Shown: positions 1 to 39,970, counted from the stretch's first letter. The stretch: 39,970 nucleotides of DNA from Bacilli bacterium (GCA_017625395.1 JAGALD010000031.1:1-39970), one strand, 5' to 3'. Numbers and translations are program-made. Notes: generated by a model not told the origin, from the letters alone.

Positions 1-1073
1 TGAATAACATCATTTTCAGTTATTTTTTTATTTTTATAATATGCATGATTAACTATTGCATTTAAAATATAATTATTTAAATATTTTTCTTTATTTTTAA
101 TCAATGAATTATCTACTTCTTTTATATTATTACTTTCTGCTATTTTTACGAAATAATCATTGATGTCATTTAAAGTAGATTTAAAGTTTTTATATTCATC
201 TTTAAATTCTGATTCTTTTGTTAAAAATAAATACTTTTTTATTTCATTAGTTAACCTTTTAATTTCTTTATCTTTGATAGAATTATATTTAATTCTTTGA
301 TTTTGATAAACTCTTTTTTCAGATATCATTTCACCAAGCTTAATTATTTTTTCTTCTAATAAAATATCTTCTTTATCTTTTAATAAAAAATTTTTATCTT
401 TTGGATTAAAATACTTTTTAAGTTCTTCAATCTCCTTATTAGCTTCCGTTAATAATGGTGTAAAAACTTTTTCTTTTTCTATATAATGTTCTACTTCATT
501 TTTCAAAAAAGCTAATTCCTTCTGATTTAATAAACCTGCATTTCTATATTGAAGTTTTTTACCGAAAGATTTGTAATTTGGTTTCTTTTCTGCAAATGAT
601 AAATGAAAATGTAAATTATCTTGATCAGTATGTAATGCAAATTGATAACTCATATTTTTAATATCTGCATATCCACACTTTTTTAAAAACATAGGAACAA
701 TATGTTTAGCGAGTACTTTTTCAAATTTAGGTATATCTACACTTTGTTCTAAATATCCTTCTGGAAAAGAAATAATTAGTTTATCAATATTTGAATTTTC
801 AATATATTTAGAATATTGTTTTTTTCGTTGTTCAATTTGTTCTTTAGTTGCATATTCACCATTTTCAAACATTATATTCATTTCTTTTTCTTTTCCAAAT
901 TTACCTTTAAAATAATCAAGCATAAAAAATGCTTTTTTTTTAACATCAGCATAATAATCAAACATATCCATTGTTGAATTATAAACTGATTTTTGTGAAG
1001 GATATTTATAGTTTAGATTTCTATAACTTGGTGTAAACATATTAACTACAACAACATTTGGTGTTTTAGTCAT
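1..1073 (-). CDS. MOB relaxase (MobL/MobP-like), C-terminus outside window
   Basis: Conjugative relaxase that should nick the element's oriT and stay covalently bound to the transferred strand. The reading frame opens at ATG 1071-1073 and stays open to the window edge (357 codons visible). The metal-binding motif HxDxxxxHxH is plain in HTDQDNLHFHLSF (His148, Asp150, His155, His157). Several Tyr residues near the N-terminus (around 17-22 and 38-41) are nucleophile candidates. Beyond about residue 190 the protein is Lys/Glu-rich and probably coiled coil. It starts 8 bases inside the end of the ribbon-helix-helix gene, so the two are translationally coupled in a mob operon downstream of the candidate oriT. 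The motif and context make a relaxase nearly certain. The MobL/MobP subfamily is my judgement from the motif, and MOBV remains possible. Confidence 0.85.
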   Translation of the reverse strand, partial: MTKTPNVVVVNMFTPSYRNLNYKYPSQKSVYNSTMDMFDYYADVKKKAFFMLDYFKGKFGKEKEMNIMFENGEYATKEQIEQRKKQYSKYIENSNIDKLIISFPEGYLEQSVDIPKFEKVLAKHIVPMFLKKCGYADIKNMSYQFALHTDQDNLHFHLSFAEKKPNYKSFGKKLQYRNAGLLNQKELAFLKNEVEHYIEKEKVFTPLLTEANKEIEELKKYFNPKDKNFLLKDKEDILLEEKIIKLGEMISEKRVYQNQRIKYNSIKDKEIKRLTNEIKKYLFLTKESEFKDEYKNFKSTLNDINDYFVKIAESNNIKEVDNSLIKNKEKYLNNYILNAIVNHAYYKNKKITENDVI

Positions 1074-1380
1074 TATATTTATCCTTATATCTTTCTGATT
1101 TAAAAGATTGTAAAGCTTTATTATTTTTAGGATTTAAATTTTTTTCAATTTCCATATCTGTATAAAATTGTTCAATTAAATCCCTAATATAAAGTTGTCT
1201 TGAAAACATTTTATCTATCATTGAATTAGTCTGATCAAGCTTTTTATTGATAGAAACATTATCTAATCCCTTATTAACTAATTCTCTAACACAATGTGAT
1301 AGAATCAAATTATTTTCTTTACCATACAATCTAATTCTTTCATCTAATTCCTCTGGAATTGTAATATGTATTCTAATCAT
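1066..1380 (-). CDS. Ribbon-helix-helix relaxase accessory protein (MobC-like)
   Basis: Small DNA-binding protein of 104 residues. The N-terminus MIRIHITIPEELDERI is a beta strand followed by a helix, as in ribbon-helix-helix proteins, and it continues into an RELVNKGLDN helix. The remainder is a charged, probably coiled tail. In mob operons such proteins bind oriT and help the relaxase nick. I place the start at ATG 1378-1380, five bases after AGAGG. An in-frame GTG at 1384-1386 lies inside that ribosome-binding site and is unlikely. The 3' end overlaps the relaxase start by 8 bases. The function is inferred from fold and position. Confidence 0.72.
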   Translation of the reverse strand: MIRIHITIPEELDERIRLYGKENNLILSHCVRELVNKGLDNVSINKKLDQTNSMIDKMFSRQLYIRDLIEQFYTDMEIEKNLNPKNNKALQSFKSERYKDKYND

Positions 1381-1388
1381 AAGCACCT

Positions 1389-1814
1389 CTAAATTTCTGT
1401 TCCCATATCCCAGTATTCTTTTTTACTAAGATGATCATTTATTAAATCTTTAAAACTATCACTTTTTTCTAAATCATAAGAAATATTTCTAACATCTTCT
1501 AATTCATATTCTATTCCTTTTTCTTTACCAGCTTCATAAACAATTTTATCTAGCTTATCCATTAGTCCATCAAAATAGAATACCATATCAAATTCTTGTT
1601 CTTTTTCATCATAATTAAGATCTGCTACATTTTCATTTTGTTCTACATCATTAATTATTTCTTTAATATGCGATTTTATATAATTTCTTGATTCATCATC
1701 ATACTCATCTAAAAAATCACTAAGACTAACTACATATTGAAAACCCATTGTCTTATCCATTCCATAATTAACGATATCATTAGCAATCAATTTACTCAGA
1801 CTTAATTTTTCCAT
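1389..1814 (-). CDS. Conserved-looking mob operon protein of unknown function
   Basis: Acidic soluble protein of 141 residues with no membrane segment and no motif I recognise. It is rich in Asp/Glu, contains a Phe/Tyr-rich stretch in the middle (MVFYFDG) and is probably mostly helical. I chose ATG 1812-1814 because GAGGAGGG sits 5 bases upstream; the ATG six codons earlier has no ribosome-binding site. The gene overlaps the 55-residue ribbon-helix-helix gene by 23 bases and is followed after 8 bases by the second ribbon-helix-helix gene, so it belongs to the relaxase operon. A role as relaxosome accessory or regulator is only a guess from position. Confidence 0.6.
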   Translation of the reverse strand: MEKLSLSKLIANDIVNYGMDKTMGFQYVVSLSDFLDEYDDESRNYIKSHIKEIINDVEQNENVADLNYDEKEQEFDMVFYFDGLMDKLDKIVYEAGKEKGIEYELEDVRNISYDLEKSDSFKDLINDHLSKKEYWDMGTEI

Positions 1815-1959
1815 GTTTTCCCTCCTCTTCATAAATTTTTAATAATCCAATTTCTATTAATTCATTAATCATATCATTAATACTAATTCCTCTAGAATCA
1901 GCTTCAACTTTGATTCTTTGAAATAATACATCTCTTAATCTTAACAAATATCTATGCAT
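1792..1959 (-). CDS. Small ribbon-helix-helix protein, first gene of the mob operon
   Basis: A 55-residue protein read from ATG 1957-1959, preceded by AAAGGAAG at good spacing. The sequence runs MHRYLLRLRDVLFQRIK, then an EADSRGISINDMINELIEIGL helix-turn-helix typical of Arc/MetJ-like ribbon-helix-helix proteins (the usual phrase is 'A..eGrSiNdlI...i'). It lies directly downstream of the hairpin-rich noncoding block and of a tandem TGAGTGGGT repeat at 1974-1992, so it may repress its own operon or bind oriT (inference). It overlaps the next gene by 23 bases. Confidence 0.68.
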   Translation of the reverse strand: MHRYLLRLRDVLFQRIKVEADSRGISINDMINELIEIGLLKIYEEEGKHGKIKSE

Positions 1960-1973
1960 TTTATCTTCCTTTC

Positions 1974-2195
1974 TGAGTGGGTTTGAGTGGGTATAGTACA
2001 GCCCATGTTTTTAAGAATTATTTATACAAATAATTCAAGAGCATAAGAAGTTGATATCACAACACCCAATAACTTGTTTAAAAACAAGAGTTTAGTGTGA
2101 TATCAAACCTATTTTGCACTTGCAAAATTAACCCACCATTGTGGGCTGTACTATTTATAAATCCCTTTATTTATAATAAAAATTAGTGTGATAAA
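1974..2195. other. Candidate origin of transfer (oriT), hairpin-rich noncoding block
   Basis: This noncoding stretch lies between the M23 gene and the mob operon and is packed with inverted repeats. There is a tandem TGAGTGGGT (1974-1982, 1984-1992), then ATAGTACAGCCCA (1993-2005) matched in inverse by TGGGCTGTACTAT (2142-2154), with a third partial copy at 2199-2210. Perfect hairpin arms are at 2015-2023/2028-2036, 2051-2061/2096-2106 (enclosing 2073-2079/2082-2088), 2111-2118/2121-2128 and 2132-2136/2141-2145. Position just upstream of relaxosome genes plus this density of dyads is what oriT regions of mobile elements look like. The nick site cannot be placed by eye. Confidence 0.55.
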
Positions 2196-3146
2196 CTATG
2201 GGCTGTACTTATTTGGTAAAGTTGGTTGTAAAGGTTGGTATGGGTTTTGTCCTCCTGGTGTTAATCCACCTGGATTGTATGGTGTAAATGGTTTTTTATC
2301 AGAAAAATCTATAAGACTCATTCCATCTACAACATTTCCATCTACCTCAACTTGATAATGTAAATGTGGTCCAGTTGAATAACCAGTAGTACCTACACCT
2401 GCAAGTTCATCTCCTGCTTTAACAGAATCACCTTCTTTAACTTTTGCTGTTCCTGGATACAAATGTGCATATATAACTGTATATGTTAATTCATCATCAA
2501 TAGGACATTCTATTTTGATTTGATTTCCTCCTCCACCATTTTTATCAGTAACATTTTCACTATATTTAAAGCTAACAGTTTTTACAGTTCCATCGCATAC
2601 AGATTTAACAGGTGTTTTATTTCCAGCTGCCAAATCCCAAGCTTGATGTACACCAGCTGTTCCAAATACTATTCTTTCTTCCATAAAAAAAGAAGTAATA
2701 GTTGCTTTACTAAATTCTATTGGTGGATAAAAAGGTTTGTTTTGAATTTCATCAACTTGATCTTCATCAATTTCTTTACAACCATCATAGATTTTATATT
2801 TAGGCAAAGTACATACTTCACTTATTTCTTTTAACCTATTATCTTCTAGATCAATATTATCTTTATATATATCTAAGAAAGTTAATTTATCATCTTCTAG
2901 ATAAAAATATAAAATACGATTTAATGGAACATATCCATAACCATCTTTAATAGCTTTATTTAATGTTTCCTTATACATATCTGCATAATCCATATTATTT
3001 TCTACATAATTATCAGTTATATTTGCTCCAAAAAAATCTAATACCATTAAAACAGGAACAATAATTATTAATGACATAACTACTAATCCTGTTGTACTAC
3101 CTAGCACTATTTTTAATATTTTACTTTTTCCTTTTTTGTGTTTCAA
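2196..3146 (-). CDS. M23 peptidase, T4SS cell-wall hydrolase (VirB1 role)
   Basis: Membrane-anchored peptidoglycan hydrolase of 316 residues that would open the wall for the conjugation channel. One transmembrane segment lies near residues 14-36, followed by a spacer and a C-terminal M23 (LytM) domain. The zinc ligands are visible in HQAWD and GPHLHYQ. The C-terminus is Pro/Gly-rich. The start is TTG at 3144-3146, seven bases after AAGGAG; it overlaps the VirB4 stop as TTGA, so translation is coupled. It sits in the same place as the CD1108-type hydrolases of clostridial conjugative elements. Catalytic class is clear; the T4SS role comes from context. Confidence 0.85.
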   Translation of the reverse strand: MKHKKGKSKILKIVLGSTTGLVVMSLIIIVPVLMVLDFFGANITDNYVENNMDYADMYKETLNKAIKDGYGYVPLNRILYFYLEDDKLTFLDIYKDNIDLEDNRLKEISEVCTLPKYKIYDGCKEIDEDQVDEIQNKPFYPPIEFSKATITSFFMEERIVFGTAGVHQAWDLAAGNKTPVKSVCDGTVKTVSFKYSENVTDKNGGGGNQIKIECPIDDELTYTVIYAHLYPGTAKVKEGDSVKAGDELAGVGTTGYSTGPHLHYQVEVDGNVVDGMSLIDFSDKKPFTPYNPGGLTPGGQNPYQPLQPTLPNKYSP

Positions 3147-5605
3147 TTTGAATCTCCTTCGCCCATCATTTCTCTTTCAAGTTCTGTTGCACGAATCCAA
3201 ATTCTAAGTCTATTTTTAGAATCAATATTAAGTAAGAATTCGCCTCTTCTAGCTGACATTAAGAAATTCTTTTGTGTATCAGTAAGTGGATTCTGCTTAA
3301 ATAATTCTAAGTATGCAAGTAAATCATCTTCTTTTAACATTCCTATCATTTGATACTGACAGTTATTAAATATAGCTGTTGAATGTCTTAATATTGATTG
3401 ACTACCTACAAAGTCTTTAACAGATTGTGTTGCAACAACTAATGATCCAGAATATTTTCTAATTCTTCTAGCTAATTGACCAAAGTTTCTTAAAACTTCA
3501 AAATTGTTTTCATCTATAAATAAATGAAATTCATCTGCAATAATCATTACATGTTTTCTATCCTCTAATTTCAATTTATCATTTAAAATCTTATTAGCTA
3601 CTATACTGTTATTTAGATATGTTAAAAGATTTAATGTTTGAGTATTTATAAGTCTTTGATTACCACTATATAATAACTCTTGTAAATTAAATGCAATTAA
3701 ATCATTATCTAAATTGATAGTAGTATGACCATCAAATAAGTAAGAGTCTGTTCCTGTTAAGAATCTTGATAATAAAATATCTAATTGTTCTATTATCTTA
3801 ATTTTTTCAGCACTTTTAATCTCTTTCTTATATTCTGGTAAGAATTGATATAATTCTGAAAATATAGGATAATCTTCAGGATTCATATTTTGAAGTGTAT
3901 TTATAGAAGTGTTTTTATAAATACCTTTTTTGTTATATAGTTTTTCAACTACTGCAAGAAGCATAACTAATTCTTTTTCATTAATACTTTCAAAAGCTGT
4001 CTTGAAAAATGCTTCTAAGAAACCCAAATGTTTTGCTAAAGGACAATCTGTTTCTTTTGTATCATGGTTTTCATCATCTGATGGAATAAATCTTATTTGT
4101 AAAGGATTTATAATTCCACCAGTTTTAGAATATAAGTCAATGTATTCTCCTTTATTGGATTCAACAATTTTCTTATATTCATTTTCAGCATCAAATATAA
4201 ATATTTTTGTGCCTCTACCATATTCATTTACAATCATCTTTTTCATAGTGTAAGATTTACCTCCACCTGTTGAAGATATGATTGCCATGTTATGTGATGT
4301 TCTTGAATTATTTAATACAAATGGATCATAAAATATAGGTAATGATGTATGAATATCTACACCAAACATATATCCATTTGGATCGTTGAAATATGTTTTT
4401 GTAAATGGGAAACCAGCACTTAATGTTAATGTTGGTAAATAAAAACAATAATCATCAAAAGTTCTAGTTGAAATATCATAACATTGCCATGCTTCCATTT
4501 GTCTTAATCTTGGAACATCTAACTTAATTTGATAAGAATCAGCTATTCTTTTTAAATCTCTAATAACTTCTTCTCTGTGTTTTCTATCTCCTTCAACAAT
4601 TAAAATTAAAGATACTTCTTTGATTTTTTCATCACCATTTTTAATATCTTGCATTAATGCTTGAAAATTTTCTTTTTGTGTATCAAGTTCAGTAGCATCA
4701 CTTAATTTTTTCGTTGTATTTCTATCAGTTAATAAGAATTGGTATTGTGAATTAACCCATTTAATTAGTTCATCTTGTGTAATACATTCTTGTATTCCTA
4801 TTGAAGCTCTAACATCTGGATAATTAAATATATCTTCAAAAAACAATTCACTTACGAATGGAGGAACATTCTTAACTGTTAGTAATTGGACTTCTTTATT
4901 ATCTAATCTTAATTTATCTGTTCTTTCAGACATATTAATTGGACTTACCAAACTTGGTAAATCTCCCCATACTAATTCATCAAGTGTATTTGATGTTAGA
5001 TAAAGATTTGATAAAAATTTATAAATTTCCAATTTATTTGTAATACTTTCAATATAAATTCTTGGAACTATATTTAAAGTAATATCCTCTATTTCATCTA
5101 ATTGTTTATTTAACATAGCTGTGTCTTTAGCAATTACTACCCAATAATAAATACTAGATACAGTAAAATTTTTAGCTTCTAAATCATCAATTAGATTTCT
5201 TGATTCTTCTAGTAATAGTTTTTTACCTTCGTCATTTTGAAATTTCTCTATTTTTTTATCTAAACTTACTTTATTAGCATTTAAATTAAGTTTTTCATTT
5301 AACTTATAACATTTCATATTTAAACTAGGTATTTGATATAAAGCTTTTAACATAGAAAAGAAAAGTGTCTTTTCATGATTACTTGTTAATGATAAATCAA
5401 TAGCTTTAACTTCAATTAATGTTGCAACTTCACCAGACTTTAAATATATTAATCCATCTTTACCAACTTCTTTAATATTAGTAATTGATTTAGAATTCTT
5501 AATTCTTTTTTTCATCTGATTTGCTGTTGAGTATTTTCTATTTGTTTTAGAATCAACTTTTTTTGCTTTTTTTAAAGTTTTTTCATCTTTAGTTTGTCTT
5601 TCCAA
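3143..5605 (-). CDS. virB4: VirB4-type T4SS ATPase of the mobile element
   Basis: Cytoplasmic motor ATPase of the conjugation channel, 820 residues. Walker A is ISSTGGGKSYT near residue 445, Walker B is MIIADEFH near 695, and the N-terminal 400 residues match the CagE/TrbE/VirB4 N-terminal region in length. It belongs to the run VirB2-like, VirB6, PrgI, VirB4, M23, the order found in CD1110-type modules of Firmicute conjugative elements. The indicated start is TTG 5603-5605, about 10 bases after GGAG and 34 bases inside the PrgI gene. A later ATG at Met31 is possible, so the N-terminus is uncertain. The 3' end overlaps the M23 start. Confidence 0.92.
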   Translation of the reverse strand: MERQTKDEKTLKKAKKVDSKTNRKYSTANQMKKRIKNSKSITNIKEVGKDGLIYLKSGEVATLIEVKAIDLSLTSNHEKTLFFSMLKALYQIPSLNMKCYKLNEKLNLNANKVSLDKKIEKFQNDEGKKLLLEESRNLIDDLEAKNFTVSSIYYWVVIAKDTAMLNKQLDEIEDITLNIVPRIYIESITNKLEIYKFLSNLYLTSNTLDELVWGDLPSLVSPINMSERTDKLRLDNKEVQLLTVKNVPPFVSELFFEDIFNYPDVRASIGIQECITQDELIKWVNSQYQFLLTDRNTTKKLSDATELDTQKENFQALMQDIKNGDEKIKEVSLILIVEGDRKHREEVIRDLKRIADSYQIKLDVPRLRQMEAWQCYDISTRTFDDYCFYLPTLTLSAGFPFTKTYFNDPNGYMFGVDIHTSLPIFYDPFVLNNSRTSHNMAIISSTGGGKSYTMKKMIVNEYGRGTKIFIFDAENEYKKIVESNKGEYIDLYSKTGGIINPLQIRFIPSDDENHDTKETDCPLAKHLGFLEAFFKTAFESINEKELVMLLAVVEKLYNKKGIYKNTSINTLQNMNPEDYPIFSELYQFLPEYKKEIKSAEKIKIIEQLDILLSRFLTGTDSYLFDGHTTINLDNDLIAFNLQELLYSGNQRLINTQTLNLLTYLNNSIVANKILNDKLKLEDRKHVMIIADEFHLFIDENNFEVLRNFGQLARRIRKYSGSLVVATQSVKDFVGSQSILRHSTAIFNNCQYQMIGMLKEDDLLAYLELFKQNPLTDTQKNFLMSARRGEFLLNIDSKNRLRIWIRATELEREMMGEGDSN

Positions 5606-5883
5606 TCTATATCATCTCCGTTTCTTTTGTAAGTATATTCCTTACAATTAAATAAATATTTAACAAATAAAATTGCTACTTTATACATTCTGTTTTTCTT
5701 AGATACCTTTACAGGTAACATCAAGAAAACACATATTGTTAAAAATATCAAAGAAGCAATCTTATGACTTGTAAATGAAAATATTAATAAAAAAGAAAAT
5801 AACATAGGTAATCCTATGTATAAGTCTTTCATTTCTATATATTTTCCTAATGTTTTTTTAATACTTGGTACTGTTATATACAT
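5572..5883 (-). CDS. PrgI/VirB3-like T4SS membrane protein
   Basis: Protein of 103 residues with two adjacent hydrophobic segments (about 27-45 and 47-62) and a basic, aromatic C-terminus, the layout of PrgI/VirB3 proteins that connect VirB4 to the inner-membrane complex. The N-terminus MYITVPSIKKTLGKYIEMKDL matches the usual PrgI beginning ('..vP..i...e.kil..Lt..Q'). Its ATG shares one base with the VirB6 stop (TAATG), and its 3' end overlaps VirB4. Identification rests on topology, size and invariant position just before virB4. Confidence 0.78.
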   Translation of the reverse strand: MYITVPSIKKTLGKYIEMKDLYIGLPMLFSFLLIFSFTSHKIASLIFLTICVFLMLPVKVSKKNRMYKVAILFVKYLFNCKEYTYKRNGDDIDWKDKLKMKKL

Positions 5884-7283
5884 TAATCATCTCTCCCTCT
5901 ATATCTTCTACGATACATACTTCTTGTTGGTATAACATTTGACATTGCTGATGCCATTGACTCTCTACCAGCATTCATCATTCCAGAGCCAAATCTTGAT
6001 AATCTGCCTCCACCATTTGCTTTATTATTCATTGAATTTAAAGTTGATGAAGCTTGCATGTAATCACCTACCATTTTTAAATTACTACCAATTCCACCAT
6101 AAGAAGATCCATCTCCTCCCATTTTAGAACCAAATGATGATACAGCTTTACCAACTTTTCCAACTGCACTATTTCCAGCATTTCCAACTTTAGAAGCTCC
6201 TTTAGTGATAGCACCTGCTCCCATTAATCCAGCTCCTCCAATTCCTAATGCTCCAGTTGTTGCAATTGCTCCCATACTATGACCAAATCCCATCATAGCC
6301 ATTAATTGTTCTCTTCCTGAATTTGCTGATACATTACCACCTATGAATCTATTAACTACTTGTGATCCAGTTAATAAGAATGAACCACAGCCAATATACA
6401 TAAGTGATTTAGTAACAATATCTTTAAATCCATTACTGAAGAATGTTGTTTCATTAATTTGAGCCATTACAATTGCTGTTAATGAAATAATTAACATTAT
6501 TACTGCACCTTGCAACATGAGTGATACAAGTTGCTGAACTACAGCACTTCTTCTTTCTTTATTTCCTACTGATGTAGCAAAGATTATTGGACTTATTACA
6601 AATAAGAATAAAAATTCAATTTGTCTTCTAGCTAACATCATTCCACAGAAGAATAATGAATATAAGAAGAAACCTCCAACAATAACTGACATTATCCAAT
6701 TAATTTTATATTTATAATCTTTCTTATCTGGTAATATCCATTTATGAGATGTTACATATTTATCATTGTACATTTCTTTTCCATTGAAATTACCATTAGA
6801 TACATTTTTAGCAATGTCTTCACCTTTAAATTCATCACTGTCTTTATATCCATCTGAATAATCAATAAACATTGTTAGCATTGAATCAGATATTGTTGTT
6901 TTATTATTTGAAAATATATTTGAAGTGAATCCTGCAAGTTTAATCGAAAATGTAGAAGCTTGTACAAATAAAAATGTACTTAATAATATTAACAAGCCAC
7001 ATTTAACAATTTCTTTTACAATACCTTCTGAACTTAATCCTTCATCTGGATCAATAATTTTTTTAGCAAATCTAGTAACTGCAAATAATCCTAACAATGT
7101 CAGAGCTATTGCAATTACACCTTTTTGAAATGTAGCAAAATTATTATTACCTGAAACAGAATTAATAATATCAAAAGCATTTAATCCTTTTAAAATTTCA
7201 AATAGAGAATCAATTAGATCATAAATAAAGTGGATTAATCCCCACCCTAATATTCTTAATAAATCTAATGCTTTTAATAACAT
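5883..7283 (-). CDS. VirB6/TrbL-like polytopic T4SS channel protein
   Basis: Integral membrane protein of 466 residues. Hydrophobic segments cluster near residues 52-70, 88-110, 197-220, 222-240, 255-275 and 285-305. A hydrophilic loop around 120-195 is presumably external. The last 130 residues are Gly/Ala/Ser/Met-rich and end in a basic RRRYRGRDD tail. This is the usual plan of VirB6/TrbL proteins (CD1112-like) that form the inner-membrane pore. ATG 7281-7283 follows GGAGGTG, which itself begins right after the stop of the VirB2-like gene. Co-transcribed with PrgI and VirB4. Confidence 0.82.
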   Translation of the reverse strand: MLLKALDLLRILGWGLIHFIYDLIDSLFEILKGLNAFDIINSVSGNNNFATFQKGVIAIALTLLGLFAVTRFAKKIIDPDEGLSSEGIVKEIVKCGLLILLSTFLFVQASTFSIKLAGFTSNIFSNNKTTISDSMLTMFIDYSDGYKDSDEFKGEDIAKNVSNGNFNGKEMYNDKYVTSHKWILPDKKDYKYKINWIMSVIVGGFFLYSLFFCGMMLARRQIEFLFLFVISPIIFATSVGNKERRSAVVQQLVSLMLQGAVIMLIISLTAIVMAQINETTFFSNGFKDIVTKSLMYIGCGSFLLTGSQVVNRFIGGNVSANSGREQLMAMMGFGHSMGAIATTGALGIGGAGLMGAGAITKGASKVGNAGNSAVGKVGKAVSSFGSKMGGDGSSYGGIGSNLKMVGDYMQASSTLNSMNNKANGGGRLSRFGSGMMNAGRESMASAMSNVIPTRSMYRRRYRGRDD

Positions 7284-7294
7284 TCATTCACCTC

Positions 7295-7573
7295 CTAGAA
7301 TAAGTCTATAATTAGATTTACGATTGATATTGCTAAAATAATTCCTACAATACCAAACATAGTTTGAATAATCCTTTGTTTAACTCTTGGCTTTTGATCT
7401 ACATCTACAACTGCATATAAAATGAATCCAATAATAAGTGATACACCAGCAGCTGCAATTCCTACTCTTAAAGCCCATGTAGAAAATGTTTGAATAGCTT
7501 TTATAATTGAATCAACATTATATGTTCCACCTTCTAGATGTTCTATCTTTAATAAATTAAAATAATTATTCAT
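7295..7573 (-). CDS. VirB2/TrbC-like two-helix T4SS subunit
   Basis: Small protein of 92 residues with two strongly hydrophobic helices (about 36-57 and 71-91) joined by a short basic loop containing KPRVKQR, the pattern of VirB2/TrbC pilin-like subunits and of the Maff2-type proteins found at this position in Firmicute conjugative modules. No signal peptide is obvious. ATG 7571-7573 is preceded by GGAGGAAAGAGA, identical to the leader of the SSB gene. It opens the T4SS run and lies just after the structured intergenic element at 7606-7674. Confidence 0.65.
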   Translation of the reverse strand: MNNYFNLLKIEHLEGGTYNVDSIIKAIQTFSTWALRVGIAAAGVSLIIGFILYAVVDVDQKPRVKQRIIQTMFGIVGIILAISIVNLIIDLF

Positions 7574-7605
7574 TCTCTTTCCTCCTTAAAACAATAATAA
7601 GAAAA

Positions 7606-7674
7606 AGCAAAGAAATGATATAATATCATTAGAGTTATTTTGCTGATGGCGATTTAACTCTTTTTTTCTTTGCT
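7606..7674 (-). ncRNA. Structured intergenic element, three-way-junction fold
   Basis: The gap between SSB and the VirB2-like gene contains a nested set of perfect inverted repeats. Outer arms are AGCAAAGAAA (7606-7615) and TTTCTTTGCT (7665-7674). Inside are one hairpin ATGATAT/ATATCAT (7615-7621/7623-7629) and a second AGAGTTA/TAACTCT (7631-7637/7655-7661) with a 17-base loop. Together they would close a three-way junction in RNA or a branched cruciform in DNA. On the minus strand the outer arm is followed by TTTTTC, so it may act as an attenuator between replication and transfer genes. A single-strand replication origin is another possibility. Function is unknown. Confidence 0.5.
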
Positions 7675-7685
7675 CTTCTTCATAA

Positions 7686-8051
7686 TTACATATCTAAATC
7701 ATCTTCTGATTTTTCTACATCAGAATTTTTTTCTTTTGATGATGATAAGAAAGTTATATTATCAGCAACAATTTGTGTTGATTTCTTCTTTTCACCATTT
7801 TCAGTTTCATAAAGTGATGTTTCGACACGACCTTTTATTCCGACCATATCACCTTTTTGGCAATATTCAGCTGTCTTTTCAGCTACTGGTCCAAATGATA
7901 CAACATCTAAAAAATCAGTTTCATAAACACCATCTGCATTTTTATAACTTCTTTGAACTGCAACAGTATAATTAACATATTTATTACCGTTTTCTGATTC
8001 TTTTAATTCAGGTCTTGCAACAAGTCTTCCAACTCCCCAGAAATTATTCAT
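7686..8051 (-). CDS. ssb: Single-stranded DNA-binding protein of the element
   Basis: OB-fold SSB of 121 residues. NNFWGVGRLVARPELK matches the SSB opening ('MN.v.L.GRL..dPELR'), and the middle carries the expected FLDVVSFGPVAEKTAEYCQKGD and GRVET segments. It would coat single-stranded DNA during transfer or rolling-circle replication. The usual C-terminal DDDIPF-like tip is replaced by DDLDM, so binding to the host SSB partners may be altered. The same last four residues end the ParB of this element. ATG 8049-8051 follows GGAGGAAAGAGA. Confidence 0.9.
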   Translation of the reverse strand: MNNFWGVGRLVARPELKESENGNKYVNYTVAVQRSYKNADGVYETDFLDVVSFGPVAEKTAEYCQKGDMVGIKGRVETSLYETENGEKKKSTQIVADNITFLSSSKEKNSDVEKSEDDLDM

Positions 8052-8090
8052 TCTCTTTCCTCCTTTCTCAATTATTTAGTTTTTATTTAA

Positions 8091-8111
8091 TTCAGGTTAT
8101 CTATAACTGAA
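8091..8111 (-). promoter_or_regulatory. Hairpin in the SSB leader
   Basis: TTCAG/CTGAA arms (8091-8095/8107-8111) with an inner TTAT/ATAA (8097-8100/8103-8106) form a compact hairpin about 40 bases before the ssb start. There is no U-run, so it does not look like a terminator. It could regulate ssb translation (inference). The rest of the 8052-8155 gap holds only a strong GGTGG-type ribosome-binding site before a three-codon frame at 8114-8125. Confidence 0.35.
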
Positions 8112-8155
8112 TATTAATGATTCATAAACCACCACCTTTCAATGCTATAAAAATT

Positions 8156-8383
8156 TTAGTTTTTTTTAGTTCGTTCATCTGCATCTGTAAGTTTTGCAAT
8201 TATATCTTCTATCTTTTCCCATAAATTATCTAAATAGTCATAGCATCTTTGAAAGTGTTTGTATTCTTTTCTATCAAGATATTCTCTATAAATATCCATA
8301 TCTGCTAAAACTAATCCAATATGATCTTCAAATTCACTTAATGCTTCTATTTCCATTAATTTAATTTCTTCTATATTTTTCAT
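8156..8383 (-). CDS. Small helical protein of unknown function
   Basis: A 75-residue charged protein without membrane segment, predicted mainly helical (LMEIEALSEFEDHIGL and the following DYLDNLWEKIEDIIAKL look amphipathic). Its ATG overlaps the stop of the replication initiator gene as ATGA, so the two are translated together. I recognise no family. Proximity to Rep and SSB suggests replication or its control, which is inference only. Confidence 0.55.
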   Translation of the reverse strand: MKNIEEIKLMEIEALSEFEDHIGLVLADMDIYREYLDRKEYKHFQRCYDYLDNLWEKIEDIIAKLTDADERTKKN

Positions 8384-9195
8384 AGTTCTAAGTCCTCCTC
8401 CTCTTCATAATCATTTAACCAATCATAATCATCAAAAAAATCATCTGGTGAAAATAATTCATCTGGCATATTTTCAAATCTGTTAATATTTGAAACTAAG
8501 GCATACTTAAAATATCCATACTTATTTTGAATATCATTATTATTTTCATCTTTGAAATTTCTTTCTTTGATTCTTGAAATAATATAATTAGACATAATTA
8601 ATAAATCTTTATAATTATGACCTTCTTCCATTAATTGATTAAATAAATCATCAAATAAAAAAGAGCTACTATCATCTTTAGAAATATAATTTCTTCTAAT
8701 AAGCTCTTTAGTAACAATATTATGTTTGATTTCTTCACAAGGCATTGAAAGGTCTTGTGTTTTATCTATTTTATCTTTTTTATTTTTATTCTTTTGTATA
8801 TTATTCTTTTGTTCTTTAAGGTTTACCGATGACGGTTCAACCGAAGTGGTAAATCCACCTTCGGTTAATTTACTCATTTTAAGCCATTTAGGATATGGTA
8901 AGTAATAAACTGAATATTTATACTTAAAATGTCCGTTTGTATCTCTAAATTCATCTATTGATACATATTCGGCTTGTTTTAATTCAGCTAGAGTATTCTT
9001 GATTGAATCTCTACCATCTTTTGATAAAGTAACTAACCCATTTATTGAATAATCCCAATCTTTTGGAAGACTTAACATTAATGATAAAAGACCTTTAGCT
9101 TTAATTGATAAATTTCTATCTTGTAAGTGATAATTTGACATTACTGTATAACCTGTAATACCAAATATTTGAAAATCTTTTATATTATCATTCAT
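8380..9195 (-). CDS. Replication initiator-like protein with N-terminal winged helix
   Basis: Protein of 271 residues. The first 100 residues (FGITGYTVMSNYHLQDRNLS, then KAKGLLSLMLSLPKDW, SINGLVTLSKDGRDSI and TLAELKQAEYV) are typical of the winged-helix replisome organiser / RepA-like initiators carried by Firmicute conjugative elements and plasmids. A Lys/Asn-rich linker follows near 125-145, then a helical C-terminal domain and a very acidic end finishing EEEEDLEL. It would start element replication, loading the host helicase directly or indirectly (family knowledge). ATG 9193-9195 follows GAAGGAGG. It is clustered with ssb and parB. Confidence 0.75.
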   Translation of the reverse strand: MNDNIKDFQIFGITGYTVMSNYHLQDRNLSIKAKGLLSLMLSLPKDWDYSINGLVTLSKDGRDSIKNTLAELKQAEYVSIDEFRDTNGHFKYKYSVYYLPYPKWLKMSKLTEGGFTTSVEPSSVNLKEQKNNIQKNKNKKDKIDKTQDLSMPCEEIKHNIVTKELIRRNYISKDDSSSFLFDDLFNQLMEEGHNYKDLLIMSNYIISRIKERNFKDENNNDIQNKYGYFKYALVSNINRFENMPDELFSPDDFFDDYDWLNDYEEEEDLEL

Positions 9196-9216
9196 TAATC
9201 CTCCTTCTATAGCAAT

Positions 9217-9816
9217 TTATACTTGCTCACAAATTACTACGATTTGTTTATTAGTGTTATGTCTGCAAGTAATTAGTGTAAGTGTACTTTTATTTTTAGT
9301 TCTAATAATTTCTGCTGTTCCTGTTTTTTCAATATCATAAATATCTACAACTTTATATTTATAAGTATTATTTTTATAATCTATAAATACTTCATCACCA
9401 ATTACTAATTTATTTAAGTTTCTAAAAAATGAAATTCTTGCACTTCCTGAATGACCTGCAATTATTACATTTCCATTTTTTTGATCTGGCATAGCACTTT
9501 CATCTAATATTTCTAAATTATAATTTACATTATTAAGATAACTATTAGGATCTACAAGACCTCTCTCTAAATTAATTTTAGGAATTTTAAGTACAGCAAT
9601 ATAATTAATTTTTACTTGCTCTTTCACTTCTTCTACTTTTTGAGGTTCTTCAATAATATCCTCTTCAATTTCTTCTATACTGTAAAATTCTTCAATAGCT
9701 TGTTCTTCTTGATTGTTTAATTTCATATTTGAATAATAATCATAAGATATTAGACCAATACCTCCAAGAATTAAAAAAGAGCCAATTACTAATAACCAGC
9801 TCTTATTTTTTTTCAT
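9217..9816 (-). CDS. Sortase dedicated to the adjacent adhesin
   Basis: Transpeptidase of 199 residues anchored by one N-terminal segment (about 7-24), with an acidic linker (36-65) and a sortase domain. The catalytic His122 is in VIIAGHSG and Cys184 in TLTLITC. The usual Arg some 6-9 residues after the Cys, before a hydrophobic strand, appears to be Lys190 or Gln191 in NKQIVVIC; an Arg does follow the Cys directly (Arg185). The start is placed at ATG 9814-9816, six bases after AAAGGTG; the GTG three codons earlier overlaps that site. It overlaps the adhesin gene by 14 bases, so it very probably attaches that protein through its VPNTE signal. Sortase subclass is not certain. Confidence 0.85.
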   Translation of the reverse strand: MKKNKSWLLVIGSFLILGGIGLISYDYYSNMKLNNQEEQAIEEFYSIEEIEEDIIEEPQKVEEVKEQVKINYIAVLKIPKINLERGLVDPNSYLNNVNYNLEILDESAMPDQKNGNVIIAGHSGSARISFFRNLNKLVIGDEVFIDYKNNTYKYKVVDIYDIEKTGTAEIIRTKNKSTLTLITCRHNTNKQIVVICEQV

Positions 9817-12598
9817 CTGAATCACCTTTATTTTTTTTCTTATTTAAAATGATAAACCCTACACCAGCAATTACTAATGTAATTCCACTAAAGATTAATT
9901 CTTTATAATCATTAGCTTCAGTATTTGGCACTTTAATAATTTGTTTATCCTTCATAACTGATTTAACTACTTCTCCATCTTCTTTAATTTCAAAGTACAT
10001 TTTTTCTTCATTTAATTCATATCCTTCTGGAGCTTCTTTTTCTAAAATGTAATATTTACCATATTTTAATTTTTCAATAGTAATTATTCCGTTTTCATCT
10101 GTTCTACCAGAGAATACTAATTCATCATTTTCAGTATAAATTTCTATTAATGTGTTTGGTAATGGATTATCATTAGAAAAATCTAATTTAGTGAATTCTA
10201 ATGTTCCTGTGATATCCTCATCTTTCATAGTTGATTTAATAATCTCACCATTCTCTTTAATTTCAAATGGCATTTTTTCTTCATTAAGTTTATATCCTTC
10301 TGGAGCTTCTTTTTCAAGAATATAGTATTTTCCTTGTGGAAGTCTTTCTATTGTTATTTTTCCGTTTTCATCTGTTCTACCAGAGAATACTAATTCATCA
10401 TTTTCAGTATAAATTTCTATTAATGTGTTTGGTAAAGTTTTTGATTCTGAAATATCTGTTTTAGTAAATTCTAATTTACCAGTTTTTAAAATATTTAAGA
10501 TTGCTTCTGAATAAATGATAGTTGGTGTATATTGATCTTTATATACTAATTCAGCTTCATATTTTTTTTCATCTAAAACATAATTATCTAATGTTTCAAT
10601 TTCTTTAACATAATACTTACCAAGATATAATTCATCAAATACAATCTTACCTTCACTATCAGTTATTTTTTCATCTACTAATGTATCTTTTGTATAAATT
10701 GTTTTACCATTCCAAATGATATCTTCTGAAGCATATAATCCGAATTTAACACCTTCTAAAGATTTAGTATTAAATTCAAATCCATTCTCTGTAAGTTCTG
10801 CTACTTCACCATTTTTTTCAATTTGAATTTCACCTTTAACTCTTTGATTTTCAAAATTGGTATCAAAGATAATTCCATATTCTGAATCTGTTCTTAATTG
10901 TGAATCATCATCTATTGTAAATTCATGTGATTGATTATTCCATAAATAACCATCAATTACTTGATCTACTTCCTCAAGTCTATAAGTTCCTGTCATTAAT
11001 GGATAAGCTGTTGTAAATTCACCTTCTGAATCAGTTTCCCATTCACAATAAGTTGCTCTTTCTGGATATGTAACTGTTTGACATACATATTCATTATTTT
11101 TAACATCAAATATTTTGAATTTGATATTACTTCTTTTAATTACTTCTTTAGTTTCTGCATCAATCTTAACTACTCTTAATTTAGCTGTTATTGGTGCATT
11201 AGAAATTACTTTTTTAACAACTTCTCCAGTTGTTTTAACTTCAATTGTAAAATCTTCTATCTTTTCATGACCTTTAGTAGAAGTTAATTGTTTAACAGTA
11301 TAATGTCCATATGGTAAAGTAAATCTAAATAAACCTTGATTATCAGTTGTAACTTCTTTTACTTGTTCACCTTTATTATTATATATACCAAATTTAATTC
11401 CTACTTCTGGTTCCATTATTTGAGTTCCAGCACTAGCATATACTTTTGTAAATTCAAAATCTAATTTAATTACTTGTTCAAATACTTGAACTGTTGGATT
11501 TAGATTATCTTCTGTTATTTCAAAATAGTATTTATTACTATCTAATAAATAACCTTCAGAAGCTTGTTCTTCTAATAAATAAAATCTTCCAAGTTCTGGT
11601 AAATAATCTGATGTATTTGTTCCATCTTCTTTAGTAACTACTTGTCCTACTCTAGTACCATCAACTTTATATATTCCATATACTGCTCCACCTAACTTAG
11701 CTTCACCTTGTGGAATATTATTTCTAGTTTCTACATCTATTTTAGATGGTGTAACTCTACCACCTATAACTCTTAAAGTAAATTTACTTTTTACTGGGTC
11801 ATAGTTACCAACTCTCATTACATTTTGAGAATGATCACTAAAATATACTATTGGAGGTATTTCATATTTAGTAGCTTTTTTTTCAAAAGTTACTTTACCT
11901 TCTCCAATACTATTAGCTGTTACAGATAATGTATTACCATTAATTGAAGCTGTTACATTTTCTGTTCCAGTTATTCTAAAATTACTTAATACACCATTTG
12001 AATCATTTAGTTCTTTTGTTTGTCCTATTGGTAAAACTATACCACTTTCTAAACTAGGAATTTTATAATGATTTGATACGAGTCTATCTAATTCTGCTAT
12101 TTCACTATCAAATTTAGATACTCTATTACCATTTAATGTATCAGTAAAATAAATGTCTGATTCTGGGTTTGTTGTTCTCCAGATCATAACCTGAGTTATA
12201 GCATACCATTTTTGATCAGAATGATCATATCCATTTTCATTATATTGATATCCATAATAAGCTAGTAAAGATATTCTCTCCCATTGATCTTCACTAAAAC
12301 CTAATACATTAGCATAATCATCTCTTATTACATCATAATAAGGCAAATTATTATCAATTTCTGTATATGGTTGTAAACAGTAAACAAATTTATTATCTTC
12401 ACTTCTTCTAATAAATCTTGCTTGTTGATATTTAGTATATCCATCAGGTCTAGCTTTTTTAATATATATGTTACTTATATGTTCACTAGGCCAAATTGCT
12501 TGACCAGTGTATTTTTCAGCATGTACTGTTTGTACACCACAAATTGTCAATAAAAAAAGTATGCTCATCATTGCATACTTTAAAATTTTCTTTTTCAT
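9803..12598 (-). CDS. Thioester-domain SpaA/Cna-B surface adhesin with sorting signal
   Basis: Cell-wall protein of 931 residues: signal peptide (1-27), N-terminal thioester domain, several Cna-B/SpaA-type domains, and a C-terminal VPNTE sorting motif, hydrophobic segment and positive tail. The thioester pair is visible as Cys74 in VYCLQP and Gln136 in AITQVMIW. Such domains bind host surface amines covalently (family knowledge). From about residue 280 on, KFGIYN / GLYASED and EEQASEGYLL / EKEAPEGYKL phrases mark repeated SpaA-like domains, probably with intramolecular isopeptide bonds. The last two are near-identical tandem copies. ATG 12596-12598 lies seven bases after AAAGGA; the earlier ATG at 12602 is only one base from it. 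Followed by its sortase. Confidence 0.88.
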   Translation of the reverse strand: MKKKILKYAMMSILFLLTICGVQTVHAEKYTGQAIWPSEHISNIYIKKARPDGYTKYQQARFIRRSEDNKFVYCLQPYTEIDNNLPYYDVIRDDYANVLGFSEDQWERISLLAYYGYQYNENGYDHSDQKWYAITQVMIWRTTNPESDIYFTDTLNGNRVSKFDSEIAELDRLVSNHYKIPSLESGIVLPIGQTKELNDSNGVLSNFRITGTENVTASINGNTLSVTANSIGEGKVTFEKKATKYEIPPIVYFSDHSQNVMRVGNYDPVKSKFTLRVIGGRVTPSKIDVETRNNIPQGEAKLGGAVYGIYKVDGTRVGQVVTKEDGTNTSDYLPELGRFYLLEEQASEGYLLDSNKYYFEITEDNLNPTVQVFEQVIKLDFEFTKVYASAGTQIMEPEVGIKFGIYNNKGEQVKEVTTDNQGLFRFTLPYGHYTVKQLTSTKGHEKIEDFTIEVKTTGEVVKKVISNAPITAKLRVVKIDAETKEVIKRSNIKFKIFDVKNNEYVCQTVTYPERATYCEWETDSEGEFTTAYPLMTGTYRLEEVDQVIDGYLWNNQSHEFTIDDDSQLRTDSEYGIIFDTNFENQRVKGEIQIEKNGEVAELTENGFEFNTKSLEGVKFGLYASEDIIWNGKTIYTKDTLVDEKITDSEGKIVFDELYLGKYYVKEIETLDNYVLDEKKYEAELVYKDQYTPTIIYSEAILNILKTGKLEFTKTDISESKTLPNTLIEIYTENDELVFSGRTDENGKITIERLPQGKYYILEKEAPEGYKLNEEKMPFEIKENGEIIKSTMKDEDITGTLEFTKLDFSNDNPLPNTLIEIYTENDELVFSGRTDENGIITIEKLKYGKYYILEKEAPEGYELNEEKMYFEIKEDGEVVKSVMKDKQIIKVPNTEANDYKELIFSGITLVIAGVGFIILNKKKNKGDSDEKK
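10089..10435 (-). repeat. Tandem duplication of a 91-codon SpaA module
   Basis: A 74-base block is identical at 10089-10162 and 10362-10435, offset 273 bases, which is exactly 91 codons. The encoded modules share LPNTLIEIYTENDELVFSGR and diverge elsewhere by point changes. This is a recent in-frame duplication of one adhesin domain, able to expand or contract by recombination. Confidence 0.9.
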
Positions 12599-12613
12599 AT
12601 TCATTTCCTTTCA

Positions 12614-13237
12614 CTAATTTTTTACTCTGAGCATATCTCCTAAATAATCTCCAGAATAACTATTAATATTAGTACAAGAAAAACTTATAATATCTTCCAT
12701 ACTATTTCCTGCATCAATACAAGCTTGATGAGTTTGCTCAAAGTTTCCATAAGTTTTTACAGAATAATCAACTCTAGCCCATGACCACATTGGCTTATTA
12801 TAATAATCATATTCACTTATCCCTAAACTTTCCCATGCTGTTGGTTGATGTTGTTCTACTTTAGATTCTGATGTTGATTCTGATGCTACAGGTTTGACTT
12901 CTTCTTTTGGTTTTTCTTGTTCTACAATACTAGGTTTATTTACTTCTTTTTTTATGACATTAGTGTTAGTAGCATTATTGCTCTCCAAATTGTTCTTATT
13001 AGAAGGCACATCATTATTAGAAATGTTTTCATTGCCACTATTGTCATCTTCAATAATTTCTGTAATAGGTTCATCTTTATTATCCTCCTTTTCAGATAAA
13101 TCCTCTTTGGATTCAATATTAACTGTATCTTGCACAGTTTTAGATTCTTCTTTATTTCTTAAAGATGTAAAAAAATATATTAAGAAGCTTCCAAATATAA
13201 GAAATAAAATGATTAAGCTAATTACAACTTTTTTCAT
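12614..13237 (-). CDS. Signal-anchored secreted protein of unknown function
   Basis: Protein of 207 residues with an N-terminal hydrophobic anchor (about 4-25), a long low-complexity linker rich in Glu, Asn, Ser and Lys (30-135), and a compact C-terminal segment beginning WESLGISEYDYYNKP that has Trp/Tyr-rich stretches and two Cys. I do not recognise the C-terminal domain. ATG 13235-13237 follows GAGGTGGAG. It lies 9 bases upstream of the adhesin's ribosome-binding region and seems to share its operon, so a surface role is likely. A weak TATAAT (13259-13264) lies upstream. Confidence 0.6.
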   Translation of the reverse strand: MKKVVISLIILFLIFGSFLIYFFTSLRNKEESKTVQDTVNIESKEDLSEKEDNKDEPITEIIEDDNSGNENISNNDVPSNKNNLESNNATNTNVIKKEVNKPSIVEQEKPKEEVKPVASESTSESKVEQHQPTAWESLGISEYDYYNKPMWSWARVDYSVKTYGNFEQTHQACIDAGNSMEDIISFSCTNINSYSGDYLGDMLRVKN

Positions 13238-13292
13238 TCTTCTCCACCTCTTACATTAATTATAAGTTATGTAAATAAATTATTCTAGGGTG

Positions 13293-14183
13293 CTACATAT
13301 CTAAATCATAAGCATCACCCCTTTCAATAGTTTTATTATTAGAATAAGAGTGTAATGCCCTTATAATATATTGTTCTATATATCGTTTATCTCGTTTTAA
13401 TAAATCTTTTGGTAAAGCTTCTTCTATTTTATTCTTATTAAATGAAATTTGTTGATGTTGATTTCCTTTTTCTTCACTTAATATTTCATCTAAAATTTCA
13501 TCATTTAATTTATTATCATTACTTAAATTTCTAATATGTATAGCTTGAGCATAAGATGGTGTTGCCTGATTATAGTCAATAGCATCTGCCACTAGTTTTT
13601 GTTCTTGTTCACTTAAAAATGATAATTCTACAGCTGGTTTTATCCCAATGGTTAAATCCTCATTTTTATTAATAAATGTCTTATCAACATAATCTAATAA
13701 TTCTGGTATTAAATATGTTAATCTAATGTACCTTTTTACATTTGTTGCACTCTCACCAAATTCTAATCCAATTTTCTCTGTAGATGATAACTTTGGACCC
13801 TTAGGGTCTAAAGTTTCAACTTTACGACCTTGATGTTTCATTGCTTCCAATTTCATTTTATAAGCAAATGCTTTTTCACTCGGTAATATATAATCCCTTT
13901 GTAAATTAGAATCAACCATTTCAATAATCGCTTGATCTTTGGTCAAATCTTTTATAATTGCTGGTATTGTTTTATTACCTAATTGTTTCATTGCTAACAA
14001 TCTCCTATGACCAGAAATCATCTCATATTTATTATTTTCAATTTTTCTAACTACAACAGGATTTAAAATACCATTTATTTTTATACTTTGTTTTAATTCT
14101 AAAAAGCTAATGTCTTCATTCACTTTAAATGGGTGATTTTTAAATTCTTCAATTTTGTTTATTTCAATGTTTACTATTTTCAT
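13293..14183 (-). CDS. parB: ParB/Spo0J-family partition protein of the element
   Basis: Protein of 296 residues with the ParB N-terminal CTP-binding region (SGHRRLLAMKQLG, preceded by INGILNPVVVRK) and the following helix-turn-helix (TEKIGLEFGESATNVKRYIRL). ParB proteins bind parS-like sites and spread as CTP-dependent clamps (family knowledge). Elements of this type often carry a ParB-like protein near Rep. No ParA partner is in the window. The C-terminus ends YDLDM, identical over four residues to the end of this element's SSB. ATG 14181-14183 follows GGAGG. An upstream terminator at 14199-14221 separates it from the bacteriocin genes. Confidence 0.87.
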   Translation of the reverse strand: MKIVNIEINKIEEFKNHPFKVNEDISFLELKQSIKINGILNPVVVRKIENNKYEMISGHRRLLAMKQLGNKTIPAIIKDLTKDQAIIEMVDSNLQRDYILPSEKAFAYKMKLEAMKHQGRKVETLDPKGPKLSSTEKIGLEFGESATNVKRYIRLTYLIPELLDYVDKTFINKNEDLTIGIKPAVELSFLSEQEQKLVADAIDYNQATPSYAQAIHIRNLSNDNKLNDEILDEILSEEKGNQHQQISFNKNKIEEALPKDLLKRDKRYIEQYIIRALHSYSNNKTIERGDAYDLDM

Positions 14184-14198
14184 ATTTATTCCTCCATC

Positions 14199-14221
14199 AA
14201 AAAAAGCAACAATAAGTTGCT
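14199..14221 (-). terminator. Intrinsic terminator of the bacteriocin operon
   Basis: On the minus strand AGCAAC, a five-base loop and GTTGCT (14221-14216 with 14210-14205) are followed by a run of seven T. The stem begins inside the stop codon of the 42-residue peptide gene. Confidence 0.85.
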
Positions 14222-14348
14222 ATTCAATAACTAAGTAAGCATTAAATCTAACAATTTGATGAACATAATTGAACCTTTTCTTCGGATTTGTATCAAAGGT
14301 TTTCCTTTTAAATTCCTTATAAATACGATATTTTTGTGATTTTGTCAT
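14220..14348 (-). CDS. Small basic peptide coupled to the bacteriocin gene
   Basis: A 42-codon frame whose ATG overlaps the bacteriocin stop as ATGA. The product is strongly basic (MTKSQKYRIYKEFKRKTF and a further KKRF), with no membrane helix and no double-glycine leader. There is no clear ribosome-binding site of its own, so translation would depend on coupling. By position, the last gene before the operon terminator, it could be an immunity peptide, although most immunity proteins for such bacteriocins are larger or membrane-bound. It may also be non-coding. I do not recognise it. Confidence 0.35.
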   Translation of the reverse strand: MTKSQKYRIYKEFKRKTFDTNPKKRFNYVHQIVRFNAYLVIE

Positions 14349-14476
14349 TTGAGCTTGATAAGTCCGTCTATTACGCCAATAACAAATATTACACCAGTTA
14401 CTATTCCAACTGCTCCCCAAAGGGTTAATCCTCCACCTTTTACATTTTTCAACTCTTCATTTTCTAAATTCAACAT
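14345..14476 (-). CDS. Class II bacteriocin prepeptide with double-glycine leader
   Basis: A 43-residue peptide. Residues 1-15 form a textbook leader: Leu4 (-12), Glu8 (-8), Leu9 (-7), Val12 (-4), Gly14-Gly15 (-2/-1). The predicted mature 28-residue peptide is hydrophobic with one Trp (20), two GxxxG motifs (Gly24-Gly28, Gly34-Gly38) and a basic end (KLK), as in pore-forming two-peptide class IIb bacteriocins. AAGGGGG lies six bases before ATG 14474-14476, and the gene begins one base after the accessory gene's stop. The C39-peptidase exporter that should cleave after GG is encoded just upstream. A signalling peptide is an alternative; a second partner peptide was not found. Confidence 0.8.
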   Translation of the reverse strand: MLNLENEELKNVKGGGLTLWGAVGIVTGVIFVIGVIDGLIKLK

Positions 14477-14477
14477 A

Positions 14478-14909
14478 TTATTCCCCCTTTATTGTATTTA
14501 AAATATAGTTTAATATTGTATCTTTTGAAGTTATAATTTTATATTTAATATAGTTATTTTTTATATTAAGCTCTTCAGTGAGCAAAACTTCAATAATTAC
14601 TTTCTTCAATATATTATTTCCATATTCAATATTTGCTTCATCAATAGATATTATTTTGTAAGAAAATGTGGTCCTTTCTATAATAATTTTATTGCTATTT
14701 GTTACTTTATTTAAATCATTAATATCTATTAATATACTTATTTCATTATCTTTTTCTAATACACCATACCCACTATAGTAATTATAAAATTCATTATTAA
14801 ATACAATTATTAAACTCAATACAATTATAAAAATTGCAACTACTATCATACTTTTAAAAATACTTATTTCTTTATTATTAAAATTATTTTGATAAGATTC
14901 TATTTTCAT
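14478..14909 (-). CDS. Bacteriocin export accessory membrane protein
   Basis: Protein of 143 residues with one transmembrane helix (about 20-41) and an external domain of roughly 100 residues, mostly predicted beta strands. ATG 14907-14909 has GGAG seven bases upstream and lies 26 bases inside the exporter gene. It resembles, in topology and position, shortened HlyD-like accessory factors that act with C39 ABC exporters, but lacks the long coiled coil of full-length ones. Similarity to a named family is not established by eye; an immunity role is the main alternative. Confidence 0.55.
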   Translation of the reverse strand: MKIESYQNNFNNKEISIFKSMIVVAIFIIVLSLIIVFNNEFYNYYSGYGVLEKDNEISILIDINDLNKVTNSNKIIIERTTFSYKIISIDEANIEYGNNILKKVIIEVLLTEELNIKNNYIKYKIITSKDTILNYILNTIKGE

Positions 14910-16962
14910 TTAAATTCTCCAAATTAATTATATAATCATACAAGTTATTATTATCGTTTCTATGTGATATCACAATTATTGTTTTATCCTTATATTTCTT
15001 GAAAATATTTAATAAAATTATTTTTTCTTTTTGTGAATCTATCTGACTAAATGATTCATCTAATATATAGATGTTACTTTCTTTGTGAAATGCTCTTGCT
15101 AATATTATTCGTTGTCTTTCTCCACCACTTAAATTGCAACCATTTTCTTCTAATAATAAATTATAATTATCAATAAATTCATCTACTAGCATTAATTTTC
15201 CAAGTTCAGACACTTTATTAAAGTCACGTGTATTTGTTATATCTATATTATTGAAAACTGTATCAGTAAAAAGAAATTCGTTTTGTGATACATATGTAAT
15301 ATTGTTTCTTAATGCCCATAGATTATAATCATTTATATCTTTATTATCAATAAATACCATATTTCTTTCTATTGGAATAAATCCAGAAATTATTCTTGCT
15401 AATGTGCTTTTTCCACAACCGGAATTTCCACATACAACTATCTTTTTTCCTTTTGGTATTTTTATATTAAGAAAGCCAAATAATTCTTTTTTATTTCCAT
15501 ACGAATAAGATAGTCTTTTTAGATTAATTTCTCCTTTTATATCACAAATTATTTTTTCGTCGTCATATAATTTTTCTTCTTCATATGCTAAAAGTTCATT
15601 TATTCTTTCAATAATTATTTTGATATTTTTAAATAATAAATCAAAATTTAATATATTTTTTAATGGTTCCCAAAAATAATATATTAAAGCATTAAATGTA
15701 ATTAAATTTCCTAAAGTCATTTTTTCATTAATTACAAAATATCCACCTAGAAAAATTATTAATAATGAAAGCATGTAACTTAAAATATCACATAATAATT
15801 TTTTTAAATTTATAATATTTACAAGACTGTAGTTTTCTTTTATAGATAAATCGTATGTGTAAGAAAATTTATCTGTTACATGACTTAAAATATTCATGCT
15901 TTTAGTACAATCATTACCATTAATTAGTTCAACCATATAAGAATTTGACTTAGTGTCTTTATCTTTTAATATCTTGATTTTATAATCTAATATCTTATTA
16001 AATATAAAGATTATTATTAAATATAAGATAGTAAATAATATAATAATTAGTGATAATATCTTACTTATTGAAAAAAGAAATATAAAAACAAAAAGTGCCA
16101 AAACAAAATCTATCAATATAGTTACAATAATATGACTTATATATTCTTTAAGTTCTTTTAAATCATTTATTCTAGATAAAATCTCACCAGTAGTCCTATT
16201 TTTATAATATAAATAAGGAAGTGATAAGATATGTAAAAATGAATTTGTAATAAGTTTATAATCTAGTTTATTGCTTAAAAAATTAATAAAGTTACTTCTA
16301 AAGAATTCAACAAAAGCTTTAAATAAAGAAATAATTATCATAATTATAAATATAAAATACAAATTATATTTAGAATTATATGCCAGTGCTTTTTCCAAAA
16401 CGAATTGAAAATTAAATGATGTTAAAATATTTAGAAGTGTAAATAATAAAGATAATATAGTTATAAAAATGATTAATTTTCTATTTTGATATAAGAAATC
16501 AAACAGTAGATTTTTTATTAAGTTATCAGTTTTTATAATAGGTATTTTTTTATTTGGAGTGAAAAAAAGAAAATTATTAGTCGATATTTCTAGAAACTGA
16601 TTTTTTGTCATTCTTATTATTCCCTTTGAAGGATCTGCTATTATTATCAAATTATTCTTTTTATCAATTTTATGTATTACAATAAAATGTTTATACTTAT
16701 TATCAATTATAACGTGTGCAATACAAGGTAGATACTTATCATCTATATCAAAAACATCTCCACTTACACCTTTTGCGTCAAAGCCAATTTTCCTTCCCGC
16801 TTCTAATAAAGAAAAGGCATTAACTCCATCCAGTGTAGTGTTTGTTATCATTCTTAAATATTCTTTAGGGATATCTCCGCCATGTTGTCTAATAATCGTA
16901 AGCAAAGAACAAATTCCACAATCTTTAGCACCGTCTTGAATTACACATTTGTATTTTTTTAT
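14884..16962 (-). CDS. C39-peptidase ABC transporter, bacteriocin processing and export
   Basis: Fused peptidase, membrane and ATPase protein that cleaves double-glycine leaders and exports the peptide. From a start at 16962 it has 692 residues. The C39 domain shows Cys15 in KDCGIC, His92 in KHFIVIH and Asp110 in ADPSKG. Six hydrophobic segments span about 155-410. The ATPase has CGNSGCGKST, signature LSGGERQR and Walker B IYILDESF. No ATG, GTG or TTG precedes Cys15 in frame: upstream of it there is only an ATA codon (16960-16962), correctly spaced seven bases after GGAGG (16970-16974), and then an in-frame TGA. The first conventional start, TTG at 16903-16905, would delete the catalytic Cys. 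Operon head for accessory, bacteriocin and small peptide. Confidence 0.9.
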   Translation of the reverse strand: MKKYKCVIQDGAKDCGICSLLTIIRQHGGDIPKEYLRMITNTTLDGVNAFSLLEAGRKIGFDAKGVSGDVFDIDDKYLPCIAHVIIDNKYKHFIVIHKIDKKNNLIIIADPSKGIIRMTKNQFLEISTNNFLFFTPNKKIPIIKTDNLIKNLLFDFLYQNRKLIIFITILSLLFTLLNILTSFNFQFVLEKALAYNSKYNLYFIFIIMIIISLFKAFVEFFRSNFINFLSNKLDYKLITNSFLHILSLPYLYYKNRTTGEILSRINDLKELKEYISHIIVTILIDFVLALFVFIFLFSISKILSLIIILFTILYLIIIFIFNKILDYKIKILKDKDTKSNSYMVELINGNDCTKSMNILSHVTDKFSYTYDLSIKENYSLVNIINLKKLLCDILSYMLSLLIIFLGGYFVINEKMTLGNLITFNALIYYFWEPLKNILNFDLLFKNIKIIIERINELLAYEEEKLYDDEKIICDIKGEINLKRLSYSYGNKKELFGFLNIKIPKGKKIVVCGNSGCGKSTLARIISGFIPIERNMVFIDNKDINDYNLWALRNNITYVSQNEFLFTDTVFNNIDITNTRDFNKVSELGKLMLVDEFIDNYNLLLEENGCNLSGGERQRIILARAFHKESNIYILDESFSQIDSQKEKIILLNIFKKYKDKTIIVISHRNDNNNLYDYIINLENLNENRILSK

Positions 16963-17021
16963 CTTATCACCTCCTCAATATCATTATTAAACATAGAAAT
17001 TTATATTCCTAAATTTTTACA

Positions 17022-17052
17022 TAAAAAAACAAATTAGTTGAACTAATTTGTT
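17022..17052 (-). terminator. Intrinsic terminator of the serine hydrolase gene
   Basis: Arms AACAAATTAGTT (17028-17039) and AACTAATTTGTT (17041-17052) form a long stem followed on the minus strand by seven T. It separates the hydrolase from the bacteriocin operon. Confidence 0.85.
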
Positions 17053-17065
17053 AATATACAAGAAC

Positions 17066-19918
17066 TTATGAATTAGAATAAACATATGAATCAATAGAAT
17101 CCACTAGTTTTTTTGCGTTTGTTTGATTGCCATAAGTAGTAATAACTAAACCGTTGCCTGTAGTTGGATTATACGAAGCATATGAATAATATTTAGATAA
17201 ATCACTTAATCCATAGTTAGAAGCACCAGCTAATGTACTAAAAGTACCATATCTTAAAAATTTACCATTTATATAAGAAAATGCTATTGATTGATTTGCT
17301 AAATTACTTTCTATTTTTTCTAATTCTTTCATAGTTGCTGAATTAAAAATTTGTTTATTTCCATAATATCCGTCATTTGCAAGTACAGATACTAATTTAG
17401 CTAAATCTAATGCACTAGTTTGATATCCTGCTGCAAAATAAATAGAATTTCCAGATTTAAATGTTCCAGTAGAACTACCAATAGATGATAATAAATTGTA
17501 ACGTAGATATTCATTTATAGATTGTTTCATAGCAACTTGCATAGTAAATCCTGCTAAAGCATGTTCTCTTGTAAGAGTGTCACTTAAATAATTGTAATTA
17601 GTTGTTTTACCTGGAATTTTTCCAGATTCAAATAATTGGTCATATGTATGGGAAAGCATAAAAATTGCTCTAGAATATGTTTTAGACATTGATCCTTCAA
17701 AATACTCACTAGAATGGTCATTAGGATTCATATGAACCATATTACCATTTTTAATTGTTGAAGAATGTGTTAATGTATTTCTAATTGTAGCAGGATTTTG
17801 AACAAGTTTTTTTCCTGCATATTCCCTTATAGCAGATTCACTTCCCATGTACTTTTTCCAATCAGATGAGTAACTATTGAAATTTACATTTTTCAAATTA
17901 TACCAATGTTTACTAATCAAATCGTCTAAATCAATTAGTCCATCTTGTTGCATTTTAGCTGCTGTAATGGCAAGAACTGATTTAGATAATGAGGAAACAT
18001 AAAACGAATCTGATTCACTACAATTATAGGCATATGAACCTACTACGGAACCATTATTGATAACTGCGACTTGTACTTTAGGAATTCCACTATTTTTTAC
18101 TAACGATTTTACATACTCCATTTCTGAAGATGTAAATGTTATTGGATTATTAACTATAATAGTTGCACTAGCTACAACTCCGTCACATTTTACTCTGACA
18201 GTTGCAGTTCCTCCTGATTTAGCAGTAACTATACCATCATTTACACTTGCTACACTGTTATTACTGCTACTCCAAGAAACATCACTACATGTTGCATTTG
18301 TTGGTAAAATTGAAGATATTTTTAATGCATAACTATTTCCAGCAGTTAAATTTATTTTAGAAGTGTTAAGTTTTATCATTAATGGATTAACTTTTTTAGT
18401 AGTAACTGATACATTAGCAGATGCACTTAGTTCATCACATTGAACAGTAATTATAGTATTGCCACCTTTTTTTGCATTAACAAGTCCGTTTTCAACGGTT
18501 GCAACATCAGGATTACTACTTGTCCAAGACATTTTGTTGCAAATGGAGTTTGTTGGATCTTTTGCAATTTTTAATGAATAACTAGTACCTTCTAGTAAAT
18601 TAAGTTCGATAGCATTTAAGGTAATTTCTGTTGGTGAAATACTACTATCAACAACTTGCACGTTAGCCTTTGCAGTAATGCCATCACATGTTACTGTAAT
18701 AACTGCATTACCACTAGATTTAGCAAAAACAGTTCCATCATCATAAACAATTGCAACATTTTCATCACTACTTTTCCATGATATTAAATTACAAGAACTT
18801 GTTTCTGGTTTAACTTCTGCAATTTGTAAGAAAAAACTAGTTCCTATTGGTAAATTAATTTCTTCTGCATTTAAAATAATATCATTAACTTTTTTATTTT
18901 CTATAACATTAAAAATCCAAATATAAATTTCACCATCAGTTGTGGTTGCACTAATTGCAGCTTTTCCTTCCTTTTTAGCATAAATTTTTCCTTCATAATC
19001 AATTGAAACAATATCTAAATCACTGGATTCATAATTTGATAATTGATTATCAGATATATCATTTATTGAAATATTAGAATCTACAATCATTTCATAATTT
19101 AAACTTTTTACATTATAATTAACTTCTTTTATTTCTTGTTTAACATTTTTTATATAAATTTTATTAGCACCAACTGAATTTAGTACATAGCTTGATTCAT
19201 TAGTCCAATTGATACCATCCCATGAATAAGGATTAGTTTGATAAAGATTTCCTATAGTACTTATATTAATTTCAAAACTAGAATCTTCAATATTTAAAAT
19301 ATTAATTGAAGCATCTATTGAATCATTTGATGAGCCTATTACCGTAATTTTAGATGTAGCGCTAACTTGGTCACATAGCACTGTAACAGTTGCTACTCCG
19401 TTTTTATGAGCATAAATAGTACCATTTTTTACTGTTACAATTTCTTCATCACTACTTTTCCAAATAGTATTATTACATGATGCACTTACAGGTTCAATTG
19501 CAACAATTTTCAAATTATAACTACTATCTTTGGGTAATGTTATATTAGATGAATTTAACTTTATTTTTGAAACTTTCTTTTCTGAGTCAACATCCGTAAC
19601 ATCAATTTCACATTTATATGAATCATTACCAGAAATAGCATAAAATTCATATTTACCATTTTTATCTACAGTAACTTCATAAATATTATTATTAACTATC
19701 TTATTGTCATATGTTTTTATATTTACATTTTTTCCTTGTGCATTAACAGTTAACTTTACTTCACCAGAACTTAGTTTTGTTTTTTCTACTTCACAATATA
19801 AATTTGCATTAGTAGATTTTGGTAGACTTGTAATGCACAAGATAAATATAATTATAATTACTATAATTACACAAATTAATTTAACATCAAACTTTTTATT
19901 CTCTTTTTTAGAAGTCAT
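17066..19918 (-). CDS. Secreted BIG2-repeat serine hydrolase (class C beta-lactamase/DD-peptidase fold)
   Basis: Surface protein of 950 residues. A membrane anchor or uncleaved signal lies near 13-32, then an Ig-like N-terminal part and four clear BIG2 domains, each with the phrase 'W.SS...V..V..G.v.AK..G...I.V.C' and a conserved Cys pair that could form a disulfide. The last 340 residues are a beta-lactamase-like serine hydrolase: SLSK in YVSSLSKSVLAIT gives the SxxK nucleophile, and YNYLSD may supply the Tyr. Such proteins act on peptidoglycan peptides or as esterases; the substrate is unknown. ATG 19916-19918 follows GGTGAT; an ATG at 19930 would make the message almost leaderless. It sits next to tRNA-Cys and is probably element cargo (inference). 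Confidence 0.82.
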   Translation of the reverse strand: MTSKKENKKFDVKLICVIIVIIIIFILCITSLPKSTNANLYCEVEKTKLSSGEVKLTVNAQGKNVNIKTYDNKIVNNNIYEVTVDKNGKYEFYAISGNDSYKCEIDVTDVDSEKKVSKIKLNSSNITLPKDSSYNLKIVAIEPVSASCNNTIWKSSDEEIVTVKNGTIYAHKNGVATVTVLCDQVSATSKITVIGSSNDSIDASINILNIEDSSFEINISTIGNLYQTNPYSWDGINWTNESSYVLNSVGANKIYIKNVKQEIKEVNYNVKSLNYEMIVDSNISINDISDNQLSNYESSDLDIVSIDYEGKIYAKKEGKAAISATTTDGEIYIWIFNVIENKKVNDIILNAEEINLPIGTSFFLQIAEVKPETSSCNLISWKSSDENVAIVYDDGTVFAKSSGNAVITVTCDGITAKANVQVVDSSISPTEITLNAIELNLLEGTSYSLKIAKDPTNSICNKMSWTSSNPDVATVENGLVNAKKGGNTIITVQCDELSASANVSVTTKKVNPLMIKLNTSKINLTAGNSYALKISSILPTNATCSDVSWSSSNNSVASVNDGIVTAKSGGTATVRVKCDGVVASATIIVNNPITFTSSEMEYVKSLVKNSGIPKVQVAVINNGSVVGSYAYNCSESDSFYVSSLSKSVLAITAAKMQQDGLIDLDDLISKHWYNLKNVNFNSYSSDWKKYMGSESAIREYAGKKLVQNPATIRNTLTHSSTIKNGNMVHMNPNDHSSEYFEGSMSKTYSRAIFMLSHTYDQLFESGKIPGKTTNYNYLSDTLTREHALAGFTMQVAMKQSINEYLRYNLLSSIGSSTGTFKSGNSIYFAAGYQTSALDLAKLVSVLANDGYYGNKQIFNSATMKELEKIESNLANQSIAFSYINGKFLRYGTFSTLAGASNYGLSDLSKYYSYASYNPTTGNGLVITTYGNQTNAKKLVDSIDSYVYSNS

Positions 19919-19934
19919 TATTATCACCATTATA

Positions 19935-19964
19935 ATTATAACATATAAAAAAAGAGCCTTTCAA
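19935..19964 (-). promoter_or_regulatory. Promoter of the serine hydrolase gene
   Basis: TTGAAA (19964-19959), 18-base spacer, TATAAT (19940-19935), with an extended-10 TG before it. Expected start is near 19928, only some 10 bases before the ATG at 19918. Confidence 0.65.
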
Positions 19965-20002
19965 GGTTCTATATTAATTTAGAAAACGACTTATAATATT
20001 AT

Positions 20003-20029
20003 AAAAAAACTCAGAATTATTCTGAGTTT
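20003..20029 (-). terminator. Terminator downstream of tRNA-Cys
   Basis: Arms AAACTCAGAA (20007-20016) and TTCTGAGTTT (20020-20029) with a three-base loop, followed on the minus strand by a run of T. On the plus strand the arm is followed by ATTT, so it may be bidirectional. Confidence 0.8.
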
Positions 20030-20037
20030 ATTTCATT

Positions 20038-20111
20038 TGGAGGGCCTAGTCGGATTTGAACCAACGCTCGGGGAGTTGCAGTCCCATGCCTTACCACTTG
20101 GCTATAGACCC
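20038..20111 (-). tRNA. tRNA-Cys (anticodon GCA), CCA encoded
   Basis: Read on the minus strand, the acceptor arm GGGTCTA pairs with TAGGCCC (one G-T pair), the discriminator base is T as usual for Cys, and CCA is encoded (20040-20038). The D arm GCC/GGC, T arm GTTGG/CCGAC with loop TTCAAAT, and anticodon loop CTGCAAC are all present. The 27-43 pair is a T-C mismatch. Body is 71 bases, normal for tRNA-Cys. Its 3' end faces the mobile element, as expected for an integration target. Confidence 0.95.
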
Positions 20112-20129
20112 ATCTAGTACATTATTAAT

Positions 20130-20156
20130 TTTATAATACATTTAATCTCTTGTCAA
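20130..20156 (-). promoter_or_regulatory. Promoter of tRNA-Cys
   Basis: Consensus TTGACA (20156-20151) and TATAAA (20135-20130) with a short 15-base spacer, placing the start about 12 bases before the mature tRNA 5' end. Confidence 0.65.
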
Positions 20157-20178
20157 TAAATTATATTAAAAACAAAAT

Positions 20179-20215
20179 AAAAAAAGAAGGATAACTTATT
20201 TTTCTTCTCCTTCTT
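20179..20215 (-). terminator. Probable terminator overlapping the end of the 20196 gene
   Basis: AAGAAGGA (20215-20208) pairs with TCCTTCTT (20191-20184), followed by a T-run on the minus strand. The 16-base loop is large and the upstream arm lies in the last codons of the gene. Confidence 0.5.
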
Positions 20216-21854
20216 CTGGGGATATTACTTCCTCTTTTGTTTTATCATAAATAACGTATGTATATTTTTTGTCACGTATTATAAAGTCTAAATATATTTT
20301 ATCTGCATTTTTTATTTTTGATCTTACCTCAATAAATGCATATTTATTTGTATAATGTGGTGTTACATCTTTTAATTCTAGTTTATGTTCATACTCTTTA
20401 TCATCAATTACAAATCTTATTTTCCCAAATTTTGCTATAAAATCTGATATTGAATATCCGCTTCCTAAACGATTATCATATTCTAATTCATATTTTACTT
20501 TCATTAATGTTAAGTCATATGTGTAATTAGTTGATGGTGTTACAAATTTTGAATTTTTTGAACATCCATTTTGTTTACAAACAATAACATTATATAAATA
20601 CTTATTTGAGAAGTCTATTTCATTTATTGTTATTTTTGTATTGCCAAGAATGCTATTAGTAAAGACTAACTCTTCTCCTAAGTTTTTAGTATCTACTAAC
20701 TCGCTTCCCATTTTTTTGAAGTCATATACATCTAAATCTACTGTTCTATACTTATATTCAAGTTGATTATTAATAGTTTCTGTTCCATATAAATATTTTA
20801 ATTTAAAATCTGAATCATAATATTCAATAGGTACTTCATATACAAAAACAAAATCTCTTAATTCTTTTCCTTTTAACTTTTGAGTATAATAAGGTACTCC
20901 AAATTCACTTAGTTTATTATATACAAGTTTAGTTGGTTTAGTACTATTAAATTCACTATAACTTAATATTGCATTATTTATATTTATTGTTAAATCATTA
21001 TTTGTCTTATTCTTATAACGCATTTTTAAAATAACATAGAAATTTTTGCTATTTATCTTTTTTCCTTTAGTGTCTAAACTAGTTTTATAACTATCAATTA
21101 CATTTATTTGAAAACTATTTGTCTCAAAATATTCTTGCTGTGTGAATATATGTTCTCTTGAAGAGAAATAATCATAAGTATTTATTCCAATTATTACTGC
21201 AACTATTCCAAAAATCACATAAAATATTATTTTATTTTCCTTATAATAGTATTTAAAATATCTAAATTTTTTTCTTATTTTTGCTTTTATATCTTCAGTA
21301 TCAAGATTTAATTCAAACTCAAATTCTTCGTTATCCTCAGCTGATATATTGAGTTCCATAATATCTTTTTTAAAATCAAATTTTTTAAAGTCAAAACCTA
21401 TCGCTCTTACAAAAGAAATTATTGGTAATAAGGCTTGTGCTCCAAATAATAAAAGGAATATATCTCTTATTAATTTTGTTATTCTTAAGTCTGGTGTTGT
21501 AAATTGCAAGTTATATATAAATGATGATGCAAAGAAAAGAAGAAATATTAATATTGAGTATATACATAATGATAATATGTAATATAGTGATGGTTTCTTT
21601 TTATGTTTCATCAAATATAGTACAACAGCAAGTATTAATATTAAAAATATTACTGAAATTAAGAGCATATTGCTAACATATATTGAAGAAATATCTTCAA
21701 AAGTTGATATAACTTGTCCATTAGATATGTAACCACTTAAGAAATCAACTATGTTCCATGTTTTAAATAATATATAAATCATGCATATAAAAATAATAAA
21801 ATGGATTAATTTAAAATGCTTTATTAAAAATGCATATGGTTTTCTTAATATCAT
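20196..21854 (-). CDS. Polytopic membrane protein with external beta-rich domain, unknown function
   Basis: Protein of 552 residues. Four hydrophobic segments lie in the first 160 residues, a charged cytoplasmic stretch follows (DNEEFEFELNLDTEDIKAK), then a fifth segment near 210-227 and an external domain of about 320 residues rich in predicted beta strands. The phrases NFYVILKMRYKNKTNND and ITINEIDFSNKY recall extracellular Ig-like domains with alternating strands. The end is acidic (EEVISPEEGEEK). I do not recognise a family. The start is ATG 21852-21854, six bases after GGGTG; an upstream ATG at 21881 lies before the likely transcription start. It appears monocistronic. Confidence 0.7.
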   Translation of the reverse strand: MILRKPYAFLIKHFKLIHFIIFICMIYILFKTWNIVDFLSGYISNGQVISTFEDISSIYVSNMLLISVIFLILILAVVLYLMKHKKKPSLYYILSLCIYSILIFLLFFASSFIYNLQFTTPDLRITKLIRDIFLLLFGAQALLPIISFVRAIGFDFKKFDFKKDIMELNISAEDNEEFEFELNLDTEDIKAKIRKKFRYFKYYYKENKIIFYVIFGIVAVIIGINTYDYFSSREHIFTQQEYFETNSFQINVIDSYKTSLDTKGKKINSKNFYVILKMRYKNKTNNDLTININNAILSYSEFNSTKPTKLVYNKLSEFGVPYYTQKLKGKELRDFVFVYEVPIEYYDSDFKLKYLYGTETINNQLEYKYRTVDLDVYDFKKMGSELVDTKNLGEELVFTNSILGNTKITINEIDFSNKYLYNVIVCKQNGCSKNSKFVTPSTNYTYDLTLMKVKYELEYDNRLGSGYSISDFIAKFGKIRFVIDDKEYEHKLELKDVTPHYTNKYAFIEVRSKIKNADKIYLDFIIRDKKYTYVIYDKTKEEVISPEEGEEK

Positions 21855-21872
21855 GGCAATCACCCTATGATA

Positions 21873-21900
21873 AGTATACATTATTTTAAGATATTGTGAA
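21873..21900 (-). promoter_or_regulatory. Promoter of the 20196-21854 gene
   Basis: TTCACA (21900-21895), 16-base spacer, TATACT (21878-21873). Start near 21866, leaving a leader of about 12 bases that holds the GGGTG ribosome-binding site. Confidence 0.55.
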
Positions 21901-21913
21901 AGATTAAAATTAT

Positions 21914-21938
21914 AAAAAAAGAAGAATTAATCTTCTTT
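21914..21938 (-). terminator. Terminator overlapping the stop of the 21927 gene
   Basis: AAAGAAGA (21938-21931), loop TTAAT, TCTTCTTT (21925-21918), then T-run on the minus strand. The stop codon lies in the hairpin. Confidence 0.75.
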
Positions 21939-23138
21939 AATATAAACATCAAAAATATTTTTTGAGTTGTATTTAAACTCTTCTCTTTTTATTAAGTCTA
22001 CTATGCCATATTCAGTATATTTATATAATGTATCTTCTTTTATATAATAAATTTCATCTTCTTTTACTTTTACTTCTTTAAAGTTGGAATCGCTGAATAA
22101 CAATATTGGTTTATCTAACTGCTCTTTATACACTTTATAAAAATTATTTCCTTTTATATAAATTGCATATTTATCTAATGCAAATATTTTATCGTATGTT
22201 ATGCTTGAATATTCTGAAATATCTTCACTAAAGGTTACTGTGCTATTATTTAATTCATAGACACTTATATTTGTCAATTCTCCATCTTTGTATAAAACTC
22301 CATCTTTTTCTGTTGTACCTACAATATTCATTGTATTATTATATGGGTCAACTTCATATTGAATTAATTTACTCTTATCAAAAAGATAAAGTTTATTATC
22401 ATGTATTCCGTTTATATATAATTGTTTTGACATTTTATTTGGAATTTCAATGTCTTTAATTACATCTGTTGTTAGATTGTATGTTATGTATGCTGAATAT
22501 TCAGGGGTATTATTGTTTTTTGGTATTATATAATATTCCCCTACTAATGCTCCATATGTATTCTTATAATCGTCATATGAAGAGAATTTTAATTGTTTTA
22601 TATCATCATTTTTTATTTTAACTATTTCTTTGTAATTATATATTAGTATAATTTCGTTATCAGATAAATAATCCTTATTAATTGTTATGTCTGAATAAGT
22701 TGAAGTATCACTTTTATCCTTTAATGGATTATTTTTTATCATTGATGAAAAATCATATTTATCCTTCAATGTTAAATAAGAATATAGATTTCCATCCTTA
22801 GAACAAATTGGCGTGCTACTATAATCATTTATATAGTCAATCGATATGCATAGATAATCATCAAATTCTGCTACATTTATTTTCTTTACTATTTCTTTTT
22901 GCTTATTAAAATGATTATCTATTTCAAAAAAATAATTGTTATTTTGATAATTAATATTTAAAAAATAATGATTTAGTTTTCCTTTTTTCTCATATCTTTC
23001 ATTTATTTCTACATTTTCATCATTTACTGTAAGTGTATAATTAACATCATGTTCAGTTTTTAAAAAATTAATAACTAATTGCATACTTAATACTATAATT
23101 ACAATTACAAACACATATGAAAATATTTTCTTTATCAT
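21927..23138 (-). CDS. Membrane-anchored extracellular protein, unknown function
   Basis: Protein of 403 residues with a single N-terminal hydrophobic segment (about 5-26) and a large outside domain. The outside part repeats short strand-turn-strand phrases with aromatic residues (NGIHDNKLYLFDKSKLIQYE, KFDKYAIYIKG-like, EDEIYYIKEDTLYKYTEYG), which suggests a beta-propeller or similar repeat, but I cannot name a family. Length, codon use and AAAAGGGG ribosome-binding site support a real gene. It follows holA by 33 bases and may be co-transcribed with it. Confidence 0.7.
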   Translation of the reverse strand: MIKKIFSYVFVIVIIVLSMQLVINFLKTEHDVNYTLTVNDENVEINERYEKKGKLNHYFLNINYQNNNYFFEIDNHFNKQKEIVKKINVAEFDDYLCISIDYINDYSSTPICSKDGNLYSYLTLKDKYDFSSMIKNNPLKDKSDTSTYSDITINKDYLSDNEIILIYNYKEIVKIKNDDIKQLKFSSYDDYKNTYGALVGEYYIIPKNNNTPEYSAYITYNLTTDVIKDIEIPNKMSKQLYINGIHDNKLYLFDKSKLIQYEVDPYNNTMNIVGTTEKDGVLYKDGELTNISVYELNNSTVTFSEDISEYSSITYDKIFALDKYAIYIKGNNFYKVYKEQLDKPILLFSDSNFKEVKVKEDEIYYIKEDTLYKYTEYGIVDLIKREEFKYNSKNIFDVYIKED

Positions 23139-23171
23139 TTAAATTCCCCTTTTCATTTTATATTGATATCT

Positions 23172-24101
23172 TTATATACTCATTAAGAAAGTCTTAAACG
23201 CAAGGTCACTACTTTGAATTTGTCCACTTTTAGTTTTATAATCAATGTCTGCTAATTCATTTAATAAGTATAATAATTTTTTTTCACTGAAGTTACCACA
23301 ATTATTAAGTGCAATAGAGACTGCTCCACTTTTTACTTTAAGAATTTTGGCAATACTATCAATGGACATTCTTTTTTGTGATAAAATTTTAACATTATAA
23401 AGGATTCTAATTTGACTTGCAATACTGGCAATTATGTTAACTGTATCTTTTTCTTTTTGGAAAAGTCTCGAATAAACATCAAAACATTTATTTTTATTTC
23501 GTTGAGCTATGGCATTTACTAAGTCAAAAATATCTTCATCATATTCTTTTATTACTACTTTGTCGATATCTTCTACTGTTATTATTTTATCACTTGAATC
23601 TGCTTTATAGTGTTTTAATTTTTCTAGTTCATTAAGAATTTTTTCATTATTTGATAAACAATAAGATACAAAGTATTTTACTGTTTTGTTTTCCATTTTA
23701 AATTCTTTAAGATTGTTTTTTACTAGTACTTCAGAAGATATTTTTGAATCTATAACTTCTATACCTGAATCAAGTAATTCCTTAATTTCTTTTTTATCAC
23801 TTATTTTTGTTGCAACAAGCACCAAATAATTATCACTTGGATTTAAAATATAGTTTTTCAAGGCTTTTATGTCTTTATTTGCTTCCCCTTCAATAAAGGT
23901 TGAATTATAACATATTACCATTTTACAATTAGATAAGAAATTGTAAGTATCTAGCTCTTCAATTACAAAAGGAATTGTTATTTCAGACATATCATATTTT
24001 ATTATTTCTATTTCTTTTAAATTAATTTCTGATAATATTTTGGATATTTTATTATCAATAACTATTTTATCGTTTGATACTATTAGATAATTTTTTTTCA
24101 T
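23172..24101 (-). CDS. holA: DNA polymerase III delta subunit
   Basis: Clamp-loader subunit of 309 residues that helps open the sliding clamp during replication. The N-terminal AAA-like part has no P-loop, as normal for delta: it begins MKKNYLIVSNDKIVIDNKI and contains VICYNSTFIEGE and NYLVLVATK, the strand typical of this family. The C-terminal helical collar is recognisable in ASIASQIRILYNVKIL and the closing YKTKSGQIQSSDLAFKTFL. ATG 24099-24101 follows GGTGGT. In many Firmicutes holA follows comEC; here the upstream neighbour is a PH-domain gene. It is a housekeeping marker that anchors this part of the window to the chromosome. Confidence 0.9.
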   Translation of the reverse strand: MKKNYLIVSNDKIVIDNKISKILSEINLKEIEIIKYDMSEITIPFVIEELDTYNFLSNCKMVICYNSTFIEGEANKDIKALKNYILNPSDNYLVLVATKISDKKEIKELLDSGIEVIDSKISSEVLVKNNLKEFKMENKTVKYFVSYCLSNNEKILNELEKLKHYKADSSDKIITVEDIDKVVIKEYDEDIFDLVNAIAQRNKNKCFDVYSRLFQKEKDTVNIIASIASQIRILYNVKILSQKRMSIDSIAKILKVKSGAVSIALNNCGNFSEKKLLYLLNELADIDYKTKSGQIQSSDLAFKTFLMSI

Positions 24102-24116
24102 ATTACCACCACTAAA

Positions 24117-24125
24117 ATTATATCA
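24117..24125 (-). promoter_or_regulatory. Extended -10 promoter of holA
   Basis: TGATATAAT on the minus strand, with the TATAAT at 24122-24117, just after the upstream terminator. No good -35 is visible. The same TGATATAAT occurs before the VirD4 and SpoIID-domain genes. Confidence 0.6.
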
Positions 24126-24138
24126 TTTATAATTCATT

Positions 24139-24159
24139 AAAAAAAGAGCTTTGCTCTTT
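24139..24159 (-). terminator. Terminator at the end of the PH-domain gene
   Basis: AAAGAGC (24159-24153), loop AAA, GCTCTTT (24149-24143), then T-run. The stem starts in the stop codon. Confidence 0.85.
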
Positions 24160-24598
24160 ATTTTTCACAATCATTTTTTGGAAATATCTTTTTTAATTTA
24201 AACATATTACTGCTTACATTTGTTTCTACTTCAGGTAAAGCATCTTTGTCAATGTTAGAAATTGTAATAATTTCCTTTACAGTATCAATACATACCTTTC
24301 CCCAGATAATTCTACTTCTAACATTTAAATCATTAAACATATATGGCATTACAGAATCTAATGCATATCCAAATAAAACACGTTTTCTTCCTATTAATAT
24401 TCTTTGATTAGTGATTGCTACAACACATGTACAGAAAAAGTCATAAAAATGATGGCTTTTTTGTCCTGTAAAAACATACTTTATTTCTTCACCTGGATTT
24501 AAATGTTTTTCAATAATATCACTATTTTTCTTTAATCTCCACGCAACTGTTAATGGATATTTCTTTTTAAATTCTTTAGCTTTTGAATAAACTGACAT
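24158..24598 (-). CDS. Bacterial PH-domain (YdjN/bPH-like) protein
   Basis: Soluble protein of 146 residues. The stretch EKHLNPGEEIKYVFTGQ, followed after an interval by VVAITNQRILIGRKRVLFG, is the characteristic bacterial PH-domain phrase ('l..gE.v.......y.....f..al.TnkRil...kk..'). Function of these domains is generally unknown. It is the last gene of a unit with the nuclease-fold and thioredoxin-like genes (8-base gap) and ends in a terminator. The ribosome-binding site is GTAGGTG. Confidence 0.7.
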   Translation of the reverse strand: MSVYSKAKEFKKKYPLTVAWRLKKNSDIIEKHLNPGEEIKYVFTGQKSHHFYDFFCTCVVAITNQRILIGRKRVLFGYALDSVMPYMFNDLNVRSRIIWGKVCIDTVKEIITISNIDKDALPEVETNVSSNMFKLKKIFPKNDCEK

Positions 24599-24606
24599 AT
24601 AAACAC

Positions 24607-25104
24607 CTACTCTACTATATATTTATTTTCTTTAAGTAATTCTATTAAATTTTCTTTTGAAGTATAACCTCTTTTAAATAATTTAATTTCTTTTTCTTTT
24701 ACTAATAACAGTGTTGGAGTACCTATTCCATCATTAGTAAATGATTCCGAACTATCATATAACATCTTTAAATCAGAATCTGCTAGTTTGTTTAAGTTTA
24801 TATAATTTGCTATTATATCATATTCGTTATAAAGTTCTTGAAATACTAAATCTTGTGCTTCTGAATAAGGACAAGTATCAGATCCTATGTATATTAGTGA
24901 TAGTTTGTTTCCAGATAATAGTGATAGATAATCATTAACAGTAATACTTTTTATGTTTGATTTCTTTTCCTCTTTATTACAACTATCACATTTATTTTTG
25001 TAATATGATAACTCTGATGATACAAAGGAACCACCAAATACAATAATACAAACTAAAGCTATGATTATTCCTGTTTTTAATTTTTCTTTAGCACTTTTAT
25101 CCAT
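24607..25104 (-). CDS. Membrane-tethered thioredoxin-like protein (CPYS)
   Basis: Protein of 165 residues with a transmembrane anchor (about 12-30) and an outside thioredoxin-like domain. The active-site position reads Cys78-Pro-Tyr-Ser in IGSDTCPYSEA, so it is monothiol, and the cis-Pro loop is GTPTLLLV. A second motif Cys39-Asp-Ser-Cys42 sits between the anchor and the domain and could supply the missing dithiol. Similar proteins appear as bacteriocin-accessory thioredoxins. Here a role in folding the Cys-rich exported proteins of the neighbouring secretion locus is plausible (inference). GGAGGAG precedes ATG 25102-25104. Confidence 0.72.
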   Translation of the reverse strand: MDKSAKEKLKTGIIIALVCIIVFGGSFVSSELSYYKNKCDSCNKEEKKSNIKSITVNDYLSLLSGNKLSLIYIGSDTCPYSEAQDLVFQELYNEYDIIANYINLNKLADSDLKMLYDSSESFTNDGIGTPTLLLVKEKEIKLFKRGYTSKENLIELLKENKYIVE

Positions 25105-25124
25105 AACTCCTCCGCATATAGAAA

Positions 25125-25757
25125 TTATAACACGTCATTTATTAAATCATCTATTAGTTTTAATAGTTTTTCAAATATATCATTAATAAAATTCATAATC
25201 ACTTTGAATACATTTTCTTCTTCTTTTGGTTCTTCTACTTTAGGTATGTTTGGTTCTATTTCTTGTTCTTCATTAATCTCTTTCCAAACTCCCTTATTTT
25301 CTTCTTTTGCTTTAGCTTCAGCATTCAATAAAACATCATTATATAAATAATCGTCATATATGAATGCAACTTTTGCATATCCAAGTTCTACTAAATGTTC
25401 TTGGAGAAGAACATCGTCAACATATACCCATGCTAAAATTCTTCCATATTTATCTTCTTTTTCACTGTTTGGTTCATATTCAATTTTAATTTCTTTAGCA
25501 TTTGTTAAAATACTACATACATAGTCATTAACAAGACTTCCATTAATTTCATCATTATATTCTGACATAATAGTTGGAACTGATTCTGTTGCAATAAATT
25601 TAACTTTTATTTCTTTATTGTTTAACATGAATCTAGCAGAGTTTCCATCAACACATGTACTAAGATTAACTATATCATGTTCTATCTCTGTTGCGTTAAC
25701 ATTGTATGTCGATAATATAGTGCAAATTAATGTTAAAAACATAAATACTTTCTTCAT
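25125..25757 (-). CDS. Secreted staphylococcal-nuclease-fold protein, probably catalytically altered
   Basis: Exported protein of 210 residues: signal peptide (1-22), an SNase domain (about 25-157), an acidic Pro/Glu linker and a C-terminal amphipathic helix (183-210). The fold is recognisable from VDGNSARFML, DKYGRILAWVYVDD and LVELGYAKVAF. Compared with micrococcal nuclease, Asp21 aligns to Asn39, Arg35 to Lys53, Asp40 to Glu58 and Glu43 to Pro61; only Arg87 (Arg106 in YGR) is kept. It is therefore likely an inactive or altered nuclease, maybe a DNA-binding or structural subunit. The start is ATG 25755-25757, six bases after GAGG. It lies directly downstream of VirD4. Confidence 0.8.
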   Translation of the reverse strand: MKKVFMFLTLICTILSTYNVNATEIEHDIVNLSTCVDGNSARFMLNNKEIKVKFIATESVPTIMSEYNDEINGSLVNDYVCSILTNAKEIKIEYEPNSEKEDKYGRILAWVYVDDVLLQEHLVELGYAKVAFIYDDYLYNDVLLNAEAKAKEENKGVWKEINEEQEIEPNIPKVEEPKEEENVFKVIMNFINDIFEKLLKLIDDLINDVL

Positions 25758-25772
25758 AATTAACCTCATATC

Positions 25773-25795
25773 AAAAAATTGCTAAAAAGCAATTT
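25773..25795 (-). terminator. Terminator at the end of the virD4 gene
   Basis: AAATTGC (25795-25789), loop TTTTTA, GCAATTT (25782-25776), then T-run. It starts at the stop codon and is probably leaky, because no clear promoter precedes the nuclease-fold gene. Confidence 0.75.
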
Positions 25796-28500
25796 TAATC
25801 TTCAAAAAAATCATCAAAGAACTTATCATCATCGCTTACATCTTCTAATCTGATTGTAGGAGTTGGCTTAAACATTTTTGGTGGTGTTGTATCAGTAGAA
25901 GTAGATGGTTTATTATTTGCTGCATTATTGTTTGCAGCTTGTTCTTTTAATCTTTTATCTAATGATGAAATCATTGATTGTTGCTCATACTCCTTATTAT
26001 AGTATTTGTCTAAATCATTTTCATTATTTATATTTGTATTAATATTTGCCTTATATTTCTCATTTTGATCAACTGTACTATAAGTTTTTGTATATATGTA
26101 GTCATCATTTCTTTTAGGAGTATGTTCAGATAAAGTATGTTGTTGATTTGTATCCTTAGATAAATTTTTCTTTTCACTGTTATTTTTATTTTCTATTGGC
26201 ATTAGTAAATCAATACCACTTTCTAATTCAAATAAAGCATCATCTGCCATTTTACTATTCACTTTATTTTCAATTTCAATAGTTGAAATTGTATCTTTTA
26301 AATTATGTTTAGTTGTTATTGGCTTTATATCACTATCATCTAGAATTTCAATTTCTGTTTCATTTGTAAATTTTGATTTTGTATTTTCTTGTTTTTTATT
26401 ATTATCAATTACTGGTGTTTCTTTTTCTTTTAATGTACTATATTCATTAATTTGATAATTATCAATTTTCTTTGTTGAAGGTTTTGAACTTTCTATTTTA
26501 TGTTCTAGAGTTGGTTTAGAATCATTTTCTTCTGGTAATTTTGTTTCTAGCATTTTAGACTCTATTTTCTTTTTCTTTTGTTCTTGTTCTTCTCTTTCAA
26601 TTTGAGCAAGCTTTTCATCTATTTTCTTGACTAAGTCATTTACTGATAAGTCAGGTGTTTTCTTTGGTTTATCTGGTGAAGCTGAACTTGGTTTATTTAA
26701 TCCAAATGGATTACTTGCCATTGTTTCTCCACCATTACTAGTTGAAGAGGTTCCACCCATACTTGCCATCATTTCGTTAATCTTTTGATTTTTCTTATTC
26801 TTTACAAATTCTCTTATGTCAAAAATTTGAACTTCCTTTTTTTCACGAGTTGGGTATCCAACCTTAGATGATACACAATTTCCCCAGTCTATTTTAAAGT
26901 CTGGTACAAATGAAGTTTTAAATGGACTTTTTCTCAAACGTAGAATTATTTGGTCAAATTGTTTCATTCTTTGTAAGTCACTTACTGTTGCAAGTGGTGT
27001 TGACGCAGTTTTTGCGTCTTTTTTAGATTTCTTTTCACCACATAATTTACTTATTTCTTCAAGTGCTGCAAGTTCTGTAGAAATAAGATAAATTATATTA
27101 CCACAGTTTCCCTTAATTGTTTCTGCATCATCTTTACCATATACTTTATTTAATTGGGCAAAGTTTTGGATAATCATTGTAAATCTAATTTGTCTTGAAC
27201 GTGCTGCTGTTATCATTGTTGTAACATCTTTTAATGGTGGCATGTTTGCAAACTCATCTAGTAAGAAGTTTGTTCTACAAGGTAATTTTCCACCATGTTG
27301 TTGGGCAACATCAATTAGTGTTTCATATACTTGCTTAATAAATATTGTTGCAAGTGAGTGATATGTCTTCTTTTCATCTTGAATTATTATAAATACTGCT
27401 GTTGGTTGTTTACCAATTGATTCAAGTTCGAAATCACTATAACTTAACATTTCTGATAGGTTTTCACGTGAAGCAAATAATTTTACTTTTTGCTTAAATA
27501 CAGAAATAATTCCACCTTTTGTTTCACTAGGTGCCATAACTGTTCCACTTGCGTTAACATAGGAGGCACTACTTGGCTCTTTATAATTAAAATATTCTTT
27601 TATATATGTTGAACCACCAAATTTATCTTCACCAACAGTTGCAGTCATGTTAATACTGTTTATATTAATTTTGTCTTCTGTTGTATCTTCAAACATAGCA
27701 AGTGCAATACCTGCAAAGTAGTCTGCTGCTGTTTTTTCCCAGAACGGATCTGAGTTAGCTGAACTTTCATCATACAAAATATTTAATGCTAAGTCATCAA
27801 GTAACTCTATTGCTTTATCTTGGTTTCCGTTTTTATATAGTTTATATGGTAAAGATAGTGGATTCCATGCATTACCATTTTGAGGATTACGGAAATTTAA
27901 AAGAATTATATTATATCCTCTTTGTTTTAATAAACCACCTGTTTTTTCATATATTTCACCTTTTGGGTCGGTACAAATAATAGATTCATGTTTTTTTGCT
28001 AAAATCTTAACAGTTGGAAGAATAGTATTAACTGTTTTACCTGATCCAGTAGCACCTATTACTAGGTTGTGATATTCCCCATTATCAACCCAAAGCTCTT
28101 TTCCATTACTTATTAATGGAATTCCTGCATATTCTGAATCTTGGTCAGATGCAATAACTTTCTTTATTGTACCATCTGTTTTTATTTCTTTTGGTTTTGC
28201 CCAATCACTATATCCACCACTTTTTCCAGAATCTAGACTAAATCCTACACCAGATTCAAATTCAAAGAAATATGAACTAACACTGAAAAATAGTCCTCCT
28301 AATGCTGCAGCATAAAAAACTAATGTTGTTACTATATGATCACTTGAAAATGCTGCAATTGGATTTAATCCATAAAAATGTCCTTCAGTAGCTAATAAAG
28401 GTATATTTAAAACACCTAAACATACAACATATAGCAAAAAAACTGCAAAAATCAAAAAAATTATAACATCTTTAGAAGATGCAACTATTTTTAGTTTCAT
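25795..28500 (-). CDS. virD4: VirD4/TraG-type coupling ATPase with long disordered tail
   Basis: Type IV coupling protein of 901 residues that would bring substrates to the channel. Two N-terminal transmembrane segments (about 13-35 and 56-77) precede the ATPase. Walker A is VIGATGSGKTVNT near 147-159 and Walker B FLLDEFANMPP near 415, with the TraG-type phrases SIICTDPKGEIYEKT and MIIQNFAQLNKVYG. From about residue 565 the protein is low-complexity (Ser/Lys/Asn/Glu) and ends in a very acidic DDDKFFDDFFED. The tail, over 330 residues, may bind substrates or partners. It is closer to conjugative VirD4 than to FtsK, yet no relaxase gene is near. Confidence 0.93.
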   Translation of the reverse strand: MKLKIVASSKDVIIFLIFAVFLLYVVCLGVLNIPLLATEGHFYGLNPIAAFSSDHIVTTLVFYAAALGGLFFSVSSYFFEFESGVGFSLDSGKSGGYSDWAKPKEIKTDGTIKKVIASDQDSEYAGIPLISNGKELWVDNGEYHNLVIGATGSGKTVNTILPTVKILAKKHESIICTDPKGEIYEKTGGLLKQRGYNIILLNFRNPQNGNAWNPLSLPYKLYKNGNQDKAIELLDDLALNILYDESSANSDPFWEKTAADYFAGIALAMFEDTTEDKININSINMTATVGEDKFGGSTYIKEYFNYKEPSSASYVNASGTVMAPSETKGGIISVFKQKVKLFASRENLSEMLSYSDFELESIGKQPTAVFIIIQDEKKTYHSLATIFIKQVYETLIDVAQQHGGKLPCRTNFLLDEFANMPPLKDVTTMITAARSRQIRFTMIIQNFAQLNKVYGKDDAETIKGNCGNIIYLISTELAALEEISKLCGEKKSKKDAKTASTPLATVSDLQRMKQFDQIILRLRKSPFKTSFVPDFKIDWGNCVSSKVGYPTREKKEVQIFDIREFVKNKKNQKINEMMASMGGTSSTSNGGETMASNPFGLNKPSSASPDKPKKTPDLSVNDLVKKIDEKLAQIEREEQEQKKKKIESKMLETKLPEENDSKPTLEHKIESSKPSTKKIDNYQINEYSTLKEKETPVIDNNKKQENTKSKFTNETEIEILDDSDIKPITTKHNLKDTISTIEIENKVNSKMADDALFELESGIDLLMPIENKNNSEKKNLSKDTNQQHTLSEHTPKRNDDYIYTKTYSTVDQNEKYKANINTNINNENDLDKYYNKEYEQQSMISSLDKRLKEQAANNNAANNKPSTSTDTTPPKMFKPTPTIRLEDVSDDDKFFDDFFED

Positions 28501-28540
28501 GAAAGTTCACATCCTTAACTATAATTAATAATATCTAATG

Positions 28541-28560
28541 ATAATTATATCATAATAATA
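28541..28560 (-). promoter_or_regulatory. Extended -10 promoter of the virD4 gene
   Basis: Minus-strand TATGATATAAT, with the TATAAT at 28549-28544. The full 20-base block is identical to the one at 32277-32296 upstream of the SpoIID-domain gene. The -35 is poor. Confidence 0.65.
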
Positions 28561-28592
28561 ATAAATATTTATCAAATATTTTTAAAAGTTAT

Positions 28593-29360
28593 TTAAACTT
28601 TGTCAGCTACTTTTACTCTAAAATATATTTTATATCCAACAATAGTCATAAGTAAAATTATTAATATCAAAATAATATAAGCAATATATTCTGGAATATA
28701 TTCTTTTTCTTCATTTAAATTTAATTCGAGTACAATAGTTTTTCCTTTTCTAGTACTGTTTTTATCAATATTCCATTTAAGTACTCCGTTAATGTTACTA
28801 TCTGCATTTGTCTTAAGTATTTCATAATTTGTTTTTATCGTAATATTTACATTTTCTAGATTTTCATATCTTGAAAAGACATTCCATTCTGGAGTGGCAT
28901 AAATAGATAAAATATTATTCTCTTTATGTTCTATTGATAAATTTGTTAAGTAATAATCTAGAATAGATGAATCTTTGTATTTATCAATATCAAATGTATA
29001 TGAAAGTTTTACCCCCAATTCAGTACTAGATGATATTTTTTCACTTTTATAAGTTGGATCTATCAATTGTTCCTTGTATTTTACTTTCTCTTGATCATCA
29101 TAAGTACTTTCTTCTTCTGGGTCATCACCACCATAAATTAAGTAACTATAAATTTTAGGAGGTTTCTCATAATATATATCAATTAATTCTTCATATGTAA
29201 GGCCACCTAAATCGTTTTTCCAAGATGATATATCCTTATTTATAACAGAAAAAGATTCTGTTGCTTTACCATCTTTAATTTCTACTTCGTAATTAGCAGT
29301 ACAGCCTGTAAACAACAAAAATAAAGATAATATTAAAACTTTAATTTTATTATTTAGCAT
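28593..29360 (-). CDS. LppM-like lipoprotein with C-terminal membrane helix
   Basis: Lipoprotein of 255 residues. Signal peptide with lipobox LFTGC (Cys20), an external domain, and a C-terminal transmembrane segment (about 224-246) with a basic end. The opening CTANYEVEIKDGKATESFSV and the later VNITIKTNYE and VLKWNIDKNS follow the pattern of LppM/DUF3153-type domains, as far as I can judge by eye. Double anchoring places it on the outer face of the membrane. It lies 10 bases after the SpoIID-domain gene and 90 before VirD4, so it is probably an accessory of the secretion channel. Confidence 0.65.
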   Translation of the reverse strand: MLNNKIKVLILSLFLLFTGCTANYEVEIKDGKATESFSVINKDISSWKNDLGGLTYEELIDIYYEKPPKIYSYLIYGGDDPEEESTYDDQEKVKYKEQLIDPTYKSEKISSSTELGVKLSYTFDIDKYKDSSILDYYLTNLSIEHKENNILSIYATPEWNVFSRYENLENVNITIKTNYEILKTNADSNINGVLKWNIDKNSTRKGKTIVLELNLNEEKEYIPEYIAYIILILIILLMTIVGYKIYFRVKVADKV

Positions 29361-29370
29361 AATTCACCAC

Positions 29371-32241
29371 CTAATATAAATCATTTACATTTCCTGAATT
29401 TGCGTAGTAATCATCTAAAAAGTTAATTCGATATCTTGTTTTACCGTCTGTAAAAGAACTGAAAGCAATTTTTCTTGTCTTTCTACCATTTTCTGCAATG
29501 TAGTATCCCGAATCATCTTTTCCTATAATTACCATTGCGTGATCTGCATCTCCTGTTGCTATGGAATCTGTGTTCATTGTGTCTCCTGGTTCTCCTAGTC
29601 TTATTAATTCGTCTGTACTCATCGTGCCAATTCTTGGATCATCGCCAGTAACATTTCTTCCACTAAATTCAACATATGTTTTTTCCGGATAATATCTGTT
29701 ACTTGTCATTGAATATGCTCCAGCTGAGCCTTTAGAGCACAAATCCATTCCTCCATTACAGAAAGACCAGCGAACAAAATTTGCACAATTTAGCCCAAAA
29801 CGACAAGGTTCATTATCACACGTACCTCCAAGTTTTCCCCATCTAGTATTTACTCCAAGTTTTCCTGCTATATCTGTATTAAAATTAGCATAGTTTCCTT
29901 CTACTTTTCCACCAGTATGGTCATACGGAAGAGTGTATCCACCAGTCATTTGGTATAGGCAGTCAATTAATCCATATGCTGCTTCTACTACTCCAGCACG
30001 TGTTCCAGGACCAGCAGCTACAACACGAGTTTCAACACATTGATTTAAGCAATCAACGCTGTACCCTTTTTTAGTTAATACATCTTCGATTGGTTCTTCA
30101 AATGCTTTACCGTTAATTATTTCTGTATGATTTGAATCAGTTACTTCAAAGCTTAATCCACAAGCTTGTGCTGTTACTGCCTTGATACTACTTGTGTTTT
30201 GGCATTGACCAATTTCTAATGATGATCTTAATCTTCTTACTGTTGCACCTTGTCCATAGAACATTTTAATTAGAGATTCCCAATCATATTCGAATGCACC
30301 AAAGTATTTTAGACCATATTGGCTTGCACCACGACCATGTCCTCCACTTGCTTTGTATGTTAAATCATCTTTCCAACATGAAGAATCAACTGTAGGGTCT
30401 GGGTATGTTGGACGACTATCTTTATTTTGATAACATGGACATGTTAAGTATTTTTCTGGAATAGTAAATTCTTTCCCTGTTTTTTCTGCATAAGCATCTG
30501 GATTTACTGGAAGTTTATTTTGTCCATCAGGCAAATAATAAAAACCATTTTCTAATTTATTTGTAACTGGGCAGAAAGCATCATATTCTGTTGATCTTAC
30601 TTTTTCACTTCCATAGTTTGTTACCACTAATCCTCTTGTCTCTTCAACTGCTTTTGCAATATGTGGATACTTTTCTGGTGAATAATTTGGATTATAGTTT
30701 TGATTATTAGAACTATTTTCAATAATTCCTTCTCCATCGACACCTACAACCGAAATTCCATAACTTCTTGCTAAAATAGCAAATGCTTTTAGTGATTCAT
30801 GGTTACCACTATTATATTCTGCAAGCATAACACCACCGATATATTGGTCTTCAAATGGTATTTCATCATATCCATCATCATTTTTATGTTTTACTTTAAT
30901 ATTTTCAATTGTACTTTCTACTACTTGATAGTTATAGCAATCTTTTCTAATTGATTCATAATATGAGTATATATAATTTCCTATTTCTAAAATCTTTGAT
31001 AAATTTTGTTCATAATTTTGATCATCATTAATATTTTCATCAATATTTAAATAATCCTTCATATAAACATGGATAAATCCACCTTTATTAACTAAATTCC
31101 AGAAATATACTCCACCAGTATTAGGATCTTTAACATATGTTCTTTCCATATTTTCATTAATACTGTTATAGTATACGCCTTGGTCTTTTGAAATGACATA
31201 AATTGTTGGAATTGTTGACTTACCAAGTGGGACATCATATATACACTTTGCATTTAGTTCTGCTTCTGCTACATCTCTAAATCCTTTAAACCAGTTAACA
31301 GGATTAAACAATGCCCAAAAATTAAACTCATTTACTTCTAGGTCATTCATAGCATATTGCTCCATTGTATCTTCATCGCCACATTTTGGTTTAACTTTTG
31401 AATCCTTATTTACATAAGTCATAATTTGAGCTTTAGCAAGGTATTCTGATTGATCTCCCCATAATTCAAGGAATTCTTCCCAAGTATAAGATTTGCCATC
31501 TAAATAGTAACATTCTTCTTCTGAACAACTACCATCATCAACAGGCATTATATTACCATTTTCTATTGGTGCTATTAAAGTTGCTAATATTAAATATTTA
31601 TCAACTTCTAATTTATATTTACTGCTAATTTTTTGTACTGACTTTTCAACTTTTTCATATAAACCTGGATACTTTGCAAAGACACTAGCATCTCCATAAT
31701 CTTCATAATTTTCATCTACTTTTCCATCATTTTGATTACTATATATTTGTGTATCTGCATTTTTAAAAATTAAAAGGAATATAATACAAAGAAATAATAT
31801 TGGTCCCATAATACTAACAATAGTTAAAATCATTGTTTTCTTTTTTTGTTCTTCTTTAAGTTTTTTTCCTACGTTAATAAGTCCTTCTGTATTTGTCGGA
31901 GCTTTTGCATATTCATCAAGAAGTTCTTCACCTTTTTCCGTTTTTAAAGCTTTATCTGCTATTTCACCTGTCCCTGGAACAACCGCATTTAGACCTGTTC
32001 TAATAGCATGTCTTGCTGCTTCTTTCTTTGCTCTCATTTTAATTTCATCTATTTTTGATGCAACAGCATTTTTATTTTGGTTTAAATTTCTAGCATATGC
32101 ATTGTTATTTTGTGGATTGTAATTATTTACTGTTTTATAATTGTTTCTATTAGCTGTAGAAGTCTGTCTTTTATTTCTTACATTATTGTTTCCTTCTGTT
32201 CTATTAAAACTTCTACCTGTATTGTTTGCTGAATTATTCAA
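29371..32241 (-). CDS. T4SS cell-wall enzyme with SpoIID and NlpC/P60-like domains
   Basis: Protein of 956 residues from TTG 32239-32241, which follows GGTGGTG by five bases. The N-terminal 130 residues are cytoplasmic and Asn-rich with a KEAARHAIRTGLNAVVPGTG helix. One transmembrane segment follows (about 134-158). Outside comes a SpoIID/LytB domain: GGVMLAEYNSGNHESLKAFA keeps the Glu of the lytic transglycosylase motif, and GHGRGASQYG closes it. The end is an NlpC/P60- or CHAP-like peptidase (Cys in LNCANFVRWSF, His in DADHAMVII). It could cut both glycan and peptide, replacing VirB1. Many Cys suggest disulfides. An earlier in-frame TTG at 32274 lies at the presumed transcription start. Confidence 0.85.
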   Translation of the reverse strand: MNNSANNTGRSFNRTEGNNNVRNKRQTSTANRNNYKTVNNYNPQNNNAYARNLNQNKNAVASKIDEIKMRAKKEAARHAIRTGLNAVVPGTGEIADKALKTEKGEELLDEYAKAPTNTEGLINVGKKLKEEQKKKTMILTIVSIMGPILFLCIIFLLIFKNADTQIYSNQNDGKVDENYEDYGDASVFAKYPGLYEKVEKSVQKISSKYKLEVDKYLILATLIAPIENGNIMPVDDGSCSEEECYYLDGKSYTWEEFLELWGDQSEYLAKAQIMTYVNKDSKVKPKCGDEDTMEQYAMNDLEVNEFNFWALFNPVNWFKGFRDVAEAELNAKCIYDVPLGKSTIPTIYVISKDQGVYYNSINENMERTYVKDPNTGGVYFWNLVNKGGFIHVYMKDYLNIDENINDDQNYEQNLSKILEIGNYIYSYYESIRKDCYNYQVVESTIENIKVKHKNDDGYDEIPFEDQYIGGVMLAEYNSGNHESLKAFAILARSYGISVVGVDGEGIIENSSNNQNYNPNYSPEKYPHIAKAVEETRGLVVTNYGSEKVRSTEYDAFCPVTNKLENGFYYLPDGQNKLPVNPDAYAEKTGKEFTIPEKYLTCPCYQNKDSRPTYPDPTVDSSCWKDDLTYKASGGHGRGASQYGLKYFGAFEYDWESLIKMFYGQGATVRRLRSSLEIGQCQNTSSIKAVTAQACGLSFEVTDSNHTEIINGKAFEEPIEDVLTKKGYSVDCLNQCVETRVVAAGPGTRAGVVEAAYGLIDCLYQMTGGYTLPYDHTGGKVEGNYANFNTDIAGKLGVNTRWGKLGGTCDNEPCRFGLNCANFVRWSFCNGGMDLCSKGSAGAYSMTSNRYYPEKTYVEFSGRNVTGDDPRIGTMSTDELIRLGEPGDTMNTDSIATGDADHAMVIIGKDDSGYYIAENGRKTRKIAFSSFTDGKTRYRINFLDDYYANSGNVNDLY

Positions 32242-32276
32242 AGTATCACCACCAAAAACTACATAATTATTCAAGT

Positions 32277-32296
32277 ATAATTATATCATAATAATA
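32277..32296 (-). promoter_or_regulatory. Extended -10 promoter of the SpoIID-domain gene
   Basis: Minus-strand TATGATATAAT (TATAAT at 32285-32280). Start near 32273 leaves a leader of about 30 bases before the TTG at 32241. Twenty bases are identical to the virD4 promoter. Confidence 0.65.
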
Positions 32297-32310
32297 CTTT
32301 ATCCAAAACA

Positions 32311-32340
32311 AAAAAAAAGAAATATAAGAATTTCTTTTTT
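32311..32340 (-). terminator. Terminator after the VirB4 ATPase gene
   Basis: AAAGAAAT (32337-32330), six-base loop, ATTTCTTT (32323-32316), then T-run. It begins within two bases of the stop codon region. Confidence 0.75.
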
Positions 32341-34132
32341 ATAGTCCTCCACCACTACCAAATGATGATAATTCTTCAGGTGTTACAACAACATTTATTC
32401 GCATACGTCTATTACCACAAACGAACAAAGCTTCACCTTGAGAATATTGTTTAATGCTTTCTTTTTCATTGTCATTCAAGTCAATAAGTAAACTTAAATC
32501 TTCTGTGGCTTGTTTCTTTAATCCCATTATTAGATAGTATGACGCGTTATCAAATATTGCTTTACCTTGAGTAATAACAGCAGGTGTTGCAAAGTCACTT
32601 GGTTGTTGTGTAATTATTATTGTTCCCGTGTTATATTTTCTTGCACGTCTTTGAACTTGAGCTAAGAAGTCAGCTCCAAGAGTATTGTTATCACCAAGGA
32701 TTACGTGGGCTTCATCAACCATTAGGATTGTATCTACTTCTTTATCAAGACATAATCCCCAAGCATATTTTAATATGTTAAAGAATAAAGCATTTTTAAT
32801 ATTTTCTTCTGCATTCATAAGTTCTTTTATATTAAATGTTATAAAATCACTTTCATGAGTTATAGTTGTATGACCATCAAAATAGTATTTTAAATCTTTT
32901 GTAAGGGGTCTTACTTTTAATTCAAGACGTTCCATAATATCTCTTTCATGAGTATGGTCTGTCATTGAAAGTAGTATTGCTTTAATAGTTTCATAAACAT
33001 CAGAGAAAGTTGGATAATCTTGTGCTGTAAAGTTATAGAAGTCTTTATCAAAATCGATTCCAAAACGTTTATATGTATCTTGTACTACTTCACTGAATAA
33101 TGTTAAAACATCTTCTTCAATTGATGGATCATAATATTTCATAAAGGCTTTTAAGAATTGAAGTGTACGAGTTAATACTGTATAACCAAGACCTTGTCTT
33201 ATTTCTTCTTCATCAGCATCTATTACTATTTGAAGTGGATTAATCATACCGTATTCTCCACCTTTACCTAAGTCAATACTATCTCCACCAAATGTTTTAG
33301 TCATTTCTTCAAGTTCGTTTTCTGGGTCAATTGCAACGATTTGACAACCATTTCTGATATGATTTCTTAATAAAAGTTTTGCTGCAGTAGATTTACCACT
33401 ACCTGAAGTTCCTAATAAAATTAAGTTAGCATTATTTCTATTATTTTCTTTTTTAATCTTATATAAGAATTGATTAAATAGAATTACTCCACCTGAGAAA
33501 TCTACTCCAAGAAGTGCTGAATATCCAGGGTCTTTGATACTATCAAAAATAAATGGATACATAGCTGCAATTGTAACAGATGGAATTGGAGTTCCTATTC
33601 TATCTTCTATATCTTGTTTTGGGAAAATTGGAATTATTGATTTTAGAGCTTTTTCTTGCTCAAATCTTAATGCTACCCCTCTCATTCCCATAGCATCTAA
33701 GTAGTTTTTAACATTTGTTTTCTTTAATTCTAATCCTTCTTTTGTATCATCACTTATCATTATGTGCATTTGGAAATCAAATATTTTTGCTTGAGTTCCA
33801 GCAAGCATTGTAACAAAAGACTCTAGAGATTCATAGTCAAGACGAATTCTTTCTTGCATTGTTCTATCACGTTCGTCTTGGTATTTAGCTTTCAATTCTA
33901 CTATTTGTTTATTAAGCATTTTAGATATTACTGAAAATGGTACTGGAATATGTTTAATAACTATTTTTATTCCTGACATATTAGTAAGTCCAGAAAGGTA
34001 TCCCGGATTAATAAATTTTGGAAATGCAACTACAGTTAAGATTGTAGAATATTTATCACTTATAAAAAATTCACTTGGATAAAATTGCAATCCTTTAGGA
34101 GCTAATTGTGATTTTAAATTCATTGAACTCAT
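32339..34132 (-). CDS. virB4: VirB4 ATPase, C-terminal part of a split VirB4
   Basis: Protein of 597 residues with the motor domain: Walker A LLGTSGSGKSTA near 239-250, Walker B TILMVDEAHVIL, and the TIIITQQPSDF stretch typical of VirB4/TraC. The first 200 residues still contain part of the VirB4 N-terminal region (MHIMISDDTKEGLELKK). Its ATG overlaps the stop of the preceding gene as ATGA. With that 185-residue partner the total is 782, close to the single 820-residue VirB4 of the element at 3143-5605, so the split lies inside the N-terminal domain. It powers the chromosomal secretion channel. The 3' end is marked by a terminator. Confidence 0.9.
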   Translation of the reverse strand: MSSMNLKSQLAPKGLQFYPSEFFISDKYSTILTVVAFPKFINPGYLSGLTNMSGIKIVIKHIPVPFSVISKMLNKQIVELKAKYQDERDRTMQERIRLDYESLESFVTMLAGTQAKIFDFQMHIMISDDTKEGLELKKTNVKNYLDAMGMRGVALRFEQEKALKSIIPIFPKQDIEDRIGTPIPSVTIAAMYPFIFDSIKDPGYSALLGVDFSGGVILFNQFLYKIKKENNRNNANLILLGTSGSGKSTAAKLLLRNHIRNGCQIVAIDPENELEEMTKTFGGDSIDLGKGGEYGMINPLQIVIDADEEEIRQGLGYTVLTRTLQFLKAFMKYYDPSIEEDVLTLFSEVVQDTYKRFGIDFDKDFYNFTAQDYPTFSDVYETIKAILLSMTDHTHERDIMERLELKVRPLTKDLKYYFDGHTTITHESDFITFNIKELMNAEENIKNALFFNILKYAWGLCLDKEVDTILMVDEAHVILGDNNTLGADFLAQVQRRARKYNTGTIIITQQPSDFATPAVITQGKAIFDNASYYLIMGLKKQATEDLSLLIDLNDNEKESIKQYSQGEALFVCGNRRMRINVVVTPEELSSFGSGGGL

Positions 34133-34686
34133 TCAGTAGTCACCACCGTTCCAAATTCTGTTGATCTTCCTCCATTTAGGAAATTATCAAGAATAATTCT
34201 CAAATCTTCATTAGATGTTTGCTTTGCAGAAAGTCCTGCAGTAGCAAGTGCATTTATTAACATACGAATTTTCTTTTGAATCTTTTCAACATCTCTTTCT
34301 TTAAATAGGATATAGTATTCAGTATCAACAACATTGTTGTTCATAAACATATTACCTTTACTAATATCTTCAGCAATTAATTTTCTAATTGCAGGAGATG
34401 ATTCTTGGTTATATAAAAGCTGTAGTTGTGACATATATACTGATATATCAACTGGTCTATCGGCAACTACTAACCAAAATTCAAAATCTATTTGATTATA
34501 CATATTTCTTAAATTAACTAAAACTGATTGTTGTGATTCATAATCAAGGATGAAAATATTTTTTGGAGATATTTTTATTCCAGTTACTTTTTCTTGATTA
34601 TTTAAAACTATCATTCCACCAGTTATTGATTGAACTGGTATCCAATCTTCTGTAAATCTACTATTTACGCTTGTACTCTTCGCCAT
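34129..34686 (-). CDS. VirB4 N-terminal domain as a separate protein
   Basis: Protein of 185 residues, soluble, no P-loop. SRFTEDWIPVQSITGGMIVL with KISPKNIFILDYESQQ corresponds to the beginning of VirB4/TraC proteins ('..i.dg.i...dg.y..vi.v...nf.lls..eq'). It overlaps the PrgI gene by 26 bases and the ATPase gene by 4, so all three are translated together. Because the two halves overlap as a clean ATGA with intact reading frames, this looks like a stable gene split and not a sequencing frameshift. It presumably forms the membrane-facing part of the ATPase complex. Confidence 0.8.
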   Translation of the reverse strand: MAKSTSVNSRFTEDWIPVQSITGGMIVLNNQEKVTGIKISPKNIFILDYESQQSVLVNLRNMYNQIDFEFWLVVADRPVDISVYMSQLQLLYNQESSPAIRKLIAEDISKGNMFMNNNVVDTEYYILFKERDVEKIQKKIRMLINALATAGLSAKQTSNEDLRIILDNFLNGGRSTEFGTVVTTE

Positions 34687-34990
34687 ATTTCATACACCAA
34701 CCTCTCCAATAATATCGTTGTCTATTTACAAAGTAGAAATTATATATTGCTCCCAGCAATACCAGTATATTATGCTGATATGGTATTGGAACAACTAAGA
34801 ATATTGAGATAAATCCAGGTAATAATATTAATATTAATACTGGAATGCTATCCATTGAACTATTAAAAATCAAAAGTAAAATTAAAGATATAGACATACC
34901 AATTGCAAAGATAATTAAATCTATTGGTCTAAAATATCCTAATATTAATTTACCTCTATTTGAGTTAGCAGGTATTAAATATTCATTCAC
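34661..34990 (-). CDS. PrgI/VirB3-like membrane protein of the chromosomal T4SS
   Basis: Protein of 109 residues with two neighbouring hydrophobic segments (about 24-43 and 47-68) and a C-terminus ending YYWRGWCMKYGEEYKRK, the layout of PrgI-family proteins. The start is GTG 34988-34990; an ATG three bases later is out of frame. GGAGTGTGAT lies upstream. It precedes the VirB4 pair as PrgI normally does. Confidence 0.8.
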   Translation of the reverse strand: MNEYLIPANSNRGKLILGYFRPIDLIIFAIGMSISLILLLIFNSSMDSIPVLILILLPGFISIFLVVPIPYQHNILVLLGAIYNFYFVNRQRYYWRGWCMKYGEEYKRK

Positions 34991-35014
34991 TATATATCAC
35001 ACTCCAAATCTATT

Positions 35015-36901
35015 CTATGGATTATTGTTGTTATTATTATTGTTATTTTGCCTATTTTGTCTATGTTGATCTCTTGCATTAATTGCAGCATTTAAAGACT
35101 GTTGTTTATCGTTAACAACTTGTTGGTGATTTGTTCCCTTATATGGATCGTAAATTCCGCGATGTGCATTGTTATCAGTTCGTTCTGCAGTATGTAGTTC
35201 TCTTCTTGCATCTCTAATCTTATCTCTATCTGAAACTTCTTGGTCAAAAGCGTCTGTGCTTCCATAGATAACTCTTCCTACACCTCTTCTTACAGCTGAA
35301 TGCCTACGTCTATTAGCATACATATCTTGAATTGATGTTCTTCCAGTAACTCCCATAGCTTCTCTTGCTTTTTTTCCTTTGTCTGCATTTTTTCTTGCTT
35401 CTTTTGCAGCACTTGTAGCATTATCCGCATTTGTTCTTAATTGTGCTAATGCATTTCCTGTTACACCACTATGAAGTGCTTCTTGATATTCTCTTTCAGC
35501 ATTTTCAGCTATCGATTCAAGGGATGAGGCATACTTATCTGCTGCATTAACATTTGCTTCTGATAGTCCTAATCTATTTGCAGTTCTATTTAAATTCCAA
35601 CGACCTAATGTATTAGCAAATCCACCCTTCCAGTTTTTATCACCAGTTCTAAGTTGTCCTGCTTTATCACGTCCTGCAGCATATCCTCCAACTTTTGGAT
35701 CTGCTGTTGCTCCTGCTACTGCACCAGTCACTGCACCAGATAATCCACGTCCTGCAATAAGACCTCCAAGTGCTCCTGCTGCTGCACCAAATCCTGTTCC
35801 CATTCCAGCACCACTATCTTTAATTCCAAGTGAATCTTTAATGAATTTTGGAGCTTCTTTAGCAAAGAATATTAGTCCTAATATTAAGAATACAATTAAA
35901 TATGCAGCTCTTAAAGGTTGTTCAGTAAATTCAGGGAAATTTGTAAACAATCCTTTTGAAACAATTAATTGAATCATCATTAAGACAACATATAATATTC
36001 CTAATTTTATAAATATATCTAAGAATGTACTTATAAGCATACTTAACCATTTACCAAATGTTCCATCTTTTGTTTTAGATTTTGGATCTATTAATGTCAT
36101 TATAGGTATTGGTGCTACAATTTGAAGAATTATCATTTTAAATACCCTTTTTGCGATATCTATTGAAATTCCTAATAGCATAACAACCATAAGTATTCCT
36201 ACAATTGTAGATACTCCCCATAAATAACTATATAAATAATATTTTGTAGCCCCTATTCCTACAATACCTGTTCCTTTAGCATTACAAGTTAAATTAACAT
36301 TACTTGTAAAATCACCAATGGACGTAATTGCAGGTGTTTTTTCAAGTGTACCCGTTCCACAAATATCATCTAATTCTTCCGGTGGTATAAAAAACGCTTG
36401 AAGTGTTGACAAAGCCATTACATTAGCAGCATCATCAATACTATTAGAATTATTAGGATTTCCTACAGTTAATCCACTATTTTCATTTACTCCCAATAAA
36501 ATTCTAGGTAACATTGGTAAAAATGCATTCTGTGCTCTATTAATAAGCCCTCTACCTTCACCATTGTTAAATAGTATTGTAGGTAAAATTACTAATGCAG
36601 CAAGCATTACTCCAGCACTCATAAGTAGCTTTGGAACTGATTTGTCACTTTTTCCTACCATTGAATCTGGATCTAGTATATACCCAAAGAACGAAAAACA
36701 TAATTTAAATGCCATAAAGACACCTAAAATAACGTATATACGCGAATAAATTCCGTTTAAAACATCTGAACTTGTTGTTAAATTTGCTAAATCAAAAATA
36801 CCGTATAAAATCCAATTTATTAACCCATAAACCATACTATCTAACGCAGAAAATATGGATCTAAGTATATCTATTATCCAACTTTGTTGTTGAGCACCCA
36901 T
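35015..36901 (-). CDS. VirB6/TrbL-like channel protein with long Asn-tailed cytoplasmic domain
   Basis: Protein of 628 residues. Hydrophobic segments near 25-45, 53-75, 90-110, 225-250, 255-275, 290-315 and 330-350 form the membrane part; an external loop (about 115-220) contains two Cys. A Gly/Ala-rich stretch (about 370-410) leads into a charged, coiled-coil domain of 200 residues that ends in QNNNNNNNNNP. The plan is that of VirB6/TrbL with an enlarged tail. The poly-Asn is encoded by an (TTATTG)-like microsatellite near 35018-35050. The start is ATG 36899-36901, eight bases after GGAG; an upstream GTG overlaps that site. Promoter at 36934-36942. Confidence 0.83.
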   Translation of the reverse strand: MGAQQQSWIIDILRSIFSALDSMVYGLINWILYGIFDLANLTTSSDVLNGIYSRIYVILGVFMAFKLCFSFFGYILDPDSMVGKSDKSVPKLLMSAGVMLAALVILPTILFNNGEGRGLINRAQNAFLPMLPRILLGVNENSGLTVGNPNNSNSIDDAANVMALSTLQAFFIPPEELDDICGTGTLEKTPAITSIGDFTSNVNLTCNAKGTGIVGIGATKYYLYSYLWGVSTIVGILMVVMLLGISIDIAKRVFKMIILQIVAPIPIMTLIDPKSKTKDGTFGKWLSMLISTFLDIFIKLGILYVVLMMIQLIVSKGLFTNFPEFTEQPLRAAYLIVFLILGLIFFAKEAPKFIKDSLGIKDSGAGMGTGFGAAAGALGGLIAGRGLSGAVTGAVAGATADPKVGGYAAGRDKAGQLRTGDKNWKGGFANTLGRWNLNRTANRLGLSEANVNAADKYASSLESIAENAEREYQEALHSGVTGNALAQLRTNADNATSAAKEARKNADKGKKAREAMGVTGRTSIQDMYANRRRHSAVRRGVGRVIYGSTDAFDQEVSDRDKIRDARRELHTAERTDNNAHRGIYDPYKGTNHQQVVNDKQQSLNAAINARDQHRQNRQNNNNNNNNNP

Positions 36902-36933
36902 AAATATCACTCCAAACTAATAATCTATAATAC

Positions 36934-36942
36934 ATTATAGCA
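36934..36942 (-). promoter_or_regulatory. Extended -10 promoter of the virB6-prgI-virB4 unit
   Basis: Minus-strand TGCTATAAT (TATAAT at 36939-36934) directly after the terminator of the preceding gene; the ATG lies about 27 bases from the expected start. No clear -35. Confidence 0.6.
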
Positions 36943-36943
36943 T

Positions 36944-36978
36944 AAAAAAAAATAATAATAAATAAGTTTATTATTATT
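36944..36978 (-). terminator. Terminator of the 36986 gene
   Basis: AATAATAATAAA (36978-36967), loop CTTA, TTTATTATTATT (36962-36951), then T-run. AT-only stem, but long. Confidence 0.7.
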
Positions 36979-36985
36979 AATTTTA

Positions 36986-38179
36986 CTATTCATAGAATTT
37001 TACAACATATGGATCAGCTTCAGTTCCGTTTCCTTTTTCATAGATTGCACGTGAACCTAAAGTTATCATTGGTCTAACATTACTTTTTGATGAGCATAGT
37101 GCTGATTCTACATATTTCTTGGCAACATTATATGCTTCATTTGTTGTTTCACTATTAGTAGTTAATAACCACCAATAATCCTCAAATTGAGAAAGATAAT
37201 TATGATTTCCACAATTTTTTGATGAGATTGTTGTACATTCATCATCAAGACTTGCACTCATATAGTAGTATGCTGGTAATAATCCTACATATTGATTTTC
37301 TAATATTTTTTTACATTCTATAGCACCACTTATATCTGTTTCTGTAGTACTTCTTTTTCCAACACATAAGTTCATAGGTGAAATTAGATAATTAGTTTTA
37401 CTACTATACTTTTCGTTATTGAAAAGGCTTATTTCTCCTTTATAAAAACTTTCTACAGCTTCCATAGCTCTACTTTTTAATCCATTTTGTTCATATTCAT
37501 TTATACCTTGAGTTTTTCCAACTTCTGAATTAAATCTATCATCCCAAGGTAAGGTTTTTTTAGTATGTCCAACATAAATTAATATCATATCATTACTATC
37601 TGTAATAGCAACAATACGCCAATAATTATCATCAATTAAAACATAGTTATTTACTTCTTCTCCTCTAAAAACATATTCAAAAGATTCAGTACTACTTGGA
37701 TTTGAAAGATCTTGTTCATCTAAAATAAATTCTCCATCTACTCTTTGATATAATCCACTACCTGATACAACTCCAAATTCATTATCAATTAATACTTTGT
37801 TATACAATTTAGTTGTTTCATATGCACTACCACAATATAGAGATGGTACATAATTATAATAACTATCATTTGCTAAATAAATATCTACACTACCATTACA
37901 AATAATGTTTTCTTTTCCTACATATGATGATAAATCTTTTATATATCCAGCATTAATTAATGTAGCTGATGAAATTGTGATAGTAGAATCACTAGTACTT
38001 GGAAGTGCTCCAGGGAATTCTTCAATATAATCCATGGTAGCAGTAACTAACTTTTCTTCTATTTCTTCATATGATAATTTAACACCACCAGAAACTAGAT
38101 TCTTTAATAACAATAATATTACTATTAAAGCAATCATTCCAACTAATATACCAACATATTTATACATACTTTTATCCAT
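36986..38179 (-). CDS. Membrane-anchored pilin-like surface protein with WRIV-type domain
   Basis: Protein of 397 residues. A short basic N-terminus and transmembrane segment (about 6-28) are followed by a helix with LSYEEIEEKLVTATMDYIEE and a small domain containing TISSATLINAGYIKDL and a Cys pair, an arrangement like a pseudopilin but without the prepilin cleavage motif. The remainder carries NYWRIVAITDSNDMILIY, a phrase common in surface proteins of uncultured gut Firmicutes (lectin-like fold suspected), and several more Cys. ATG 38177-38179 follows GAGGTG. It is transcribed alone between pilin and VirB6. It may be a minor pilus subunit or surface adhesin (inference). Confidence 0.65.
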   Translation of the reverse strand: MDKSMYKYVGILVGMIALIVILLLLKNLVSGGVKLSYEEIEEKLVTATMDYIEEFPGALPSTSDSTITISSATLINAGYIKDLSSYVGKENIICNGSVDIYLANDSYYNYVPSLYCGSAYETTKLYNKVLIDNEFGVVSGSGLYQRVDGEFILDEQDLSNPSSTESFEYVFRGEEVNNYVLIDDNYWRIVAITDSNDMILIYVGHTKKTLPWDDRFNSEVGKTQGINEYEQNGLKSRAMEAVESFYKGEISLFNNEKYSSKTNYLISPMNLCVGKRSTTETDISGAIECKKILENQYVGLLPAYYYMSASLDDECTTISSKNCGNHNYLSQFEDYWWLLTTNSETTNEAYNVAKKYVESALCSSKSNVRPMITLGSRAIYEKGNGTEADPYVVKFYE

Positions 38180-38201
38180 GTAATCACCTCGTAACAATAT
38201 T

Positions 38202-38230
38202 ATTTTATCAAACTATATAAAAAAGAACAA
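38202..38230 (-). promoter_or_regulatory. Promoter of the 36986-38179 gene
   Basis: TTGTTC (38230-38225), 17-base spacer, extended TGATAAAAT with TAAAAT at 38207-38202. Confidence 0.5.
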
Positions 38231-38231
38231 G

Positions 38232-38254
38232 AAAAAAGGAAGATAAAATCTTCC
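38232..38254 (-). terminator. Terminator of the pilin gene
   Basis: GGAAGAT (38254-38248), loop TTT, ATCTTCC (38244-38238), followed by six T. Strong intrinsic terminator. Confidence 0.88.
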
Positions 38255-38262
38255 CAATCATA

Positions 38263-38586
38263 TTATTGATTTTGCCAACATTGATACCAACTTGATGAAT
38301 CACTATCTGTTGTTACATCAGCTACTAATCCCATTATTACATTAACTAAGAATGGTAATAAGAAAATTACTACTGCAGCTATTGAACGTTTAATAAGTTT
38401 TCCTGTAGCTGCTTTAATTTCCTTATCATCACTTGCTAATACTGCTTTTCCTAAGTCAATACTTCCCATCAGAATTAATGCAATAGGAATCAAAATACAA
38501 ATAATATTAAGAACGTTTTTTATAAGAGCTACAACTGGACCTAAACCTCCACATGCATCTGCCGCTAATATTTGAAACATATCCAT
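38263..38586 (-). CDS. VirB2/TrbC-like pilin of the chromosomal T4SS
   Basis: Protein of 107 residues with two hydrophobic helices (about 18-42 and 66-90). The first is preceded by AADACGGLGPVVALIK, the loop reads SIDLGKAVLASDDKEIKAA, and the end carries a second Cys (WYQCW). The DLGKAV.ASD.KE phrase marks a VirB2-like family I know from low-GC gut bacteria. It would form the pilus or channel lining. The start is ATG 38584-38586, eight bases after GGAGG; an ATG seven codons earlier lies before the ribosome-binding site. It is transcribed alone from a strong promoter, as suits an abundant subunit. Confidence 0.78.
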   Translation of the reverse strand: MDMFQILAADACGGLGPVVALIKNVLNIICILIPIALILMGSIDLGKAVLASDDKEIKAATGKLIKRSIAAVVIFLLPFLVNVIMGLVADVTTDSDSSSWYQCWQNQ

Positions 38587-38613
38587 ATATAATTCCTCCA
38601 AACTCATAATAAA

Positions 38614-38642
38614 ATAATACTATAATATAATTTCTTTGTCAA
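38614..38642 (-). promoter_or_regulatory. Strong promoter of the pilin gene
   Basis: Perfect TTGACA (38642-38637), 17-base spacer, TATTAT (38619-38614). The best sigma-A-type promoter in the window. Confidence 0.8.
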
Positions 38643-38668
38643 TAATTATACATTGTTAAAGTGTAAAG

Positions 38669-38724
38669 AAAAAAAATAAAAATACTTAAAATTCATTTTA
38701 TAGGTATTAGAATCTTAAGTATTT
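38669..38724 (-). terminator. Terminator of the CpaE-like gene
   Basis: AAATACTTAA (38724-38715) pairs with TTAAGTATTT (38689-38680) around a 25-base loop, followed by a T-rich run on the minus strand. Confidence 0.65.
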
Positions 38725-38744
38725 AAATCATAATATATAAATGA

Positions 38745-39698
38745 TTATCTAATCATCCCTAGTTTCTTTAATAGACCATCGATAACATCTGATAATTCAC
38801 GATCATTTAGTGGCGGAATTACATAAAAAATATTAATACCTGCCTCTGCAGCAAAATCTTTAAGATCATGATCATTTAATACTGCTCTATTAATAACAAC
38901 TTTTTTATTTCTTAATTTTTGAAAAATCATTTTATCTCTTGTCATCAATCTATTAAGTTTAATTACAGATGGTTCTACTAAGTAAAGTGTTTCATCACAA
39001 ACATTTTCATCATAATCATTTAAATCAACAAGTACATAGTTAAAGTTTTTAGCTTTTAACATTTCTGTTGCTATTGAGGTTTTATCAGTTGAAACCATGT
39101 TTTTTTCCCTTAGGAAAACAAAATCTCTTTTATCAACTTCTAACCCAAGAACAGATAAACCGTACTTTTCTTCTAGTTCTTTTTTTATCATATAAATAAG
39201 TGATGTAGCACCTGCGCCATCAGTAACATTTTTTATTCCTAGTGTTCTAATACCACTATAGAAAACTTGAGGCTCATCATTTCTAGTATTAGTAGGTGCT
39301 GCTGGAAGTCCTGGTTGTTCTAATTGATGTAGATGTGCAACATCTTTATATGTATTAGGTGTATTTAATAAATACATTATTCCATCTGCGTTAGTAGTAA
39401 AGTTATAATATCCCATAGATATTAACTTTGATAAGAAATAATTATTTGCTACTGTCGATGATGGCGGAATAAGCAAAATAAGTTTATCTATTGGAAGACC
39501 TATAGATAACTTTTGATATGTAATAACATCGTCAAAATTTTCTAATGCTGTTACATCCACTATCATTCTAGCAAAAAAGAAATTAGTAAAAGTACTAATA
39601 AGTTCATCTGCGCTAAAAGTACCACGAAGTGTCTTAATTATTTCAATATTTAATGTTGAAACAACACTTTCTTGTTGATTAACAACTAATACATTCAT
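38745..39698 (-). CDS. CpaE/TadZ-like protein with degenerate P-loop
   Basis: Cytoplasmic protein of 317 residues. The N-terminal 115 residues look like a receiver-type domain, a Pro-rich linker follows (near 128-140), and the rest is a MinD-like domain: LGIKNVTDGAGATSLIYM takes the place of the deviant Walker A, without either signature Lys. The strand NYVLVDLNDYDE and the end NIFYVIPPLNDRELSDVIDG match CpaE/TadZ proteins, which place Tad pilus machinery in the cell. The upstream partial gene looks TadE-like, supporting a Tad locus continuing outside the window. It precedes the VirB2 pilin gene by about 160 bases. Confidence 0.72.
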   Translation of the reverse strand: MNVLVVNQQESVVSTLNIEIIKTLRGTFSADELISTFTNFFFARMIVDVTALENFDDVITYQKLSIGLPIDKLILLIPPSSTVANNYFLSKLISMGYYNFTTNADGIMYLLNTPNTYKDVAHLHQLEQPGLPAAPTNTRNDEPQVFYSGIRTLGIKNVTDGAGATSLIYMIKKELEEKYGLSVLGLEVDKRDFVFLREKNMVSTDKTSIATEMLKAKNFNYVLVDLNDYDENVCDETLYLVEPSVIKLNRLMTRDKMIFQKLRNKKVVINRAVLNDHDLKDFAAEAGINIFYVIPPLNDRELSDVIDGLLKKLGMIR

Positions 39699-39736
39699 AC
39701 TAACCTACCCTCTCAAAATTCTCTTTGTTTTCTTTT

Positions 39737-39970
39737 TTATGCTGGAGCACCATTAACGATACAAGTACTTGTAGCAAATGGATCTTCATTAGAATTAACT
39801 AGCGTACCTGTTTCGATTAATCTAGTCTCCCCTTTAATTGTTACATCTATTTTTAATTTTAAAAATGAGAATGTAGCATATAATTCGATGTAATAATAAG
39901 CGCCTTTATTTTCAGAAGAATATTTACATACTTTGTATCCTCTTTTTGGATTGTATCCGTGACTTGCTAA
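39737..39970 (-). CDS. C-terminal end of a secreted TadE-like protein (5' part outside window)
   Basis: The last 77 residues of a gene running in from the right edge; stop TAA at 39739-39737. The segment alternates beta-strand phrases (GAYYYIELYATFSFLKLKID, then VTIKGETRLIETGTL) and ends TSTCIVNGAPA. Two Cys suggest an outside location. The strand pattern and the CpaE-like gene 38 bases downstream make a TadE/TadF-type minor pilin plausible, but only the tail is visible. Confidence 0.5.
   Translation of the reverse strand, partial: LASHGYNPKRGYKVCKYSSENKGAYYYIELYATFSFLKLKIDVTIKGETRLIETGTLVNSNEDPFATSTCIVNGAPA

Follow-up and report, generated by a model that had tools for sequence, protein, structure and literature searches.

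The window analyzed here is a stretch of 39,970 nucleotides that makes up an entire contig of a 1.49-Mb draft genome and has a G+C content of about 25%. It carries a type IV secretion system (T4SS) block at 25795-38607, in which all of the T4SS genes named in the initial annotation are present and co-oriented on the minus strand. The genes of the block, together with two neighbors, are as follows:

24607..25104, minus strand: thioredoxin/TraF-like membrane-anchored protein, a genus-specific neighbor (PF13728, 2e-5, over the cut-off)
25125..25769, minus strand: thermonuclease-like secreted protein (NF047694, 4.5e-17, below the cut-off)
25795..28500, minus strand: VirD4-type coupling ATPase, 901 aa (Pfam PF02534, T4SS-DNA_transf, 1.2e-61)
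25804..25821, minus strand: coding sequence of the VirD4 tail motif FFDDFF (motif in all complete relatives)
28593..29360, minus strand: membrane lipoprotein of unassigned family ("LppM-like"), with a lipobox-like N terminus and a C-terminal membrane helix
29371..32274, minus strand: membrane-anchored wall hydrolase, SpoIID + NlpC/P60-like (PF08486, 1.4e-8, over the cut-off)
32339..34132, minus strand: C-terminal half of the motor ATPase VirB4, 597 aa (PDB 4ag5, VirB4-like, 4.5e-57)
34129..34686, minus strand: N-terminal half of VirB4, 185 aa (NF045975 positions 98-276, 1.5e-16)
34661..34990, minus strand: PrgI/VirB3-like membrane protein (the order's profile matches PrgI-position proteins of mobile-type loci at <=1e-5)
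35015..36910, minus strand: VirB6-like polytopic protein (NF045890, 1.1e-9, and TrbL_4, 3e-4, both below the cut-off)
36986..38197, minus strand: g403, with an N-terminal membrane helix and a cysteine-rich outer domain (Cys columns conserved in the alignment)
38263..38607, minus strand: VirB2-like pilin (PF18895, T4SS_pilin, 2.8e-7, over the cut-off)

We compared this block with its relatives in an order of uncultured gut Bacilli that, from its genome size, host and names, is most likely RF39. The relatives bear the names uncultured Bacilli, Candidatus Onthousia and Scybalousia (NCBI: Bacilli incertae sedis), and nearly all of the data are draft genomes of uncultured organisms. The labels VirB2, split VirB4, SpoIID and VirD4 hold up in this comparison and VirB6 and PrgI are plausible, whereas "LppM-like" is unproven because the lipoprotein at 28593-29360 matches no Pfam family; its relatives are found in about 24 of 80 loci, the other loci having a 258-aa protein at the same place. 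The ATPase motifs of the block ATPases are intact on inspection of the sequence. VirD4, which belongs to the conjugal CD1115 family, scores 296 bits against the NCBIfam NF045973 cut-off of 250 and hence qualifies as a coupling protein. The two halves of VirB4 overlap by 4 bases, the C half covering positions 294-891 of the NF045975 profile, and VirB4 falls under the curated cut-off of that profile because the gene is split. The split is kept in about 80 loci, a conservation on which we reject a frameshift as its origin. The PrgI-like protein has no match among curated family models, and the order's VirB6 profile matches the VirB6 of mobile-type loci. The NlpC/P60 part of the wall hydrolase is visible only as a Cys/His pattern, and one relative at this position matches NLPC_P60; across genera the position shows SpoIID, M23, C39_2, NlpC/P60, M15 or phage lysozyme matches, such that the catalytic modules vary. 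Relatives of g403 occur in 55 of the 80 loci and, in other genera, come after VirD4, and the VirB2-like pilin genes number one to three per locus. Linkage of the thermonuclease-like gene to the block is confined to this genus. As to the flanks, tRNA-Cys, given as a neighbor together with holA, sits at 20038-20111, which is 5.7 kb off and beyond holA.

The C terminus of VirD4 carries an invariant tail. All 85 complete VirD4s of the order—a set in which a few genomes may be counted twice—end in [FY][FY]DDFF and a few further residues, and the 100 residues preceding this tail share 11%, forming a long variable linker. The motif is present in none of five mobile-type VirD4s (0/5). Among the readable matches to the tail's DNA pattern in 36 genomes, those in VirD4 alone are in frame; FFDDFF in other proteins was rejected, the remaining matches to the DNA pattern being out of frame. 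The F-plasmid coupling protein TraD docks the relaxosome protein TraM via its C terminus, and by analogy the FFDDFF tail may serve as a dock for a substrate or an adaptor.

The block extends past 38607, and the contig ends within a second machine, a Tad pilus unit; this half of the system and the VirD4 tail were both missed by the earlier reading. The features at the boundary are:

38237..38255, minus strand: terminator-like hairpin directly after the pilin gene (in this genus; seldom elsewhere)
38614..38642, minus strand: sigma-70-type promoter, TTGACA-17-TATTAT, at the Tad/T4SS boundary (best of 104 matches in the region)
38745..39698, minus strand: CpaE/TadZ-like protein (receiver-like N domain and a C domain of MinD/ParA fold whose Walker A is degenerate)
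39737..39970, minus strand: TadE-like pseudopilin, cut by the contig end (relatives in 56/80 loci, between TadC/Flp and CpaE)

The structural model of the CpaE-like protein (pLDDT 81) matches ParA/MinD chains (Z 15) and PDB 3fkq, as expected of a TadZ/CpaE protein, and the TadE-like gene is whole in a relative locus (L107:1703-2212). In 54 of the 58 loci that extend far enough upstream, out of the 80 loci nearest in sequence, the pilin gene is immediately preceded by a co-oriented Tad unit. Where the loci are long enough, the order on the Tad side is a large secreted protein, DUF5411, CpaB/RcpC-like, CpaF, TadB-like, TadC-like, Flp-like, TadE-like and CpaE-like. The TadA/CpaF-type ATPase is thus found in the relatives, outside the window (T2SSE 1.6e-25, PDB CpaF 5e-16, with VirB11 scoring as well at 2e-17); CpaF is lacking from the window's own genome, probably by virtue of its lying at the contig end. 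The CpaB/RcpC-like protein matches TIGR03177 at 2.4e-11 (43 bits against a cut-off of 71), and its SAF domain is over the cut-off. The TadB-like and TadC-like proteins have no Pfam match, the TadC-like profile does not match a T2SSF protein, and the best PDB matches of the TadC-like model—SpoIIIAB, EpsF and OutF, at E 0.2-1—show a weak T2SSF-fold likeness, so their identity as TadB and TadC, which goes back to this weak fold match, is tentative. At the Flp position, 55 loci have small hydrophobic proteins without a Pfam match.

The two units are separated by a conserved promoter. In the gap that separates CpaE from the first pilin gene, the pattern TTGAC-N15-19-TAnnnT occurs in 54 of 55 loci, where 0.5 would be expected by chance, and nine other gaps offering sufficient sequence all lack it; the number of promoter-like matches over the whole region is not above chance, and the promoter claim uses the conservation test only. 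A separately driven pilin gene, as had been proposed, is therefore supported, but the multi-promoter layout proposed with it reduces to this one conserved promoter and, in the present genus, the hairpin after the pilin gene. Given the promoter at their boundary, the Tad genes and the T4SS genes are probably transcribed separately, the T4SS transcript beginning with the pilin. The hairpin, found in 9 of 57 loci overall (about 0 in shuffles), would in this genus raise the pilin level over that of the genes that follow.

Linkage between the two machines is common in the order. Taking CpaF to mark the Tad unit and the VirB4 C half to mark the T4SS, 111 of 146 genomes have both, 11 have neither, 15 have VirB4 alone and 9 have CpaF alone (Fisher p 4e-5, kinship not corrected). 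Among the pairs on the same contig, 47 of 55 lie within 15 kb and 8 over 15 kb apart; another 56 pairs are split over different contigs, where distance cannot be judged. In the closed genome G141 the Tad unit, VirB6-VirB4 and SpoIID-VirD4 occupy three distant loci and all are retained. These three loci and the separated pairs mean that linkage is common but not obligatory, and the 15 VirB4-only and 9 CpaF-only genomes mean that the two machines may work apart. The draft genomes G068 and G079 have Tad and VirD4, with VirB4 not found, and the Tad loci L133 and L134 keep VirB2, with no VirB4 C half found.

Conjugative systems of the MPF-FA/FATA type (CD1115/Mbov_0397; Firmicutes ICEs and plasmids) share with the block VirB4, VirD4, PrgI-like and VirB6-like proteins and a modular wall hydrolase. 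Of their defining parts the block has the VirB4 motor and VirD4 and is without a relaxase, as the initial annotation had stated; relaxases are also absent from the 20 kb beyond the block in relatives. A search of 80 block loci returned none (0/80), compared with MobP3-type relaxases in 7 of 7 mobile-type comparator T4SS loci from the class and the order (L110, L112-L114 and L121-L123; the L113 match is weak) under the identical search. A relaxase or integrase just past position 39970 had been envisaged as evidence of mobility; a relaxase directly past the contig end was rejected from the relative loci L104-L107, and what lies there in relatives is the Tad pilus unit, an integrase being absent as well. 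A relaxase does lie within the window, at 3-1073, inside a separate ICE-like element across tRNA-Cys that has its own unsplit 820-aa VirB4 (3143-5605), a sortase, a TED/SpaA adhesin and an SSB. Across 23 genomes of the genus and family, a genome-wide count covering PF03432, PF02486 and PF03389 found PF03432 relaxases in 6-8 genomes, according to the cut-off, with three in the window's own genome, and PF02486 and PF03389 in none (0/23). Other genomes of the order carry ICE-like elements that have MobP3 relaxases (L121-L123).

The distribution of the block is that of a core gene set. Of the order's 146 genomes, 126 carry the VirB4 C half, each in one copy, at 64-100% identity. Across 25 genomes its distances track those of RpoB (Mantel r 0.89, p 1e-4) at a similar mean p-distance (0.29 for VirB4, 0.27 for RpoB), and the order's sequences form one clade against mobile-type VirB4s (support 98/99). 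No VirB4 copy of more than 60% identity was found among 72,556 plasmids, 50,697 phages or IMG/VR. Within the genus, 10 of 12 genomes carry the block, and the remaining two are without both the VirB4 C half and the CpaF orthologue; absence of the block at this locus from close relatives, which had been put forward as the sign of a recent insertion, is thus not what the genus shows. Comparison of the flanks finds the holA side common to the genus, the order VirD4-TNase-Trx-PH-HolA recurring wherever contigs permit, and flanks that vary between genera. Patchy spread and tree conflict, the marks of mobility in MPF-FA/FATA systems, are not seen. The block is a resident, vertically inherited core chromosomal machine of the order and not a mobile element, in agreement with the initial annotation, which had favored a resident system.

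The closest known system, judged by its features, is the VirB2-bearing T4SS of Patescibacteria (Southlakia epibionticum and others), which is chromosomal, has VirB2-like pilins, mostly lacks a relaxase and is essential in Southlakia (PMC12102498, PMC10633639, PMC12857230). Both systems belong to monoderm cells, are chromosomal and widespread, combine an MPF-FATA-like VirB4 with PF18895 VirB2 pilins and have no relaxase (mostly none in Patescibacteria), and both groups of organisms have reduced, auxotrophic genomes and a separate type IV pilus machine in the cell. The block differs in its occurrence in Bacillota, its two-piece VirB4, the Tad unit directly upstream in many genomes and a VirD4 with a unique tail, a coupling protein not being recognized in Southlakia (PMC10633639). 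From the MPF-FA/FATA systems it differs in its vertical inheritance, VirB2 pilin, VirD4 tail and Tad linkage, as well as in the missing relaxase. The Tad unit of the relatives, in turn, shares with Tad (Flp) machines the CpaF-type ATPase and the CpaB/RcpC-like, TadB/C-like, TadE-like and CpaE/TadZ-like proteins, in order, but is joined to a T4SS and has Flp-like and TadB/C-like proteins whose divergence puts them out of reach of Pfam. Plasmid CP074574.1 of Mycoplasmatota bacterium zrk4 (L109, L219) shows a Tad and T4SS pairing elsewhere in the class: a 600-aa VirB4, VirB2 and PrgI are followed by SAF, CpaE-like, CpaF and T2SSF proteins, and VirD4 is present too. In contrast to the block, the pairing is plasmid-borne, typed non-mobilizable and of opposite unit order, with a VirB4 29% identical. 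Together with a distant pairing in L108, it suggests that the pairing arises repeatedly.

With moderate confidence, we read the block as encoding the secretion part of an export apparatus that is resident, works on contact and belongs to the core traits of this gut Bacilli order. The machine would descend from monoderm (MPF-FATA-like) conjugation machinery that lost its relaxase. Attachment to a partner would be the task of a Tad pilus, whose genes lie immediately upstream or at another place in the genome; the peptidoglycan would be opened by the wall hydrolase; VirB6, PrgI and the two-piece VirB4 would form the channel and motor, with VirB2 pilin supplied in abundance from its own promoter; and VirD4 would deliver substrates to the channel, docking them or their adaptor through the FFDDFF tail. 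Export after contact is favored because the order retains both export ATPases, the channel protein and wall hydrolases whose modules are exchangeable, and because the parts that face the surface evolve quickly and the motor remains constant. The lack of a DNA-transfer enzyme of its own, with an adhesive-pilus machine often adjacent, suggests use on neighboring cells and not DNA spread. We infer the direction of export and the substrates; likewise, the Tad and T4SS machines would cooperate, the cargo would be mostly protein and the target another cell. The initial annotation had pointed to the neighboring genes as a place to look for effectors sharing a C-terminal signal; neither an effector or adaptor nor such a signal was found among them. 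The same scan found a shared C-terminal signal in the distant locus L108. A more far-reaching version, in which Tad and T4SS are one composite machine coordinated via CpaE and the VirD4 tail that attaches to neighboring bacteria or host cells and exploits them, we regard as rather unlikely; if true, the epibiotic T4SS of Patescibacteria would have a counterpart within Bacillota, in an abundant gut order with reduced genomes.

Other functions would fit some of the same genes. The block could be a DNA exporter, a chromosomal T4SS that mobilizes relaxase-bearing elements or chromosomal DNA in trans. The conjugal family of its VirD4, the PF03432 relaxases of the genus and family (including the three in the window's genome) and the MobP3 elements of L121-L123 speak for such a role, but most carriers are without PF03432, PF02486 and PF03389 are absent from all 23 genomes of the genus and family, the ICE-like elements bring their own VirB4 (in L121-L123 VirD4 too), and service in trans would not account for RpoB-like conservation over the order; we consider it improbable. 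About as improbable is uptake, in which the Tad pilus would catch DNA or other molecules and the T4SS would let them in, as in the proposal for Patescibacteria and in H. pylori ComB. The order's many auxotrophies (PMC6784871), the secreted nuclease adjoining the block and a review's suggestion of possible molecule uptake by the Patescibacteria machine (PMC12857230) are in its favor; nevertheless, the nuclease is linked in one genus only, VirD4 and VirB4 are export-type ATPases, and DNA uptake, which the initial annotation had entertained, is made less likely by ComEC being nearly universal in the relatives (34/39), most of which also have a separate PilB-like ATPase. Surface pili for attachment only, with no substrate moved, would fit the presence of one to three pilin genes at each locus, the separate promoter of the first of them, and the Tad loci L133 and L134 that keep VirB2, yet VirD4 is dispensable for pilus building in known systems and is here conserved with an invariant tail, next to a wall hydrolase and a VirB6 channel, making this reading quite improbable too. 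Recent acquisition as a mobile element, which the ICE nearby in the window and the differing flanks between genera might suggest, is rejected as hardly credible in light of the constant genus flank, presence in 126/146 genomes, RpoB-like distances and lack of a relaxase in the locus.

A 2025 review describes Patescibacteria as the sole exception among Gram-positive-type cells with VirB2 pilins in a T4SS, and as the first whose T4SS is essential to the cell itself (PMC12857230); the block would add a second such T4SS, resident, with pilins and without a relaxase, from a different phylum. The order has been reported in a large share of human gut metagenomes, is uncultured and has many auxotrophies (PMC6784871), and our literature search found no paper tying it to a T4SS or Tad pilus. 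The machine is a candidate for how these uncultured gut Bacilli contact their partners, and its short VirD4 motif offers a testable candidate for substrate docking.

The T4SS block of the window includes g403, which lies between the VirB6-like and pilin genes and belongs to a family whose position varies (between pilin and VirB6, or after VirD4), and an ICE-like element separate from this block opens the contig:

36986-38197, minus strand, g403 family: membrane helix at the N terminus and conserved cysteines
3-13237, ICE-like element encoding a PF03432 relaxase, an M23 peptidase, a VirB4 in one piece, an SSB, a sortase and a TED/SpaA adhesin of 933 aa

At 14884-19930, a C39-peptidase ABC exporter adjoins a Big_2-repeat protein that has a beta-lactamase-like domain.

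In related loci, the first gene product of the Tad (Flp)-pilus unit is a secreted protein of ~760-1520 aa (L107:9049-13206, L125, L127, L132, L133, L142), recognisably related only among close genera and perhaps a partner-facing adhesin. T4SS genes, Tad-type genes and VirD4 all reside on CP074574.1 (L219, 2876-45207), a plasmid typed as non-mobilizable, from a cold-seep Mycoplasmatota host. Adjoining another distant Tad-T4SS locus are six adjacent, mostly unrelated proteins (L108:14239-18977 and L220:105-1490) that share a C-terminal motif, ~[DE]FCxVTxE[DE]V...ER, a candidate T4SS export signal.
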